From Desulfovibrio oxyclinae DSM 11498 (GTDB lineage: Bacteria > Desulfobacterota > Desulfovibrionia > Desulfovibrionales > Desulfovibrionaceae), in assembly GCF_000375485.1 (NCBI RefSeq), contig NZ_AQXE01000003.1:164912-228911 (forward strand): DNA of 64,000 nt, written 5' to 3'. The position numbers and the translations under genes were made by a program. Below, in pieces: positions 1-64,000 of this stretch (its first letter is position 1; every line of letters starts with the position of its first letter). The notes beneath the pieces were generated by a model. It worked only from the letters and a program-made list of their open reading frames with translations, was not told the origin of the DNA and ran no database searches.

Positions 1-1317
1 AAGCCAATCAAGGAGGCCCTTGCTTCGCGCCTCAGGGAGCCTGATGGTCCCGAGGTGGTCATCATCCTGCCGCACACGCCGACCGGCCTTGTGGAACGGC
101 TGGTGATGGAACCGCTTCAATCAGAGGTGCTGGACAGCCTGCACGAGTCCGACGAATATGACAGGCTTGAAGTGTACTGCCCATTCTCCGACGAGGATGG
201 CAATTCACCGGTCAAGGTGCATGCCAAAGTCATGATCATTGACGATGAATTCGCAACGGTGGGATCGGCCAACCTCAACAACCGCTCCATGGGGCTGGAC
301 ACCGAGTGCAATCTTGACTTTCGCCCGGTACGTTCCAAGGGTGCATTGACGAACTTCAGGCGAAGGCTGCTGGCCCATCACCTCGGCATCTCCCCCGAGC
401 GCCTCGAAGAAGAGGAGCGCTCGGGCTGCACCATGTGCGAATGCATTGAGAAACTTCGCAACGAGACCAAAAGGCTCCGCCCCGAACTGGAAACGCGAAA
501 CGGTCCCCCGGTACCGGTGGACCCGGAGTTCGCCAGACCACTCGATCCGGCACAGCCCGGAACATTCGACGCAATAATGGACGACTACACGGGACCGGAC
601 AACTCTCGAAGGGGATACTCCGGCTTCATCAATCTCGGCATAGTATTGGCGGCATTCATCGCCATGGCGCTGGCCTGGCGGTATACCCCGCTTTCGGAGT
701 ACGCGGACACGGCCCTGCTGCTCGAATGGACCAACCGCGTCCGCGAGCTACCCATGGCACCACTGTTCGGCGTACTCGGCTTCATCATCGGCGGCTTCGT
801 GATGTTCCCGGTCACCATACTGATCATCCTGACCGCCGGGATATTCGGCCCCGCAACGGCAGTGGCCACCTCACTGGCGGGCAGCCTCCTCTCATCGAGT
901 CTCATCTACCTCGTGGGCAGCCTGCTCGGACATGACGCGGTCAAGCACGTCACGGGGTCGCGCATCAATGCCATCAGCAAGCAGCTCGGACGCTTCGGGG
1001 TTACCTCGATCATCGTGGTCCGCATCCTGCCGGTGGCACCGTTCACCATCATCAACCTCGTGGCGGGAGCCTCCCACATCAGCCTGAGAAACTTCCTGAT
1101 GGGAACGGTCATCGGCATGGCTCCGGGCATTCTGGGCATGACGCTCTTCGGCGGACAGCTCATGAACGCCCTGCGAGACCCCGGCCCGGTGACCATCAGC
1201 GTTCTCGTGCTGATCGTGGCGCTCATCATGGGCCTCGGCTTCGTCATGAAGCGGCGACTCAGGAGCATTCAGGATCCGCAGGAAGAATCCATCAACAGGG
1301 ACGGCGAACAGGCGTGA
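1..1317 (+). CDS. Phospholipase D-like / VTT (TVP38/TMEM64-type) membrane fusion protein, 5' truncated
   Basis: The reading frame is open to the left edge, so the N-terminal part lies outside the window. The visible start is the second HKD half of a phospholipase D-like domain: a V-H-A-K-V-M-I-I-D-D stretch followed by GSANLNNRS, the usual HxK(x)4D plus GSxN pattern. After a charged linker of about 100 residues, several hydrophobic segments form a VTT/DedA-type domain with a GGFVMFP motif and a later R-I-L-P-V-A-P-F segment, then a basic tail. PLD proteins of this architecture are membrane-anchored phosphodiesterases or cardiolipin synthase-like enzymes; the real substrate cannot be told. The stop overlaps the start of the next gene (GTGA), so the two are translationally coupled and probably act on the same membrane lipid or phosphodiester. 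Confidence 0.85.
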   Translation, partial: KPIKEALASRLREPDGPEVVIILPHTPTGLVERLVMEPLQSEVLDSLHESDEYDRLEVYCPFSDEDGNSPVKVHAKVMIIDDEFATVGSANLNNRSMGLDTECNLDFRPVRSKGALTNFRRRLLAHHLGISPERLEEEERSGCTMCECIEKLRNETKRLRPELETRNGPPVPVDPEFARPLDPAQPGTFDAIMDDYTGPDNSRRGYSGFINLGIVLAAFIAMALAWRYTPLSEYADTALLLEWTNRVRELPMAPLFGVLGFIIGGFVMFPVTILIILTAGIFGPATAVATSLAGSLLSSSLIYLVGSLLGHDAVKHVTGSRINAISKQLGRFGVTSIIVVRILPVAPFTIINLVAGASHISLRNFLMGTVIGMAPGILGMTLFGGQLMNALRDPGPVTISVLVLIVALIMGLGFVMKRRLRSIQDPQEESINRDGEQA

Positions 1318-2072
1318 CGCTCACTGGCGAGAACGGCATCCTGCGCGCTGCAAGCTATAACGTGCACAGTTGGCGCGGCTCGGATGGACGAAGCGAACCC
1401 GAAAGGATCATGACGGTCATCAAGAACCTGAACGCCGACTTCGTGGCCTTGCAGGAAGTGGTGTCCATGAGCCGGACCGGAACCCCCTGTTCTCTCGGTG
1501 AACTCGCTGCGGGAATCGGCATGGACATCCAGTTCGGCCCCACCATGTTCCGCTCGGACTCGCGATACGGGAATGCCCTTCTCAGCCGGATATCCCCCCG
1601 CCAAGTGATCCGGCATCCGCTGGAGTGCTTCGGACGCGAACCGCGCGGAGCCATCGAGGCCCATTACGACTACCACGGCCTGCACCTTTGCGTGGTGGCC
1701 ACCCACCTCGGTCTCAAGAGAAAGGAACGCCGCTGCCAGATGGACGCCATCCACGAGCTGGTGGCAAACACCCGCGCCGACGCGACCATCCTCATGGGGG
1801 ACCTGAATGAATGGCTGCCGTGGGGCCACCTGCCACGCCGTCTCTCCGACCTTTTCGGTCCCACGAAGACGCCCCGGACCTTTCCGGCCAGAGTGCCCGT
1901 CTTCGCGCTGGACCGCATCTACATACGTCCCGGCGGGCGAATGCTCTCGCTCACGGCGGACCGCCGCCCGCCGGCACGCACGGCATCCGATCATCTGCCG
2001 CTGGTGGCGGAGCTCGACGTAAGCTCGCTCCCCGGCAACAACCAGGAAACCACACAAGGAGGCCTTTCATGA
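1314..2072 (+). CDS. Endonuclease/exonuclease/phosphatase (EEP) family protein
   Basis: A 252-residue protein of the DNase I-like EEP fold. The family signatures are present in order: a YNVHSW start strand, the metal-binding Glu in ALQEVV, GDLNEW in the middle and a terminal SDHLPLVAEL carrying the Asp-His pair. Members hydrolyse phosphodiester or phosphomonoester bonds in nucleic acids, lipids or inositol phosphates. The start is a GTG overlapping the stop of the PLD-VTT gene, and the stop overlaps the ATG of the next gene (ATGA), so it is the middle cistron of a tightly coupled trio. Pairing of PLD-VTT and EEP genes points to phospholipid or headgroup metabolism (inference). No signal peptide is apparent, so it is probably cytoplasmic. 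Confidence 0.8.
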   Translation: MTLTGENGILRAASYNVHSWRGSDGRSEPERIMTVIKNLNADFVALQEVVSMSRTGTPCSLGELAAGIGMDIQFGPTMFRSDSRYGNALLSRISPRQVIRHPLECFGREPRGAIEAHYDYHGLHLCVVATHLGLKRKERRCQMDAIHELVANTRADATILMGDLNEWLPWGHLPRRLSDLFGPTKTPRTFPARVPVFALDRIYIRPGGRMLSLTADRRPPARTASDHLPLVAELDVSSLPGNNQETTQGGLS

Positions 2073-3433
2073 CCATGCTTCTCGAAGCCTTCAAATCGGA
2101 AGGACTTGCACATATCTCGTACATGCTCGGGCATCAGGGCGAAGCCGCCGTCATCGACCCGCGCAGGGACATTGAAGCGTACCTCGACCTCGCGCGGCAA
2201 AACGGCCTGCGCATCACGCACATCTTTGAAACCCACCGCAACGAGGACTACGTGATCGGCTCTGTGGAGCTGGCGCGCAAGACCGGTGCCACGATCCATC
2301 ACGGGGCCGCCATGGACTTCGCATACGGCAATGCCGTCTCCGAAGGCGACACCTTCAAGGTGGGCGATCTGGAATTGCGGGTACTCGAAACGCCGGGACA
2401 CACGCCCGAGTCCATATCACTGGTCATGGCCGATACCTCAACTGCTCCAGAGCCGCTGGGGGTGTTCACCGGCGACGCCCTGTTCATCGGCGACGTGGGC
2501 CGGACCGACTTCTATGAGCCGGTGGACCGCTGGGCCGAAGCGCTTTACGACAGCATCCACGAAAAGCTTCTGCCATTGGGGGACCAGACCATTCTTTATC
2601 CCGCGCACGGTGCCGGATCCGTCTGCGGCGCTCACATGGCACAGCGTGAGTTCTCCACCATCGGCTATGAGCGCAGGCACAACCGCATGCTGCAGTTCGA
2701 CCGCGACGCGTTCATCCGCGCCAAACGCGAGGAAAGCCATGATCGTCCGCCCTATTTCCTCAAAATGGAAGAACACAACCAGCAGGGCAATCCGCGTCCG
2801 CTGGACGACCTCGCCTTTCCGACCCCAATGGCGCCCGGAGAGGTTTCCGAAGCGCTGGAAAAAGGAACACAGGTCGTGGACATCCGCAGTCCCGAAGCGT
2901 TTGCGGGTGCCTTCATCCCCGGCAGTACAGCCATTCCGTTGAACATGCTCGCCCCCTACGCCGGCTTCTTCCTTTCCTACGATGCGGACATCATTCTTGT
3001 GGCCGAAAACGTGGAGCAGGTTTCCGAAGCACTGACCACCCTTCGCCGCATCGGCTACGACAGGGTAACCGGACACCTTCGCGGCGGCCTGACCTCATGG
3101 GAAGTGGCAGGACTGCCGTACGACACCATTCCGGCCGTGCACGTGGACTCGTTGGTGGACGGCGTTCAGAACGACTCCCTTAGGGTGCTCGACGTGCGCA
3201 AGCCGGGTGAAGTGGAGGGGGGAATGCTGCCCGGGGCCATTCACATCCCGCTTGCCGAGCTGATGGACAGAATGGACGAACTGCCTAAGAACGAACTGCT
3301 CGTTGCCTTCTGCGGATCCGGGATGCGCGCCATCATCGCCGCTTCGCTGCTCAAGGGACGCGGTTTCGGCGATGTGGGCAACAGCCTCGGTTCCATGGCC
3401 GCCTGCCGGATGCGCGGCTGCCCGATCAAATAA
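2069..3433 (+). CDS. MBL-fold hydrolase with two rhodanese domains
   Basis: The start is the ATG at 2069, overlapping the previous stop; it gives 454 residues, and an upstream in-frame extension only runs antiparallel to evidence for the EEP gene. Residues 1-250 are a metallo-beta-lactamase fold of the persulfide dioxygenase/glyoxalase II group (GHTPES, TGDALFIGDVGRTD, YPAHGAGSVCG). The usual HxHxDH motif reads H56-R-N-E-D-Y, so three metal ligands differ from the canonical form. Residues about 270-350 are a rhodanese domain without the active cysteine. Residues about 370-454 are a second rhodanese domain with C415-GSGMR, so this one can carry a persulfide. A role in sulfane-sulfur handling is likely from domain content; the chemistry of the MBL half is uncertain because of the altered motif. 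Confidence 0.85.
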   Translation: MTMLLEAFKSEGLAHISYMLGHQGEAAVIDPRRDIEAYLDLARQNGLRITHIFETHRNEDYVIGSVELARKTGATIHHGAAMDFAYGNAVSEGDTFKVGDLELRVLETPGHTPESISLVMADTSTAPEPLGVFTGDALFIGDVGRTDFYEPVDRWAEALYDSIHEKLLPLGDQTILYPAHGAGSVCGAHMAQREFSTIGYERRHNRMLQFDRDAFIRAKREESHDRPPYFLKMEEHNQQGNPRPLDDLAFPTPMAPGEVSEALEKGTQVVDIRSPEAFAGAFIPGSTAIPLNMLAPYAGFFLSYDADIILVAENVEQVSEALTTLRRIGYDRVTGHLRGGLTSWEVAGLPYDTIPAVHVDSLVDGVQNDSLRVLDVRKPGEVEGGMLPGAIHIPLAELMDRMDELPKNELLVAFCGSGMRAIIAASLLKGRGFGDVGNSLGSMAACRMRGCPIK

Positions 3434-3442
3434 ACGCCATAC

Positions 3443-3485
3443 GGGCGGAGCGTTGCCGCAACGCTCCGCCCATTCAAGAACTTTT
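3443..3485 (+). terminator. Rho-independent terminator after the MBL-rhodanese operon
   Basis: A 13-bp perfect stem (3443-3455 with 3459-3471) with a 3-nt loop follows the stop codon by about 10 nt. A run of five T starts about 10 nt after the stem, so the hairpin is strong but the U-tract is displaced. Confidence 0.6.
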
Positions 3486-3599
3486 TCCTCTCCCCCTCTC
3501 CACACCGTTATTTTTTTCGTGTACGTTGCTAAAGCAACCTGTACGGGGTAGCCCATTTTGAGTACCCCGCTTCAACAACGCACGAAGAGCAAGTATATA

Positions 3600-4547
3600 A
3601 TGAATGACAATCCCAGCGTAATTCTTTTCGGTTCCGACCGGGAATTCCAGTCCGAAGCGGAGAGGCACCTTTCTGCCCGCGGCTATACCACATATGCCTC
3701 CAACGACGTTGAGAAAGGGTGGGAAATGTATCTCACTCAGTCGCCCGATGCCGTCCTGCTTGAAGCGGGCCCCGAGCTTGATGGATGCGAAACACTGCTC
3801 GGCCGTATTTCCGAAAGGGACGCCTGCGTTCCTCTCGTGCTCGTGGCTGACGAAGACAACATTTCGGAAACGCTGAAAACCTTCTCCGAAGGCGTCTGGA
3901 GCCTTCTGCCCAAAAGTGACTACTCCATCGAGATCATCGAACAGGTGCTCTCCATGGCGCTGGGCCAAATGCGGGAGATATCCAGCAAGGAAGAACGGCA
4001 AACCGTTTTGGAACACGAGCTGCGCGCCATTCGGGAAAGCCTCGGGGAATACCATCTTCAACTCAGCGAAGAGCGGCAGCGTCGGCGCGAGCTTGAACAG
4101 GAACTGGAGCAGGAGCAGGAACAGTCCGGCGAGATGGCCGTTACCCTCAAGACCGTCATTCGTGCCATGGACGATGAAACCGATGCCCTGCGTCGGGAGA
4201 TCTCGGCCATCATCCGCGACTCCATAGAACCCACGCTCGACAAGATGGTTCATGCGGAATCCGTCGAAAGCCGCGAGGCCTACGCCAAGGTGGTGGTCAG
4301 CCAGCTCAATGCGGCAGTCGGCGGCCAGAGCGAGGAATTCGATCAGGAACTCATGCAGCTGACTCCGACGGAACTGGAAGTTGCTCGCTACATCAAGGCC
4401 GGCCGCAGCACGACCGAAATTGCGGACATGATGCACTCCGCTCTTGAGACCGTGCAGACCCACCGCAAGAACCTGCGCAAGAAGCTGGGGCTCGTCGGCA
4501 AGAAGACCTCGCTGCAAATGCACCTCAAATCGCTGAAATCCCTTTAA
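3600..4547 (+). CDS. LuxR-family regulator with pseudo-receiver and coiled coil
   Basis: A 315-residue regulator if started at the ATG at 3600; an upstream TTG (3558) has no ribosome site. Residues 6-120 resemble a response-regulator receiver, but the acidic pocket is degenerate: the phospho-acceptor position is E55 (VLLEAG) and the Thr/Ser switch is Ala83, while the conserved Lys105 (LLPK) remains. It therefore probably does not use phosphoryl transfer. Residues about 130-190 are a highly charged coiled coil rich in Glu/Arg/Gln. The C-terminus (about 255-305) is a LuxR/FixJ helix-turn-helix with LTPTELEVARYIKAG and ETVQTHRKNLRKKLGL. This layout is common in Desulfovibrio-type one-component regulators. 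Its target is unknown; it lies between the sulfur/MBL trio and the superoxide reductase cluster. Confidence 0.8.
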   Translation: MNDNPSVILFGSDREFQSEAERHLSARGYTTYASNDVEKGWEMYLTQSPDAVLLEAGPELDGCETLLGRISERDACVPLVLVADEDNISETLKTFSEGVWSLLPKSDYSIEIIEQVLSMALGQMREISSKEERQTVLEHELRAIRESLGEYHLQLSEERQRRRELEQELEQEQEQSGEMAVTLKTVIRAMDDETDALRREISAIIRDSIEPTLDKMVHAESVESREAYAKVVVSQLNAAVGGQSEEFDQELMQLTPTELEVARYIKAGRSTTEIADMMHSALETVQTHRKNLRKKLGLVGKKTSLQMHLKSLKSL

Positions 4548-4560
4548 GCACTCCATCCCT

Positions 4561-4594
4561 CGGGGAGTCGGTCCGCACCGACTCCCCGTTTCTT
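4561..4594 (+). terminator. Rho-independent terminator after the LuxR-type gene
   Basis: A perfect 12-bp stem (4561-4572 with 4577-4588), loop CCGC, followed directly by TTTCTT, 14 nt after the stop codon. Confidence 0.75.
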
Positions 4595-4629
4595 CCCCCA
4601 TTCATCACCTTTAATCGTTCGCTCTCGGG

Positions 4630-4655
4630 CTCTATTTTCATCTGTGAAAGTAGAG
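4630..4655. promoter_or_regulatory. Inverted repeat upstream of the SOR-like gene, candidate operator
   Basis: CTCTATTTTCA and TGAAAGTAGAG form an 11-bp inverted repeat with one mismatch and a 4-nt spacer. It sits 55 bp before the ATG of the SOR-like gene, after the upstream terminator and in locally AT-richer DNA. It may be an operator for a redox-responsive regulator; no regulator is identified. Confidence 0.4.
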
Positions 4656-4709
4656 TGATTGTCCGGAAAACCCATAGGGAAAGGATTCCGGCCTATTCAA
4701 GGAGCGAGC

Positions 4710-5063
4710 ATGTCCACGACCAAAGACGATCCACCGACTCTTAGACCTTTCATCAAAGTGCCGTCCCGATCAGGCTTCATGGCCGAGCTTGAAATAGGCT
4801 TCGACGCATCCAACAGCCTTCCTGCCATTTTGCCCTGTCATATTCAGGTTTTCTTTCAGCCAAAAGAGGGCGCACTGCTGGAGCTGGCGTCCTGTCCGCC
4901 GCGATCCGCCGAATCCCCCACAACGCTTTCACCGCTACGCCTGCGAGTAGATATTCGTAGCTCGGGGCGCATTTACGTTCTGGCCTATCTTCGTGATCAG
5001 GGTATGCTCGAATTCAGTGCGGATATTCCGGCCCCGGAACGGGGAGAGCCCTCCCCCCGCTAA
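4710..5063 (+). CDS. Superoxide reductase-like protein lacking all metal ligands
   Basis: The ATG at 4710 has a clear AAGGAG site about 6 nt upstream and gives 117 residues; an upstream TTG start is less likely. I see no named family by eye, but its segments align with the neighbouring superoxide reductase: HIQVFFQPKEG matches the IRLFFKPQGQ strand, and GRIYVLAYLRDQGMLEFSADI-like residues 86-106 match the C-terminal strand of SOR that carries the Cys/His ligands. The Cys ligand position is L94, the His ligand position is Q97, and the N-terminal Glu-Lys-His motif is missing. It thus looks like an SOR-fold paralogue that cannot bind the Fe centre. Possible roles are partner, sensor or SoxZ-like carrier; none is shown by the sequence. 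Confidence 0.65.
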   Translation: MSTTKDDPPTLRPFIKVPSRSGFMAELEIGFDASNSLPAILPCHIQVFFQPKEGALLELASCPPRSAESPTTLSPLRLRVDIRSSGRIYVLAYLRDQGMLEFSADIPAPERGEPSPR

Positions 5064-5231
5064 ATCCCCTGTTCCGCCCCTATACAGGTAACGCCGAACA
5101 GATACTCTGTTTATAATCGAAAAAATCGCCCGGCAATGTGATGTGGCATGATGACGGGGAAGCCTCTTTTCACGCTTTCCCTTCTGCCATCGGCAACATG
5201 CCGGTAGAAACCAGCAAAAAGGAGAACTCGA

Positions 5232-5630
5232 ATGGCCCATCTGAGCGATCTCATCAAACGCGACGACTGGAAGAATGAAAAACACGTGCCCGTCATTGAG
5301 GCACCGGACAGTGTTTCCGCCTCCGAGCCGTTCGACGTGAAAGTCAGCATCGGCAAGGAAGTCGCACACCCCAACACCACGGAACACCACATCCGCTGGA
5401 TCAGGCTTTTCTTCAAGCCTCAGGGACAGGAGCTTGTCTACGAAGCGGGCGCGTTTGAGTTCAACGCCCACGGGGAATCCGCCAAGGGAGCCAATGAAGG
5501 GCCCGTCTACACGCACCACGGTGCCACCTGCACCCTGAAGATTTCCGAGCCCGGGCACCTCATTGCACTTGGATACTGCAACATCCACGGCCTGTGGGAA
5601 AACAGCCGCGAAATCGCACTGAAGGGGTAG
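5232..5630 (+). CDS. Superoxide reductase, neelaredoxin type (class II desulfoferrodoxin)
   Basis: A 132-residue protein reducing superoxide to hydrogen peroxide with electrons from rubredoxin-like donors. All centre II ligands expected for the family are present: E16-K-H18 near the N-terminus, H46, H52 (in TTEHHIRW) and the C-terminal C116-NIH119-GLWE motif. There is no N-terminal desulforedoxin domain, so it is the short neelaredoxin form; a separate desulforedoxin is encoded 700 bp away on the other strand. The ATG follows an AAAGGAG site. The 168-bp region upstream contains a TATAAT at 5112-5117 that could be a -10 element, although no good -35 is seen. The universal stress gene follows after 2 bp, so they are cotranscribed. 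Confidence 0.95.
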   Translation: MAHLSDLIKRDDWKNEKHVPVIEAPDSVSASEPFDVKVSIGKEVAHPNTTEHHIRWIRLFFKPQGQELVYEAGAFEFNAHGESAKGANEGPVYTHHGATCTLKISEPGHLIALGYCNIHGLWENSREIALKG

Positions 5631-5632
5631 CC

Positions 5633-6091
5633 ATGGACGTCAAGACCATTCTCTGGCCCACGGACCTTTCGGAGAACTCGCTGCATGCCGCGGAATCGGT
5701 CAAGTACCTCAGCGGCAAGCTCGGGGCGGAGGTCCTTCTGCTGTACGTCGGGTTCAATCTGGACAACTACTTCCCCGCATACGGGGAAGGCAGCGACGAG
5801 AACCACATGAAATTCGAAGCCTGGGAGCTGCAGGAAGCCGCCAAGCGCCTTGACCGCGTGTGCGGAGAAAAGCTCGACGGCTGCCCGATCATGGACAAGG
5901 TGATCACCACCGGGGATCCCGCTCAGAAGATTCTTGATACCATCGACAAGATGAATGTGGATATGGTGGTCATGTCCACGAGTGGTCGCGGAGGCGGCGG
6001 AGACCGCTCCGGGCTTTGCGGCGGCGTCACGGAGAAGATCGTCCGCACGGCTCCGGTTCACGTACTCACCGTGAACCCGCACGTGAAGTAA
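5633..6091 (+). CDS. Universal stress protein (UspA family)
   Basis: Start at the ATG at 5633, two bases after the superoxide reductase stop, giving 152 residues. The single Usp domain begins with KTILWPTDLSENS and ends with the nucleotide-binding loop VVMSTSGRGGGGDRSGLCGG followed by VTEKIVRTAPVHVLTV. This is the G-2x-G-9x-G(S/T) pattern of ATP-binding members, here somewhat Gly-rich. It is cytoplasmic. Its coupling to the superoxide reductase suggests a role in oxygen exposure (inference from context). Confidence 0.9.
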   Translation: MDVKTILWPTDLSENSLHAAESVKYLSGKLGAEVLLLYVGFNLDNYFPAYGEGSDENHMKFEAWELQEAAKRLDRVCGEKLDGCPIMDKVITTGDPAQKILDTIDKMNVDMVVMSTSGRGGGGDRSGLCGGVTEKIVRTAPVHVLTVNPHVK

Positions 6092-6120
6092 GCTCGACAC
6101 CTGCTCATTCAATACAATCA

Positions 6121-6152
6121 AAACCCCCGCCCGGGATCCCGGGCGGGGGTTT
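6121..6152. terminator. Bidirectional terminator between uspA-type gene and desulforedoxin gene
   Basis: A 32-bp perfect palindrome centred on GGATCC, with A-rich left and T-rich right flanks. It is followed by TTTCTTT on the plus strand and by TTTTGATTGTATT on the minus strand, so it can stop both converging units. Confidence 0.85.
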
Positions 6153-6235
6153 CTTTAGCCGAGGGGGAACTCGACTCGCGATAACCTTGAGAGGAGTGGT
6201 TTTCGCGATCAACTCATGTACGCTTCCGGCAGCCC

Positions 6236-6355
6236 CTAACTCTGGACCACCTGCATGGGCTCGCCGCAGCAGACGAGTTCGCCGCCGCCAGCTTCCTTGA
6301 CTTCCACTTTCATTCCGCAGGATTCGCAGTAATACAGTTCGCCTTCCTGTGCCAT
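6236..6355 (-). CDS. dsr: Desulforedoxin
   Basis: A very small gene of 39 codons. The protein begins [14 protein letters not shown] and has Cys10, Cys13, Cys29 and Cys30, the CxxC...CC pattern of the homodimeric rubredoxin-type Fe(Cys)4 protein desulforedoxin (36 residues in Desulfovibrio gigas). A GGG turn precedes the ELVCCGEPM segment, as in the family. A strong AAGGAGGT site lies 5 nt before the ATG. It could pass electrons to the neelaredoxin-type superoxide reductase on the opposite strand, which lacks its own desulforedoxin domain; this is an inference. It shares the palindromic terminator with the universal stress gene. Confidence 0.93.
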
Positions 6356-6483
6356 TTCGACCTCCTTGAAGGTTTACCCCGGGCACTGACGTCCCGGATT
6401 TTCTGATTTTCAAACATTGGCAGGATCAGGGCACGAGAGCAAGGGTAATCTCTCGGCACGAAACGGGGAGAACGATATGCCCA

Positions 6484-7002
6484 TCAACACGCATCACCAT
6501 CGTAACGGTTCAGGCGCACACCGGTATTGGAACGCTTTCGCAGTAGGATAATGGCCGTAACCAGAATAATGATGAGTATCGACAGCACCCCTGTCTCAAT
6601 CATGGCCATGCGAAAGATTTTCTCATCCATGTGAAATTCCACCACGAGTATCGTCAACGCAAGGATGCGTCGGATGGAAGCGATTATCCCTACCACCAGA
6701 AACGGTTCGGGGCGGATGACATGCTCCTTGTAGGAGATGAGCACGGTGTGCCCCACCTCAAGGATCATCATGACAAAGAGCACCTTGTCCACAAGACGCG
6801 CCGTGGCCTGCATGCCCGTTTCGGCGGAAAAGAGTTCGAGAAGCTGTGGAGCAGCGTTCACGATCTGGGCTGCGCATGCCGCGAGAAGCAAGATTCCGAG
6901 CACGCAATGAAGCAGATCGCTTACCAGATTGTATCCCCGGACGAAGAGCATCCGTCCGGAAGAACCGCTTCCTTCACATTCCTTCATCTGCTTTTCGCTC
7001 AT
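6484..7002 (-). CDS. PsiE-like (phosphate-starvation-inducible E family) membrane protein
   Basis: The ATG at 7002 has a GAAGGAG site and gives 172 residues; a longer frame runs into the lactate dehydrogenase gene. There are four hydrophobic segments (about residues 25-50, 70-95, 105-125 and 140-165), an FVRGYN start, a GHTVLISYKEH loop and a basic C-terminus, all as in the PsiE family of small inner-membrane proteins of unknown biochemical function. It is 22 bp downstream of the lactate dehydrogenase gene in the same direction and probably in the same transcript. Confidence 0.75.
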   Translation of the reverse strand: MSEKQMKECEGSGSSGRMLFVRGYNLVSDLLHCVLGILLLAACAAQIVNAAPQLLELFSAETGMQATARLVDKVLFVMMILEVGHTVLISYKEHVIRPEPFLVVGIIASIRRILALTILVVEFHMDEKIFRMAMIETGVLSILIIILVTAIILLRKRSNTGVRLNRYDGDAC

Positions 7003-7024
7003 TTTCTCCTTCCGTAAAATGGTC

Positions 7025-7981
7025 CTAATATCCGATGGATTCCAGTGTCTCGCGTATGACCGAGCCAGACTCCACAAGCGCATCGCGCTCATCATCCGAA
7101 AGGTCTGCATGAATGGTGGAGCCGATTCCGGCGCGGTTGACGACGCGCGGCAGGGACATGCAGACATCCTTGAGTCCGTATTCGCCTTCCAGCAGCCCCG
7201 AAACCGTCAGCACGCTGTGCTCGTCCTCCAGAACCGCCTTGGCGATACGCACCATGGACATGCCGATGCCGAAATATGTTGCGCCCTTGCGGCTGATGAT
7301 CTCATAAGCGGCGCCACGGACCTGCTTCACCACTTTCTCCCGAAACGAGGCCGAACATGAACGGCCGCATACCGGGCAGAATTCATCCAGCAGCACCCCG
7401 CCGATGTTCACCCGGCTCCACAGCGGAACTTCGCTGTCTCCATGCTCCCCGACAATGTGGGCATGCACGTTACGCGGATCAACACCGCAGTGGTCGGAGA
7501 GCAGAAACCTGAAGCGCGCGCTATCCAGCACCGTCCCCGAGCCGATGACCCGAGACGGCGGGAGCCCGGACTCCTTGAACGCAACATGCGTCAGGACATC
7601 AACGGGATTGGTGACGATGAGAAATATCGGGTTGACCGCGTGTTCCATGACGCCGGAAACGATCTCCTTCATGATCTTGGCGTTCTTCCCGGCAAGATCG
7701 AGTCTCGTTTCCCCTTCCTTCTGAGCGGCTCCGGCCGTCACCACGACGAGGTCCGCGTCCGCACAGGATTCGTACCCTCCCGGCTCGATGTTCACCGGGG
7801 AACAGAACGGCATGGCGTGGTTGAGGTCCATGGCCTCGCCCTCGGCCTTTTCGAAGGTTCGGTCCACCAGCACTATTTCCCGGGCAGCACCCTCCAGCAC
7901 GGCGGCATACGCAAACGCGGTGCCGACCATGCCCGTGCCGATGATGGCGATTTTTCTGGTATCGGCTGGCTGACTGAGCAT
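7025..7981 (-). CDS. ldh: L-lactate dehydrogenase (NAD-dependent)
   Basis: A 318-residue member of the LDH/MDH superfamily. The Rossmann motif IIGTGMVGTAFA is at residues 13-24, the substrate loop AAQKEGETRLDL carries Gln rather than the Arg of malate dehydrogenases, and TNPVDVLTHV and the catalytic-His motif VGEHGDSEVPLWS follow. It interconverts pyruvate and lactate with NADH in the cytoplasm. The ATG has a strong AGGAGG site. It lies 18 bp after the hybrid kinase gene. A CPVCGRSC stretch within the domain is Cys-rich for this family, which is unusual but does not affect the catalytic residues. Confidence 0.93.
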   Translation of the reverse strand: MLSQPADTRKIAIIGTGMVGTAFAYAAVLEGAAREIVLVDRTFEKAEGEAMDLNHAMPFCSPVNIEPGGYESCADADLVVVTAGAAQKEGETRLDLAGKNAKIMKEIVSGVMEHAVNPIFLIVTNPVDVLTHVAFKESGLPPSRVIGSGTVLDSARFRFLLSDHCGVDPRNVHAHIVGEHGDSEVPLWSRVNIGGVLLDEFCPVCGRSCSASFREKVVKQVRGAAYEIISRKGATYFGIGMSMVRIAKAVLEDEHSVLTVSGLLEGEYGLKDVCMSLPRVVNRAGIGSTIHADLSDDERDALVESGSVIRETLESIGY

Positions 7982-7999
7982 GCTTCCTCCTGAAATGTT

Positions 8000-9541
8000 T
8001 TATTCCTGTTCCGAACCTATTTCCCCAAGCGCGTCCTCTGTGGCGTCAAGATCGCTTTCGAGCCGTTCCAGAAGCACTCCGACCTCGTCGTTGTGCTCCT
8101 GCTCCGCCACCTGCTGAAGTTCCTTGGCCTCGTCGCGAAGCTTCATGGCTCCCATAACCGCTGCACTGCCCTTCAGGCTGTGCGCGGTTTCCGCGAGATT
8201 CTCCCATTCCTGACGGTCAAGGGCGCGCTGCATGGTCTGCATCTTCTCACGGGCTCCGGAAAGAAACGAATCCTTCAATTCGCCAAAAACTTCGGGCTTC
8301 TTGCCGAATTGGCGACGAAGCGCGTCAGCATCAATCAGTCCCTCAACATTGCGCTGCTCACCGGAGGATTGAGGACGCGTGCTATCGGGATACAGGCGCG
8401 TACGCACCTCGTCCTCGAAGCGCTTCATATCCAGCGGCTTGGGAAGCAGTCCGTCCATTCCGCTGTGCGTGACCTCTTCTTCGTCCCATGGCGTGTCATC
8501 GGCGCTAAAGGCGAAAATCGGCATGGTCGCATCCTGCCCCTCGCCGCTTCGTATACGACGACAGACCTCGGCGCCGTCCATTTCCGGCATCCTCACGTCA
8601 AGCAGGGCGACGTCGAACGTTTCGCTCTTCAACCGCTCCAGCGCCGCCGCACCGTCACCGGCCGTTTTAACACTGTGTCCGGAGCTCTCCAGCAATTCCT
8701 GAGTGACACTGACAGTCAACGGGTCATCGTCCGCCAATAGAATGGAGAGATTCGGCAACTCCTCTAAATCCTGATCTCCGTTCACGTCATCCGCCGGGGC
8801 AAGGCTGACGGTGAATCGAAAACTGGTGCCTTCGCCGGGGTCGCTCTCCACCCAGATCGAACCGCCCATGGCCTCCACCACGCGACGGCAGATCGCCAAT
8901 CCGAGTCCGGCCCCGTGGCGGCCTTCCGGGTTGTCGCGTACGAGCTGGCTGAAATCGCGAAACAGGTCTTCCTGATCGTCCTTGTCGATGCCCTGTCCCG
9001 TGTCGTCCACGTGGAACTCCAGAACGAGCTCATCTTCGCTCTTCTCCCGCACCTGCACCGAGACCCGGACACTGCCGCGGTCGGTGTAGCGCAAGCCGTT
9101 GGTCACGAGGTTGTCCAGCACCTGCCCCAGACGATCCTGATCGCCCCGGACGGATTCGGGAACGTCATCCTGCATGTCAAACCCGATCTCAAGACCGGAT
9201 TCCTCTGCCAGCGGCTTCTGACATTCAATGGTTTCCTCAAGCATCTCGCGCAGGTTGAAATTCTCATCCACCACATCCACGCCGCGCTCCTCGAACTTGC
9301 CCATGTCCAGAATATCCTGAACAAGCCGTTCGATGCGGCGGGCCGAGCTCTGCATGAGCTGCACACGCCGGGCCGCGTCGCCGTCTTCCATTTCCTCGAA
9401 ACGGCTGAGCTGGGCGATGATGGCCCGAAGCGGGCTTTTGATGTCGTGGCTGATGGCAGCGAGCGCCTGGAGCGGAAGGCAACTGGCTCCGTCCACTTCC
9501 GGCATGCCGCTTTCCTCTGCGGGACGCCTGTCGTCTGGCAT
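8000..9541 (-). CDS. Soluble hybrid histidine kinase with receiver and HPt domains
   Basis: A 513-residue protein without membrane segments or PAS/GAF sensor domain. The HisKA H-box AAISHDIKSPLRA has the phospho-His at H32; the HATPase domain shows NGLRYTDRG, DDTGQGI and GAGLGLAI. A receiver follows (ILLADDDP, then LLDVRMPEMDG, with the conserved Lys in LLPKPLD). The C-terminus is an HPt domain with AHSLKGSAAVMG. This is a one-protein phosphorelay whose signal must come from another protein. It is first in a minus-strand unit with ldh and the PsiE-like gene, and is divergent from the N-ATPase operon (190 bp between starts). Confidence 0.9.
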   Translation of the reverse strand: MPDDRRPAEESGMPEVDGASCLPLQALAAISHDIKSPLRAIIAQLSRFEEMEDGDAARRVQLMQSSARRIERLVQDILDMGKFEERGVDVVDENFNLREMLEETIECQKPLAEESGLEIGFDMQDDVPESVRGDQDRLGQVLDNLVTNGLRYTDRGSVRVSVQVREKSEDELVLEFHVDDTGQGIDKDDQEDLFRDFSQLVRDNPEGRHGAGLGLAICRRVVEAMGGSIWVESDPGEGTSFRFTVSLAPADDVNGDQDLEELPNLSILLADDDPLTVSVTQELLESSGHSVKTAGDGAAALERLKSETFDVALLDVRMPEMDGAEVCRRIRSGEGQDATMPIFAFSADDTPWDEEEVTHSGMDGLLPKPLDMKRFEDEVRTRLYPDSTRPQSSGEQRNVEGLIDADALRRQFGKKPEVFGELKDSFLSGAREKMQTMQRALDRQEWENLAETAHSLKGSAAVMGAMKLRDEAKELQQVAEQEHNDEVGVLLERLESDLDATEDALGEIGSEQE

Positions 9542-9690
9542 GTGCTTCTCCGATTCTTTTGACGTTATTCTTCTTTATGCACACTGCCACCGCCCCTTGT
9601 CGCATCATAGGGGAGAAGGCAGGGAAAAACAGGGGGTCCGCACTACCCGCCCTCTATGGGGAGAGGCGAATACCCGAACCGCAACCATAG

Positions 9691-11136
<1,446 letters not shown>

Positions 11137-11138
11137 CG

Positions 11139-11531
11139 GTGCGACTGGTGATCGTCATACCCCACGAAATCCTTCTGGAGCGAGAGGTTTCACGCGTCCG
11201 CGCCAGCGCGGAGAACGGCTCCTTCACGCTGCTGGAGAATCACGCTGACTTCGTGACCCTGCTCAAACCGGGCATTCTGACCTACGAGTCGTCCGGCAAC
11301 GAGTCCATGGCCGCCGTTGATCGCGGCGTGCTGACGAAGGTCGGTTCGGAGGTACGGGTCTCCACATTGGACGCCGTGGTGGACCGGTCCCTCGGAACCC
11401 TTCGCGAGGCCGTGGAAGAACGCTTCGAAGAAGAGGACGATGCCGAGAAGCGCTCACGTCAGGCCGTGGCGAAAATCGAAGCCGGATTCCTGCGCAGGCT
11501 GGTGGATCTGGGAAGCGGACGGGAAGGTTGA
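11139..11531 (+). CDS. atpC: N-ATPase subunit epsilon
   Basis: A 130-residue protein starting with GTG two bases after atpD. It has the beta-sandwich N-terminal part of F1 epsilon (LVIVIPHEILLEREVSRVRA, then GSFTLLENHADFVTLLKPGIL) and a charged alpha-helical C-terminal part. It is a central-stalk subunit and is placed directly after beta, as expected for N-ATPase operons. Confidence 0.9.
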   Translation: MRLVIVIPHEILLEREVSRVRASAENGSFTLLENHADFVTLLKPGILTYESSGNESMAAVDRGVLTKVGSEVRVSTLDAVVDRSLGTLREAVEERFEEEDDAEKRSRQAVAKIEAGFLRRLVDLGSGREG

Positions 11532-11840
11532 ATGACGCAGAGAGACAAGGATTTTCGCAATGAAGTCGAAGCTGAGGAACGGCGCAAACTCCGGGCCAGA
11601 AAAGGGGACCGGGGCGTATGGTTCGGCCTTGGCATGTTCGGACTGGTGGGCTGGTCCGTGGCCATCCCAACGGTGCTGGGGGTGGCGCTTGGCGTCTGGC
11701 TGGATACCACTTTCGAGGGGACCCGTTCGTGGACACTGAGTTTTCTTGGCGTCGGCATCGTTGTCGGCTGCCTGAACGCGTGGTTCTGGATCAATCGTGA
11801 GAGCCGGGGCCACGACAATCATCCGGAGGACGAACAATGA
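11532..11840 (+). CDS. atpQ: N-ATPase accessory protein AtpQ (AtpI-like)
   Basis: A 102-residue protein with a charged N-terminus (RDKDFRNEVEAEERRK) and two membrane segments (about residues 35-60 and 68-88). It is AtpI-like in length and topology and sits between atpC and atpR, where N-ATPase operons encode AtpQ. AtpI-type proteins help c-ring assembly; this function is inferred. The ATG follows the atpC stop directly and the stop overlaps the atpR start. Confidence 0.85.
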   Translation: MTQRDKDFRNEVEAEERRKLRARKGDRGVWFGLGMFGLVGWSVAIPTVLGVALGVWLDTTFEGTRSWTLSFLGVGIVVGCLNAWFWINRESRGHDNHPEDEQ

Positions 11841-12130
11841 ACTTCGATCCCGCGGCATTGGCAACAGGACTCGTCACCGGCATCGTCTGCGGGGCGCTCT
11901 ATTTCGGCGGACTGTGGCTCACCGTACGCCGTCTGCCGGATTTCAAACGCCCCGGACTGATGATGACCCTGAGCTTCATCGTCCGCGCCGGGCTGACGCT
12001 GGCGGCTTTCGCACTGGTGGCAGGTAATTCGGCGACCGTCTTTGCAGCGTGCCTGCTCGGCTTCCTCGTAGTGCGACAGGTCGGTGTACACAGGGCCAAG
12101 GCCGCGCAGCCGGTCAAGGAGCGCAAGTAA
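11837..12130 (+). CDS. atpR: N-ATPase accessory membrane protein AtpR
   Basis: A 97-residue protein with three hydrophobic segments (about residues 7-28, 40-62 and 66-82) and a basic tail. A conserved-looking membrane Arg is found in SFIVRAGLTLAAFALV. AtpR is specific to N-ATPases, and its intramembrane Arg has been proposed to interact with the c-subunit glutamates. Start and stop both overlap the neighbouring genes (ATGA and TAATG), indicating coupled translation. Confidence 0.85.
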   Translation: MNFDPAALATGLVTGIVCGALYFGGLWLTVRRLPDFKRPGLMMTLSFIVRAGLTLAAFALVAGNSATVFAACLLGFLVVRQVGVHRAKAAQPVKERK

Positions 12131-12852
12131 TGGACATCAAGGACATCAGCCCGGATCAGGTGGTCTACTTCTCGCTGGGCCCCTTCGATCTCAACGCGAC
12201 CATCGCCTACACGTGGGGCGTCATGGCGCTCATCGTGCTCGTAAGCATCATCGTCACGAGCCGCATGACCGCTTCGGAAGACATGTCGCGCTGGCAGAAT
12301 TTCCTTGAAATCGTGGTGGACTTCCTGCGCAGGCAGATCGCGGACATCAGCGGTGAAAAGCCCGAACTGTACATGCCATACATCGGCACGCTGTTCGTCT
12401 TCATCGCCGTGTGCAACCTCTTGTCCGTGGTGCCGGGATTCCTGCCGCCCACGGCCTCGCTGTCCACCACGGCGGCGCTGGCCATCACGGTTTTCATGGC
12501 AGTGATCATCTTCGGCGTCATCAAGCGCGGTCCGCTCGGATACCTGCGCCAGTATGTCAAGCCCACCCCCATGATGCTGCCCTTCAACATCATGGGAGAG
12601 TTTTCGCGCACCCTCGCGCTGGCGGTGCGCCTGTTCGGGAACATCATGAGCGGGGTCAAGATCGTGGCAATTCTGCTGGCCATCGCACCACTGGTGTTCC
12701 CAGTGCTCATGAACGCGCTCGGGCTGCTCACCGGCATGATCCAGGCCTACATCTTCGCGGTGCTGGCCATGGTCTACATCGCCTCGGCCACCCGCATAGA
12801 ACGCGAACGCCACGAAAAAACGCAAACCACACAGGGAGACAGTGATGGATAA
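12130..12852 (+). CDS. atpB: N-ATPase subunit a
   Basis: A 240-residue membrane subunit starting at an ATG that overlaps the atpR stop. The hallmark helix TLALAVRLFGNIMSG contains the essential Arg that faces the c-ring, and a late QAYIFAVLAMVYIASA helix is also typical. It forms the stator ion half-channels. The C-terminus overlaps the atpE start by 8 nt. Confidence 0.93.
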   Translation: MDIKDISPDQVVYFSLGPFDLNATIAYTWGVMALIVLVSIIVTSRMTASEDMSRWQNFLEIVVDFLRRQIADISGEKPELYMPYIGTLFVFIAVCNLLSVVPGFLPPTASLSTTAALAITVFMAVIIFGVIKRGPLGYLRQYVKPTPMMLPFNIMGEFSRTLALAVRLFGNIMSGVKIVAILLAIAPLVFPVLMNALGLLTGMIQAYIFAVLAMVYIASATRIERERHEKTQTTQGDSDG

Positions 12853-13120
12853 CATCGGACTTATCGGACTGGCATCGGTACTGGCCGCCGGACTCACCAT
12901 CGGCATCGGCGCCATCGGCCCGGCCATCGGCGAAGGCCGAGCCGTGGCCCAGGCACTTTCCTCCATTGCCCAGCAGCCGGACGAGGCCAACACGCTCACC
13001 AGAACCCTTTTCGTCGGACTGGCAATGATCGAATCCACCGCAATCTACTGCTTCGTGGTCTCCATGATCATCCTCTTCGCCAACCCGTTCTGGGATTTCG
13101 TCATTAACCAGGGGGGCTAG
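12845..13120 (+). CDS. atpE: N-ATPase subunit c (Na+ type)
   Basis: A 91-residue two-helix proteolipid. The ATG at 12845 has a GGGAGA site; an adjacent GTG would add one residue. Helix 2 carries E63-S64-T65-x-x-Y68, matching the ES(T)xxY Na+ coordination pattern of the Ilyobacter tartaricus c subunit. Helix 1 carries E30 (GPAIGEGRA) where I. tartaricus has Gln32, so the site has two carboxylates, a feature described for N-ATPases. The ring is therefore predicted to move Na+, perhaps with altered stoichiometry. Confidence 0.93.
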   Translation: MDNIGLIGLASVLAAGLTIGIGAIGPAIGEGRAVAQALSSIAQQPDEANTLTRTLFVGLAMIESTAIYCFVVSMIILFANPFWDFVINQGG

Positions 13121-13123
13121 CCC

Positions 13124-13924
13124 GTGCTCATCGACTGGTACACCGTAGCCGCACAGGCGGTGAACTTCCTGATTCTCGTGGCGCTGCTGAAGATTTTCCT
13201 CTTCGACCGCGTGGTGAAGGTCATGGACAAACGGCAACAGTCCATCGACGACCGACTGCGCGAGGCTGAAGAAGGACGCGAAAGGGCCGAAGAGTTGCAG
13301 CAGAAGCTGGAACAGGAAAAGCAGCGGCTGGAACGCAATCGCGACGAACAGCTCCAGAAAGCCAAGCAGGAAGCCGACGCTCGGCGCGAAGAGCTGCTTG
13401 AACAGGCCCGCGAAGAAGTTCGGCACGAACGGGAATCATGGCAGGCCTCGCTGGAACGCGAGCGCGAGAATCTTGACCGTGAACTTGCCTCCGCTCTGGC
13501 GCGGGGCGTGCTTGATGTGAGCGGCAAGGCATTGCGCGATCTCGCGGATGAAGACCTGCTGTCCCGGATCACCGAACGATTCCTTAAGGAGCTTGAAGAA
13601 ATCGGTGAAAACGAACGTAAAACGCTCGCCAAGGGTGCCGAAGAAGATCATCGCATCGAAATCGCCACGCCTTTCGAGCTTCCCGCGGAAAGCCAAAAAC
13701 GTGTTTCCAAGGCTGTGGCCGACAAACTCCAGACGGATGTGGAGACGGTCTTTGAGCAGTCTCCGGAGACCTTCGGCATGATCCTGAGCGCAGGAGGCCG
13801 ACGCTTCGGCTGGGACCTGCACCGGTACTTCGAGCAGCTCTCGAAAAAGGTGGACGGCCTGCTCGCCTCGCGTATGCGGGATACGCAGCAGCCCGGAAAC
13901 GAGGGGGATGATGCCGATGGCTGA
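13124..13924 (+). CDS. atpF: N-ATPase subunit b with delta-like C-terminal region
   Basis: A 266-residue protein, longer than an ordinary b subunit (about 160). One N-terminal membrane segment (about residues 8-28) is followed by a long charged coiled coil to about residue 120. The last 80 residues resemble the C-terminal domain of F1 delta: an [20 protein letters not shown] segment and a late [20 protein letters not shown] segment in the position of the delta GGxxxxxGxxxxD motif. The operon has no separate atpH, so this region may act as delta. The GTG start is 3 bp after atpE. Confidence 0.88.
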
Positions 13925-15446
13925 AAATGATTCCACCCTCTCCAAAGCCCTCGGATTCGTTTCTGATTCGGTAGATGAAGCCGTGTCGGATTTTGATTTC
14001 CAGCCCGGTGTGGAACGCTTCGGCCGCGTGAGTTCCATCGGCTCCGGAGTGGCCCGCATCAAGGGTTTGACCGGAGTAATGGCCGACGAACTGCTGGACA
14101 TCGGCGGCTCCGCAACGGCCATGGCGCTGGACGTGGACGAGAAGTTCACCGGTGCCGTGCTGTTGGGCGAGGCCGAGCAGGTGGAGGCAGGCACGGAAGC
14201 GCGCCGTACCGGACGCGTGGCCGACGTACCCGTGGGAGAAGGAATGCTGGGTCGCGTCGTGGACGCGCTCGGTAAACCACTTGACGGACGCGGTCCCGCG
14301 CGCTCGGAACGTAGGCTACCCGTGGAACGCCCGGCACCGGCCATCATGGACCGCGACCCTGTCGAGGTGCCCCTGCAGACCGGGCTCAAGGTCATCGACG
14401 CCCTCATCCCTGTGGGGCGTGGGCAGCGTGAGCTGATCCTCGGCGACCGCCAGACTGGAAAGACCTCCATCGCGCTCGACACCATCATCAACCAGCGCGG
14501 CAGAGGGCTCGTGTGCGTCTACTGCGCGGTGGGAAAACGCGCATCCAGCGTGACCAAGGTAGTACGCGAACTGGAGGAATTCGGCGCCATGGACTACACC
14601 ACGGTAGTCGTCACCACGGAAGAGGATGCCGCCGGAATGCAGTTCCTCGCCCCGTACGCCGCCACCAGCATGGCCGAGCATTTTATGGAACAGGGACGCG
14701 ACACCCTCGTCATCTATGACGACCTGACGAGACACGCCCGCGCCTACCGCGAACTCTCGCTGCTCCTGCGCCGCCCGCCCGGACGCGAGGCGTTTCCCGG
14801 TGATATCTTCTATATCCACTCAAGGCTGCTGGAACGTTCCACGCATCTGAACGAAGACCACGGCGGCGGGTCCATGACCGCCCTGCCCATCGTGGAAACC
14901 GAGGCCCAGAACCTGTCCGCCTACATCCCCACAAACCTCATTTCCATTACGGACGGTCAGATATACCTCTCCCCCACGCTGTTCAGAAAGGGCATTCTGC
15001 CAGCCGTGGACGTGGGCAGATCCGTCTCCCGCGTGGGCGGCAAGACGCAGCTCAAGGCATACCGGGCCGTGGCGGGTGATCTGCGCCTGTCCTATTCACA
15101 GTTCGAAGAGCTGGAATCCTTCTCACGCTTCGGCACCCGTCTGGACGAGGATACGCGCAAGAAGATCGAACGAGGCCGCCGGGTGCGCGAGGTGCTCAAG
15201 CAGCCCCGCTCCAGCCCGCTCAGCGCCGCGCAGCAGGTATTTCTGCTCGTAGCTCTGGGGCACGGCGTATTCGACGAACGTCCAGTGGAAGGACTGGCCG
15301 AAGATCAGCAACGGATACTCGGCGTGCTCGACGAATCCCTGAACGATCTGGCTCAATCCATCCTCGATGGCGATGCGATCGACGACGAATCCATTGAGCG
15401 CATCGCCACAGAAGCCAAGGCCGCGCTCTCGGAGGACGAAGGCTAG
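13917..15446 (+). CDS. atpA: N-ATPase subunit alpha
   Basis: Three ATGs occur in frame (13908, 13911, 13917); the last has the best spacing from GAGGGGG and gives 509 residues. The start overlaps the end of atpF. The nucleotide-binding P-loop GDRQTGKT begins at residue 176, and [11 protein letters not shown] and [14 protein letters not shown] are typical of non-catalytic alpha subunits. Together with AtpD it builds the F1 hexamer. Confidence 0.95.
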
Positions 15447-16325
15447 ATGCAGACGCTGGAATCCCTGAAGCAGACCATCGGGTCCACCGAAGAGTTACAT
15501 TCCGTGGTACGGACCATGAAATCGCTGGCTGCCGTGAACATGCGCCAGTACGCCAAGGCAGGCGAGGCTGTCGGCCAGTTCAGCCGAACCGTGGAACAAG
15601 GGCTGGCAATGCTCTTTCGCGTCCGGCCGGACCTTGCCCGCACGGGCGGCGAAACACACGGCGCCACACAGGGACTCATCGCCTTCGGTTCGGATCAGGG
15701 CATGTGCGGCCAGCTCAACGAAGAAGTCTACCGGGTGGGCTCGGACGCTCTCGACTCCGGCGGTCAGGTTCGCCGGGCTGTCATGGGCGAGCGGCTTGCA
15801 GGAAATTTCTTGGCCGAGAATGAAGAAGTCGAGCATGTCTTCGAAGTACCCGGCTCAGTATCCTATATCGCCCGGCTCGTGGCAGATCTGCTGGATGTGA
15901 TCAGGCAATGGACCGAGGAAGGAGTTGCCTCGGTGACATTGGTCAATACTCGCCCCGGCTCCGGTGCTTCCGGCACGGTCGTGGTGACGTCGCTGTTGCC
16001 GATGGATCTGGGCGCACTGCGCGAAAGCATCGGCGACGGGACAAAAGAGCGTCGCGGGCTGCCCATGTTCACACTGGATGCCGAGCGTCTTCTGGCAGGA
16101 CTTCTGGAGCAGTATCTTTCCGTCAAATTATACCGGGCCGCCGCCGAATCCATGGTCAGCGAAAACTCCGCGCGCCTTACCGCCATGCAGGGTGCGGAAA
16201 AAAACATCGAGGATCGACTAGACGAGTTGACCGAAGCCTACAACCGCCGCCGCCAAACCGGCATCACCGAAGAACTGATGGACATCGTGTCCGGTTTCGA
16301 AGCGCTTGGCGGCAGTAACGCCTGA
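15447..16325 (+). CDS. atpG: N-ATPase subunit gamma
   Basis: A 292-residue rotor shaft protein, last gene of the operon, starting directly after the atpA stop. The N-terminal helix (QTLESLKQTIGSTEELHSVV) and the C-terminal helix (MQGAEKNIEDRLDELTEAYN) resemble the coiled-coil termini of F1 gamma; the middle GSDQGMCGQLNEEV corresponds to the family SDRGLCGG-like strand. The sequence is divergent from main F-ATPase gamma subunits, as usual for N-ATPases. Confidence 0.9.
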   Translation: MQTLESLKQTIGSTEELHSVVRTMKSLAAVNMRQYAKAGEAVGQFSRTVEQGLAMLFRVRPDLARTGGETHGATQGLIAFGSDQGMCGQLNEEVYRVGSDALDSGGQVRRAVMGERLAGNFLAENEEVEHVFEVPGSVSYIARLVADLLDVIRQWTEEGVASVTLVNTRPGSGASGTVVVTSLLPMDLGALRESIGDGTKERRGLPMFTLDAERLLAGLLEQYLSVKLYRAAAESMVSENSARLTAMQGAEKNIEDRLDELTEAYNRRRQTGITEELMDIVSGFEALGGSNA

Positions 16326-16353
16326 CGGCATCCCGCCCCATTTTCTCTCCAGC

Positions 16354-16379
16354 AGGCCGGAACATCCCGGCCTTTTTTT
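16354..16379 (+). terminator. Rho-independent terminator of the N-ATPase operon
   Basis: A 7-bp GC-rich stem AGGCCGG/CCGGCCT with a 6-nt loop followed by six T, 28 nt after the atpG stop. Confidence 0.8.
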
Positions 16380-16440
16380 CTGATCGAGGATCCATCCGTC
16401 GCTCACCTTTTCACACCATTCAAGTTCTTTTCTTCGATTG

Positions 16441-16470
16441 TTGACACCTTTTTTTAGTTGGTGCTATCTA
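16441..16470 (+). promoter_or_regulatory. Candidate sigma-70 promoter of the ABC importer operon
   Basis: TTGACA at 16441-16446 and TATCTA at 16465-16470, separated by 18 bp, in an AT-rich stretch 40 bp before the binding-protein ATG. Confidence 0.55.
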
Positions 16471-16511
16471 GCAAAATCGAATTTGCATTCAGTATCACAA
16501 AAGGAGTTGCC

Positions 16512-18113
16512 ATGCTGTTTTCTTCTTCACATCAAAGGGGTTGGTTCCCCCTTGTGTTGGTCGTTCTCTCGCTGAGCCTGCTGCTTGGTTCACAGCAATC
16601 CGCTCACGCAAAGGACACCCTGACGCTGGCCATCAAGGGCGAGCCGGACGAAGGCTATGACCCCACCCTCGGATGGGGCCGCTACGGAAGCCCGCTGTTC
16701 CAGAGCACACTGCTCAAACGCGATGAGAACATGAATATCGTCAGGGATCTTGCCACGAATTACGAGCTTTCCGAAAACGGTCTTGTTTGGAGCGTGACCC
16801 TCCGTGAGGACGTGAAATTCTCCAACGGCCACCCCCTGACTGCCGAAGACGTGGCCTATACTTTCAATACAGCCGCAGCCTCCGGCGGCAAGGCCGACCT
16901 CATGAAACTCGACCGCGCCGAAGCCGTCGGGACCCACGAGGTGCTCATCCGACTGAAGGAGCGCGACTCCACCTTCATCAACAGGCTGGTTTCACTGGGT
17001 ATCGTACCCAAAAGCATTCACGGGCCGGACTATGCGCGCAAGCCCGTCGGCTCCGGCCCCTACCGCATGGTGGAATGGACCGAAGGGCAGCAGATGATCG
17101 CCGAGATTAACCCGCACTACTACGGCGACACCCCGCACTTCAAGAAACTGGTTTTCCTTTTCACCGACGAAGACACCTCCTTTGCAGCCGCCAAAGCGGG
17201 CAAGGTGGATGTAGTCGTTGTGCCGCAGGCATTGGCCGTGCAGGAGATTCCCGGCATGAAGCTGCATCCGGTACGCAGCGTGGACAACCGCGGCCTGCTC
17301 TTCCCCACGGTCCCGGACGAGGGTCGCAAAACCGACAAGGGAATGCCCATCGGAAACGACGTTACCGCGGACCTCGCCATCAGGAAGGCGGCCAACGTGG
17401 CCATCGACCGCAAGGCGTTGGTGCAGGGCGTGCTGGAAGGTTTCGGACGTCCGGCATACGGCGTGTGCGACGGCCTGCCGTGGGACAATCCGGCCAACCG
17501 CATCGAGGACGGCGACCCCGCAAAGGCGCGCAATATCCTCGCGGACGGCGGATGGAAGGACACTGATGGTGACGGTGTGGTGGAAAAGAACGGTCAAGAC
17601 GCCGAATTCACCATCATCTACCCTTCGGAACGCAGCATCCGCCAGTATCTCGCGCTGGCCTGCGCCGACATGCTTCGCAAGGTGGGTATCCGCGCCAAGG
17701 TGGAAGGCAAGCGCAGCTTCGACGAAATCAAGCAGCTCATGCACTCCCAGGTAATCGTCTTCGGCTGGGGCAGCCATGATCCCATCGAGATGTATCACCT
17801 GTTCAGCAGCCATCACGCCGGAGAAGGCTACAACAACCCCGGCTTCTACAAGAACACGAAAGTGGACGAGTACCTCGACAAGGCGCTTGCGGCCAAAGAC
17901 TACGAAAGCTCCCTTGAATACTGGAAGAAAGCCCAGTGGGACGGCGAAACCGGCCTCAACGCGCGTGGCGATGCGCCGTGGGCATGGCTGGTCAACCTCG
18001 ACCATACCTACTTCATCAGCGAACACCTCGACGTGGGCACCTCGCAGGTCGAGCCCCACGGTCACGGCTGGCCGGTCACCGCGAACATCCAGAAATGGAA
18101 GTGGATCGACTAG
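16512..18113 (+). CDS. Peptide/nickel-type ABC transporter substrate-binding protein (family 5)
   Basis: The ATG at 16512 with AAGGAG upstream gives 533 residues with a clear Sec signal peptide (hydrophobic 13-27, cleavage near SAHA-KD). The family 5 SBP hallmarks are visible: LATNYELSENGLVWSVTLRE, KFSNGHPLTAEDVAYTFN, KPVGSGPYRMVEW and an IRKAANVAIDRKALV segment. It is periplasmic and delivers substrate to the permease pair encoded next. Substrate is not decidable from sequence; dipeptides, nickel or a metallophore complex are all plausible. An RNA hairpin follows the gene, which would favour higher expression of the binding protein than of the permeases. Confidence 0.88.
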   Translation: MLFSSSHQRGWFPLVLVVLSLSLLLGSQQSAHAKDTLTLAIKGEPDEGYDPTLGWGRYGSPLFQSTLLKRDENMNIVRDLATNYELSENGLVWSVTLREDVKFSNGHPLTAEDVAYTFNTAAASGGKADLMKLDRAEAVGTHEVLIRLKERDSTFINRLVSLGIVPKSIHGPDYARKPVGSGPYRMVEWTEGQQMIAEINPHYYGDTPHFKKLVFLFTDEDTSFAAAKAGKVDVVVVPQALAVQEIPGMKLHPVRSVDNRGLLFPTVPDEGRKTDKGMPIGNDVTADLAIRKAANVAIDRKALVQGVLEGFGRPAYGVCDGLPWDNPANRIEDGDPAKARNILADGGWKDTDGDGVVEKNGQDAEFTIIYPSERSIRQYLALACADMLRKVGIRAKVEGKRSFDEIKQLMHSQVIVFGWGSHDPIEMYHLFSSHHAGEGYNNPGFYKNTKVDEYLDKALAAKDYESSLEYWKKAQWDGETGLNARGDAPWAWLVNLDHTYFISEHLDVGTSQVEPHGHGWPVTANIQKWKWID

Positions 18114-18129
18114 TTCTCCCCCTCACCTC

Positions 18130-18160
18130 GCCCGGCGGCGTGCCACCGACGCCGCCGGGC
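18130..18160 (+). promoter_or_regulatory. Intercistronic hairpin behind the binding-protein gene
   Basis: A perfect 12-bp stem (18130-18141 with 18149-18160) and 7-nt loop without a following U-tract. It probably stabilises the upstream mRNA segment rather than ending transcription. Confidence 0.5.
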
Positions 18161-18176
18161 CATTCAGGGACTCATC

Positions 18177-19172
18177 ATGATAAGCGCCACCCCACGATTC
18201 TTCCTCGGCAAGACCGCACGGCTGGCCTGCATCCTGACGCTGGTCAGCGTGCTCGCCTTCACCCTCGTCTCCATGTCGCCAATTGATCCCGTCACCGCAT
18301 ATATCGGCATTGACCGAATGCAGATCAGCACCGAACAGGAACGCCTGATCATCGAGCGGTGGGGACTGGACAAGCCCGCTACCGAACGATTCTTCCTCTG
18401 GGCGGGCAATGTCCTGCGCGGCGATCTTGGCGACTCCATGATTTTCAACGAACCGGTCATCGATGTCATCGCCAAGCGGTTCAAGACCTCGCTCTGGCTG
18501 ATGCTGTCTGCATGGACCCTGTCCGGCGTGCTCGGATTCCTGCTCGGCGTGCTGGCCGGGATGCGGCGAGGCTCGCTGCTCGACCGGGGCATCCGGCTCT
18601 ACGCCTATACCCTTGCCTCCACGCCTTCCTTCTGGCTCGGGCTGGTGCTGCTTGCGATTTTCTCGGTTTCGCTCGGGCTGACGCCCATCTGTTGCGCCAC
18701 TCCCCCCGGAGTCTCCCCGGCAGATGCCACCCTGTGGGAACGAATCCAGCATCTCATTCTCCCGGCTGTGACGCTTTCGGTGGTGGGCGTGGCCCAGATC
18801 GCCCTGCACACCCGCGAAAAGATGATCGACGCCATGGAGAGCGACTATGCGCTCTTTGCCTTTGCTCAGGGAGAGAGCCGCTTCGGCGTGGCGTGTCGTC
18901 ATGCGCTGCGCAACGTGGCGCTTCCGGCGGTGACGCTCCAGTTCGCATCCCTCGGGGAACTCTTCGGCGGATCGGTGCTGGCGGAACAGGTTTTTTCCTA
19001 CCCCGGACTCGGACGCGCCACGGTGGAAGCCGGCATCAGGGGTGACGTTCCGCTACTGCTGGGCATCACGCTCTTCAGTGCGATCTTCGTTTTCTTCGGC
19101 AACTTCATGGCCGACCTGCTCTACGGTGTGCTCGATCCACGGATTCGCATCGGCAGGGAGGTGTCGCAATGA
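18177..19172 (+). CDS. ABC transporter permease, DppB/NikB type
   Basis: A 331-residue inner-membrane protein with about six hydrophobic helices and a long periplasmic loop after helix 1 (YIGIDRMQISTEQERLI, WGLDKP), as in DppB/NikB. The cytoplasmic EAA-like loop is RFGVACRHALRNVALPAVT and the C-terminus ends DPRIRIGREVS, typical for this family. It starts at an ATG 63 bp after the binding-protein stop and its stop overlaps the next start (ATGA). Confidence 0.88.
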   Translation: MISATPRFFLGKTARLACILTLVSVLAFTLVSMSPIDPVTAYIGIDRMQISTEQERLIIERWGLDKPATERFFLWAGNVLRGDLGDSMIFNEPVIDVIAKRFKTSLWLMLSAWTLSGVLGFLLGVLAGMRRGSLLDRGIRLYAYTLASTPSFWLGLVLLAIFSVSLGLTPICCATPPGVSPADATLWERIQHLILPAVTLSVVGVAQIALHTREKMIDAMESDYALFAFAQGESRFGVACRHALRNVALPAVTLQFASLGELFGGSVLAEQVFSYPGLGRATVEAGIRGDVPLLLGITLFSAIFVFFGNFMADLLYGVLDPRIRIGREVSQ

Positions 19173-20044
19173 ACGGTTCCTCTATCATGCATTCACCGTC
19201 CACGAGCCTTGCGGACCGGCTGCGCCTCATGGACGGTCGCGGTCGGGCCGCATGGACCGTAGGGCTCTGTTGCCTCTACTTCGCATCCCTCGCCGTAACG
19301 GCATGGCTCATGGATGACTCCGGCCTGTCCACGGACTTCATGAACCGAAAACTCGCCCCGAGCCTCGCGTATCCTTTCGGCACGGATTGGCTCGGGCGGG
19401 ACATGCTGGTCCGCACGGTCAAAGGGCTGTGTCGAAGCCTCGGCATCGGTCTCATGGCAGCAGTGTTCAGCTCCTTCGTATCGGCCGGACTGGGCATTGC
19501 GGCCGCCACCCTCGGTCCGAGGGTGGATGCGGCGGTCTCCGGCCTTATCGATCTCGTCATGGCCACGCCGCATCTGGTCTTGCTGATTCTCGTCTCCTTT
19601 GCCTGCGGTGGCGGCGCAACCGGCGTGGTGGTTGCCGTAACGGTCTCGCACTGGCCTCGGCTGGCCCGAATCATCCGCGCCGAGGTGCTGCAACTCAGGC
19701 AGGCTGAATTCATACGCCTTTCACACCGCATGGGACGCAGCCCCCTGTGGATAGCCCGACACCATATGCTTCCCCACGTGCTGCCGCAGTTCGTCATCGG
19801 GCTGATCCTGCTGTTCCCCCACGCCATTCTGCACGCAGCCGGACTGACCTTCCTCGGATTCGGCCTGTCCCCCCATAATCCGTCCATCGGCATCCTTCTG
19901 GCGGAATCCATGCGCCACCTTTCCACGGGGTACTGGTGGCTGGCGGTGCTGCCGGGGTTGTCGCTTGTGGTGACGGTAAAGCTCTTCGACGTACTCGGGA
20001 ACCGCCTCAGGCTCATCACGGAACCCAGAACCAGTCAGGTGTAA
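19169..20044 (+). CDS. ABC transporter permease, DppC/NikC type
   Basis: A 291-residue partner permease starting in an ATGA overlap. It has the DppC N-terminal helix, the PFGTDWLGRDMLVRTVKG motif and the EAA loop IRLSHRMGRSPLWIARHHMLPHVLPQ, followed by TFLGFGLSPHNPSIGILL near the C-terminus. It forms the channel heterodimer with the product of the preceding gene. Confidence 0.88.
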   Translation: MNGSSIMHSPSTSLADRLRLMDGRGRAAWTVGLCCLYFASLAVTAWLMDDSGLSTDFMNRKLAPSLAYPFGTDWLGRDMLVRTVKGLCRSLGIGLMAAVFSSFVSAGLGIAAATLGPRVDAAVSGLIDLVMATPHLVLLILVSFACGGGATGVVVAVTVSHWPRLARIIRAEVLQLRQAEFIRLSHRMGRSPLWIARHHMLPHVLPQFVIGLILLFPHAILHAAGLTFLGFGLSPHNPSIGILLAESMRHLSTGYWWLAVLPGLSLVVTVKLFDVLGNRLRLITEPRTSQV

Positions 20045-20046
20045 TC

Positions 20047-20973
20047 ATGCTCGACATCGACAACCTTCGGGTGGAGTTCACCCGCTACGGACGCGGCGGC
20101 AAACGTACCACGGCCCGTCCGGTCAACGACCTCACGTTGGACATGCGCGCGGGGGAAATCCTTGCAGTCATCGGTTCAAGCGGCTCCGGCAAGAGTCTGC
20201 TGGCTCACGCCCTGTTGGGACTGCTCCCCGCCAATGCACGCATCTCGGGCGTCATGACATATCGCGACAAAGCGCTCACCCCAAAACGCATCAGAAGACT
20301 GCGTGGCCGTGAAATAGCCCTTGTGCCGCAGTCAGTGGCGCATCTGAATCCACTGGTAAACGTGGGCAGGCAAGTCTACCGCGCCGCAAGGCTTAGCGGC
20401 CAATGCTGCCAGACCGCTGCCACGAGACGCGACGAGTCCTTCGAGCGCTACAACCTTCGCGACACCGTACGCAGCATGTTTCCCTTTCAGGTTTCGGGAG
20501 GCATGGCGCGACGCGTGCTCACCGCCACGGCGACTGCGGGCGACGCAAGACTGCTCATCGCCGACGAGCCCACCACGGGGCTGGATGAAGAGGCGGCCCG
20601 AAGCTCTCTGGAATACCTGAGACGCCTCGCGGACGGAGGCAAATCGGTGATGCTCATCAGCCATGATCTGGAAGCGGCCCTCTCCGTGGCGGACCGGGTC
20701 GCCGTCATCTACGCCGGGAGCGTGGTGGAAATTGCGCCGGTGTTCCAGTTTCGCGAAAACGGGCACATCAGGCATCCTTACACGCAGGCGCTCTGGGATG
20801 CCCTGCCCGGACGCAGCTTCACGCACATTCCGGGCAATCAGCCCGCAGAGGACGATGACAGGCCGGGTTGCTCCTTCGCGGACCGATGCCCCCGTGTCAG
20901 AAAGCAGTGCCGCGAATCCGCACCGGAAATGCGGACCGTCGAAGCAAACCGTGTGAGGTGTCATCATGCTTAG
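20047..20973 (+). CDS. ABC transporter ATP-binding protein, DppD/NikD type
   Basis: The ATG at 20047 gives 308 residues; a longer frame overlaps the permease. Walker A is GSSGSGKS, the signature is VSGGMARRV (instead of LSGGMRQRV), and Walker B is LLIADEPTT. A C-terminal oligopeptide-type extension contains CSFADRCPRVRKQCRES, the Cys cluster found in OppD/DppD-type subunits. Two bases separate it from the permease gene. Confidence 0.9.
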   Translation: MLDIDNLRVEFTRYGRGGKRTTARPVNDLTLDMRAGEILAVIGSSGSGKSLLAHALLGLLPANARISGVMTYRDKALTPKRIRRLRGREIALVPQSVAHLNPLVNVGRQVYRAARLSGQCCQTAATRRDESFERYNLRDTVRSMFPFQVSGGMARRVLTATATAGDARLLIADEPTTGLDEEAARSSLEYLRRLADGGKSVMLISHDLEAALSVADRVAVIYAGSVVEIAPVFQFRENGHIRHPYTQALWDALPGRSFTHIPGNQPAEDDDRPGCSFADRCPRVRKQCRESAPEMRTVEANRVRCHHA

Positions 20974-21607
20974 AGCGGATAATGTCTCGTTCCGTTATGA
21001 AACCGGCCCGTGGATTCTTTCGGACACCAGCATCGGCATTCGCCCTGGCGAAGTCGTGGGGCTGCCGGGACCCAGCGGACGCGGCAAGACGACTCTTGCG
21101 AGGCTCCTCGGGGGCTATCTGCATCCGGAGAAAGGGAGGATCGGCATCGGCGGCGACAAGCTGCCACGTCGTGGCTTCCACCCGGTTCAGCTTGTATTTC
21201 AGCACCCCGAACTGGCCATGAATCCACGTTGGAAAGCATGGAGAATCCTATCCGAAGCAGGCGAGCCTGACCCGCAGGTTGTGGAAGCGCTCGGCATTTG
21301 CCACCACTGGTTTTCACGGTATCCGCACGAGCTTTCAGGCGGAGAACTCCAACGGCTGGCGCTGGCGCGGGCCATGAATCCGGCGACGCGTTATATCGTG
21401 GCGGACGAAATGACCGCCATGCTGGACCCCAACACGCAGGCGCTCATCTGGAACGTGGTTCTGGACTGGGCCCAACGCCGCAATGTGGGGATACTCGCCG
21501 TAAGTCACGACAGAAAACTGCTCTCCCGCGTGGCAGACCGGGTGGAAAGCATGTTTGACGACATGGTGGCGTTTCCGGAAAACGAAAAAGGACGCGAGGC
21601 CGCCTGA
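20966..21607 (+). CDS. ABC transporter ATP-binding protein, DppF/NikE type, short
   Basis: A 213-residue ATPase overlapping the previous gene by 8 nt. Walker A is PSGRGKTT, the signature ELSGGELQRLALARAM and Walker B YIVADEMTAMLD (Met in place of Pro after Glu). It lacks the usual C-terminal oligopeptide extension of DppF and is about 50-100 residues shorter, similar to NikE-like or metallophore-uptake subunits. Confidence 0.87.
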   Translation: MLRADNVSFRYETGPWILSDTSIGIRPGEVVGLPGPSGRGKTTLARLLGGYLHPEKGRIGIGGDKLPRRGFHPVQLVFQHPELAMNPRWKAWRILSEAGEPDPQVVEALGICHHWFSRYPHELSGGELQRLALARAMNPATRYIVADEMTAMLDPNTQALIWNVVLDWAQRRNVGILAVSHDRKLLSRVADRVESMFDDMVAFPENEKGREAA

Positions 21608-21626
21608 GGCTGCCCCGCGTCCTTTG
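21586..21626. terminator. Bidirectional terminator between ABC operon and protease gene
   Basis: AAAGGACGCG (21587-21596) pairs with CGCGTCCTTT (21616-21625); the left arm lies inside the last codons of the ATPase gene. On the minus strand the stem is followed by CTTTTTCGTTTT, so it serves best for the minus-strand unit ending at 21645. Confidence 0.6.
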
Positions 21627-21644
21627 GAATCATTTTCCTGCTAT

Positions 21645-22319
21645 CTAGAGGATTTCCAGCCCGGCCTCTTCCATGAGCGGAATCGCGTATTCAATGGAGA
21701 CCGCATAGGAGAAGCTGGTGGGCATCCCCCGCTCCTCTTCAGTTGCGGGCGAGGCTTCCAGCGGATCGAACCGTCCGCTGACGATGCCGATGACGCGCTG
21801 GTCCTCCATGTTCAGCAACGGGCCGCCGCGACTTCCGTCGTGCACGCGACTGTCGAACAGGAACAGCTTGGTCTCGTTGTTGGAACGCATCTTGGCGCAG
21901 ACCACGGCCTGCTGCATCACCTGATTGTAAATGCACTGAAAGCCGAAAGCGAAGCCGAGGCAGGCAACGCCGTTGCCCATATCCACGGCATCGGGGACGC
22001 CAATGACATGGTCCGGCATGGTAATCTCCATGCTTTCGCTGAAAGCCAGCAGGGCCACATCGCGGTCCTTGTCCTGACTGACGACGTGTACGGGCATCGC
22101 ATTGAGTTCTTCCGGGCTCATGGGTAGAAAGTCAACATCGGACGGGACCGGCACCACCATCAGGTTTTTATGGTTGCCGATGGCGTGGGAGACCGTAAGC
22201 AGGTAACCGTCGGGGTGCACCACGAAAGCAGTGCCGAGGAAGACCAGACGTTCCTGGTCGTCCATGCTGAAAAGCCGCATGCAGCCGTTTCGATAACGAA
22301 GATAAACGTCCTGAAGCAT
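21645..22319 (-). CDS. Trypsin-like serine protease, no signal peptide
   Basis: The ATG at 22319 gives 224 residues; the longer TTG start overlaps the upstream gene. The catalytic triad can be placed at H45 (LLTVSHAIG), D87 (DRDVALLAF) and S163 (HDGSRGGPLL, the GxSxGG-type nucleophile loop). There is no PDZ domain and no signal peptide, so it is shorter than HtrA/DegP and probably cytoplasmic. It lies 25 bp downstream of the betaine-binding-protein gene in the same direction. Its target is unknown. Confidence 0.8.
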   Translation of the reverse strand: MLQDVYLRYRNGCMRLFSMDDQERLVFLGTAFVVHPDGYLLTVSHAIGNHKNLMVVPVPSDVDFLPMSPEELNAMPVHVVSQDKDRDVALLAFSESMEITMPDHVIGVPDAVDMGNGVACLGFAFGFQCIYNQVMQQAVVCAKMRSNNETKLFLFDSRVHDGSRGGPLLNMEDQRVIGIVSGRFDPLEASPATEEERGMPTSFSYAVSIEYAIPLMEEAGLEIL

Positions 22320-22344
22320 CGATGGGAAACTCCGGTATATTGTT

Positions 22345-23238
22345 TTAAGGCAGCCAGGATTCAACGCGCTCGGAATGGGTATTCATCCAGCGCAGGGCCT
22401 TATCGTAAGGGAAAAGACCGCGGTCTTCCTGAATCCAGAGCATGAGTCGGCCCATTTCCTTGGGCGTCCAGTAGAAGTTGTTGAGCAGCGCGTAGACGTC
22501 GGGGTCCTCCTGCTGCAGTCCCTTGCGGACCATGGTGGCGATATGACCGCCCTGGCCGTAAACGCCTTCGGGATCATCAAGGAATTCGAGATTCCAGCGG
22601 GCGAACATCCAGTGCGGTTTCCAGCCCGTCACCACGATCCAGCGCTGATGGCTCACCGCTCGGGAAAGCTCGGCAACCATGGTCGCGTCGCTGCCGGGAA
22701 CCAGCCGCATCTTGTCTTTAAGACCGTACACCTTTAGGGCCTCTCTGGTCTTGTCCATGACACCGGCGCCTGGGTCGATCCCGATAATGCGGTTGTCGTA
22801 CTTCGAAGCGTCCTTTCCGAGTTCCGGGATGGACGTGGTCGGCACGTAGATGCGGTTTTTTATGCCGGTTCCCGTCGTAAAGCGGCCCTTAGGCACCTTG
22901 GGAACCACGAGCCCGATGCGCGTGCCTTCGAGGTTCGGGCCGAGATTTTCCACCTCGGAGCCGTACTGTTCGAAATATACGTCCTGCGTTTCCGGCAGCC
23001 ACGCGGAGAGCATGGCGTCCGCTTCGCCTTCGGCCACCATTCGCCACATGTTTTCGGCATCGGTGGCCACGAGTTCGCAGGTGCGTCCCAGCTTTTCCTG
23101 AAGCACGGCGCGCATGAGGTTGGCGCTGGCAGTGGAGGACGCCCATCCGGTGTAGGCGATGGTCACGGACCTCTTTGCCGCGAAGGCCGGAGAAGCTATC
23201 AGCAGCGTCAGGCAGAGAAGCAATACGAGTTTGCGCAA
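22345..23238 (-). CDS. Glycine betaine/proline-type substrate-binding protein (OpuAC family)
   Basis: A 297-residue protein with a signal peptide (MRKLVLLLCLTLLIASPAFA). The mature part has the OpuAC fold motifs: VTIAYTGWASSTASANLM at the start, a Trp-rich region (WIVVTGWKPHWMFARW) like the aromatic box that binds quaternary amines, and LLNNFYWTPKEM near the end. It is periplasmic. The gene is 40 bp downstream of a BCCT carrier, not next to OpuAA/AB-type ABC genes, so its translocator is unclear. Confidence 0.87.
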   Translation of the reverse strand: MRKLVLLLCLTLLIASPAFAAKRSVTIAYTGWASSTASANLMRAVLQEKLGRTCELVATDAENMWRMVAEGEADAMLSAWLPETQDVYFEQYGSEVENLGPNLEGTRIGLVVPKVPKGRFTTGTGIKNRIYVPTTSIPELGKDASKYDNRIIGIDPGAGVMDKTREALKVYGLKDKMRLVPGSDATMVAELSRAVSHQRWIVVTGWKPHWMFARWNLEFLDDPEGVYGQGGHIATMVRKGLQQEDPDVYALLNNFYWTPKEMGRLMLWIQEDRGLFPYDKALRWMNTHSERVESWLP

Positions 23239-23278
23239 AACGGTTCCTCCTGTTGTAGATGACGGGTCCGGGAAACGC

Positions 23279-24919
23279 CTACCAGAGTCGGCGCCTGCCG
23301 AATGTCTTGCCGGTCACGGGCTTGTGCTTGACGCGGAACCGCGACGGCTTTTTGCTGGCTTCGAGACTGAATTCCTGCGGACCGGCGTAATCGCTCAGCC
23401 CCTTGTAGAGTGAGTAACACATTCCAAGCAAAATGGCAGCGAACGGAAGGCCGGTGGTGATGGTGGCCGTCTGAAGCGCCACGAGTCCGCCGCCCATAAG
23501 CAGCACCGCCGCCACGACGCCTTCGAGGATGGCCCAGAAGAGCCGCGAGAGCACGGGCGGGTTCGGGTCGCCGCCGGAAGTGATGATGTCGATGACCATC
23601 GAGCCCGAGTCCGAGGACGTGACGAAGAAGGTCATGATGACCACCACGCCGAGCAGGGATGTGGCCTGCGACAGCGGGAAGTTCTCCAGCATCACGAACA
23701 GCGAGACGGGAATGTTTTCCTGCACAGCCTGCGCAATGCCGCCCGCGCCGAACATTTCGATATAAAGCGCCGTGTTGCCGAAGATGGTGATCCACAGGAA
23801 AGTGATCAGCGTCGGCACCAGCAGCACGCCCATGATGAACTGGCGGATGGTGCGGCCAAAGGACACGCGGGCGATGAACATGCCCACGAACGGCGACCAC
23901 GCGATCCACCACGCCCAGTAGAAGATGGTCCAGCCGTGCTGCCACTGGGTGTGCTCATACGTTTCGTTCCAGGTGGAAAGCTGGGGCAGGAACTGGATGT
24001 AGTAACCGATGTTCTCAAGCGTGCCGTTGAGGATGAACAGCGTGGGTCCGAGGACCAGCACGAAGATCGCAAGACCGCCTGCGAGTGCAATGTTGATCTC
24101 GCTGAGTCGGCGAATACCCTGATCCAGCCCCTTGACGACACTCCACGTGGCCACAAGGGTGATGCCCGCGATAAGGATGACCTGAATGGTGCTGCTCTGC
24201 CCGATGCCCCAAAGGTGGTCCAGTCCGGCATTCACCTGCTGGACCCCGAGGCCGAGGGAGGTAGCCACGCCGAACAGCGTCGCCACGGTGGCCATGATAT
24301 CGATGATGTTGCCAATCCAGCCGTAAATCTTATCCCCGAAAATGGGATAGAATGCGGTGCGGATGGAGAGCGGCAGCCCCTTGTTGAAGGAGAAGAAGGC
24401 CAAGGCCAGCGCCACGATGGTGTACACGCCCCACGGGTGCAGTCCCCAATGCAGGAAGGTGATGTCCATGGCCTTGCGCGCCGCCTCGGTGGTGCCCGGT
24501 TCCGTCAACGGGTTCGCCACGAAATGGAACATGGGTTCCGCAACGCTGTAAAAGAGCAGGCCGATACCCATGCCTGCGGAAAAGAGCATGGCGAACCAGC
24601 CTCCGGTGGAAAACTCCGGCTCCGCGTCCGGCCCGCCCAGCCGTATGTCCCCGAACCTGCTGGCCAGCAGTAGAAGGACGAACAGCAGGACGATATTGAT
24701 CGTGGCGATGAAGAACCACCCCGCATAGGTGGACATGTACGACTGCATCGCCTGAAACACGTTGCCGAGAAGCTGCTGGAAAATGATCGTGACGGTCACG
24801 AACAAAATGATCGCACCCGCGGATCCGAAAAAGACCCATGGGTGCACTTCCAGGTGAAACCAGCCTTCTTTTCGGGCTCCGCTTTCCACTTGACCGTTGC
24901 TGCTTTCCTGTTCACTCAC
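23279..24919 (-). CDS. BCCT-family betaine/carnitine/choline transporter
   Basis: A 546-residue secondary transporter with twelve predicted helices. The central substrate segment reads WTIFYWAWWIAWSPFVGMF, matching the Trp-rich box of BetP-type carriers, and a GMGIGLLFYSVAEP motif is in helix 3. Uptake is normally Na+- or H+-driven, fitting the Na+ economy suggested by the N-ATPase. Short charged N- and C-terminal tails may serve osmosensing. With the betaine-binding protein downstream it likely imports osmoprotectants such as glycine betaine. Confidence 0.92.
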   Translation of the reverse strand: MSEQESSNGQVESGARKEGWFHLEVHPWVFFGSAGAIILFVTVTIIFQQLLGNVFQAMQSYMSTYAGWFFIATINIVLLFVLLLLASRFGDIRLGGPDAEPEFSTGGWFAMLFSAGMGIGLLFYSVAEPMFHFVANPLTEPGTTEAARKAMDITFLHWGLHPWGVYTIVALALAFFSFNKGLPLSIRTAFYPIFGDKIYGWIGNIIDIMATVATLFGVATSLGLGVQQVNAGLDHLWGIGQSSTIQVILIAGITLVATWSVVKGLDQGIRRLSEINIALAGGLAIFVLVLGPTLFILNGTLENIGYYIQFLPQLSTWNETYEHTQWQHGWTIFYWAWWIAWSPFVGMFIARVSFGRTIRQFIMGVLLVPTLITFLWITIFGNTALYIEMFGAGGIAQAVQENIPVSLFVMLENFPLSQATSLLGVVVIMTFFVTSSDSGSMVIDIITSGGDPNPPVLSRLFWAILEGVVAAVLLMGGGLVALQTATITTGLPFAAILLGMCYSLYKGLSDYAGPQEFSLEASKKPSRFRVKHKPVTGKTFGRRRLW

Positions 24920-25180
24920 GTTGAATATCCTCGAAATCGTGATGAGGCCCCGAACGGGGCGGATTACGTATTTACCACCTCTGCCAGCGGCGCGATGCGA
25001 CGTCCCCTCTCCAGCGCCCTTCCTGTATTCAGGCAGCCGGCACGCCGGGCAGACAAGTGTACATTTTCAGATTGTTAAACCTAGGTCACATGAAAGCCCC
25101 GGTCAAGAGATGCGCCGTCAGATTCTTAGCATAATGCAACAGCCTCGGAAGGTGCGACATTATTAACGACGGCAGCGGTG

Positions 25181-27688
25181 CTAGCCTCGACGACTCTCAT
25201 CAAGGGCGCGAATGATCGTCTTGGACAGCCGCGTCATGTCGAAGGGCTTCATCAGGATGGCCCGGATACCTACTTCACCCGGGCGGATGTTGTCCAGCGA
25301 CGATGAGAACCCCGTACAGAGCACCACCGGAAGGTCGGGCCGAAGCTCGTGAACGGCCGCGGCCAGCCTGTCGCCGGTCATGTAGGGCATGGTCTGGTCC
25401 GTGATGAGCACATCAAAGTCATCAGGCGCGGCCTCGAACAATTCCAGCGCCCTGCGGCTCTCATTGACGCCGACCACCGAATAGCCGAGATCGGTGAGCA
25501 TCTGCTCGCCCACCTCGACCATGTCCGGCTCGTCGTCCACCAACAGGACGCGTCCGCTTCCGCGCTGCGGCACGGACCGGGGGCGCGATGGTGTCCTGTC
25601 GGCCTCGTCCGCGCCCGGAGCTTCCGGAATATACACCTCGAAGACGGTGCCCTCGCCGGGTGTGCTTCGCACATTGATGCCGCCGTTCATGCTTCCTATG
25701 ATGCCGTGCACCATCGAAAGTCCGAGTCCCGTTCCCTTGCTCTGCGGCTTGGTGGTGAAGAACGGGTCGAAGATGCGGTTCATGATGTTTTCCGGAATTC
25801 CCACCCCGGTGTCCGCCACGCTGAGTTTGAGATAGTCGCCCGCTTCGAGGCGGCCTCCGGGCAATAGAAGCGGCCCGTCGAGCTTTTCGCGGTTCAGTGT
25901 CAGGGAAAGAAGCCCGCCCTCTTCCTCCATGGCGTACGCCGCATTGGTGCCGAGGTTGGTAATGACCTGATGCACCTGACTGGAATCACCGAGAATCCAG
26001 CCGTGCTCCACGCCCATGTCCAGCCGCACCTCGATGGTGGACGGCAGGGAGATGCGCAGGAAATTGTCCACCTCGCGCAACAGCGGGACCATGTCCACGC
26101 GTTTGCTGTCAGGCTTGCGCCTGCGGCTGAAGACCAGAATCTGGTTGACCATTTCCTTGGCGCGCTGGGCGGAATGCATGATGCGCCCCATGTTGGAATG
26201 TCCGCGCGTGCCCTCCTCCAGCGTCGGCATGGCCAGTTCCGCGTACCCCAGAATGGCCGCAAGAATGTTGTTGAAATCATGCGCGATGCCGCCCGCAAGC
26301 GTCCCCAGCTCCTCAAGCTTCTGGCTTTGGCGCAGCTGCTTTTCCATTTGCAGTTGTTCCGTGATGTCACGGGCCACCTCGACGTATCCAGTCATGCGAC
26401 CGGTGTCGTCGTGAATGGGCGAAATACTCAGGTCAACCACATAATCCGCGCCGGATTTCTTGCGGTAGGTCGTCTGCCCGCGCCAGACTTCGCCCCGCTC
26501 CAGACTCTCCCATATCTCGGTGAAAAAATCCTCACTGTGGGCGTCGCTTCGCACGATGGAGACATGGCGGCCTTTGAGATCGTCGAGAGAATATTCGCTC
26601 ATTCGCTCGAACGACGGGTTCATGTACTCCATTATCCCATCGGTATTGATGATGAATATGCCGTCCTGCGCCTGCTCTATGGCGGTCATAAGCCGCACGC
26701 GCTCGTTGAGTTCCTTCTTGAGTTCAAGCGTACTCTCGCTGATGCGCTTCTGCAGCGTGCGGTTCCATGAAATGATGAAGGCCACGAAAAGAACGATCAG
26801 CAGAATCCCGCCCGCGATGTAGACCCAGAAGCGCTTGTTCTGGAGCAGGAAGGATATGTAGTGCTGGTCGAGGGTGACCCACTTGCGGTAGATTCTGTCA
26901 TGCTCTTCCTGACTGATGGAATCCAGCCCCTTCTGCAGGATGGAGTTGAGCATGGGCCAATCCGAACGGGTGGCTATACGATGGAATATCTTGTAGTCGG
27001 TGTGCCCGGCCACTCTGAGGTTGGTGATACCCTTTTCCTCTATGAAATAACTTGCTTGCGGCAGGGAGATGATAGTGGCGTCTATCTCGTCGAAGGAGAC
27101 GTGCAGCAGCGCGGCCAGATAGTTGTAAACGGGCTGGATGTGGATTTCCGGATAATATTTTCGGACGTAGTCGATGACCGCATTGCTTTTGGGCAGGGCA
27201 AGGTCCATGTCGCTCATGTCCTTGAGCCGCAGGTAGCGCTTCTGGTTCTTGTTGACCAGAATGACGGTGGGGATCACAAGGTAAGGCCGTGTGAAGCGCA
27301 TGTAGTCGATGCTTGCGGGGTTGGCCCAGAACGCGGCGATGAGGTCCACCTCCCTGTCCTCTGCCTTTTGCAGCAACTTCTTGAGGTTGGTGGTCTCCAC
27401 CACCTCGAACTCCATGCCCAGCCGGTCTCCCAGAAGGTGCATGTAGTCCGCGACCATGCCCTTGTACTCGGCCTTTTCACCAAAGAATTCCAGCGGACGG
27501 GTTGACGGAGTGACCCCGAGTCGTATCTTCTTGTGGTCGGCGATCCACTCGCGCTCCTGCGGCGTGAGCTTGAGCCGCTGACGACTCGACGAGCCGAGGA
27601 ACAGCGCACCGAGCACGGCCAGCACCACGAATCCTGCCACCGCGAACTTCACGTACGGGCGACGCATCGCCGACATTCTTTTCGCCAT
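25181..27688 (-). CDS. Hybrid sensor histidine kinase with periplasmic SBP-like domain
   Basis: 835 residues from the ATG at 27688 (a GTG one codon upstream is possible). An N-terminal membrane anchor is followed by a periplasmic family 3 solute-binding domain (KIRLGVTPSTRPLEFFGEKA, about residues 50-285), a second membrane helix (about 293-312), a PAS domain (about 335-450), HisKA with GGIAHDFNNILAAILGYAEL, HATPase with DTGVGIP and GTGLGLS, and a C-terminal receiver (LLVDDEPDM, LITDQTMPYMTG, LMKPFD). It probably senses an amino acid or carboxylate in the periplasm. It is divergent from an NtrC-type regulator and near a TRAP transporter and serine dehydratases, a likely regulon. Confidence 0.9.
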   Translation of the reverse strand: MAKRMSAMRRPYVKFAVAGFVVLAVLGALFLGSSSRQRLKLTPQEREWIADHKKIRLGVTPSTRPLEFFGEKAEYKGMVADYMHLLGDRLGMEFEVVETTNLKKLLQKAEDREVDLIAAFWANPASIDYMRFTRPYLVIPTVILVNKNQKRYLRLKDMSDMDLALPKSNAVIDYVRKYYPEIHIQPVYNYLAALLHVSFDEIDATIISLPQASYFIEEKGITNLRVAGHTDYKIFHRIATRSDWPMLNSILQKGLDSISQEEHDRIYRKWVTLDQHYISFLLQNKRFWVYIAGGILLIVLFVAFIISWNRTLQKRISESTLELKKELNERVRLMTAIEQAQDGIFIINTDGIMEYMNPSFERMSEYSLDDLKGRHVSIVRSDAHSEDFFTEIWESLERGEVWRGQTTYRKKSGADYVVDLSISPIHDDTGRMTGYVEVARDITEQLQMEKQLRQSQKLEELGTLAGGIAHDFNNILAAILGYAELAMPTLEEGTRGHSNMGRIMHSAQRAKEMVNQILVFSRRRKPDSKRVDMVPLLREVDNFLRISLPSTIEVRLDMGVEHGWILGDSSQVHQVITNLGTNAAYAMEEEGGLLSLTLNREKLDGPLLLPGGRLEAGDYLKLSVADTGVGIPENIMNRIFDPFFTTKPQSKGTGLGLSMVHGIIGSMNGGINVRSTPGEGTVFEVYIPEAPGADEADRTPSRPRSVPQRGSGRVLLVDDEPDMVEVGEQMLTDLGYSVVGVNESRRALELFEAAPDDFDVLITDQTMPYMTGDRLAAAVHELRPDLPVVLCTGFSSSLDNIRPGEVGIRAILMKPFDMTRLSKTIIRALDESRRG

Positions 27689-27850
27689 CACGTCCTTCCC
27701 CCTCGCGGCCTCATGAAACGTCCCGGCCGCTCATGGAATATAAGTCGTGCAACCCTTTTGCGCAAGCTCGGCTCAAATACGCGTAATAACGCATAGATTT
27801 TTCAAGCAAAAAGGAAGAGCGAGGCCGCGGCTCGACAAATTTCGCAAAAT

Positions 27851-27864
27851 GGGACATATGTCCC
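27851..27864. promoter_or_regulatory. Palindrome GGGACATATGTCCC, candidate regulator-binding site
   Basis: A perfect 14-bp palindrome (GGGAC-N4-GTCCC) in the divergent region, 35 bp before the ATG of the NtrC-type gene. The same half-sites with 4-bp spacing recur at 29414-29427, upstream of the TRAP genes. Autoregulation by the adjacent regulator is the simplest reading. Confidence 0.6.
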
Positions 27865-27898
27865 GCAGGCTTCATTAAACGGAACGAGGGACAGTAGC

Positions 27899-29350
27899 AT
27901 GGCAACTATTCTCGTGCTGGACGACGATCCGGATATCAGCACCATCATCACCCAGCTGGCCGAGGATGCAGGGCACGAGGCACACGCGGCCTCCACCATC
28001 GCCGAAGGGCTGGACACCCTCGGCCGCATCCCGACCGATCTGGTCTTTCTCGACGTGAGCCTGCCCGACGGCAGCGGCATAGACGCCCTTTCCAAAATCC
28101 GCGGCTTCCCCACCAGGCCGGACGTTATCATCATCACCGGCCTCGGCGACCCGGACGGCGCGGAGTTGGCGATCCAGAACGGCGCGTGGGACTACATTGA
28201 GAAGACCAGCACCCTCAAGCAGATCATGTTTTCCATGGACCGCGCCCTGCGCTTCCGCGAGAAAGCCCGCAAGCCTGCCATGGTGAGCATCAAGCGCGAC
28301 AGACTCATCGGCGACAGTCAGGCGCTGCAACCGGTGATAGAAAACATCTCCGTGGCGGCCGCCGGCGATGCTGGCGTGCTGATCACGGGGGAGACCGGTA
28401 CCGGCAAGGAAGTCATCGCGCGCACCATCCACGAAAACAGCCCCCGCTCCGAAGGCAGCTTCGTGGTGCTCGACTGCGCTTCGCTGCCGGCCAGCCTCGC
28501 GGAAGGCGAACTCTTCGGTCACGTCAAGGGCTCCTTCACCGGGGCCAACACCACCCGCACAGGTCTGGTTGGGCAGGCCGACGGTGGAACTCTCTTTCTG
28601 GATGAGGTGGGCGAACTGCCGCTGGCCGTGCAGGCCACCTTCCTGCGCGTGTTGCAGGAAAAGCGATTCCGTCCCGTGGGCAGCACCAAGGAGTTCGACA
28701 GCGACTTCCGGCTCATGGCAGCCACCAACCGCTCGCTGGAAGACATGTGCGAGCAGGGGCTTTTCCGCAGCGACCTGTACTACCGCATCAAGGCGTGCGC
28801 CATAGAGATGCCTCCGCTTCGCAAGCGGTTGGAGGATGTCCCGGCCATTTGCCGTTTCCACCTTGAACGGCTCTGCGAGAAGTATGAAAAGGACGTCCCT
28901 GAACTGTCCGAGGATTTTCTCAGCGTGCTCATGAACTACGACTGGCCCGGCAACATCCGCGAACTGGTCCAGACCATGGAACGCACCATCATGCGCGGCG
29001 GCGACGAACCCGTGCTCTACCCGGAGCACCTGCCCGTGGACATCCGGGCCAAGGCCATGCGCCGCACCGTAGGCAAGCACGATGAACCGCTCGATGAGAC
29101 CGCGACATTCGCCCCGGACGCGCCGACGCTTCCCGCAGCGGACCGGACGAACTTCCCTAACGACCTGCTCAACGGACCGCTTCCGGAGTTCAAGGATTAC
29201 CGGAAGGAATGCCTTGCCCGCATCGAGCGCCCCTACCTTGAACGACTTCTCGACGAGGCCGACGGCAACATCAAGGAGGCCTGCCGCCTCTCCGGCATCT
29301 CGCGCACCCGCCTCTACGCCATGCTCAAGGACCACGACATGTCCAGATAA
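27899..29350 (+). CDS. NtrC-family sigma-54-dependent response regulator
   Basis: 483 residues in the order receiver (LVLDDDPD, LVFLDVSLPDGSG), AAA+ domain (Walker A GETGTGKE, sigma-54 contact loop GSFTGAN with Ser for Ala, Walker [18 protein letters not shown]) and a Fis-type HTH (GNIKEACRLSGISRTRLYAM). It activates sigma-54 RNA polymerase. Its cognate kinase is the divergent gene. The AAA+ and HTH are linked by a variable acidic stretch. The nearby dctP upstream region has matching palindromes and a sigma-54-like element, making that operon the likely target. Confidence 0.93.
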   Translation: MATILVLDDDPDISTIITQLAEDAGHEAHAASTIAEGLDTLGRIPTDLVFLDVSLPDGSGIDALSKIRGFPTRPDVIIITGLGDPDGAELAIQNGAWDYIEKTSTLKQIMFSMDRALRFREKARKPAMVSIKRDRLIGDSQALQPVIENISVAAAGDAGVLITGETGTGKEVIARTIHENSPRSEGSFVVLDCASLPASLAEGELFGHVKGSFTGANTTRTGLVGQADGGTLFLDEVGELPLAVQATFLRVLQEKRFRPVGSTKEFDSDFRLMAATNRSLEDMCEQGLFRSDLYYRIKACAIEMPPLRKRLEDVPAICRFHLERLCEKYEKDVPELSEDFLSVLMNYDWPGNIRELVQTMERTIMRGGDEPVLYPEHLPVDIRAKAMRRTVGKHDEPLDETATFAPDAPTLPAADRTNFPNDLLNGPLPEFKDYRKECLARIERPYLERLLDEADGNIKEACRLSGISRTRLYAMLKDHDMSR

Positions 29351-29395
29351 CCGGCGGTCCCTTCCGACCGCCGGGACTATGCGTGTTCACCATGC

Positions 29396-29427
29396 GGGAC
29401 TGTCCCGATTTTTGGGACGACCGTCCC
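29396..29427. promoter_or_regulatory. Paired palindromes upstream of dctP, candidate enhancer (UAS)
   Basis: GGGAC-T-GTCCC (29396-29406) and GGGAC-GACC-GTCCC (29414-29427) are centred about 20 bp apart, close to two helical turns. The second has the same half-sites and 4-bp spacing as 27851-27864. They lie about 130-150 bp before the start predicted from the sigma-54-like element at 29527. Confidence 0.6.
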
Positions 29428-29494
29428 GCATCCTGAACACTTTCATGCCTGATCAGTTCTTTTTTCGAAACAACACCCAGAGCCTTTTTCGCAT

Positions 29495-29521
29495 ATCACA
29501 TTGAAAAGTGTGATTTTTTTT
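29495..29521 (+). terminator. Rho-independent terminator of the NtrC-type regulator gene
   Basis: An 8-bp stem ATCACATT/AGTGTGAT (one G-U) with GAAA loop and a run of eight T. It separates the regulator gene from the dctP unit and lies between the palindromes and the putative sigma-54 promoter. Confidence 0.75.
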
Positions 29522-29526
29522 ATTTG

Positions 29527-29542
29527 TGGCACATTTCGTGTT
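29527..29542 (+). promoter_or_regulatory. Sigma-54-like promoter of dctPQM
   Basis: TGGCACATTTCGTGTT has a perfect -24 TGGCAC and a weak -12 (GT in place of GC) at correct spacing. The predicted start near 29553 leaves a leader of about 95 nt before dctP. Confidence 0.45.
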
Positions 29543-29648
29543 TTCCAGAAAAGCAATTCCGGAAACTCTGAAGGCCGGAAAAGAGTGAGGAGGCCCCGGG
29601 CGACCGGGGAGTGTCATGAAAGAATTTTTCAATCATAAGAAGGACACC

Positions 29649-30662
29649 ATGAAACGTATTATCGCACTTCTTCTGTGTCTCTGCGCAGCGTTCGCGCTGA
29701 CCGCATGCAACGACGAGGGCGGAGAAAAGGCTTCCAACGAGCCCACCGTCATCAAGCTCGCCACCCAGCATCCCATCGAGCACATGGCTCACAAGGCCGC
29801 CGAGCGCGTCAAGGCTCGCATCGAGAAGGAAACCGAGGGTCGCGTACAGGTCAAGATTTACCCGGCCAACCAGCTGGGCGACGCTTCCCAGATTTACGAA
29901 GAAATCATCCGCGGCTCCATCGATGCCGGTCACATCACCGTGCCGGACCAGTTCGACTCCCGCCTCGGCGCAGGCTTCCTGCCCTACATCGCCCGCGACT
30001 ACGACCAGATCCGCGAAGTGTTCGCCAGCGACGCTTTCCTGCCGCAGGAAATGTCCAAGATGCATGACGATCTGGGCGTGAAATTCTTCTCCTACTTCGG
30101 TGAAGGCTTCATCGGCGTCGGCACTGTCGAGCCGCTGAAGAACGTCACCACCCCCGGCACCGAAAAAGGCATGATGATCCGCGTGCCCGGTCTGGACGTA
30201 TTCAAGTTCGGCGCAGAGGAACTCGGCTTCCGCACCTCTTCCCTGCCCTACGCCGACACCTACTCCGCCCTGCAGACCGGCGTGGTCAAGGGCTGGCTCG
30301 GCGGTCCCCCGAACCTGAACTACCTCGGCTTCCGCGACGTCATCAACCACTACTACCAGTACAACGTCAACTTCGAGTCCACCCAGTACGTCATGAACCA
30401 GGAAAAGTTCATGTCCATCCCCGAAGCCGACCGCAAGGTTGTCGAAGAGGCATTCGTGGACGAAGGCCAGCAGTCCTTCCTGATGGCCGAGAGCGAAGAC
30501 CAGATGTACCGCAAGAAGCTCGAAGAAGCCGGTGTTGAAGTGCACATGCTCACCACCCAGGAACTCGAAGAGTGCGCCTCCTACGTCCGCGACAAGGCTT
30601 GGAAGCGTCTTGAAAAGAACCTGACCCCCGAGCTCCTCGAAGGCATCAAGAACTCCTACTAG
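29649..30662 (+). CDS. dctP: TRAP transporter substrate-binding protein (DctP family)
   Basis: The ATG at 29649 (AAGAAGGA upstream) gives 337 residues. The signal peptide ends in a lipobox LTAC, so it is probably a lipoprotein, which is a less common form of DctP proteins. The family motifs IKLATQHPIEHMAHKAAERV, GRVQVKIYPANQLGD and MMIRVPG (the Arg that binds the substrate carboxylate) are present. The substrate is therefore a carboxylate or amino acid. It is first in the dctPQM-dehydratase unit, followed by a hairpin that would make it the most abundant product. Confidence 0.92.
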   Translation: MKRIIALLLCLCAAFALTACNDEGGEKASNEPTVIKLATQHPIEHMAHKAAERVKARIEKETEGRVQVKIYPANQLGDASQIYEEIIRGSIDAGHITVPDQFDSRLGAGFLPYIARDYDQIREVFASDAFLPQEMSKMHDDLGVKFFSYFGEGFIGVGTVEPLKNVTTPGTEKGMMIRVPGLDVFKFGAEELGFRTSSLPYADTYSALQTGVVKGWLGGPPNLNYLGFRDVINHYYQYNVNFESTQYVMNQEKFMSIPEADRKVVEEAFVDEGQQSFLMAESEDQMYRKKLEEAGVEVHMLTTQELEECASYVRDKAWKRLEKNLTPELLEGIKNSY

Positions 30663-30708
30663 CCAAGGGTTTGCGAGCGCGGCCGGCGCTCTGAACCAGC
30701 CAGACAGC

Positions 30709-30773
30709 GGCGGCGTGGCCGGACCATCCGACCAGATGGGAACTCACTCCCTCCGACCACGCCGCCCTTTTTC
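30709..30773 (+). terminator. Partial terminator between dctP and dctQ
   Basis: GGCGGCGTGG (30709-30718) pairs with CCACGCCGCC (30757-30766) across a long loop and is followed by CTTTTTCTC. It would reduce, not abolish, reading into dctQM. Confidence 0.5.
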
Positions 30774-30817
30774 TCAAGAAACACGGATTTCCCGAATCCA
30801 CGCAAGGAGTATTTTCC

Positions 30818-31348
30818 ATGCAACCCATTGAAAACGCACCGCGTATTCCGCTGTGGGGCGCTCTGGGCAAGTTTCAGAAGACCATGATGACGATCAGCAG
30901 CATCCTCATCGTCTGCATGATCTGCTACGCGGTCGTCGCCCGCTACGTCTTCGGTTCGGACTTCTACGGGTCCGAGGAACTCATCCAGATGCTGGCCTTC
31001 TGGCTCTACTTCATGGGTGCCGCACAGGGCAGCCGCGAGAAGAGCCAGATCTCGGCAGACATCCTGACCTGCTACATAACCAGCGAGAAGTGGTGTCGAA
31101 TCGCCCACCTCGTCAAAGATTTCCTGACCACCGGTATCTGCCTGCTGGTGACCGTCTGGGCCGTGGAGTTCGTGGCCTGGGGCTTCAAGATGATGCCCAT
31201 GTCCCCCGTCTTCCGACTGCCCATGCTCATTCCGCACAGCGCCATCGGCCTCGGTTTCGTGCTCATGTCGCTGTACCACACGGTCTACCTTGTTCAGGAT
31301 TCGGCCTCCTTCATCCGCGACGTCCGCGCAGGCCGTTACGCCCAGTAA
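30818..31348 (+). CDS. dctQ: TRAP transporter small permease (DctQ family)
   Basis: A 176-residue membrane protein with four hydrophobic segments (about residues 20-42, 58-74, 95-115 and 140-160) and the FGSDFYGSEELIQMLAFWLYF segment typical of DctQ (ARYVF then acidic loop). The ATG follows an AAGGAG site. It pairs with the large permease encoded 12 bp downstream. Confidence 0.9.
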   Translation: MQPIENAPRIPLWGALGKFQKTMMTISSILIVCMICYAVVARYVFGSDFYGSEELIQMLAFWLYFMGAAQGSREKSQISADILTCYITSEKWCRIAHLVKDFLTTGICLLVTVWAVEFVAWGFKMMPMSPVFRLPMLIPHSAIGLGFVLMSLYHTVYLVQDSASFIRDVRAGRYAQ

Positions 31349-31360
31349 GAGGAAAGACTC

Positions 31361-32662
31361 ATGAGCATTACCGTAGCAATAGCGATCCTTATTCTCGTGG
31401 TCACGCTGTTCATAGGCATCCCCATTCCGTTTGCCTTCTTCAGCTCGGCCGCATACCTTCTCTACACTGGCGGATACGATCCGGGCTTCCTGCTGCCCTA
31501 CGGCTTCGCCAAAATGAACTCCGTCGTCCTGCTGACCATTCCGCTGTTCATCATGGCGGGCGGCATAATGGACAAGGGCGGCATCGGCGACAAGCTGGTC
31601 GATGTCGTGGACACCATCGCCGGACGCATCCGCGGCGGCCTCGGGGTGGTCACCGTCGTGACCTGTGCCATCTTTGGCGCGGTCTCCGGCTCCTCCTCCG
31701 CCACCGTGTCCTGTATCGGTTCGATCATGATCCCCAAGCTCAAGCGCGCGGGCTACCCGGTGGGCCACGTGGCCGCCATCCTCGCCAACTCGGGCGTACT
31801 GGGCATCCTGATTCCGCCCTCCATGCTGATGATCCTGTACGCATGGATGGCCAACCAGTCCGTGCTGGCCTGTTTCCTCGCGGCATTCGTTCCCGGCATC
31901 ATCGTCACCGTGCTGATGAGCCTCGTGAACATCTACCTGCTGCGCAACAACAAGGAAATCGAGGTTGCCGAGCACCGCGACTTCGCCACCACCACCAAGC
32001 TCTTCGTCAGCAAGAGCGCCAAGGCTTCCCCGGCGCTGATGATGCCCGTCATCATCCTCGGCGGCATCTACGGCGGCGTCATGACGCCCACCGAAGCCGC
32101 TGCCGTGGCCGTGCTCTACGCCATCCCGGTGGCCATGTTCCTGTACAAGGGCCTGAAGCTGAAGAACCTCGCATCCACGCTGATCGAGTCCGCCACCACC
32201 ACCGGCGTCATCATGGCCATGATGTTCGCGGTCATGATCCTTTCCCGGCTCTACATCATGGAGAACCTGCCCGAGCAGATCATGGGCGTGCTGACCACCA
32301 TCTCCGAGAATGAAATGGTGATCCTGCTGATGATCAACGTGTTCCTGATCTTCATGGGCATGCTCATGGACGACGTCTCCGGCATCCTGCTCGGAACGCC
32401 CATCCTGCTGCCGCTAGTGACGCAGATCGGCGTTGACCCGGTCCATTTTGCGGCTATCATGGGTGTGAACCTCGGCATGGGTAACGTCACGCCTCCAACG
32501 GCACCGCTTCTCTATCTCTCGGGACGCATATCCGGAGCGCAGCTCACCGGAATGCTCCGGCCGACTCTCTACCTGCTCATCTTCGCCTGGCTGCCGACCC
32601 TGCTGATCACGACCTACGTGCCCGAAGTGTCCCTCGGACTGGTCAACCTGCTCATGAAATAG
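31361..32662 (+). CDS. dctM: TRAP transporter large permease (DctM family)
   Basis: A 433-residue membrane protein with about twelve helices. Signature segments are FIMAGGIMDKGGIGDKLVD, AIFGAVSGSSSATVSCIGS, LIPPSMLMILYAW and TPTEAAAVAVLYA, all standard for DctM. Transport is driven by the Na+ gradient in characterised TRAP systems. Confidence 0.94.
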   Translation: MSITVAIAILILVVTLFIGIPIPFAFFSSAAYLLYTGGYDPGFLLPYGFAKMNSVVLLTIPLFIMAGGIMDKGGIGDKLVDVVDTIAGRIRGGLGVVTVVTCAIFGAVSGSSSATVSCIGSIMIPKLKRAGYPVGHVAAILANSGVLGILIPPSMLMILYAWMANQSVLACFLAAFVPGIIVTVLMSLVNIYLLRNNKEIEVAEHRDFATTTKLFVSKSAKASPALMMPVIILGGIYGGVMTPTEAAAVAVLYAIPVAMFLYKGLKLKNLASTLIESATTTGVIMAMMFAVMILSRLYIMENLPEQIMGVLTTISENEMVILLMINVFLIFMGMLMDDVSGILLGTPILLPLVTQIGVDPVHFAAIMGVNLGMGNVTPPTAPLLYLSGRISGAQLTGMLRPTLYLLIFAWLPTLLITTYVPEVSLGLVNLLMK

Positions 32663-32671
32663 GGGTATACA

Positions 32672-33898
32672 ATGGAAAGCATCAGGGAACTCTACAGAAT
32701 CGGCGTCGGCCCGTCCTCGTCCCACACCATGGGACCGAAAAAGGCGGCCGAGACCTTCCTGGAACGCAACCCGGAGGCCGCGTCCTTCCGCGTGACCCTC
32801 TACGGCTCGCTGGCCGCCACCGGCAAGGGGCACCTGACTGACTGGGCCGTGCTTCAGGTGCTTGGCAACGAACGCACCGAGGTCATCTGGAAGCCCGAAG
32901 TCGAACTGCCCGAGCATCCGAACGGGCTGGAATTCGAGGCCCTCGACGGCGAAGGCGCCGTCACCGCATCGTGGCAGGCCTACTCCGTGGGTGGCGGGGC
33001 CGTTCGCGGCGCGGGCGACGACGAAGAGCCGCCGGTTCAGGTCTACGACCTGCCCGACCTGACCTCCATCATGGAAATGTGCGAGGAAAAGGGCCTCACC
33101 TACTGGGAATACGTGGAACAGTGCGAAGGTCCCGAAATATGGGAGTTCCTGCGGGAAGTTTGGCAGGTCATGCAGGATGCCGTGCGCCGGGGACTGGACA
33201 CGCAGGGCGTGCTTCCGGGCAGCATCGGCCTCAAGCGGCAGGCATGGAGCTACTACAAGAAGGCCAAGCTCTCCGGCCCCGACATCCAGCAGACCGGCAA
33301 GGTCACCGCCTACGCGCTGGCCGTCTCCGAAGAGAACGCGGGCGGCGGAACCATCGTCACCGCCCCCACCTGCGGTGCGGCGGGCATCGTCCCGGCGGTG
33401 CTGTACTACCTGCGCGAATCGCAGGAGCCCACGGAGAACGAGATTCTCCACGCCCTCGCCACGGCGGGACTCATCGGCACCATCATCAAGCAGAACGGCT
33501 CCATCTCCGGAGCCGAGGTGGGGTGCCAGGGCGAGGTAGGCTCCGCGTGCGCCATGGCGTCGGCCGCCGCCACGCAGATCATGGGCGGTTCGGTGCGGCA
33601 GATCGAGTATGCGGCGGAGATGGGCCTTGAGCATCATCTCGGCCTGACCTGCGACCCGGTGGACGGCCTGGTCCAGATCCCCTGCATCGAACGCAATGCC
33701 TGCGCCTCGTCCCGCGCCTTGAGCCGCGCGCAAATGGCCTACCTTTCGGACGGACGCCACCGCATTCCCTTTGACGAGGTGGTGCAGGTCATGAAGCAGA
33801 CGGGCCATGATCTGCCAAGCCTGTACCGGGAAACCTCCACGGGAGGACTCGCCAAGGTCTACGGCGACCGCATGAAAAACATTCAGGGTGGTTGCTGA
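32672..33898 (+). CDS. sdaA: L-serine ammonia-lyase, iron-sulfur type
   Basis: A 408-residue single-chain Fe-S serine dehydratase. The N-terminal beta-domain motif IGVGPSSSHTMGPKKAA and the alpha-domain signatures APTCGAAGIVPAVLYYL, AEVGCQGEVGSACAMA and LTCDPVDGLVQIPCIERN supply the Cys residues of the [4Fe-4S] cluster. It deaminates L-serine to pyruvate and ammonia. It begins 9 bp after dctM, so the TRAP system may import serine or a related amino acid. The enzyme is oxygen-labile in characterised relatives. Confidence 0.88.
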   Translation: MESIRELYRIGVGPSSSHTMGPKKAAETFLERNPEAASFRVTLYGSLAATGKGHLTDWAVLQVLGNERTEVIWKPEVELPEHPNGLEFEALDGEGAVTASWQAYSVGGGAVRGAGDDEEPPVQVYDLPDLTSIMEMCEEKGLTYWEYVEQCEGPEIWEFLREVWQVMQDAVRRGLDTQGVLPGSIGLKRQAWSYYKKAKLSGPDIQQTGKVTAYALAVSEENAGGGTIVTAPTCGAAGIVPAVLYYLRESQEPTENEILHALATAGLIGTIIKQNGSISGAEVGCQGEVGSACAMASAAATQIMGGSVRQIEYAAEMGLEHHLGLTCDPVDGLVQIPCIERNACASSRALSRAQMAYLSDGRHRIPFDEVVQVMKQTGHDLPSLYRETSTGGLAKVYGDRMKNIQGGC

Positions 33899-33919
33899 CC
33901 ACCCTCCACCCATGTCCCG

Positions 33920-33953
33920 GACGGGGCTTCGTTTCGGCGGAGCCCCGTCATTG
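33920..33953 (+). terminator. Hairpin between the two dehydratase genes
   Basis: A perfect 9-bp stem GACGGGGCT/AGCCCCGTC with a 12-nt loop, followed by ATTG only. It is a weak terminator or attenuator. Confidence 0.4.
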
Positions 33954-33987
33954 TATCAGCCACGGATTTCACGCAAGGAACACCACC

Positions 33988-35568
33988 ATGTCCGACACCG
34001 CACGCCCTGCCAGCATCTTCAACGACGTTCTCGGCCCCGTCATGACCGGCCCTTCCAGCTCCCACACCGCAGGCCCCACCCGCATCGGCAAGGCCGTGCG
34101 CAAACTCGTGGGGGAAGACATCCTGCGCGCCACCATCGCTTTCAAGGAAGACGGGGCCTACCCCGCCACCTACAAGGGTCAGCGCACCGACATGGGATTC
34201 GTCGGCGGCCTGCTGGGGTTCGGTCCCGAACATGAACAACTCATCGACGCCCTGAACATCGCACCGGAACGCGGGCGAAACTACCGCTTCACCTCAGAGC
34301 CGCTGGATCATCCGCATCCCAACGCCGCGCGCATCACCGCCACCGGCGTCAGCGGCCGCACACAGACCTTTCTGACCGTCTCAACAGGCGGCGGCATGTT
34401 CGAGATATGCGAGATCGACGGCCACCCCGTCTCCATCCGCGGCGACTTTTATGAAATGACCGCGCAGTGTCCGGACCCGTCGCGGCAGGAAGAGCTTCAG
34501 GCAGAGGCGGCAGCCATCGGTGCTCGCCTTACCGCCACAGACGGCCCCGACGGCCTTTTCATACACCTCTCGTCCGAAGCACCGTTTTCCCCCTCCCTGC
34601 TCAAGCTCGCTGGAGCCATGGACACCGAAGGGGAGTGCCGCGTTTCCCTCATGGATCGCATCCTGCCGGTCGGCGGTCGCTTTCAATACGACATGCCCTT
34701 CATGGACGCCGCCGGAGCGCAGAAAGTCGCCCGTTCGGAAGGGCTGGACGCGGCGGAGCTGGCGATCCGTTACGAAACGGCGGCCAGCGGTGCAAGTCGA
34801 GACGAAATCATGGAACGCATGAAGGAAATCATCCGATTCATGCGCGCTTCCGCGGAAACAGGACTGCGCGGCGGCCTGCCCAAAACCGGCTACATGGATC
34901 CGGTTGCGGCAGACATGGCCGTGAACGCACAGCAAACGAGGCTTGCCGATCTGGGTGTCATGAACCGTGGTATGCTCATCGCCACCGCGGTCATGGAATG
35001 CAACAGCGCGGGCGGCATCGTGGTGGCCGCCCCCACCGCAGGCTCCTGCGGAACGCTGCCAGCAGCGGTGCTCTCCGTAGCCGAATCCATGGGGCTGTCC
35101 GCGGATAAGCAGGCAGAAGCCATGCTCGCAGCCGGACTGGTCGGAGTATTCATCGCGCATCAGGCCACCTTTGCGGCCGAGACCTGCGCCTGTCAGGCCG
35201 AGATCGGCTCATCGACCGCCATGGCAGCCGCTGCGGTTTCCCAGTTGCTTGGCGGCAGCACTGAGCAGTCCTTCGCCGCAGCCGGTCTGGCCCTGCAGAA
35301 CGTCATGGGGCTGATTTGCGATCCCATCGGCGGGCTGGTGGAACTGCCCTGCGTCAACCGCAACTCCATGGCCGCCTCCAACGCGGTGGTCTCCGCCAAC
35401 ATGGTCCTTTGCGGATTCGACCCGGTCATCCCGCTGGATGAGGTCATCATCGCCATGCGAGAGACCGGAAAACTGCTTCCCTCCGAACTGCGCTGCACCA
35501 CACGCGGCGGTCTGTGCATCACGCCCACAAGCCTCGCCATTCAGGACAAACTGAATCGGCCGGCTTGA
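33988..35568 (+). CDS. Second serine dehydratase-family Fe-S enzyme
   Basis: The ATG at 33988 with AAGGAA gives 526 residues. It is a distinct paralogue: FNDVLGPVMTGPSSSHTAGP at the N-terminus, about 120 extra residues between the two halves, and APTAGSCGTLPAA, CACQAEIGSS and LICDPIGGLVELPCVNRN in the alpha half. The first Cys motif reads A-G-S-C-G instead of T-C-G-A-A-G. The substrate could be serine, threonine or another beta-substituted amino acid; having two non-identical enzymes in one operon argues for different substrates (inference). Confidence 0.82.
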   Translation: MSDTARPASIFNDVLGPVMTGPSSSHTAGPTRIGKAVRKLVGEDILRATIAFKEDGAYPATYKGQRTDMGFVGGLLGFGPEHEQLIDALNIAPERGRNYRFTSEPLDHPHPNAARITATGVSGRTQTFLTVSTGGGMFEICEIDGHPVSIRGDFYEMTAQCPDPSRQEELQAEAAAIGARLTATDGPDGLFIHLSSEAPFSPSLLKLAGAMDTEGECRVSLMDRILPVGGRFQYDMPFMDAAGAQKVARSEGLDAAELAIRYETAASGASRDEIMERMKEIIRFMRASAETGLRGGLPKTGYMDPVAADMAVNAQQTRLADLGVMNRGMLIATAVMECNSAGGIVVAAPTAGSCGTLPAAVLSVAESMGLSADKQAEAMLAAGLVGVFIAHQATFAAETCACQAEIGSSTAMAAAAVSQLLGGSTEQSFAAAGLALQNVMGLICDPIGGLVELPCVNRNSMAASNAVVSANMVLCGFDPVIPLDEVIIAMRETGKLLPSELRCTTRGGLCITPTSLAIQDKLNRPA

Positions 35569-35585
35569 GCACCGGACCATTTCAG

Positions 35586-35630
35586 AAGCCCCCGCGAGTG
35601 TTTCCATACTCCCACGGGGGCTTATCCTGC
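35586..35630 (+). terminator. Terminator-like hairpin after the dehydratase operon
   Basis: AAGCCCCCG (35586-35594) pairs with CGGGGGCTT (35615-35623) with further partial pairing in the loop; the following sequence is not T-rich. The stretch 35631-35768 behind it contains no convincing gene. Confidence 0.5.
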
Positions 35631-35768
35631 TGCGGTTTTACCCCAAATTTTATTGCCCGAGATTACGACTACCTAAGCTGAAACATGCCATGAAGTTTCC
35701 GCAAGAATGAAGTCAACCCCTTGCTTCCGATTAGGGCTTGGGCTAGGTTCTTGCGCGTTCACGATGTC

Positions 35769-35927
35769 CTTCAGGTGGCCTACCGGCCACAACAGGGAAT
35801 CCGGTGAAAATCCGGGGCGGTCCCGCCGCTGTAATCCCCTACCGAAAGGGAAAGGAAAGGTCCACGAGCCACTGCCGAAAGGCGGGAAGGCGGGCCGGAC
35901 GGGGAAAGCCAGAAAACCTGCCTGAAG
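35769..35927 (+). ncRNA. Cobalamin riboswitch (adenosylcobalamin type) upstream of nrdD
   Basis: The core elements are all present: P1 arms CTTCAGG (35769-35775) and CCTGAAG (35921-35927), ACAGGGAATCCGGTG with the following CCGGGGCGGTCCCGCC-type stem and CTGTAAT, GCCACTG, and a B12 box AAGCCAGAAAACCTGCC at 35906-35922. It lies 190 nt before the nrdD start on the same strand. The expected action is repression of nrdD when cobalamin is plentiful. Confidence 0.95.
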
Positions 35928-36052
35928 CGTATCCAGCCCGGAGCGAAGCGCGGACTTTGCCAAGGGTCATGATTGGTTCACATAACAAAAACAGTTGCCG
36001 TGCCGTGTCGGTTCAGCCGTCCGCGCCGAAAGGGCAACCCTGCAAAACAGTC

Positions 36053-36085
36053 AAACGCCGTCCAACGTGGTCCGGCGTTTTCAGC
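36053..36085 (+). promoter_or_regulatory. Candidate expression-platform terminator of the cobalamin riboswitch
   Basis: AAACGCCG (36053-36060) pairs with CGGCGTTT (36073-36080), with CCA/TGG pairing in the loop and TTCAGCTTT behind. It is the best intrinsic-terminator-like structure between the aptamer and the nrdD ATG. Confidence 0.5.
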
Positions 36086-36117
36086 TTTCCGCGAAGCGCT
36101 GTTTTCAAGAGAGACAC

Positions 36118-38181
36118 ATGCCGGTTCAGATTCTCAAACGCGACGGATGCCTCGAAACCTGGTCGACCAAACGGGTCGGCGATGCCATCTTCAAAGCCCT
36201 CAAGGGCAGCGGCATCAAGGACCCCCTGCTTTCCACCCGGCTGGCCAAAAAGGTCGAGCAGAAGCTCAGGAACGTGGATGTTCCCGAACAGGAAATGGTT
36301 CAGGACATGGTCCAGCAGGTTCTCATGGAGGCCCGCCTGTACAAGGTGGCGGAGCGCTACATCATCTACCGTGAGAAACGCCGCGAGATGCGCGCCCAGA
36401 ACGAATCCTTCCTGAACATATCCGGAGTCACCGAAAGCTATCTCGATAATATCGACTGGCGGGTGAACGAAAACTCCAACATGGTCCACTCCTTTCAGGG
36501 CCTGATCCTGCATATGGCCGGATCGGTCCAGGCAAGGTACATGCTGGACAAATATCCCGAAGAAGTCCGCATGGCGCACACCCACGGATACTTCCACATA
36601 CATGACCTGTCCTTCGGACTGGCGGGCTACTGCTCGGGCTGGAGCCTGCGCGACCTGCTGCTGGAGGGCTTCAACCTGCGCGACCGCTGCTCGTCCACTC
36701 CGGCCAAGCACTTCGACGCCGCCTGCGGGCAGATCGTCAACTTCCTCGGCACGCTCCAGAACGAGTGGGCCGGAGCACAGGCCTTCAACAACGTGGACAC
36801 CTACCTCGCGCCCTTCGTGCGGTATGACGAGCTGGACTTCGCCACGGTGAAGCAGCAGATCCAGAAGCTGCTGCACAACCTGAACGCCACCTCGCGCTGG
36901 GGCGGGCAGAGCCCGTTCACCAACTTCACCTTCGACTTCGTGCCGCCGTCCCACATCGCCAACGAACCGGTCATCATCGGCGGCGAATTCCAGGACTCCA
37001 CCTACGGCGAATACGCCGAGGAAATGGCCATGATCAACCGGGCCTTCCTCGAAGTCATGCTCGAAGGCGACGCCGACGGTCGCATCTTCTCCTTCCCCAT
37101 CCCCACGTACAACGTGACTGAAGACTTCCCCTGGGAGTCCGAGGAAGGCAAGCTGTTGCTGAAGATGACCGCCAAATACGGCGCACCCTACTTCCAGAAC
37201 TTCATCAACTCGGACCTCAACCCCGAGGACGTGCGCTCCATGTGCTGCAGACTGCAGATGGACCTGCGCGAGATCCGCAAGAAGACCGGCGGTCTGTTCG
37301 GCGCAGGCGACCTTACCGGCTCCATCGGCGTGGTGACTCTGAACCTGCCGAAGCTGGCCTACCTCGCCCAGAACGAGGACGATTTCATCGACCTCATCAC
37401 CGAATACGCGGAGATGGCCCGCGACTCGCTGGAGTACAAGCGCAAAGTCGTGGAACACAACCTCGAAGCGGGCATGTTCCCGTTCTCGCGCCGCTACCTG
37501 AAGAACGGCTTCAACGGCCACTTCTCCACCATCGGACTCATCGGCGGTCACGAAGCGTGCATGAACCTGCTCAAGAAGGGCGTTGACTCCGATGCGGGCT
37601 GCAAACTCATGGAACGGGTGCTCAATCACCTGCGCCAGCTGGTTCTGGACTTCCAGGAGCAGACCGGCCACCTGTACAACCTTGAAGCGACCCCGGGCGA
37701 AGGCACCTGCTACCGCCTCGCCAAAATCGACAAGGAACTGTACTCCGACATCTACGCTTCGGGCGACGGCGTTCCCTACTACACCAACTCCACCCTGCTC
37801 CCGGTGGGCGTCACCCCGGACGTGTTCTTTGCCCTTGAGCATCAGGACAAGCTCCAGACGCTCTACAACGGCGGCACGGTATTCCATACCTTCCTCGGCG
37901 AGGCCGCTCCGGACGAGGAGAGCGTGCGCCAGTTCCTGATCAAGGCCATGAGCAAGACCAAGATTCCCTACATCTCGGTCACGCCGACCTTCTCGGTCTG
38001 CCGCGATCACGGTTACATCTACGGCGAGCACTTCTCCTGCCCCACCTGCGGCGACGAGACCGAGGTCTACACCCGCGTGGTGGGCTACTACCGCCCGGTG
38101 AGCCGCTGGAACAAGGGCAAGCGCGAGGAGTACAAGGAACGCACCGAATACACCATGAACAGCTTCTGCGACGCCTGCTAG
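36118..38181 (+). CDS. nrdD: Anaerobic (class III) ribonucleoside-triphosphate reductase
   Basis: The ATG at 36118 gives 687 residues. Residues 1-90 form an ATP-cone (ILKRDGCLETW, LMEARLYKVAERYIIYREKR) for allosteric control. The catalytic body includes HTHGYFHIHDLSFG and SRWGGQSPFTNFTFD. The glycyl radical site is G656 in RVVGYYRPV, and CPTC (C641, C644) precedes it while a FCDAC pair (C684, C687) ends the protein; these pairs may bind Zn, and their flanking of the glycine is unlike the E. coli arrangement. It makes dNTPs without oxygen and without B12. No nrdG activase is nearby. Expression is placed under the cobalamin riboswitch. Confidence 0.93.
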   Translation: MPVQILKRDGCLETWSTKRVGDAIFKALKGSGIKDPLLSTRLAKKVEQKLRNVDVPEQEMVQDMVQQVLMEARLYKVAERYIIYREKRREMRAQNESFLNISGVTESYLDNIDWRVNENSNMVHSFQGLILHMAGSVQARYMLDKYPEEVRMAHTHGYFHIHDLSFGLAGYCSGWSLRDLLLEGFNLRDRCSSTPAKHFDAACGQIVNFLGTLQNEWAGAQAFNNVDTYLAPFVRYDELDFATVKQQIQKLLHNLNATSRWGGQSPFTNFTFDFVPPSHIANEPVIIGGEFQDSTYGEYAEEMAMINRAFLEVMLEGDADGRIFSFPIPTYNVTEDFPWESEEGKLLLKMTAKYGAPYFQNFINSDLNPEDVRSMCCRLQMDLREIRKKTGGLFGAGDLTGSIGVVTLNLPKLAYLAQNEDDFIDLITEYAEMARDSLEYKRKVVEHNLEAGMFPFSRRYLKNGFNGHFSTIGLIGGHEACMNLLKKGVDSDAGCKLMERVLNHLRQLVLDFQEQTGHLYNLEATPGEGTCYRLAKIDKELYSDIYASGDGVPYYTNSTLLPVGVTPDVFFALEHQDKLQTLYNGGTVFHTFLGEAAPDEESVRQFLIKAMSKTKIPYISVTPTFSVCRDHGYIYGEHFSCPTCGDETEVYTRVVGYYRPVSRWNKGKREEYKERTEYTMNSFCDAC

Positions 38182-38196
38182 CAGCACTGAATCGAC

Positions 38197-38430
38197 ATGA
38201 TTCTCGACGCAAACCAGCTAGCCGCCATCCAACAGCGCAACGACGAGGAACTGCGCAGGGGAAACCGGGCCACCCATGGGTATCCGGCACACACCATCCA
38301 GAACCTGCTGCACACCGTCGAAGCGCTCAAGAAGGAAAAGCGCAAATGGAAAAAGCTGGCGCAGCAGCGAGGCAAGGCGCTCACGGAGATCGGCAAACTC
38401 GCCGGTAACGGTGACAACGACTCCGACTAG
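38197..38430 (+). CDS. Small hypothetical protein downstream of nrdD
   Basis: A 77-residue ORF starting at an ATG 15 bp after the nrdD stop and ending 22 bp before a strong terminator, so it is in the nrdD transcript. It starts MILDANQLAAIQQRND, is rich in Gln, Lys and Arg, and its middle (HTVEALKKEKRKWKKLAQQ) is probably a basic helix; the end is acidic. It is not an NrdG activase: it has no radical-SAM CxxxCxxC motif. I do not recognise the family. Confidence 0.6.
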   Translation: MILDANQLAAIQQRNDEELRRGNRATHGYPAHTIQNLLHTVEALKKEKRKWKKLAQQRGKALTEIGKLAGNGDNDSD

Positions 38431-38452
38431 CTCCAGCCTCCCGCACGATGGC

Positions 38453-38487
38453 AAGGCCCGCTTCCCGAAAGGGAAGCGGGCCTTTTC
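38453..38487 (+). terminator. Rho-independent terminator of the nrdD unit
   Basis: A perfect 14-bp stem (38453-38466 with 38471-38484), GAAA tetraloop and a TTTTC tail. Confidence 0.88.
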
Positions 38488-38675
38488 ACGGCTTGATGGG
38501 TGTGTTGCCAGTCGCTTTGGTCAGCCCTACCGTCGAACCTTCAGACACGACTGCCGGTTTTTCTTACAGCACCTTAGCAGATCGACACAAAAACCACCAA
38601 CTTTCCAAGGCCTTACGCTTGGCGTTGAACTTGCTTGTATCTTCTATTCCGCACATGAAAAACGGAAGGTCAGCA

Positions 38676-39395
38676 ATGTTTCGATCCCGCTTTGCGAGTC
38701 GCGAAAAGATTCTGGGCAGTTCGCTGCATTTGTTCATGATCGCCCTGTACCCGCTGGGGTGGGTTCTCATCACCGCCATCTTCGGCGGAAGGGTCATGGG
38801 CATGGACACGCTTGCGCTGCTGGCTTACTCTTCGGGATATCTGGCGGCGGCGCTGGTGGCCCTGCACATGTGCCGCAAGGAATACGAGAAAGTCCGGCTC
38901 TTCGACCCGAACTCGAAAGTCTTCAACGAACGTTTTCTGCTGTTTTCCCTGCGGCTGGAGTACAACCGCAGCAAGCGTCACAGCTTTCCCATGGCCCTTG
39001 TCATATTCTCGTTCAACGGCATGACCAGCGTTTCGCAACGCGTGGGGATAGACCCCGAGGACCTCAACAGCAAACTGGTCAATCCCGTCCTGCAGAGCAT
39101 TCGCACCAGCGACATTCTTTCCAAGCTCGACAACGAACGCTACGCCCTGCTGCTGCCCAACAGCGACATCGACGGCGCGCAGGTGGTGGCGAACCGGATT
39201 TCTGCCGAGTTGAACCGCGAATTGCAGAAGCTGCGCCTCGGTGCGCGTGTGGACCCTGTCTACGGAATATGCGGTTTGGACTGCAACGGCATCAAGGCCC
39301 CGGAAGACATCATGGCCGGAGCGGTACAGGCCCATCTTGAGGCATCGGATTCAGTACGGAACAAGGTCGGCATCTGCGGAGCGCATTGCAACTGA
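38676..39395 (+). CDS. Membrane protein with degenerate GGDEF-like domain
   Basis: The ATG at 38676 with GGAAGG upstream gives 239 residues. Two hydrophobic segments (about residues 15-40 and 45-68) are followed by a cytoplasmic domain that resembles GGDEF proteins: an FNERFLLFSLRLEYNRSKRH start and an SDILSKLDNERYALLLPNSD segment in the position of the GGDEF loop, but the catalytic GGDEF residues are replaced by LDNER. It is therefore unlikely to make c-di-GMP. The C-terminus has several Cys (GICGLDCNG, GICGAHCN). It converges on the EPS locus with adjoining stop codons (no gap). Confidence 0.6.
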   Translation: MFRSRFASREKILGSSLHLFMIALYPLGWVLITAIFGGRVMGMDTLALLAYSSGYLAAALVALHMCRKEYEKVRLFDPNSKVFNERFLLFSLRLEYNRSKRHSFPMALVIFSFNGMTSVSQRVGIDPEDLNSKLVNPVLQSIRTSDILSKLDNERYALLLPNSDIDGAQVVANRISAELNRELQKLRLGARVDPVYGICGLDCNGIKAPEDIMAGAVQAHLEASDSVRNKVGICGAHCN

Positions 39396-40499
39396 TCATT
39401 CCTCATGGAAGGCGTCGAGGTAGGCTTCGACCATGGCCTCCACGGAATGACCGCGCATGATGCGCGCCCGTGCGGCCACGGCCCTTTTCTTCCGGTCCAT
39501 CTCATTCCGCAGAAGCGCCTCAAGCGCACCGGCAAGCATTGACGGCGAACGCCCTTCCAGCATGGTTCCGACTTCGTCATCCACCACGTCGCCGATGGAG
39601 CCGACATTGACGGACACAACCGGCAGTTCCGTGCTCATGGCCTCCATGACCGAAAGCGGAAGCCCTTCGTCGCGGGAGGTGATGGCGTAGACATCCAGTG
39701 CGTTCAGCCAGCGGTGAACGTCCTGCACCATGCCGGGAAAACGACAGCGGCCCAGCACGCCGAGTTCCTCTGCGCGCGACTGCAAGGCCTCCCGCCGGGA
39801 GCCGTCGCCAAGAAGAACGAGGTTCAGTGGATGCCCCTCTTCCTTGCCATTTCCCACAAGCTCGGCGAAGCCCTCAATGAGCAGATTCAGATCCTTGACC
39901 GGCTCCATTCTGGCACAGGTGCCGATGACGCGAGCCTCGGGAGCAATGCCGAGCAATTCCCGAACATCCTCACGATTTCGCTGGTTCGGTCTGAAACGAA
40001 TCGTATCAACGCCGTTGGGAACGCTGATGCAGCGATCGGCGGCTTTCGGCATCCGCCGTGCGAACCAGTCGCGAATTTCGTCCGAGACAAAGATAAAACT
40101 ATGCACAGCAGGTGCTATCTGCTCGAACCGACGTATCACGTCCGGTCGATCTTCATAGGAATGATAGTCATGCTCCACGTGAATCAGCTTTTTGCGCAGG
40201 GCGAATGCTCCGGGAACGGCATGGACGAGCTGACGAAAATGATGCGTGACCACGACGTCCGCGCCGTAGTGCATGAGCCGCCCAAGCCGGAACATGGCTC
40301 CGGGCCGAATCCCGCTGGAAGCGTCGAAGTGCATGGCGGGAATGCCCTTGCCGTCCAGCCGCTGCCGCAAGGCACCGTCGCTGCCGAGAGCGCAGATTCT
40401 GGAAGCGTAGCCGCGCGCGGAAAAGCGTTCTGCAAGGGTTGCCGCAAGAGATTCGGAGCCGCCGACGTTGAGCGAATCCAATACCTGAAGAATTCTCAT
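39396..40499 (-). CDS. Glycosyltransferase family 4
   Basis: The ATG at 40499 overlaps the upstream stop (ATGA) and gives 367 residues. It has a GT-B fold: LQVLDSLNVGGSESLAATLA at the N-terminus for acceptor binding, RMEPVKDLNLLIEGF in the linker to the nucleotide-sugar domain, and the EGLPLSVMEAMSTELPVV (Ex7E) motif of retaining GT4 enzymes. It is the last gene of the epsI-prsKR unit and adds a sugar during exopolysaccharide synthesis. Confidence 0.88.
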   Translation of the reverse strand: MRILQVLDSLNVGGSESLAATLAERFSARGYASRICALGSDGALRQRLDGKGIPAMHFDASSGIRPGAMFRLGRLMHYGADVVVTHHFRQLVHAVPGAFALRKKLIHVEHDYHSYEDRPDVIRRFEQIAPAVHSFIFVSDEIRDWFARRMPKAADRCISVPNGVDTIRFRPNQRNREDVRELLGIAPEARVIGTCARMEPVKDLNLLIEGFAELVGNGKEEGHPLNLVLLGDGSRREALQSRAEELGVLGRCRFPGMVQDVHRWLNALDVYAITSRDEGLPLSVMEAMSTELPVVSVNVGSIGDVVDDEVGTMLEGRSPSMLAGALEALLRNEMDRKKRAVAARARIMRGHSVEAMVEAYLDAFHEE

Positions 40500-41650
40500 C
40501 GCGCCTTCTCCGCTCCCGGCGGCGCCTGCTGATTGGACGAGGCGGCGGTCCAGACATCGTCCCTGCCGCTCAGGAATCTGTGCCACGCCAGCACCACGGC
40601 GGCATTGAGCAACAGCAGCGCGGAGAGAATCCTTCCCGGAAGCGAGCCGCTGGAAGTCGCATACGCGATACAGGCCATGAGCCAGCAGGCGAGCTGAATC
40701 ATGCCAAAGAGGGTGAACACTCCTCCGGCGAGCAGGCAGAAGATCAGACTGCCCGCAAAGAACAGGGGCAGGAAAAGCCTGAGCATCTTGTGCGAGACGA
40801 ACCGGAACCACAGCCGGTTGCGAAGTGGCGAAAACAGTTCCGGCGCAAGCCGCATCAGCTGAAGGTTGCCATACAGAGTGCGGACCTTGCGGGCAAGCTC
40901 TCCCCTGTCGTGCACCGGTTTACGATCCACGGCAACGGCGTCCGGATCGTAGAGGACTCTGTATCCGTCCATCACCGCGCGCATGGGGACGAGCAGGTCG
41001 TCGAGAATCGTTCCCTCCGGCACGGTTCGGAAACATTCGCGCCGGAGCGCATAGATTGCCCCGGTCGCGCCCATGGCCGAGTCGGTGGCGGCTTCTGCGG
41101 TGCGCAGACGAACCTCGTAATCCCAGTAGGCTCCCACACCGGCGGCAGCCCCGTCGCCCTCATCAGGAGCGATGACCAGCCTTCCCGAGACCCCACCGAC
41201 ACGAGAGTCGGCAAAATGCGAGACCAGACGTCGCGCCACGTCCGGCGCAAAGGACTGACGCGCGTCGCCGAACAGCAGCAGATCGTGCTTTGCGACCGCC
41301 ACACCGGCATTGAGCGCTACCGCCTTGCCCGAGGGCACGGGCAGCCGCACCAGCTCGACCCCGTCACCGGCACGTGAACGCACGATTTCGTCGGTCGCAT
41401 CCACGGACCCGTCGGAAACCACGATGGTCTGCACAAGCTCACGGGGATAATCCATGGATACAAGGTTATCCAGTCGTTTGCTTATCTGCCTTTCCTCGTC
41501 GCGGACGCAGATAATCACGGAAAGCGGGCGAGGCTCGTCATCTGTTTCCACGCCTGCAGGCCGAAGCTTCCCCAGGGCGAGCTGAAGAAGCGGATAGCCG
41601 ACAACGGCATAAGCCAGCATCGCCAGAAAAAATATGGCCAGAACTTCCAT
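40496..41650 (-). CDS. Membrane glycosyltransferase family 2
   Basis: A 384-residue protein with an N-terminal membrane segment, a GT-A domain (LSVIICVRDEERQI, IVVSDGSVDATDEIV, the GDARQ acidic motif replacing DxD) and three C-terminal helices. This organisation is that of processive or inner-membrane GT2 enzymes such as NodC- and IcaA-like proteins. The DxD motif is altered, reading L-F-G-D-A-R. It is encoded in the same transcript as the GT4 protein and the GlmS-like enzyme. Confidence 0.85.
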   Translation of the reverse strand: MEVLAIFFLAMLAYAVVGYPLLQLALGKLRPAGVETDDEPRPLSVIICVRDEERQISKRLDNLVSMDYPRELVQTIVVSDGSVDATDEIVRSRAGDGVELVRLPVPSGKAVALNAGVAVAKHDLLLFGDARQSFAPDVARRLVSHFADSRVGGVSGRLVIAPDEGDGAAAGVGAYWDYEVRLRTAEAATDSAMGATGAIYALRRECFRTVPEGTILDDLLVPMRAVMDGYRVLYDPDAVAVDRKPVHDRGELARKVRTLYGNLQLMRLAPELFSPLRNRLWFRFVSHKMLRLFLPLFFAGSLIFCLLAGGVFTLFGMIQLACWLMACIAYATSSGSLPGRILSALLLLNAAVVLAWHRFLSGRDDVWTAASSNQQAPPGAEKAR

Positions 41651-41688
41651 GTATCACCGCCTCCTTTGCATGGTTCGTCGTAACCGCA

Positions 41689-44535
41689 TCAGTTGCATCC
41701 GGCAGGCGCGGTCGGAAGCACCTGCGGGCGGCTGATGCCCACCGTGACCGTCTTTGCCTGATGCCTGATGGTGTCGATGGGACGGGTCATCTCCTCAATG
41801 GCCTTGTTGAGAACCACAAGCGCGTCATCAAGTCTGGCCTCGGCGACGCAGACTCCGGCAGGCTGAGTCATGAGCCAGAGCATGTAGTTTGCGAGTGCGG
41901 CTCCCACATGGGCAGGAAGGGCCGAATCCGTTGCCTTTGAGGCGATGCGCTCGTTGCAGGCGTTGAGCTGGGTCAACAGCGCGGTGCGGTCCCAGCGCCC
42001 GGCGTCGGCGATCATGCCGCCCACCATGGCTCTGGCCGCGCGGAACGGTGCCGCCTGCTCGTCGATAGCCTTGGCTGCGGCGATGCCCCACCAGTGTCCG
42101 GCCACGGTTTCAAGAAGGAAATCCAGTCCGCCTCCCACGCGCGGGACTTTGATGATGGCCTCGGCCACGCGGTCGAACCGTGTTTCATCCCGGGCGCAGA
42201 ACACCACTGGCCTGCCGTTGTGCGCCTTGAAGATGGCGGTCTCCTTCACCGTATCCATGACCACCATCTCCGGCAAATCGCTGGCCATAACCAGCGTCAG
42301 CGGCTCGGTGGAAAGATCGATGTGCTTCTTGTCCTCGGTCACATCGCAGGGGATCGACTTGTAACAGAGTTCGGAGAGCTTGATCCGCACTTCCTGCGCC
42401 GCGATGCGATTGCCGCCGTTGCCCACGAGCGCCCAGTAGCGGTACACGGGAGCGAATGTCCGCGCGACATCCTCGATGGCATCCTTGCCTCGGAGCACCT
42501 CGTCGATGGCATCGGGAAGCGCCTCCAGCGCACGAATTTCCTGAAGGATATCAGCCTTGCCCATGGTGCCGAGCAAGTCAGCAAAAAGCAGCGAGAGCAG
42601 CTTGCCAGCCGCCACCTGCGAATAGAAGGCCTTGGTGGAGGCCACCGCCATCTCCACATCCCGACCATTGGACGTATACACGCAGGAATCGGACTTCTTG
42701 ACCAGCGGCGAGTTGCGGCGGTTCACGATGCAGCTCACCCACGCGCCCCTGTCGCGGCACAGATCCACCACCCGGTTGGTGTCCGTGGTGGTCCCGGACT
42801 GGGAAACGGGTATCAGCAACACGTCGTTCATGGGCCTGTCACCCATGAAGCCTATGAGTTCCGAGCCGGTATAGCTTTCCACCGAGATGCCGCTGCCGTC
42901 CAGCGCTCGGCGCATGAGCTCTGCCACGGCCATGGCCGCCACCGCCGCCGTGCCCTGCCCCACACAGATGATGCGCCCAAGGCTCCCGTCACCGGTCATG
43001 TGCCAGACCAATTCAGGACCGTTCACGAACCCGTCCGGCAAAAACTCCACCTGATCCGAGCGCACGACGTACTTTCCATTCAGTGTATTGCGCACGGACT
43101 GCGAAGCCTCGTGGACCTCCTTTTCAATGTAATGTTCGAATTCGCCGCGGAAAATATCGCGGGAGAATATTTCGATTGGCTCTTCCGCCAGCGGGACCTG
43201 CTCGCCATTTCCGAGGGAGCGGGCGTGTGGCACTGCATCCGGCGGGGCGTCGTTCCGCAAGATGACGGAGACTCCGCCCTCGCGATGTACGGCAAGCGGA
43301 TACGAACTGCGGCTTCTTGCGGCCAATCCGTATGCCTCCGAGGCCACCAGCCAGCCGTCACGCACCTTGCCGATGTAAAAACTCTGGCCGCTCCCCTTCT
43401 GGGCCAGAAACTGGCTGTCGAAGTCGCTCATGTTCTGCATGACCACGGCAAGTGAGCCTTCGCAACGCTTGAGCACGCTGCGGAAACGCTGCTCCGCATC
43501 ACCTTTCTCGGGAGCGTCCAGATGGAACAGCACCGGAAGAATCTTTGCGTCCGTGGAGATCACCTTGGGGATGCAGGCCCCGCGCGAGACCACGGTCTCC
43601 TCCACCAACGTGTGATAGTTGTCCACATCACCGTTGAGCACGAACATGGTTTTTTCCAGTCCGGTGGACACACCCCCTTCCACCAGCCCGTCCACCGGAT
43701 GGCAGTTGGGTACCGAGATGATGCCGTTGGACGCCCAGCGGGTGTGGGCAATGATGTTGACGCTTTCAAGCCCGGCGGACATTTTCCAGAAAAGCTCGTC
43801 GTGACGGAGGGCCTTGCGAAGCGCTGCGCCGTTGTCGCCGAGTTGCCCCACAAGCTGAGCCACCTTGTAAAGGAACCGGCACACGGTGCGGCCGTCATCA
43901 AGGTCGCGCAACAGAATCTGTCCGGTATCGGCGTTTCCGATGCCTGCACGGCGTTTTGCCTGTTCACGCTGCATATCACCCAGCGCGTCCATCGGGTCGA
44001 TGCCAGCAGGAAGCGTAAAGGCGATGGCGATGCCCGCCGAGTCGCGACCTCGAACTTCCAGCCGGTCCAAAGCTTCAAGAACAAGTTCCGTGCTCCACGC
44101 CAGATAGTGCCTGTCGCGATATGACGGATTTGCCGCGATGTCCGGCGGCATGATGGCGGCGGTGCGCTCCACATTGCCGAGCACTTCCATGTCCAGCTGC
44201 CAATGGTAATCGCGCAGCTTTTCATGCAGCGCCTCAAGATCGTCGGTGCGCGGTCCCTGTTCAAGAGCGACAGCGGCAGTCCCGGCCAGCAGGGCAAGGC
44301 TGTCGCGCAGGGAGCGGGCATGCTCAAGGACATCCCCATCGGACATGATCCCCATGTGCAACTCAAACGTCATGAGCTGATCGAACGATTCAGCCAACCG
44401 CTCAAGCGGCTGCGCGGCCTCCAGCGGGTCGCGCTCCCGGCATTCTTCAAAATCTTTCGCTATCTCCGCCAGCCAGTCGAGACCGGTCACCTCGGCCCAG
44501 TCGCCGCAACTCAGAAAACTCGCGATACCGCACAT
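41689..44535 (-). CDS. GlmS-like glutamine-fructose-6-phosphate aminotransferase with large insertion
   Basis: 948 residues versus about 610 for GlmS. Cys2 (MCGIASFL) is the glutaminase nucleophile. The next conserved motif R162-GRDSAG, normally near residue 25, comes only after an insertion of roughly 130 residues, mostly helical. HTRWAS (264-269) and NGDVDNY (301-307) complete the glutaminase site. Two SIS domains follow, with SQSGTT (578-583) and MAVASTKAF (629-637), and the C-terminus has DTIRHQAKTVTV like the GlmS tail with its catalytic Lys. It should supply GlcN-6-P or a related amino sugar for the exopolysaccharide; the insertion is of unknown role. Confidence 0.8.
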   Translation of the reverse strand: MCGIASFLSCGDWAEVTGLDWLAEIAKDFEECRERDPLEAAQPLERLAESFDQLMTFELHMGIMSDGDVLEHARSLRDSLALLAGTAAVALEQGPRTDDLEALHEKLRDYHWQLDMEVLGNVERTAAIMPPDIAANPSYRDRHYLAWSTELVLEALDRLEVRGRDSAGIAIAFTLPAGIDPMDALGDMQREQAKRRAGIGNADTGQILLRDLDDGRTVCRFLYKVAQLVGQLGDNGAALRKALRHDELFWKMSAGLESVNIIAHTRWASNGIISVPNCHPVDGLVEGGVSTGLEKTMFVLNGDVDNYHTLVEETVVSRGACIPKVISTDAKILPVLFHLDAPEKGDAEQRFRSVLKRCEGSLAVVMQNMSDFDSQFLAQKGSGQSFYIGKVRDGWLVASEAYGLAARSRSSYPLAVHREGGVSVILRNDAPPDAVPHARSLGNGEQVPLAEEPIEIFSRDIFRGEFEHYIEKEVHEASQSVRNTLNGKYVVRSDQVEFLPDGFVNGPELVWHMTGDGSLGRIICVGQGTAAVAAMAVAELMRRALDGSGISVESYTGSELIGFMGDRPMNDVLLIPVSQSGTTTDTNRVVDLCRDRGAWVSCIVNRRNSPLVKKSDSCVYTSNGRDVEMAVASTKAFYSQVAAGKLLSLLFADLLGTMGKADILQEIRALEALPDAIDEVLRGKDAIEDVARTFAPVYRYWALVGNGGNRIAAQEVRIKLSELCYKSIPCDVTEDKKHIDLSTEPLTLVMASDLPEMVVMDTVKETAIFKAHNGRPVVFCARDETRFDRVAEAIIKVPRVGGGLDFLLETVAGHWWGIAAAKAIDEQAAPFRAARAMVGGMIADAGRWDRTALLTQLNACNERIASKATDSALPAHVGAALANYMLWLMTQPAGVCVAEARLDDALVVLNKAIEEMTRPIDTIRHQAKTVTVGISRPQVLPTAPAGCN

Positions 44536-44556
44536 ATTGCCGCTCCCATGCGTTCA

Positions 44557-45918
44557 TCAGGCGTTTCGGACGCCGTGTTTCTTCATCAGGTCATAGAAAG
44601 TGGGTCGGCTGACGCCAATGGAGGCGGCGGCCTTGACGATGTTGCCGGATTCCCGCTTGAGCGCATCCTCTACCATGTCGCGCTCCAGAAGCATTCTGGC
44701 TTCCTTGAGCGACAGGTCGTTGGCGTGCAGCCGTTGGCGAAGCACATCGCCGCCGTTGATGCCGAGGTCATCGGGTTCAATCTGCGGCCCGGTGGCCATG
44801 ATGACGGCACGTTTGACGCGGTTTTCCAGCTCTCGGATGTTCCCGGGCCAGTCGTAACCGTTGATGTATTCCAGGGCTTCCGGACTGAACGCCTTGCCAC
44901 GGCTTCCGGCTCCCGCGCTTACGCGTTTAAGGAAATAGTTCGCCAAAAGCGCGATGTCCGCCCCCCGGTCGCGAAGCGGCGGAAGCACGATGTTGACCAC
45001 GCCGATCCGGTAGAACAGATCCTCCCGGAACGTGCCGTTCTGCATGGCCTCCTGAATATCCACGTTGGTGGCCGCGATAATACGCACGTCCACTTCGATG
45101 TCGCGCCGGCCGCCCACGCGGGTGATGACCATCTCCTGCAGGAACCGGAGCAGCTTGACCTGAAGCGACATGGGCATCTCCCCGATCTCATCAAGAAACA
45201 GGGTGCCCTTTTCCGCATATTCCACCTTGCCCTTGACCGTGCGGTTGGCCCCGGTGAAGGCCCCCTTCTCGTGTCCGAAGAGTTCCGACTCCAACAGGTT
45301 TTCGGGAATGGCGCCGCAGTTGATGCAGACCATGTCTTTGTCGGCGCGCGGCCCCTTGGCATGGATTGCACGGGCCACCAGCTCCTTGCCGGTGCCGGAT
45401 TCGCCGGTGATGAGCACCGGAACATCCGAGGCCGCAACGCGATCGATAAGTGTGAAGACCTCTTGCATGGTGCCGCACTCGCCCACTATGCCGCAGTCCG
45501 CTACCGAGGAGTCGCGAAGGTCCTGATTCTCCTGCTCCAGCGTTTGCAGGTACATGGCGCGATCAATGATGATCTTGAGCTCATTCAGGTCGATGGGCTT
45601 CTTGTAATAGTCATAGGCCCCGCCCTGCACAGCCTTGAGCGCCGCGCCGTGCTCCTCGTTGCCGGTGATGACGATGATCTTGGACAGCGGATTGATGCGC
45701 AGCATTTCGCCGAGGCAGCGAAGTCCTTCCTCCACGCCGTTTTCGTGCGGCGGAAGGCCAAGATCCAGCGTGACCACGGAAGGCTCCTGTTTTTTGAACA
45801 TATTCAGCCCTTCCACGCCGTCGCGTGCAAAGGTCAGCTCATAGCCGCCCTTTGAAAGGCCCCACTTGAGCTGGCGGCGAACCTCGTCGTTGTCGTCAAT
45901 GATGAGTAACTTCTGCAT
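44557..45918 (-). CDS. prsR: Sigma-54-dependent response regulator PrsR
   Basis: 453 residues: receiver ([23 protein letters not shown]), AAA+ domain (Walker [16 protein letters not shown] loop, Walker [18 protein letters not shown]) and a Fis HTH ([21 protein letters not shown]). The receiver motif [17 protein letters not shown] is characteristic of the PEP-CTERM-box regulator family PrsR. It is encoded 30 bp after prsK. It is expected to activate sigma-54 promoters of the exopolysaccharide genes, and shared palindromes are found before all three units of the locus. Confidence 0.92.
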
Positions 45919-45948
45919 GAGTTCCGTACCCTTGTATAAATCGCCCGG

Positions 45949-48003
45949 TTACTCCGCCACGGGAATGCCGGGGAAGTTGACGCTGAAGGTCGCTCCCTCG
46001 CCCTCGACGCTGGTGGCGAGAATGGCACCACCGTGCGCTTCCACGATCTGCTTGCTCTGGTACAGGCCGATGCCCATGCCCTTTCGCTTGGTGGTGCGGA
46101 AGGGAAGAAACAGACCGTCCTTGAGCAGCTGAGGATCGATTCCGCCGCCGAAATCCACCACCTTGAGCCTCGGACCGTCCTCGTCCTCTTCCACAATGAC
46201 CTTGAACGGTTTGCCCCCGCCCGCCTCCATGGCGTTCATGAACAGGTTGAGGGTGACCTTGCGGATCTCCTCGCTGTCCACCCGCGCCTTGGCGCCGCCA
46301 CCTTCAAATTCGATTTTGGCATCGGGGATCAGCTTGGCGGTTTCACGGGCAAGCTCCATGAGATCCACAGGCTTGAGCTTGAGTTCGCCCTTGCCGGGGA
46401 TATTGGTGAGTTGGGCGATGAGCACATTCATACGGCCCACGATGTTGGAAAGCGAGTCCAACATATCTTTCTGGAATTCCGGCTCGTTGATGTACTCGCG
46501 AGCATTCTCCACGAGAAGCGAGAGCGGATAGACCTGATTCTTCAGGTCGTGCAGCACGAAGGCCGCGACTTTGCCGAAGCCCTCCATGTCTCTGGCCTCG
46601 GCCAGCTCATCGCCGAGCCGAAGATTCATGATCACTGCGGCGGACTGACGGGCGATGGACTCCATAAGCTCCCGGTCCTCTTCGTCGTAGACCTCCACGG
46701 GATTGATGGGCGGTCCCAGCAGAATCAAGCCGAGCAGACCGGAGCCGGTAAAAAGCGGCAGTATGAAACGGACTTCACGACTTTGCAGAAACGCGTCGGT
46801 TTCCTCGTTGAACGAGTATTTTCCGGCCCGCATGTCGATGATCTGCTTTTTGCCTTTGAGCAGCCAGATAAGCTCCGACTCTTGGGGTATGGAGAACTCA
46901 GACTCATCCATTTCATGAAAATGCAGCGGGATGAAGTCGGTGTTGTGCCGCCCCTGCATGAAGACGCTGGCCCCGACGACCCCGAAGGTCTCGCAGTAGA
47001 CAGTAAGAATGTTGCGATACAGTTCATCCCGGCTGCGGGACGAGGTGACGCGATCGGTGAACTTTTTCCACTCGATGCGGTAGTCGTACTTCTCGCCGTA
47101 GAAGTTGCGCTGGATCGTCAGGCGGACCTTGCGGCGCAGGTTTTCCGAGAGCGAGAGCACCACCAGCCCAACGCAGGCGAAGAAGGCGACCACGAAGAAC
47201 GCATAAGTGTTGAACTCATCTCCGAACATCTTCATCCCCTCACCCAGCAGACCGATGCCCAGCAGGAAGATGGCACAGAAGAGTACGACGAAGGAGCGAT
47301 AGGCCAGTCGCCGGGAGATGACGATACGCTCGTCGAAGCCCCGGCTGAGTTCGGAATAAGCGATCATCAGCACGCCGATCACCACGCCAAGGGAGCGGGC
47401 GGTGCCGAAGCTCATGTCCACGGCCCTGAAAAGCAGACTTTGGCTGAAGTACAGGATATGGGCGGCCACGATGGTTCCGCTGCCGACCATGGCAAACTTG
47501 ATCTTCCACTTCGCACCGTGGGGCGCGTTGGTGACGGTAGCTTCAAGGTTGAATAAGGCCACCGCAAGAAAGAGCATTATCTGCAGGTAGAAGAAAAAGG
47601 CCACCGGCTCCAGGAAGAGCATGTTGTCCAGAGCGAAGTCCGGCGAATAGAAAAAACTCCGGGTGGGAAAGAGCAGCGCCATGACGCAGGGGATGAAGGA
47701 CAGTGCCAGTATGATCCGCTGGGTTATGGTTACGTCGCCGGGTGAGAAGCGACGATAATAGCTCAGACTGAAGAGTATCCACGCCGGACAGAGAAGACCT
47801 TCCGCCACATGGGCGTAGCGTCGGTACTGAAGGAAATCCCGCGGGAACTCCAGCGCCAGCAGGTCGAAGACATTCAGCGCCGCCACGGTCCACAGCGCCA
47901 CGAAGAGCGCGATGCGGGAGCGGCCACTATCCCTGCCCACAAGCCTATAAAGCGGATACAGCAGCGCCATGGCAATGGCCAGTGCCTGTATGATCATATC
48001 CAT
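45949..48003 (-). CDS. prsK: Sensor histidine kinase PrsK
   Basis: 684 residues with about eight N-terminal membrane helices (residues 1-290), a GAF-like domain (about 310-460, containing FTDRVTSSRSRDELY) and a C-terminal kinase. The H-box is AAFVLHDLKNQVYPLSLLVE and the ATP domain ends with KGMGIGLYQSKQIVEAHGG. This is the architecture of the PrsK family that accompanies exosortase-type EPS loci. The signal is unknown. It starts 23 bp after the epsI stop. Confidence 0.9.
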   Translation of the reverse strand: MDMIIQALAIAMALLYPLYRLVGRDSGRSRIALFVALWTVAALNVFDLLALEFPRDFLQYRRYAHVAEGLLCPAWILFSLSYYRRFSPGDVTITQRIILALSFIPCVMALLFPTRSFFYSPDFALDNMLFLEPVAFFFYLQIMLFLAVALFNLEATVTNAPHGAKWKIKFAMVGSGTIVAAHILYFSQSLLFRAVDMSFGTARSLGVVIGVLMIAYSELSRGFDERIVISRRLAYRSFVVLFCAIFLLGIGLLGEGMKMFGDEFNTYAFFVVAFFACVGLVVLSLSENLRRKVRLTIQRNFYGEKYDYRIEWKKFTDRVTSSRSRDELYRNILTVYCETFGVVGASVFMQGRHNTDFIPLHFHEMDESEFSIPQESELIWLLKGKKQIIDMRAGKYSFNEETDAFLQSREVRFILPLFTGSGLLGLILLGPPINPVEVYDEEDRELMESIARQSAAVIMNLRLGDELAEARDMEGFGKVAAFVLHDLKNQVYPLSLLVENAREYINEPEFQKDMLDSLSNIVGRMNVLIAQLTNIPGKGELKLKPVDLMELARETAKLIPDAKIEFEGGGAKARVDSEEIRKVTLNLFMNAMEAGGGKPFKVIVEEDEDGPRLKVVDFGGGIDPQLLKDGLFLPFRTTKRKGMGIGLYQSKQIVEAHGGAILATSVEGEGATFSVNFPGIPVAE

Positions 48004-48026
48004 GTTCTCCCCCTCCTCCGCGAGCC

Positions 48027-48647
48027 CTAACTCGGCAGAAACGACTGAATGGTCGGGTAAAAGTCCGAAACAAATCGGGTCACGGCGGACTCGGCCACTT
48101 CCCCCCGGCCGTCCGCTGAGATTCGCACAAAGGCCGTGTCGCGCCTGCGGCTGGTGACCGATCCGAGGATTTCACCCATCTTCAGGGCATATTCGTTGGT
48201 CACGGGACGTCCGCAGACCTGGAACCAGTAATAGAAAACGGTCCGCTTTTCGCCCCGACGGTAGACCGCGCTGACGACTTCAAGCTCGCGTCCCTGAACA
48301 GGAATGCGGCGCTGCTTTTCGGATTCAAGATACCAGCCGCTGCCTGGGAGACAGTTTTTGGGCGAATGAATGGCACCGGCCTCGGGACCGCCATCATGAT
48401 AGCCGATGTACAGCTCCACCGCCTTGCCTTCCGGCCCAGCGTATTTTCGGGCCAGATAGTCACTGGGTTGCAGGACTTCGAGGGTTCTATCGGAAAACCG
48501 CCAGTCTCTGACAGCCCGCCACTGGTCCACTGCCGCCGGAAACTCCGAGAACGGCCGGTTGAGCGGAGTCGCCACGTCGCTGTAAAAACGGATGAAAAGC
48601 CCGGCGCAGCCAATCAGCACCGCCACCGCAAGAATTCTCAGGTTCAT
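48027..48647 (-). CDS. epsI: EpsI-family (exosortase-associated) protein
   Basis: The ATG at 48647 gives 206 residues with an N-terminal membrane segment or signal (residues 2-20). The EpsI-type core is visible: LARKYAGPEGKAVELYIGYH, IHSPKNCLPGSGWYLES and VFYYWFQVCGRPVTNEYALK, with the conserved Cys in NCLPG. In most genomes this protein is encoded beside or fused to an exosortase, but here no exosortase precedes it; the 436 bp upstream hold only regulatory-looking sequence. It is the first gene of the unit containing prsK and prsR. Confidence 0.87.
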   Translation of the reverse strand: MNLRILAVAVLIGCAGLFIRFYSDVATPLNRPFSEFPAAVDQWRAVRDWRFSDRTLEVLQPSDYLARKYAGPEGKAVELYIGYHDGGPEAGAIHSPKNCLPGSGWYLESEKQRRIPVQGRELEVVSAVYRRGEKRTVFYYWFQVCGRPVTNEYALKMGEILGSVTSRRRDTAFVRISADGRGEVAESAVTRFVSDFYPTIQSFLPS

Positions 48648-48715
48648 GAGGGCACCTCGTAGGTGTTGGTGTTGAGCGAAGGTCCCGCGACAATGGCGGG
48701 GCATGCCCATGAAGC

Positions 48716-48731
48716 AGCGACGCGACAGCCG
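48716..48731 (-). promoter_or_regulatory. Sigma-54-like promoter of the epsI-prsK-prsR unit
   Basis: On the minus strand it reads CGGCTGTCGCGTCGCT: GG and GC are 10 bp apart, and T at -14 and the GC-T are conserved, while the -24 box has C/T/G deviations. The predicted start near 48704 lies 57 nt before epsI and about 90 bp from the palindrome at 48788-48802. Confidence 0.4.
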
Positions 48732-48787
48732 AGGGCATGCGAAACTGTATCGAACGAGTTCGAAAAGGATTCGACAATCCCATCAGC

Positions 48788-48802
48788 TCCGACAGAGTCG
48801 GA
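48788..48802. promoter_or_regulatory. Near-palindrome TCCGACAGAGTCGGA, candidate PrsR-binding site
   Basis: A perfect TCCGAC-AGA-GTCGGA palindrome. A 13/15 match occurs at 59108-59122 in front of prsT and the epimerase operon. Both lie roughly 90-150 bp upstream of sigma-54-like elements. Confidence 0.55.
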
Positions 48803-48851
48803 AAGTGATGCGGTACGCCAAGACGCGTGTTGACAGTGGAAATCAGGCAAG

Positions 48852-48887
48852 AAAAAAGCGCCTTCCGCCCTGCGAGAATCAGGGGCG
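48852..48887 (-). terminator. Possible terminator of the outer-membrane-protein operon
   Basis: On the minus strand a short GC-rich hairpin (arms 48881-48887 and 48866-48871, one bulge) is followed after about 8 nt by TTTTTT, 200 bp downstream of the last gene of the prsT unit. Confidence 0.35.
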
Positions 48888-49083
48888 TCGGGCACTGCGA
48901 AGGTGATCAAGGTTGCGCGGCATCCGCTGCTCGAAGAGCGGGGCCTGTCGGCATGGCTTTGAACCAACCGGCAGCATGTGCCGGGCGCGGTTGCATCAAA
49001 GCGGTTGCTGAACCTGTGCGGATATGTGGTCATGTACTATTTCTGTTCGAGCATGCCCTCCCTTTTGCAGTTTTTCGGAATCA

Positions 49084-50346
49084 TCAGTAGCTCCATGTGA
49101 ACTCCAGTCCCACCGTGTTCGAGATGTAGTCACTGGAGGAGCCAGTGGTGTCATAGCTCTTGAACCGGTAGGTCAGGCCGGCGGAGGCGCGTTCCGTCAA
49201 ACTGTAGTAAAGGCCGTTTGCCACGAGCCATCTGGAACTCGTATTCGGAGAATTCTCCAATTCGAGCGATGCGTCGTAGGTCAAGCGGAGCCTTTCGGTC
49301 AGTTCATGCTCGCCTCCTGCTGAAGGTACCCATTTGCTCGTGTCGCCCGTGGTCTCGTTCGTGCTTTCATACACGTTGTAGGCAAGAGCGACGTTGAAGC
49401 TGCCTCTGTCGTATTCCTTGACCACGCTTGCGGAATAATCCTGCATGGCCCTGGTATCCGCCGTATTCGGGTCCTCACGGTACTCGAAGGACGAATTGAG
49501 TTTTGCGGTCCACCCCTGATCCATGGCGTGCGTCAGGTTGAAGTGCCACGGGAACTGAAGGGTCGAACTTTCGCTGGTATCCTTGAAGTTCGTGTAAGCG
49601 GGGCCGATCCGGAAATCGATCTCCGAGCCTTCCGCGTAGACGAACTTGGCGCCCAGCGCTGCCAGATATCGTTCAAAGCCTCCGTCGACGGTGGAGTCGC
49701 GCGGCTCGTGATTCTCGTACTGGACCGAACTGGACATGCTCCAACGCTTGGTCAGCTCGTGCTCCACGTCCCAGTAGAGGGAGTAAATCTGCTTGTCGAT
49801 GCTGTCTTCGCCGGAGTACCAGAGGTCTTCGTACTTCGCTCCGAAGGTGGTCTGCGTGCGGTCCTGAAGGGGGAACCGGAAATAGGGATTGAGCGTGAAG
49901 GTATTGGAATCCACCGTATCGACGCTGGTATCGTTCTCCGAGACCTCTCCGCGCGTCGCGTCCGTGAACTTCTTGGTGTAAACGTCGCTCACGTCCACGT
50001 AGAACAGGTCTTTGAGCGCTTCCACGTTCAGATTGGTGTTCAGGTAGTGGTTCTGCTCGTCGTCCCGGTTGTTCTGCGTGTAGTCCTTGTACTCGAAGTC
50101 GTAGGACAGGTCGTACTTCACTCTGGCGTGATCGTACGCGGCAGTCACTCCGGGCTTGGCAATGACGAGATAATCGCCCTTGCCGTTCCTGGTCTCGTTG
50201 ACGTTGTCGTTGTATTCCGTGGCAGCCGTGAATCTCGGCTTGATGGTAAAGTCGGCCGCCAAGGCCGGAAGAGAGGACAGAACGGGCAGCAGCACTGCGA
50301 TCGCAAGGACCCTGAGTCCGGTTTTCCCGATTTTCAAACGCTGCAT
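49084..50346 (-). CDS. Outer-membrane beta-barrel protein of the EPS locus
   Basis: The ATG at 50346 gives 420 residues with a signal peptide ending SLPALAADF. The mature chain is made of alternating amphipathic beta strands with Asn/Asp/Tyr-rich turns and ends in an aromatic C-terminal strand (VGLEFTWSY) usual for barrels recognised by the BAM complex. It matches the conserved outer-membrane protein of PEP-CTERM-type EPS loci in position and style. It may be the export pore or a surface anchor; this is inferred. It is the last gene of the prsT transcript. Confidence 0.8.
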   Translation of the reverse strand: MQRLKIGKTGLRVLAIAVLLPVLSSLPALAADFTIKPRFTAATEYNDNVNETRNGKGDYLVIAKPGVTAAYDHARVKYDLSYDFEYKDYTQNNRDDEQNHYLNTNLNVEALKDLFYVDVSDVYTKKFTDATRGEVSENDTSVDTVDSNTFTLNPYFRFPLQDRTQTTFGAKYEDLWYSGEDSIDKQIYSLYWDVEHELTKRWSMSSSVQYENHEPRDSTVDGGFERYLAALGAKFVYAEGSEIDFRIGPAYTNFKDTSESSTLQFPWHFNLTHAMDQGWTAKLNSSFEYREDPNTADTRAMQDYSASVVKEYDRGSFNVALAYNVYESTNETTGDTSKWVPSAGGEHELTERLRLTYDASLELENSPNTSSRWLVANGLYYSLTERASAGLTYRFKSYDTTGSSSDYISNTVGLEFTWSY

Positions 50347-50452
50347 GACAATATCCTGTCCATGATGAAGGATGGTCGCAATTACTTGGAAATTGGACCA
50401 TTGGTACACAATTACCTTTAAGTATGCAAGATGAAACATGAGTCTTCATGTC

Positions 50453-51652
50453 TTATCCGTCCCCCAGCAGAAAGCGGCTGATCCAGCTTCTACGCTTGCT
50501 CGGCCTCAGTCTCGCTTCACCGCGAACCGGTCCGGCGGAAGGTGGTGCCTGCACCGGCCGTCCGAGGCCGATATCCCCGCTCATGGAAAGCGCGTGATCC
50601 ACCCTGCCACCGAGCGCCATGAGGCTGTTTTCCAGCCTTTCAAGCCGGTCCATCATGTCGAGGACCGATGCCTGACCGCCCTTTTCCAGCTCCTTTTCCA
50701 GCACGTTGATGCGCGACTCCATATCCTTGATATTACGCAGAACTCGCTCGGCCTGCCTGTTGCGGCTCGTTGCGGCCTTGCGGACCGACGGGTATGACTT
50801 GGAACATTGTTGCGGGGCCGCGGAGCTGTCGCCGCACCAGTACTGCTGCTCGAAGTCCAGATCCTCCACGATTTCAACAACGTCCTGACGGGTTGTCTCC
50901 CGCTTGCCGTTGGCGCACGCGTCCATGAGGATGTAGTCGCAAAGGATATTCACAAGCCTCGGGATTCCGTGCGTGTTCTGGTAGACTTCCTCGAACACCC
51001 CTTTCTCGAATCTCAGCGCATCACGGTTTCCCGCCCGTTCCAGCCTTGAAAGAACGTACTCCCTGAGTTCGTTCTTCTTCAGGGGCGTCAGATGGCAGGC
51101 CACCTGAATCCGCTGCCTGAGCTGAAGCAGAGCGGGACTTCCAAGGGTTTTGCGAAGCTCCGGCTGGCCGACCAGAATTATCTGCAAGAGCTTTCCGCCG
51201 TCGGTTTCGAGGTTGGAAAGCATCCGAACCTCTTCCAGCAGCTCCAGCGACAGGTTCTGCGCTTCGTCGATGATCAGCACCGCCTGATTGCCACGCGCGT
51301 ATTCGTCGATGAGAAACTCGTTCAAATCCCGCACAAGTTCGATTTTTCCGCGCCCTTCGGTTTCAAGTCCGAAGTCGTCGTTGATCATGGCGAGCAACTG
51401 TCGCGAGTCCACCCGCGTGTTGAAGACCTTGGCCAGCGTGACCCGCTCCAGGTGGCTCTTTATCAGCTGCCTGATGAGCGTCGTCTTGCCCGCGCCGACT
51501 TCACCGGTGAGCAGAATGAACCCTATCCGTCCCTGTATGCCGTACTTGAGATACGAAAGGGCCTTCCCGTGCGTATCGCTCATGTAGAGATAGTCCGGGT
51601 TCGGCAGCAGATCGAAGGGCCGCGAATTCAGATCGAAGAATGATTCGTACAA
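50453..51652 (-). CDS. ExeA-like ATPase of exosortase/EPS systems
   Basis: 399 residues. An N-terminal AAA ATPase begins MYESFFDLNSRPFDLLPNPD as in ExeA/GspA-like proteins, with Walker A GEVGAGKTT and Walker B VLIIDEAQNL. A C-terminal region has a coiled coil (RQAERVLRNIKDMESRINVLE) and a basic end. This is the XrtA-associated ATPase type that usually follows the tyrosine autokinase gene, as here (17 bp apart). It probably couples polymer export to ATP hydrolysis or envelope positioning. Confidence 0.87.
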   Translation of the reverse strand: MYESFFDLNSRPFDLLPNPDYLYMSDTHGKALSYLKYGIQGRIGFILLTGEVGAGKTTLIRQLIKSHLERVTLAKVFNTRVDSRQLLAMINDDFGLETEGRGKIELVRDLNEFLIDEYARGNQAVLIIDEAQNLSLELLEEVRMLSNLETDGGKLLQIILVGQPELRKTLGSPALLQLRQRIQVACHLTPLKKNELREYVLSRLERAGNRDALRFEKGVFEEVYQNTHGIPRLVNILCDYILMDACANGKRETTRQDVVEIVEDLDFEQQYWCGDSSAAPQQCSKSYPSVRKAATSRNRQAERVLRNIKDMESRINVLEKELEKGGQASVLDMMDRLERLENSLMALGGRVDHALSMSGDIGLGRPVQAPPSAGPVRGEARLRPSKRRSWISRFLLGDG

Positions 51653-51669
51653 GTCACACCTCGATGCGC

Positions 51670-52491
51670 TCAGTCGGCATAGTAATATTTGTAGGGAGAA
51701 TACCCTGCGTACCCCATCCCGACACCCATGGCGGCCTGATTGTAGACCGCGCCGAGGATATTGGAACCGCCGAGCGCCTCAACCGTGTCGCGCACTTCAT
51801 ACTGTGTGACCTGCCCTTCCTTGACCACGAGCACCACGCCGTCCACGATTCGTGCGAGGCTTCTCGTCTCCGCAAACGGCAGAACCGGCGGAGAATCCAC
51901 GATGATGTACCGATCGGAATACCGATTCTTCATTTCGGTGAGGATCTGCTTCATCCGGCGCGAGGCCAAAAGTTCTCCAGGACTTTGCATGGCCTTGCCC
52001 GCTGGCAGAAACGTCAGTTTGCCCAGCCCGGTCTTGATCAACGCCTCACTCACATCGCGTCCGTCTGTAAGGCATTCGGTCAGCCCGAATTCCGGCTCGA
52101 TGCCCAGCAGGGTCTGGCAGGTGGGCCGTCTGAGGTCGCCGTCAACAAGCAGCACTGTGTGATCGAACTCCTGCGCGAGGCTGATGGCGAGATTGGTCGC
52201 CGTAACGCTCTTCCCTTCGCCCGATGTGCCGCTGGTCACGAGGATGGTGTTCTGGAAACCGTCGCGTTTGGTCACGCGGACCAGATTCTGCTTCAACTTG
52301 CGAAACTCTTCCGCTGCCGGGCATTGCGGATCATTCACCGAAACGAGCATGTGCTGTCCGGCAATGCGCTCCAGAACTTCCTGTGGCGGCTGCGGGGTGC
52401 GGTGCATGTAGCCGCGTGTTTCCACGCGGCGGCGAGGCTCTTCCCCGCGCATTTCCGTGGCGGCCCTGAGGGCGCGTTCTATACGACTCAT
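51670..52491 (-). CDS. Tyrosine-protein autokinase (CpsD/CapB family) of the EPS locus
   Basis: 273 residues: the P-loop TSGTSGEGKSVTATNLA, the A' motif VLLVDGDLRRPT and the IIVDSPPVLP motif define the BY-kinase. The C-terminus has a Tyr cluster (YAGYSPYKYYYAD) that is the autophosphorylation tail. It has no transmembrane region of its own; its activator is the Wzz-like protein encoded immediately upstream (14 bp). Together they control chain length and export. Confidence 0.92.
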   Translation of the reverse strand: MSRIERALRAATEMRGEEPRRRVETRGYMHRTPQPPQEVLERIAGQHMLVSVNDPQCPAAEEFRKLKQNLVRVTKRDGFQNTILVTSGTSGEGKSVTATNLAISLAQEFDHTVLLVDGDLRRPTCQTLLGIEPEFGLTECLTDGRDVSEALIKTGLGKLTFLPAGKAMQSPGELLASRRMKQILTEMKNRYSDRYIIVDSPPVLPFAETRSLARIVDGVVLVVKEGQVTQYEVRDTVEALGGSNILGAVYNQAAMGVGMGYAGYSPYKYYYAD

Positions 52492-52505
52492 GAAACCGTT
52501 CCTTC

Positions 52506-54011
52506 TCAGGCCAGCATGGCCCTGATTTTCTCAAGCGTGTTGTCCACAAGCGGAAGGTGCAGCAATTCCACCACAAGGAAGAAAAGCGTCACTGAAAAGA
52601 GCAGCCCTGAAACAAGGTACAGCCGGATATTCTTCATGCGACGCCTGTGATCCTCTTCCGGATCGCGAACCTTGGGGACCACGGCGAAAACCGGGAGCCC
52701 CAGCCCGCGAAGGTCATCCACCGTCTTGATGGAAGGATTGATGAGATCCAGCAGGACGATCAGCGCAAGGGCCAGCCCAAGGCCGCCAGCCATGCCACCG
52801 GCCATGATGAGCGGCCGGTTGGGACTCGTTGGGATGGACGGCACCACGGCCGGGTCGAGCACCTTGAACGATACCGACTTGTCCTGAAGCTCCATCTCCT
52901 TGGAGACTTCCGACTGACCATAACGCGAGACCAGCTTTTCGTAGATGATGACCTCGTTCTGCCTGCGCCGTTCCAGTTCGGCCAGCTGAGTCTTCAGGGC
53001 GGGAATCTGTCGCAACAGCTCACGGTTTTTGCGAATTTCGTCTTCCAGATTGTCCCGCTTGGTCTCAAGCGACTTCAGCTGTACCTTGATGCCCTGATAG
53101 TCCCCCGAACGGTATATCTGCTGACGCTCCATGTCGCCGTTCTCACGAATCTGCCTCTTGGTGGCTTCTATCGACTTGCGCATCCGGATGACCCTTGGAT
53201 GCTGCTCGGTGTAGCTCGTAAGAAGCGTTTGCAGCGTGGCCTGCTGATTGATCAGCTTGGTGCGCGAAGGCGTGTTGCTGACGATCATGCTGCGGGCAGT
53301 ATTCAGTTCGTCCAAGCGAATCTGGATACCTTCAAGCTGCTGCTCCGCGCGGTCGATGTTTGCTCGGATGGAACTTTCGTTCGTGGCGAGCATCAGTCCG
53401 GATTTGCTCTTGAACTCGTCGATTTCCTGCTCGATTTCCTCAATTCGGTCCTTGAAGGTGGCGATCTGTTCAGCCAGAAACTGCGTGGCTTCGTAGGATT
53501 CCTTGCGCTTCTCCGAGGTTTTTTCCTCGATGTAGAGCCGGGTGAGCGTATTGACTACGTCGCGGGCCAGCACGGGGTCCTGGTCGGTATAGGAGATGTC
53601 GAAGACGCCCTTCTTTTCATCCAGCCGGATGTCGAGCTTGCTGTTAAGGGTGCGGATGAGGTTGTCCCAGTCAGCGCCGGAACGCAGTTGAACATCCAGA
53701 TCGAGCTCCTTGATGACCTTGAGCAGCATGGAGCGGCTGAGCATGGTCACCTTGATGGCCTTGATCTTCATATCCATGGACGGGGTGATGGCAATGCCCT
53801 TCACCAGATCCTGAATGACGTTTTGTTCTATGAATACGAGGCTCTTGGCGGTATATCGCTTCGGCATGACGTAGCTGACCACCACGGCGCCGAGCATCAC
53901 CAGAAGTGCCACGCTCAGGAACAGTCCCCTGCGCTCCAGAATCAGGCGCAGGTAGCGCATGATGTCGAAGCCACCCTGGTCGGCGGTATGGTTTTGCTGT
54001 TGCGTATTCAT
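52506..54011 (-). CDS. Wzz-like polysaccharide chain-length determinant
   Basis: The ATG at 54011 gives 501 residues. One membrane helix near residues 31-48 and another near 415-435, with a third at the C-terminus, flank a long periplasmic coiled coil (about 180-370) as in Wzz/PCP-2a proteins. An NRPLIMAGGMAGGLGLALAL motif marks the second helix. The C-terminal part lacks a kinase domain, which is encoded separately next to it. Confidence 0.88.
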   Translation of the reverse strand: MNTQQQNHTADQGGFDIMRYLRLILERRGLFLSVALLVMLGAVVVSYVMPKRYTAKSLVFIEQNVIQDLVKGIAITPSMDMKIKAIKVTMLSRSMLLKVIKELDLDVQLRSGADWDNLIRTLNSKLDIRLDEKKGVFDISYTDQDPVLARDVVNTLTRLYIEEKTSEKRKESYEATQFLAEQIATFKDRIEEIEQEIDEFKSKSGLMLATNESSIRANIDRAEQQLEGIQIRLDELNTARSMIVSNTPSRTKLINQQATLQTLLTSYTEQHPRVIRMRKSIEATKRQIRENGDMERQQIYRSGDYQGIKVQLKSLETKRDNLEDEIRKNRELLRQIPALKTQLAELERRRQNEVIIYEKLVSRYGQSEVSKEMELQDKSVSFKVLDPAVVPSIPTSPNRPLIMAGGMAGGLGLALALIVLLDLINPSIKTVDDLRGLGLPVFAVVPKVRDPEEDHRRRMKNIRLYLVSGLLFSVTLFFLVVELLHLPLVDNTLEKIRAMLA

Positions 54012-54024
54012 ATCGTGCCCGGGG

Positions 54025-54825
54025 CTAGAAGAAGCTTTCGCGGACGATGATGTAATCGCCGGGCTGCAGCAGCACGTTTTCGGAAAGATCTCCCTTTTTG
54101 ATGAGCTTGTTCGCATCCACTTCGATGCGTTCACGCTCATCACCGTTCTTGCGCACGATGGTGAAGGTGTCTTCGTTGGCGTACTTGTTGAAACTCCCCG
54201 CTTCCAGCAGAGCGTCGAGTACCGTGAACCCTTCGCGACAGAAGATGGCCTTGGGCTGTGCCACGGCACCGAGCACGAAGACATTCATGTTTTCCTTGAG
54301 GGGGATGAACACGGTATCGCCGGGTTCAAGCTTGATGTCACTCTCGAAGTCTCCCTTGGTGAAGAGAGCGTGGAAATCCTGCATGACCTTCTCGCCGTCC
54401 CTGTAGACGTACGCCTCGTGAAGATCGGCCGCTGCCAGCGACCCCAGCGAGGCAAGCAGATGCAACAGCGTGGTACGCTGGGTCAGGTCGAACACGCGCG
54501 ACTCGACGCCGCCGCCCACGATGTAGACCTTGCTGCTTGCGCTGTTGAGCAGGGAAATGTTGACCAGCGGCTCGCGCACCAGATCGGAAAGCTCGGTGTA
54601 GAGCTTCTTCTTGAGCTGCTGCACGGTAAGCCCCGCCGCGTGCACGTCCTCGATGCCGGGCATGGAGATTTTTCCGTCCGGACGGACCACGGTCTGGGTC
54701 TGGAGTTCGTCCTCTCCCCATACCTGAATGGAAAGGGCATCGCCCTCGCCTATGGTGTAATCCGAAGCAAAACAGGGCGCGGCAAGCGCCAGAACCAGAC
54801 AAAAGGCATAGATGAAACTCTTCAC
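54025..54825 (-). CDS. Wza-like polysaccharide export protein
   Basis: 266 residues with a signal peptide (MKSFIYAFCLVLALAAPCFA). The polysaccharide export domain is recognised by YTIGEGDALSIQVWGEDELQ and VRPDGKISMPGIEDVHAAGL, followed by SLBB domains (VYIVGGGVESRVFDL, NVFVLGAVAQPKAIF) and LLQPGDYIIV. It has no lipobox, unlike many Wza proteins. It is 13 bp upstream of the chain-length gene. Confidence 0.9.
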   Translation of the reverse strand: MKSFIYAFCLVLALAAPCFASDYTIGEGDALSIQVWGEDELQTQTVVRPDGKISMPGIEDVHAAGLTVQQLKKKLYTELSDLVREPLVNISLLNSASSKVYIVGGGVESRVFDLTQRTTLLHLLASLGSLAAADLHEAYVYRDGEKVMQDFHALFTKGDFESDIKLEPGDTVFIPLKENMNVFVLGAVAQPKAIFCREGFTVLDALLEAGSFNKYANEDTFTIVRKNGDERERIEVDANKLIKKGDLSENVLLQPGDYIIVRESFF

Positions 54826-54887
54826 GACAGTCCCCCGACTTTTTGAAGTTCTCGTTCTCCCGACCCCATGGTCGTCGATCCTGTCCG

Positions 54888-56249
54888 CTAGCGCCCCATT
54901 TTGCGGGCCATGACCGCCACGGTGGCGAACATGATCCTAAAATCCAGCAGGAGCGTGTAGTTCTTGATGTAGTAAAGGTCGTAGCGCAGCTTCTCGATGG
55001 AATCCTCCACCGAGGAACCATACGGGTAGCGGACCTGTGCCCAGCCGGTGATGCCCGGCTTGACGAAATGCCTTTCCGAGTAATACGGAATTATCTTCTT
55101 GAGATCCCTAACGAATTCAGGACGCTCGGGCCTCGGCCCCACGAGGCTCATTTCACCCGTGAGTACATTGAACAGCTGTGGCAACTCGTCGATGCGCGTC
55201 TTGCGCAGGAAGTTTCCGAGTCGGGTTATGCGGCTGTCGTTCTTGTCTGACCAGACCGCGCCGCAATCCTTTTCCGCGTCGCAACGCATGGTCCTGAACT
55301 TGTAGATAAGGAATTCGCGGTCGGCGCGTCCCACACGGACCTGCTTGAACAGCGCGGGTCCGCGCGAATCGAGCTTAATGAACAAGGCCACGATCGGCAG
55401 GAAGGGTCCCACCAGCATCAGCCCGAAAAGGCTCAGGACGATGTCGAGCACCCGCTTCACGACCCGGCGAAGCCCGGTGATCCTGAAGCCCTGGGCGAAG
55501 ATGAACCAGCTTGGTGTGATGTTTTCGAGCATCAGCTTGCGGTTGACCTGCTCGTAGAAACCGGGCGCATCCAGCACTTCCATGCCGCTGAGTTTGCAGC
55601 TGAGGACTTCCTGCAACGGGAAGGCTCCCCTGCGTTCGGACAGGGACACCACGATCTTGTGCGCCTTGAGCTTCTTGGCCCGGTTGAGGATATCCATGGT
55701 CACCGGATTGTCCGGATCCTGATCGCTATCGCTGAACTGTCCGGGACGGCATTCGATGTAGTCGCGAAGCTCATATCGTCCGTTGGAGGACTTGACGAGC
55801 TGCATCATGTCTTCTGCCATGGCCCCGTTTCCAACGATGACCACCCGCCTCACCATGCCCGGAAAACGCATGACGTTTTGCGAGGCCACTATCCACAGGG
55901 CGCTTGTGGCTCCGAAGAAGCACAGGATTTGAAGAACCACTTCTTCAAGCTTCGTGAACATGCCCACCTGCCAGTGGATAAGGAACGCCGCGTTCGTGGC
56001 GATGATAAGGCTAAGGAGCAAGCCGTTGAAGCCGTCCTTGCCCCGACGGCGAGCACCCTTGATGATAAGCTCCGCCGCAACGGACGACAGGATGATGATG
56101 CCTGCCAGAGCGGCAAGATCCATGCCTCTTGTTTCAAACAGGACAAGCATGTCCGGCATGTCCCTGAATGCCGCGAGCGGCATGAAACCAAGAACAAGGG
56201 CCAGAATCACGAATGACTTGAAAACGCGTATGGAGGCATAGGTTACCAT
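54888..56249 (-). CDS. Priming undecaprenyl-phosphate sugar-1-phosphate transferase
   Basis: 453 residues with five predicted membrane helices, a Rossmann-like CoA-binding middle (RVVIVGNGAMAEDMM) and the polyprenyl-phosphate transferase domain: KRVLDIVLSLFGLML helix, FKQVRVGRADREFLIYKFRTM and TRIDELPQLFNVLTGEMSLV, GPRPERPEF. It begins chain synthesis on the lipid carrier. The middle LLLL/helical length fits the PEP-CTERM/XrtA-associated subgroup. It lies 14 bp after prsT. Confidence 0.92.
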   Translation of the reverse strand: MVTYASIRVFKSFVILALVLGFMPLAAFRDMPDMLVLFETRGMDLAALAGIIILSSVAAELIIKGARRRGKDGFNGLLLSLIIATNAAFLIHWQVGMFTKLEEVVLQILCFFGATSALWIVASQNVMRFPGMVRRVVIVGNGAMAEDMMQLVKSSNGRYELRDYIECRPGQFSDSDQDPDNPVTMDILNRAKKLKAHKIVVSLSERRGAFPLQEVLSCKLSGMEVLDAPGFYEQVNRKLMLENITPSWFIFAQGFRITGLRRVVKRVLDIVLSLFGLMLVGPFLPIVALFIKLDSRGPALFKQVRVGRADREFLIYKFRTMRCDAEKDCGAVWSDKNDSRITRLGNFLRKTRIDELPQLFNVLTGEMSLVGPRPERPEFVRDLKKIIPYYSERHFVKPGITGWAQVRYPYGSSVEDSIEKLRYDLYYIKNYTLLLDFRIMFATVAVMARKMGR

Positions 56250-56263
56250 GATATCTCCTCGGT

Positions 56264-58915
56264 TTATCCACCGTTAATTTCGTCAAGCAGCTTGCGGGCC
56301 CTGTTGGCGCTGTCCGCATCAGGACTTTCCAGTGCTCCGCCAAGCGCGAGCCTGGCCTGTTCCACATTGCCCAGCGCCCTGTAAGCGTACCCGAGGTGGT
56401 AGAGCACCGCCCCGTTGGCGCCATCCAGCTCACGGGCCTTCTCCAGCACCTTCACCGCTTCTTCGGCCTTGCCGTTCTTGGCCAGCGTGTAGCCGAGGGT
56501 ATCCATTACCGCGAGATTGGACGGTGAGTTGACGTAGGCCGTATAGGCCAGACGCAAGGCTTCGACCGCGGTTTCGGGGTTCTCGACATAAATCGTAGCC
56601 AGGTTGTTCAGAGCCGGGACATAGCGATCCGAGAGTTCCAGCGCCCTGTTGTAGCGCTCCACGGCTTCATCCGTGCGTCCCATGGACTGATAGATGCTGC
56701 CCTGCGCCGAATAGGCCTGATAGAACTTGTCGTCGCGCTTGATTGCCGCATCGAGGTAATTCAGAGCCTTGCGAGGATCGCTGGCTGCAAAATGCCGCCC
56801 CAGCGTCAGGAAGAGTTGCGGAGTGGGGCCGCAGAGATCAAGGCCGCGCTCCAGCGCCATGACGGCTTCTTCGTCCTGTTTGAGCTGTCGGTGAATATTG
56901 TAAAGCGTGAGGTAGCCGCCCGGATTCTTCGGCTGGAAATCCGTAATCTGCCTGGCAGCCACGAGCGCCTTCTCGAAGTCGCCCTTCATCATGAGGGCTC
57001 TGGTCTGAAGACCGAGGGATGAACCGGGGCTGTGGCGTTCCTTTTCGCGACAGATTTCAAGCACGTCATCATACCGCTTCATGCTCAGGAGCACTTCGGC
57101 CCGCATGGCTTCCAGCCCTTGATGACCGCGGTGGGTCTCAAGACCGTCACTGACGAGCTTCAAGGCATCTTCAGGACGCTGCTGGCGAATTCTGTAGGAT
57201 GCATACCCGGCGTAAGCTTCAGGCTCACCGGTCTGCAGACCCTTTTCGAAGCAGGCTTCAACCGCTTCGGGGCGATCCATCAATTCCAGCACGGCTGCCT
57301 TTCCGAGCAGGCCCCGCAGAAACTCCGGACGCTGTTCCAGAAGTGCGTCATATTCCGCAAGCGCCTCTTCGGGCTGCTTCATCGCCAGTTGAAGGCCGGC
57401 CCGCATGAGATAAGGGGAGGGGTTGCTCGGATCGACCGACTTGGCCTTGGCAAGCAGTTCCTCCGCTCGATCCATCTCTTTGGCGGAAAGAGCGATGCGT
57501 GCGAGCAGATTGTAAATGGCCACATCTTCAGGCCCGCCGGTCAACCCTTCGGTCAGGGTCTGCTCCGCAAGATTCCTGTCGCCGTTTCTCAGGTAGAATG
57601 AGGCAAGGATCACGCGGGGGCGGAAGCTGTCCGAAGCCGAAGTTATGGCTTCGCGCAGCGTGTTTTCGGTTTCGGTCAATTCGCCGAGAGAATATTGCAG
57701 CGCACCTAATTTCATATAAGCGCCCGTGACCTCCGGGCGGCTGCTTTTCACCGACGAATACATCTTCAAAGCCTGCTCGCGCTCGCCACGCAGCATATGA
57801 GCGTCACCGAGAGTCATTCTTGCGGCTACGTTCTGCGAATCAGTCTCCAGCACCTTTTCGGCCTCGGCCATGGCTTCATCCACACGCCGCTGCTGAAGAA
57901 GAATGGCACTGATCATCTCCCGCGCACGAACGAACTTGGGCGAACGGTCAGCGACGTTTCGAAAATGCGTGATGGCGGTTTCCAGATCGCCCTTGCCGTA
58001 GGAACTCAGCCCGAGGAAGAACAAGGTTTCCAGCTCGGGCCGCTTGGTCAGCGCCTTCTGGAAAGACTGAATAGCCACGCCGTAGTCCTTGCGGGTGAAT
58101 TGAATAAGACCGGTGAGCTTATCGCCCTCCGGGGAGTTGGGGAAATCCGCATTCAGAGACTCGGCGACGCGTTCGGCGTCATCGTAGCGCTTCTGTTCGA
58201 TGTAGTTCTTGCCCATGATGTAACGGGCCACGGGATCATCGGAGTGCGCCTTGCTCAGACGTTCGTAGGTCGCGTAATACGCCTCCCGGTCGCCCTCAGC
58301 GGCCTGGCGGGCTCCGAGCAGATAAAGACCCTGCTGATGGTCGGGCCACTTGGCAAGCAGTTGAGTCAGTGCGTCATCCAGTTCCTTTTTCATGCCAAGC
58401 TCGGCATAGGTGCGAACCAGCGCCACGCGGGCCGTATCGCGTTCCGGATCCAGCCGAACCACTTTTTCAAGCCGCTCAAGGGCCTGCTCATGACGGCCCA
58501 AACCGGAATAGGCTGCCGCCAGATATTCCTGACCTTTTGCGCTGTCCGGATTCTCCGAACAGTATTTATCCAACAATACCGAAGCTTCCTGATAATTACC
58601 CCGTGCAAGGGCAATGCGTCCCAGCTCCAGATTGACGCGCTTGTCGTACGGATTCTGACGAAGATATTTTTCGAAGCTCTTTTCTGCGTGATTCAGCTTG
58701 CCCGCCATGAGGTAGGCACGACCGAGCCCGTATCGGGCATCCATCTTTTCCGGAGCCTTTTCGAGCACGGTCTTGAATATGACGATGGCCCCCTGATGAT
58801 TTCCTTCGGCAAGGTACTGCGTACCCTCGTTCATCATCTCATCGACACTGCTGCCGCAACCGGCCACAGGGGCAAGAAGCGCGGCGAAAAGGAATATCGC
58901 AAAAAGGAATCTCAA
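56264..58915 (-). CDS. prsT: TPR-repeat lipoprotein PrsT
   Basis: The start is the TTG at 58915, with GGAGGG 5 nt upstream; this gives 883 residues and a lipoprotein signal with lipobox VAGC. The rest consists of about 22 tetratricopeptide repeats (34-residue periodicity, for example YGLGRAYLMAGKLNHAEKSF and LGYAYRALGNVEQARLAL). Large TPR lipoproteins of this length are encoded in nearly all PEP-CTERM-type EPS loci. It is the first gene of the seven-gene minus-strand unit. It may form a periplasmic scaffold for the exporter. Confidence 0.9.
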   Translation of the reverse strand: MRFLFAIFLFAALLAPVAGCGSSVDEMMNEGTQYLAEGNHQGAIVIFKTVLEKAPEKMDARYGLGRAYLMAGKLNHAEKSFEKYLRQNPYDKRVNLELGRIALARGNYQEASVLLDKYCSENPDSAKGQEYLAAAYSGLGRHEQALERLEKVVRLDPERDTARVALVRTYAELGMKKELDDALTQLLAKWPDHQQGLYLLGARQAAEGDREAYYATYERLSKAHSDDPVARYIMGKNYIEQKRYDDAERVAESLNADFPNSPEGDKLTGLIQFTRKDYGVAIQSFQKALTKRPELETLFFLGLSSYGKGDLETAITHFRNVADRSPKFVRAREMISAILLQQRRVDEAMAEAEKVLETDSQNVAARMTLGDAHMLRGEREQALKMYSSVKSSRPEVTGAYMKLGALQYSLGELTETENTLREAITSASDSFRPRVILASFYLRNGDRNLAEQTLTEGLTGGPEDVAIYNLLARIALSAKEMDRAEELLAKAKSVDPSNPSPYLMRAGLQLAMKQPEEALAEYDALLEQRPEFLRGLLGKAAVLELMDRPEAVEACFEKGLQTGEPEAYAGYASYRIRQQRPEDALKLVSDGLETHRGHQGLEAMRAEVLLSMKRYDDVLEICREKERHSPGSSLGLQTRALMMKGDFEKALVAARQITDFQPKNPGGYLTLYNIHRQLKQDEEAVMALERGLDLCGPTPQLFLTLGRHFAASDPRKALNYLDAAIKRDDKFYQAYSAQGSIYQSMGRTDEAVERYNRALELSDRYVPALNNLATIYVENPETAVEALRLAYTAYVNSPSNLAVMDTLGYTLAKNGKAEEAVKVLEKARELDGANGAVLYHLGYAYRALGNVEQARLALGGALESPDADSANRARKLLDEINGG

Positions 58916-59005
58916 AACGACCCTCCGGGTTCTTGTAATTGAGGAGTTCGGATGCCGTATTCCGTCCGACGGCATCGACAATCGTCCTGCAACCTGCCCA
59001 CAAAT

Positions 59006-59021
59006 AGCCAGAAACATGCCA
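59006..59021 (-). promoter_or_regulatory. Sigma-54-like promoter of the prsT operon
   Basis: On the minus strand it reads TGGCATGTTTCTGGCT: -24 TGGCA and -12 GGCT with GG and GC exactly 10 bp apart. The start predicted near 58995 leaves a leader of about 80 nt before the TTG start of prsT. Confidence 0.6.
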
Positions 59022-59107
59022 AGCACTTTTCAGGCAATTTAGCTGATACCTAACAGACAGTTACAACCTATCAACTATCTGTAGATCGACCTTTGAACCC
59101 TTGTTTG

Positions 59108-59122
59108 TCCGGCAAAGTCGGA
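59108..59122. promoter_or_regulatory. Near-palindrome TCCGGCAAAGTCGGA, candidate shared PrsR site
   Basis: It is part of TGTCCG-N7-CGGACA and matches the perfect palindrome at 48788-48802 in 13 of 15 positions. Its centre is about 120 bp from the prsT start predicted on one side and about 150 bp from the epimerase start on the other. Confidence 0.55.
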
Positions 59123-59238
59123 CAGCGAGGGAGCTGTTTCCCTTCGGAAAAGCCAAATGCGCATATCCATACGACCACAGTCGGGAATTGCGTTTTTTTT
59201 GCTATCAAAAACAGCACGTTGGAAATCACAAAACCCGC

Positions 59239-59254
59239 TGTCACATTTTTTGCT
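59239..59254 (+). promoter_or_regulatory. Sigma-54-like promoter of the epimerase-exporter operon
   Basis: TGTCACATTTTTTGCT agrees with TGGCACG-N4-TTGCW except at the second -24 G and the following A. The predicted start near 59265 lies 41 nt before the epimerase ATG. Confidence 0.5.
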
Positions 59255-59305
59255 CAGTAAGTTTTCGAAACAAGAAAACCTCTGGATAGTGATGGAGAGG
59301 GAGTA

Positions 59306-60355
59306 ATGAAGAAAACCCTTGCAGACGGGATGTTTGAAGCCCTGAGACTCAAACCCCGCCGCTGGACGGTCACCGGAGCCGCCGGTTTCATCGGATCACA
59401 CCTGGTGGAAACCCTGCTCAGACTCGATCAGTTCGTGGTGGGAATGGACAACTTTTCAACAGGTTATCAGCACAACCTTGAAGAGGTGCGCAAGTCCGTA
59501 AAACCCGGACAATGGCAACGTTTCAGTTTCATTCACGGTGATATCCGCAACCCCGGCGACTGCACGCGATGCGTTTCGGGCAGCGATTACGTCCTGCATC
59601 AGGCGGCCATCGGAAGCGTGCCGTGGTCTCTGGACGACCCGGCCTTCAGCAACGACAACAACATTTCGGGATTTCTGAACATGCTGTTGGCGGCACGGAA
59701 TGCCAACGTGCGCAATTTCGTCTATGCCGCGTCCAGCTCGACGTACGGGGATCTGCCCGGTCTTCCGAAAAAGGAGGACATGGTCGGCGTGCCGCTCTCC
59801 CCTTACGCGGTGACCAAATACGTGAACGAACTTTACGCCGAGGTCTTCAACACTTGCTACGGATTTCCGTGCATCGGCCTACGTTATTTTAACGTGTTCG
59901 GCCCGAGGCAGGACCCCAACGGCGCCTACGCGGCGGTGATACCCCGCTGGTTCGCCACCATCCTTGAAGGCCGATGCCCGGAAATATATGGCGACGGCGA
60001 AACCACACGCGACTTCTGCTACATAGCCAACACCGTTCAGGCCAACATCCTTGCGGCGATTACGGAAAATCCCGCAGCAAAGGGGCAGGTCTTCAACGTG
60101 GCCCTCGGCGAGAAGACTTCGCTCAATCAGCTCTTCGGACACATCCGGGACATCGTGGCCCGCCGCAAACCGGAGGTCGCTTCAATGGAACCCGTCTATC
60201 GTCAGTTCCGTCCCGGAGACATCCGCCATTCCGTGGCGGATGTGAGCAAGGCATGTGAGCTTCTCGGCTACTGTCCGAGCACATCGGTCGATCAGGGACT
60301 CGCCTACGCCTCGCAGTGGTACATGTCTCAAACACCCCAGCCTGTTGCCTCATGA
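59306..60355 (+). CDS. NAD-dependent UDP-sugar epimerase/dehydratase (WbpP/TviC-like)
   Basis: 349 residues of the extended short-chain dehydrogenase family. [20 protein letters not shown] is the NAD-binding P-loop, [10 protein letters not shown] and the catalytic [14 protein letters not shown] (YxxxK) follow, and [20 protein letters not shown] is the substrate-binding segment of UDP-HexNAc 4-epimerases such as WbpP. It probably makes the UDP-GalNAc-type precursor for the exopolysaccharide. It has an N-terminal extension of about 20 residues before the Rossmann strand. It is the first gene of the plus-strand operon. Confidence 0.87.
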
Positions 60356-61482
60356 TCGTCACGATAGCACGACAGAACCTGCTCCACGACAAGGTCCGGC
60401 TCGCCGTGACCTTGACGGGGGTGGTGTTCGCCGTGGTGCTCATCACCATTCAGATAGGGCTTTTCATAGGATTCACACACACCATATCAGCGGTCATCGA
60501 CCACTCCGGAGCCGACGTCTGGGTCACCTCACCCGGCGTCAAGAACTTCGACATCGCCCTGCCGCTGACCAAAGAAAAGTATTATCAGGTCCTCTCCGCC
60601 CCCGGGGTGGAGAAGGCCTCCAAATTCATCATCCAGTTCGCCGACTGGAAAAAGCCGGACGGCGGACAGGAGTCAATCGAAATCATCGGCTTCGAGCCGG
60701 ACAAAAAGATGGGCGGTCCCTGGGGATTCGTGAAGGGCAACCCCGCCATGCTGGACCTCAGGGACGCCGTGGTGGCCGACCAGCTGTACATGGAGAAGCT
60801 CGGCATCAAGAAACAGGGGGAGAGCGTGGAGATCAACAGCAGAAAGGCCCGCGTCGTGGCCTTCACACGCGGCATCCGCTCCTTCACCACCTCTCCGTTC
60901 GTCTTTGCATCATACAAGACGGCGCTACAGTTTTCGCATCTGCGGCCCGATGAACTCACCTATATTCTCGCCAAAGCGGAAAACGGCATCACTCCCGGCC
61001 AGTTGCGCGACTCCATCGCCCGCAACGTGAACGGCGTGGACTCCTACACCACCACGGAATTCAGCGACAAGACGCGCGAGTACTGGATGCTCAACACCGG
61101 CGCCGGGACAAGCATCCTGCTGGCCGCTTTTCTCGGACTGGTGGTTGGGACGGTCATTGTGGCCCAGACGCTTTACGCCACCACGCTCGACCACATCGGC
61201 GAGTTTGCCACACTCAAGGCAATGGGCGCACCCAACTCGTACATTTATTTCATCCTCATCACACAGGCCACCCTGAGCGCCATCCTCGGCTACGGATTCG
61301 GCATCGCCATCTCCTACCTCGCCGCAAGCATCAGCCAGTTCGCGGCCATGGCGATCATCATTCCGTTCGAGGTGGCCGTCGGCATGTTCTTCCTGACGCT
61401 GGTCATGTGCGTCAGCTCCTCGCTCATTTCGATCCGGAAGGTCATGACCCTCGATCCGGCGCTCGTGTTCAAGGGACGATGA
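60352..61482 (+). CDS. FtsX-like ABC exporter permease (DevC type)
   Basis: The ATG at 60352 (ATGA overlap with the epimerase stop) gives 376 residues. One N-terminal helix, a large periplasmic domain (about residues 45-240) and three C-terminal helices form a MacB/FtsX-type permease. [19 protein letters not shown] segment near the N-terminus is typical for DevC-like proteins. With the ATPase and fusion protein encoded next it forms a tripartite envelope exporter. Confidence 0.85.
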
Positions 61483-61483
61483 G

Positions 61484-62206
61484 ATGCAACAGCCACGCAC
61501 CGCCATATCGCTCACCGGAGTGACCAAACGATACGGAGAACCGCCTTCGCAGGAATACGCTCTGCGCGGCGTGGATCTGGAAGTGAAGCAGGGCGAAGTG
61601 CTGCTGCTCATGGGACCTTCAGGTAGCGGCAAAACCACCCTTCTTTCCATCATGGGCTGCATTCTCAGCCCCACCGACGGCGATGTGGTGGTAGCCGGTC
61701 AGTCGGTCACCGGCCTTTCCACAGGCAGCCTCGCCAAAGTGCGGCTCGACAACCTCGGGTTCGTCTTTCAGGAGTACAACCTCTTCCCGACCCTTTCGGT
61801 CATCGAGAACGTCATGGTGGCCCTCGACCTGCGGGGCATGAACAGGAAGGACTCCGCCGAGACAGCCATGTCAGCGCTGGAAAACGTAGGCATGGCCGAA
61901 AAGGCGCACGTTTATCCCGAAACGCTCAGCGGCGGCCAGAAACAGCGGCTGGCCATCGCCCGCGCACTGGCGGGATCGCCAAAGGTCATCCTCGCAGATG
62001 AACCCACCGCAGCGCTTGATTCCGAAAACGGCAGGCTGGTCATGGACCTCATGTCCTCCCTCGCCGACGACGGCACCCGCTCCGTGGTGGTGGTCACGCA
62101 CGACCAGCGCACCTTCGAGTTCGCCGACCGCATCATCACCATCGAGGACGGCCTGCTCCTGCCGCCGAGGGAAATGAACAACATCCGAAAGTCGAGGAAA
62201 ACATGA
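61484..62206 (+). CDS. ABC exporter ATP-binding protein (DevA/MacB/LolD type)
   Basis: 240 residues with Walker A MGPSGSGKTTLLSIMG, a Q-loop FVFQEYNLFPTLSVIENV, signature TLSGGQKQRLAIARAL and Walker B VILADEPTAALD. The sequence FQxxNLxPxLxxxEN is characteristic of the MacB/LolD group. It overlaps neither neighbour except at its stop (ATGA with the next gene). Confidence 0.92.
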   Translation: MQQPRTAISLTGVTKRYGEPPSQEYALRGVDLEVKQGEVLLLMGPSGSGKTTLLSIMGCILSPTDGDVVVAGQSVTGLSTGSLAKVRLDNLGFVFQEYNLFPTLSVIENVMVALDLRGMNRKDSAETAMSALENVGMAEKAHVYPETLSGGQKQRLAIARALAGSPKVILADEPTAALDSENGRLVMDLMSSLADDGTRSVVVVTHDQRTFEFADRIITIEDGLLLPPREMNNIRKSRKT

Positions 62207-63276
62207 GAGTACTGCTTCTTCTGCTCGCACTCACGGCAGGTCTGGCCGTTGCCGTCCATTATCAGGCACCGGGCTGGCTGGCACGACTGCTGCCGGAGGT
62301 GGACAACTCCACCGAGGCCTTTGAGTCCGTGCCGCCCCTTGAAGAATCCTCACCATGGATAGCCGCTTACGGACGGGTAGAGCCAGTTTCCGAGGAACGC
62401 GCCCTCGCCTTTGAAATCAGCGGTCTCATCGATTCCGTCTCCGTGAAGGAAGGAGACCCGGTGCGAAAGGGGCAGATTCTGGCCACCCTGCGCAACGAGG
62501 ATTATCAAGCACAGCTCGCTTCGGCCCGCGCCATTCAGGAAGCACGCAGGGCCACCTACGAGAAGCTGGTCGCAGGCGCACGAAAGGAAGAAAAAAGCGA
62601 AGCGTGGGCCGCGGTGGAGCGCGCACGGCTGGTGATGCAGAATGCCCGAGTCGAGATGCAGCGCAGAAGGGAGCTGTTGGAAAAAAATCTCATCGCCAAG
62701 GAAGAGGTGGACCGGGCCACCAAGGATTTCCGGGTCGCCCAGAAACAGTATGAAGAGGCGGTTCAGCGCCACCTCATCGCCAAGGACCAATCCCGAAAGG
62801 AAGACATCGCCTCGGCCTACGCCGAATTCGACGCGGCCAGAATGCAGGCCCGGGAACGCGAAGCGAACCTCGAAAAGACCCTGCTCCGCTCCCCCATAGA
62901 CGGCGTGGTGCTGCGAACACATCGCCGCGCCGGGGAAAACGTCTCCATATTCTTCGAAAGTCCCGTACTCACCGTCGGCGACACCACGGAATACAACATC
63001 CGCGCCGAGGTGGACGAGAAATTCGCGGCCGGGGTGAAGCTCGGCCAGCCAGCCTTCTTCGTCTCGGACGCCTTCGGCAAGAGGCGTTTCGCAGGAAGCG
63101 TCGTGCGCCTCGGCAGGATGACCGGCAAGAAGAAGCTTCCGCTGGATACGCCCGGCGACAAGGCGGATACCGAAGTGCTGGAAGTGATCGTTTCCATGGA
63201 CGAGGACAGAGAACTCATCACCGGCCTCACCGGGGACGTCTTCATCAAAACGGGACAGTCAGCCAAGAACCGCTAA
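62203..63276 (+). CDS. HlyD-family membrane fusion protein (DevB type)
   Basis: 357 residues with an uncleaved N-terminal anchor (residues 2-18), a biotinyl-lipoyl half (ISGLIDSVSVKEGDPVRKGQ), a coiled-coil hairpin of about 110 residues and the second lipoyl half (LRSPIDGVVLRTHRRAGENV), then a beta-barrel region. The adapter bridges the DevC-like permease to an outer-membrane channel, which is not encoded in the operon. Confidence 0.9.
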   Translation: MRVLLLLLALTAGLAVAVHYQAPGWLARLLPEVDNSTEAFESVPPLEESSPWIAAYGRVEPVSEERALAFEISGLIDSVSVKEGDPVRKGQILATLRNEDYQAQLASARAIQEARRATYEKLVAGARKEEKSEAWAAVERARLVMQNARVEMQRRRELLEKNLIAKEEVDRATKDFRVAQKQYEEAVQRHLIAKDQSRKEDIASAYAEFDAARMQAREREANLEKTLLRSPIDGVVLRTHRRAGENVSIFFESPVLTVGDTTEYNIRAEVDEKFAAGVKLGQPAFFVSDAFGKRRFAGSVVRLGRMTGKKKLPLDTPGDKADTEVLEVIVSMDEDRELITGLTGDVFIKTGQSAKNR

Positions 63277-63298
63277 CGAGCAAGCTCAAGGACGCATC

Positions 63299-63967
63299 AT
63301 GTCTCCCGCAGCAGTACGAATCATCCCTTTCGCCGTTTACATGGCCTTCATTGCCCTGGCAGAACTGGCCGCTTTTCTTCCCGAAGAGACGCTCGCACCT
63401 GACTTTTTCGATACGTTCTATCCACTCCGGGCCGGGCTGACCGGGCTGCTCCTCTGGTTTTTCAGAAAACACTACACCGAAATCCGCTGGAATGAACTCG
63501 CCGACGCACGGGTGACCCCGGTCACCATCGCAGTCGGCGTCCTGCTTTGCGGCGCGTGGGTGAATATGGACTGGGCATTTGCCATACAGGGCGAACTCAC
63601 CCCGTACGATCCCGGAACCACCGGCACGGCAATGGTCCTGATGCTGACTGCCCGTGTCGCGGGTGCGGTGCTGGTGGTTCCCGTCATGGAAGAACTCTTC
63701 TGGCGCTCTTTCCTTGCCCGCTATCTCGTAAACAGGGATTTCCCGAAGGTCCGCCCCGGGGCGATCACCATGGTCGCCGTGGTCGCGACCTCCGTCCTCT
63801 TCGGGCTGGAGCACAACCTCTGGCTGGCCGGGATACTGGCCGGTCTTGTGTTCACCTTCATATACATGCGCACCGGCAGTCTGGCCCAGACCATCCTTTG
63901 CCACGCGATCACGAACGGCGCGCTTGCGGCATACGTACTCGGAACCGGAGACTGGCGTTTCTGGTAG
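63299..63967 (+). CDS. CAAX-type (CPBP) membrane protease of EPS/exosortase loci
   Basis: 222 residues with about seven helices. The CPBP/Abi motif is EELFWRSFLAR (EExxxR), followed by FGLEHN and CHAITNG, giving the Glu, Arg and His ligands of the intramembrane metalloprotease. The start region and length match the CAAX-protease-related protein found in PEP-CTERM/exosortase gene clusters. It is 22 bp after the fusion-protein gene. Its substrate is unknown. The remaining 33 bp of the window contain no feature. Confidence 0.87.
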   Translation: MSPAAVRIIPFAVYMAFIALAELAAFLPEETLAPDFFDTFYPLRAGLTGLLLWFFRKHYTEIRWNELADARVTPVTIAVGVLLCGAWVNMDWAFAIQGELTPYDPGTTGTAMVLMLTARVAGAVLVVPVMEELFWRSFLARYLVNRDFPKVRPGAITMVAVVATSVLFGLEHNLWLAGILAGLVFTFIYMRTGSLAQTILCHAITNGALAAYVLGTGDWRFW

Positions 63968-64000
63968 TGTCAAGAGCTTCCGAACATTCTGTCGGGCAAG

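What the first reader, a model, noticed from the sequence alone, without database searches (positions are those of the whole stretch)
48788..59254. One predicted PrsR-sigma-54 regulon covering three EPS transcription units
A 15-bp near-palindrome with the consensus TCCG(A/G)CA(A/G)AGTCGGA occurs before epsI-prsK-prsR (48788-48802) and between the divergent prsT and epimerase operons (59108-59122). Sigma-54-like elements at 48716-48731 (-), 59006-59021 (-) and 59239-59254 (+) give predicted starts about 90, 120 and 150 bp from the palindrome centres, the range usual for enhancer-binding proteins. Since prsR encodes a sigma-54 activator, the locus would be autoregulated and the two divergent operons would share one enhancer. 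The seen part is the sequence match; binding by PrsR is inferred. The element at 48716 is the weakest of the three.
Basis: partly seen in the sequence, partly recalled or inferred. Interest (0 to 1): 0.8.

Follow-up and report, generated by a model that had tools for sequence, protein, structure and literature searches.

The report
Slime-operon switch controlled by PrsR

Summary
At 59106-59124 lies a 19-bp palindrome (TGTCCG-N7-CGGACA). In all 10 PrsR-bearing genomes of the genus (host included) such a palindrome lies 81-85 bp (84 in 7) upstream of a -24/-12 element before prsT, while the spacer letters are nearly random. An exact composite search gives this one site in the host genome, and 8 hits against 0 control in 36 congeners. 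So prsT very probably has a sigma-54 promoter with a fixed-distance enhancer. PrsR is the likely activator: a D. vulgaris paper lists operon DVUA0036-0041 as target of its orthologue DVUA0057, and that promoter has a like palindrome at 85 bp. The 48788 copy does not fit the motif (rank 239 in the window), is absent before prsK/xrt in relatives, and its -24/-12 is chance level; autoregulation is not supported. The divergent operon is plausible but weaker. A further candidate is the exosortase operon about 24 kb beyond the window, with the same geometry, in the host only. A new member of a known regulon.

The parts
59106..59124 (.).
   Evidence: Such a palindrome in 10 of 10 PrsR-bearing congeners at 81-85 bp from the -24/-12; leave-one-out score 19.5, 0 of 500 shuffles; only exact match to the motif in the genome
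59006..59021 (-). Sigma-54 -24/-12 element of prsT, TGGCATGTTTCTGGCT
   Evidence: Score 14.5 of 15.5, 8 such or better sites on 128k positions of the window; like element in 9 of 9 relatives
56264..58915 (-). prsT, TPR lipoprotein, first gene of the prsT-EPS operon; probable start is TTG at 58915 with a lipoprotein-like signal
   Evidence: TIGR02917 437.7 bits, cut-off 312.2; start codon and first residues checked
59493..59511 (.). Distal palindrome AGTCCGTAAAACCCGGACA inside the epimerase gene, 387 bp from the proximal one; role inferred
   Evidence: Rank 1 in the window with the matrix made without the window; relatives have a distal palindrome 250-356 bp upstream, 9 of 9
58543..58561 (.). 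Third palindrome TGTCCGGATTCTCCGAACA inside prsT; role unknown
   Evidence: Rank 3 in the window
59239..59254 (+). Possible sigma-54 element of the epimerase operon, TGTCACATTTTTTGCT (GT in place of GG at -24)
   Evidence: Score 13.5 of 15.5, 0.04 expected per 150 positions; 4 of 6 relatives scored have a -24/-12 of 14 or more before abcP
59306..60355 (+). NAD-dependent epimerase-like gene, first gene of the divergent operon; abcP, abcA, HlyD-like and CAAX-like genes follow
   Evidence: ORFs (names by eye); abcP is the nearest matched divergent gene in 7 of the 9 relatives (not in L045 and L051)
44557..45918 (-). prsR, receiver-AAA+-Fis activator (GAFTGA present), predicted activator
   Evidence: TIGR02915 627.1 bits, cut-off 502.6; sequence
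45949..48003 (-). prsK, sensor kinase
   Evidence: TIGR02916 456.3 bits
48027..48647 (-). epsI, orphan here: no exosortase gene beside it
   Evidence: TIGR02914 149.7 bits; start checked; the host's only exosortase lies at G000:C3:252590-253288
48788..48802 (.).
   Evidence: Score -1.4, rank 239; minus-strand RNA fold -15.2 kcal/mol, z -3.67, 0 of 200 shuffles; not in relatives
48716..48731 (-).
   Evidence: 1.56 such or better expected per 150 positions
48855..48871 (-). Terminator-like hairpin with T-run between the OMP gene and epsI-prsK-prsR
   Evidence: 1 found, shuffles mean 0.7, so not above chance by itself; a T-run of 6 or more lies before prsK/xrt in 8 relatives too

Best explanation
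The prsT-EPS operon is transcribed by sigma-54 RNA polymerase from 59006-59021 (-). A PrsR dimer, phosphorylated by PrsK, binds the 19-bp palindrome at 59106-59124 with its Fis-type HTH; a second dimer probably binds a distal palindrome (59493 here); looping across a fixed 84 bp (about eight helical turns) brings the AAA+ ring to the closed complex. The same geometry precedes the exosortase operon about 24 kb beyond the window (xrt, then genes that look like a mannose-1-phosphate guanylyltransferase, a glycosyltransferase and an O-antigen ligase), so in this species PrsR would switch polysaccharide export and the protein-sorting enzyme on together. The divergent epimerase-ABC operon may use the same enhancer. 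epsI-prsK-prsR is not a direct target. Shown here: sequence, conservation before prsT, geometry, specificity. Published for the D. vulgaris orthologue: DNA-affinity (DAP-chip) targets and regulon reconstruction. Inferred: binding by this PrsR, activation, phosphorylation, looping, and the exosortase as target.
For: 10 of 10 PrsR-bearing congeners have the palindrome at 81-85 bp from a -24/-12 (7 exactly 84; SD 1.06), while spacer identity is 0.54 against 0.49 with one partner shuffled and the proximal-distal distance varies from 250 to 356 bp. Composite with up to 3 mismatches and gap 84: 22 hits against 4 control in 60 genomes; of the 8 hits with 0-1 mismatch 7 are prsT promoters of PrsR-bearing genomes. 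The same pattern with a gap of 86 gives 13 against 7, none at prsT. Exact composite, gap 80-88: 8 hits in 36 congeners, control 0, 7 of 8 at prsT. Exosortase promoter in the host: -24/-12 TGGCATGTTTTTGGCT, palindrome at gap exactly 84, second palindrome 156 bp on. Exosortase of 217 bits or more in 17 of 17 PrsR-bearing genomes; any exosortase in 10 of 43 others. D. vulgaris DP4 prsT: palindrome TGTCCTGATAAGCCGGACG at gap 85, 1 of 2000 shuffles as good; same HTH core SRPTFYDL. Kazakov 2015 lists DVUA0036-DVUA0041 as target of DVUA0057, and Haft 2006 names these two PrsT and PrsR.
Against: PrsR-negative congeners G006, G019, G029 and G031, which have an exosortase of another type, carry similar palindromes 71-84 bp from a -24/-12-like element, and have no PrsK over the cut-off: the box can be read by another activator. 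Kazakov 2015 reports a motif shared by DVUA0057 and DVU0110. The palindrome alone is not exclusive: with up to 1 mismatch the 26 PrsR-less congeners hold 166 against 101 control, the 10 PrsR-bearing ones 61 against 20 after 31 copies of a repeat in G012 are taken out. The exosortase box is in the host only: no palindrome of 10 or more was found before the exosortase in the 9 PrsR-bearing relatives, and the host's proximal copy is imperfect (14.8). Outside the genus the box is not seen before prsT in 10 of 11 loci read. In Aquincola prsT transcription seemed not to depend on RpoN1. The proximal palindromes were picked as best consensus match within about 180 bp; the gap was not imposed.
Confidence: 0.75

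Rival explanations
1. The sigma-54 promoter and enhancer before prsT are real, but the activator is another NtrC-family protein with a similar Fis HTH (for instance of the DVU0110 kind), alone or together with PrsR.
For: Similar boxes in PrsR-negative congeners; published shared motif of DVUA0057 and DVU0110; activators with a partly similar helix exist in G019 and G031 (SRGYLYELLKKHG) and G018 (SRGYLYEMMKKFG).
Against: In the host genome an HTH search at E 0.001 returns PrsR (E 2.9e-35) and one remote protein (E 9.0e-4, 29%) only; exact composite sites go with PrsR in 7 of 8 hits; DVUA0057 is listed for the D. vulgaris prsT operon.
Confidence: 0.15
2. One three-unit regulon with autoregulation: PrsR also activates epsI-prsK-prsR from 48716 through the palindrome at 48788.
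For: Palindromic core TCCG-N7-CGGA present (5 such cores in the window); a GG-N10-GC at suitable distance; G044 of another family has a good palindrome directly before prsR, though without a -24/-12 between; in G021 (L050) a palindrome of 15.7 lies inside prsK.
Against: The site lacks the TGT/ACA flanks and scores -1.4; -24/-12 at chance level; between OMP and prsK/xrt of the 9 relatives the scan found nothing above 9.0 (sequences of 8 read in full); RNA hairpin instead; the D. vulgaris target table seen does not hold the PrsR operon.
Confidence: 0.05
3. PrsR and PrsK are autoregulated indirectly: the sigma-54 transcript from prsT reads through the OMP gene and a terminator-like hairpin into (xrt-epsI-)prsK-prsR.
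For: All these genes lie on one strand in the same order in 10 congeners; a T-run with a possible stem lies before prsK/xrt in the window and 8 relatives.
Against: In the window the fold is no better than shuffles (-25.3 against -24.9), in relatives better by 2 to 11.5 kcal/mol with the best of many lengths chosen; no transcript data; the OMP-epsI gap in the window is over 400 bp.
Confidence: 0.3
4. The palindromes are terminators or a repeat family, and their place is chance.
For: Some relatives have a T-run after the palindrome; in G012 31 of 36 hits are one repeat.
Against: Fixed distance to -24/-12 with near-random spacer in 10 species; location between divergent genes; no T-run at the window's site; exact composite control 0.
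Confidence: 0.02

Closest known systems
PrsK-PrsR / sigma-54 regulon of PEP-CTERM genes (Haft et al. 2006, PMC1569441; section 7 and found passages read)
   Same: PrsR, PrsK, PrsT families; an upstream box followed by a -24/-12 element; box-promoter spacing (84) inside the published range 32-92 bp
   Different: The published box ends in TTTACA and was found before PEP-CTERM genes; here the box is WGTCYG-N7-CRGACW, the targets are the EPS operon and perhaps the exosortase operon, and the spacing is near-constant instead of 62.8 +/- 10.6
DVUA0057 regulon of Desulfovibrio vulgaris Hildenborough (Rajeev 2011, PMC3333781, passages; Kazakov 2015, PMC4641369, abstract and passages; figures and supplements not seen)
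   Same: Orthologous regulator (54.4% identity to the protein of strain DP4; same HTH core) and the same target operon DVUA0036-DVUA0041 with a sigma-54 promoter; the DP4 promoter has a like box at 85 bp
   Different: That regulon also has PEP-CTERM and permease targets; the exosortase is not in the table seen; the printed motif itself was not seen here
RpoN1-dependent pepA of Aquincola tertiaricarbonis (PMC9850573; passages read)
   Same: Sigma-54 promoter mapped before a PEP-CTERM gene upstream of prsT
   Different: There prsT itself seemed not RpoN1-dependent

Membership tests
PrsR (TIGR02915) | Score over the curated cut-off 502.6 bits | tested here: met
   627.1 bits
PrsR (TIGR02915) | Receiver, AAA+ with GAFTGA, Fis HTH | tested here: met
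   GAFTGA and [16 protein letters not shown] in the translation; the family hit spans 4-450 of 453; domains not scanned one by one
PrsK-PrsR-PrsT system (Haft 2006) | prsK, prsT and an exosortase in the same genome | tested here: met
Haft 2006 cis-site | Motif 1 with 3' end TTTACA 32-92 bp upstream of motif 2 | tested here: not met
   TTTACA or TGTAAA occurs in 4 of 10 prsT regions, at other distances from the -24/-12 (arithmetic)
Haft 2006 cis-site | Motif 2, -24 GG / -12 GC | tested here: met
   prsT and xrt promoters
Sigma-54 promoter | Transcription start 12 nt downstream of GC and rpoN dependence | not testable with these tools
   needs RNA and mutants
PrsR binding site | Footprint or DAP signal with this PrsR | not testable with these tools
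   I saw published data for the D. vulgaris orthologue only
Autoregulated NtrC-type unit (48788) | Conserved box and good -24/-12 before the regulator's operon | tested here: not met

The most novel reading that the evidence does not exclude
In this lineage the exosortase gene left the xrt-epsI-prsK-prsR operon (still together in G002, G007, G010 and, with one gene more after OMP, G009) and, at its new place about 40 kb from epsI, came under a PrsR promoter of identical geometry (palindrome, 84 bp, -24/-12), so that the sorting enzyme and the EPS export operon are switched together; and in PrsR-less sister species the same box serves XrtD-type sorting loci through a different activator, that is, the box stayed while the regulator was exchanged.
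Probability: 0.35. Interest if true: 0.55.

Novelty: new member of a known kind. Interest (0 to 1): 0.38.

Why it matters
It gives an exact, testable binding sequence and spacing for PrsR in a genus of sulfate reducers, and suggests that the EPS export operon and, in this species, the exosortase are direct targets beside PEP-CTERM substrates. Biofilm and slime of these bacteria matter in sediments and in metal corrosion (general knowledge). It also warns that a palindrome core alone (48788) can mislead: flanks, spacing and relatives decide.

Tried and rejected
The one-mismatch copy at C8:18556 (L003): lies in a long ORF without a -24/-12 nearby. Rfam search of 48600-49300 with E up to 5: nothing. 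The other 4 of 7 host matches to the 19-bp motif with up to 1 mismatch, beside the prsT, epimerase and exosortase ones: C4:74451 and C5:192875 lie inside ORFs; C11:104372 and C14:41732 lie outside the likely genes but have no -24/-12 within 300 bp. The excess in G012 (36 against 4) is one repeat in 31 of 36 cases. A first composite search used a gap of 86 by a counting mistake (13 against 7 control, none at prsT); it served as a spacing control and was repeated with 84. A search for the regulator of PrsR-less genomes by HTH similarity gave no candidate common to all four. Seven PrsR-bearing genomes of other families (G039, G044, G047, G048, G055, G056, G059) were left out of the prsT footprint because tblastn found no prsT in the stretches fetched. 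Of the 80 loci, 34 were scanned for boxes and 11 with a prsT and enough sequence before it were read in detail. The script stopped with an error at its last item (second half of L051). The script stopped after 26 of 29 loci, and L150 (the host's exosortase) was read there in the wrong frame, so that line was not used; the host promoter was read. Shuffles keep base composition only. The sigma-54 consensus used for scoring is recalled, not from a call.
Full report
Observation. With mismatches the consensus shows little or no enrichment: 10 hits in the window against 7.74 +/- 2.63 in shuffles; 23 and 24 hits on the two strands of the genome against 19 and 14 for the reversed control. A consensus drawn from two sites proves little, so the sites were judged one by one against relatives.

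Genes. prsR, prsK, epsI, OMP, ATPase, tyrosine kinase, chain-length, export, glycosyltransferase and prsT are the XrtA/PEP-CTERM set by NCBIfam scores. Of 60 genomes searched, the host included, 17 have PrsR over the cut-off; all 17 have an exosortase of 217 bits or more, while 10 of the other 43 have any exosortase. In the host's genus (36 genomes held) 10 genomes, host included, have PrsR, with the same order from prsT to prsR, with or without xrt and epsI.

prsT promoter. In all 10 a 19-bp palindrome, consensus about WGTCYGRNTTTNCCGGACA, lies upstream of a -24/-12 element of the type TGGCAYRNTTMTNGCW before prsT. The gap is 84 in seven species and 85, 83 and 81 in the others. The palindromes were picked as the best consensus match within about 180 bp, so the gap was not imposed. 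Their leave-one-out scores are 12.8-25.1; in 8 of 10 none of 500 shuffles of the region reaches them, in L044 9 and in L050 1 do. The spacer between has mean pairwise identity 0.54, against 0.49 when one partner is shuffled. So the length is kept and the letters hardly are, as expected if DNA looping sets the distance. A second palindrome lies 250-356 bp further upstream in 9 of 9 relatives; in the window the best candidate is at 59493, inside the epimerase gene, 387 bp away. The four best-scoring places of the window are 59493, 59106, 58543 and 61121, within 2.6 kb of each other around this promoter.

Specificity. The palindrome with no mismatch occurs once in the host genome, at prsT. A composite of palindrome, 84 bp and -24/-12 with up to 3 mismatches gives 22 hits in 60 genomes against 4 for the reversed control; the 8 with 0-1 mismatch are the prsT promoters of G000, G002, G007, G010, G012, G023, G028 and one site in G006. 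The same composite with 86 bp gives 13 against 7, none at prsT. An exact composite with gap 80-88 gives 8 hits in 36 congeners and 0 in the control; 7 are prsT promoters and one lies before a gene of G031 with a VPLPA-CTERM-like end (25.0 bits, cut-off 25.35). The palindrome alone is much less specific: with up to 1 mismatch the 10 PrsR-bearing congeners hold 61 against 20 control once 31 copies of a repeat in G012 are removed, and the 26 PrsR-less congeners hold 166 against 101 (sums over).

A candidate outside the window. The palindrome search led to G000:C3:253.5 kb: -24/-12 TGGCATGTTTTTGGCT, palindrome ACTCCTGAAAAACCGGACA (score 14.8) at a gap of exactly 84, a second one (18.0) 156 bp further. 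The gene behind is the host's only exosortase (TIGR02602 217 bits), followed by ORFs whose first residues look like a mannose-1-phosphate guanylyltransferase, a glycosyltransferase and an O-antigen ligase (read by eye, not by HMM). In G002, G007 and G010 the exosortase sits between OMP and epsI, in G009 with one more gene between. None of the 9 PrsR-bearing congeners has a palindrome of score 10 or more before its exosortase, also not the five where the gene lies outside that operon. So this target rests on the host alone, on the exact spacing and on what the gene is.

The 48788 site. It lacks the flanks of the motif (score -1.4, rank 239). Between OMP and prsK/xrt of the 9 relatives the scan finds nothing above 9.0 (L043), and L050 has a 15.7 palindrome inside prsK. 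The stretch folds as a hairpin of -15.2 kcal/mol, z -3.67. A T-run lies before prsK/xrt in the window and in 8 relatives; the stem before it folds better than shuffles by 2 to 11.5 kcal/mol in the relatives but not in the window. prsK-prsR may thus be reached by read-through or by an unseen promoter. Autoregulation as proposed is not supported.

The divergent operon. Four of six relatives scored (L043, L047, L048, L050) have a -24/-12 of 14 or more before abcP; L046 and L049 do not. L044, L045 and L051 were not scored because the stretch before their divergent gene is longer or another gene lies there. A shared enhancer is possible in the host, whose intergenic stretch is short.

Which activator. 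Haft 2006 names DVUA0057 and DVUA0036 as PrsR and PrsT of D. vulgaris. [quoted passage not shown] Kazakov 2015 lists six target operons, DVUA0036-DVUA0041 among them; the regulator's own operon is not in that table (supplements not seen). In the plasmid of strain DP4 the prsT promoter has TGGCACGGTATTGGCT and TGTCCTGATAAGCCGGACG at a gap of 85; 1 of 2000 shuffles scores as high. Regulator identity is 54.4% with the same HTH core SRPTFYDL. This makes PrsR the likely reader of the box, and it means that control of the prsT operon by PrsR is in print for D. vulgaris. I did not see the printed motif.

Results against. PrsR-negative congeners G006, G019, G029 and G031 have an exosortase; it is of the XrtD type by score in G006, G019 and G029, while that of G031 was scored by TIGR02602 only. 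They have similar pairs at gaps of 84, 80, 71 and 83: before VPLPA-CTERM-like genes under the cut-off in G019 and G031, before an unclassified ORF in G006, and upstream of a sugar-nucleotide or EPS-like locus in G029. None of the four has PrsK over the cut-off; the activator there is unknown, and several of their -12 elements are poor. Before prsT of 11 loci outside the genus the box is absent in 10 (best score 11.7); the eleventh, L224, has a strong palindrome without a good -24/-12 near it. Nitratidesulfovibrio liaohensis keeps the -24/-12 (TGGCATGGTATTGGCT) but not the box. In Aquincola prsT seemed not RpoN1-dependent. TTTACA, the end of Haft's motif 1, is not in place in any of the 10 prsT regions.

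Verdict. One of the three promoters is solid by conservation, one plausible, one rejected, and a further candidate lies outside the window. The system is a new, well-resolved member of the known PrsR-sigma-54 regulon, with a box unlike Haft's TTTACA motif.

Noticed in passing
window 35756-35939 (+): Cobalamin riboswitch (RF00174, 97.6 bits).
   Followed up: no
window 48027-48647: epsI without a neighbouring exosortase; the host's only exosortase is at G000:C3:252590-253288 with its own PrsR-like promoter.
   Followed up: yes
window 48825-48905 (-) and relatives: T-run with a possible stem between OMP and prsK/xrt in the window and 8 relatives; possible attenuator or terminator.
   Followed up: partly
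L163-L166 (G006, G019, G031, G029): Exosortase loci of another type with a similar palindrome and a -24/-12-like element, in genomes without PrsR and PrsK over the cut-offs.
   Followed up: partly
L043:12479, L047:9197, L048:12478, L049:10917: A good palindrome inside the export gene of several relatives; coding conservation or an intragenic site.
   Followed up: no
L040:16446-16464 (G044): Good palindrome directly before prsR in a genome of another family, without -24/-12 between.
   Followed up: no
G012, 31 places: A repeat containing AGTGTGGTTTACTCGGACT in 31 copies.
   Followed up: no
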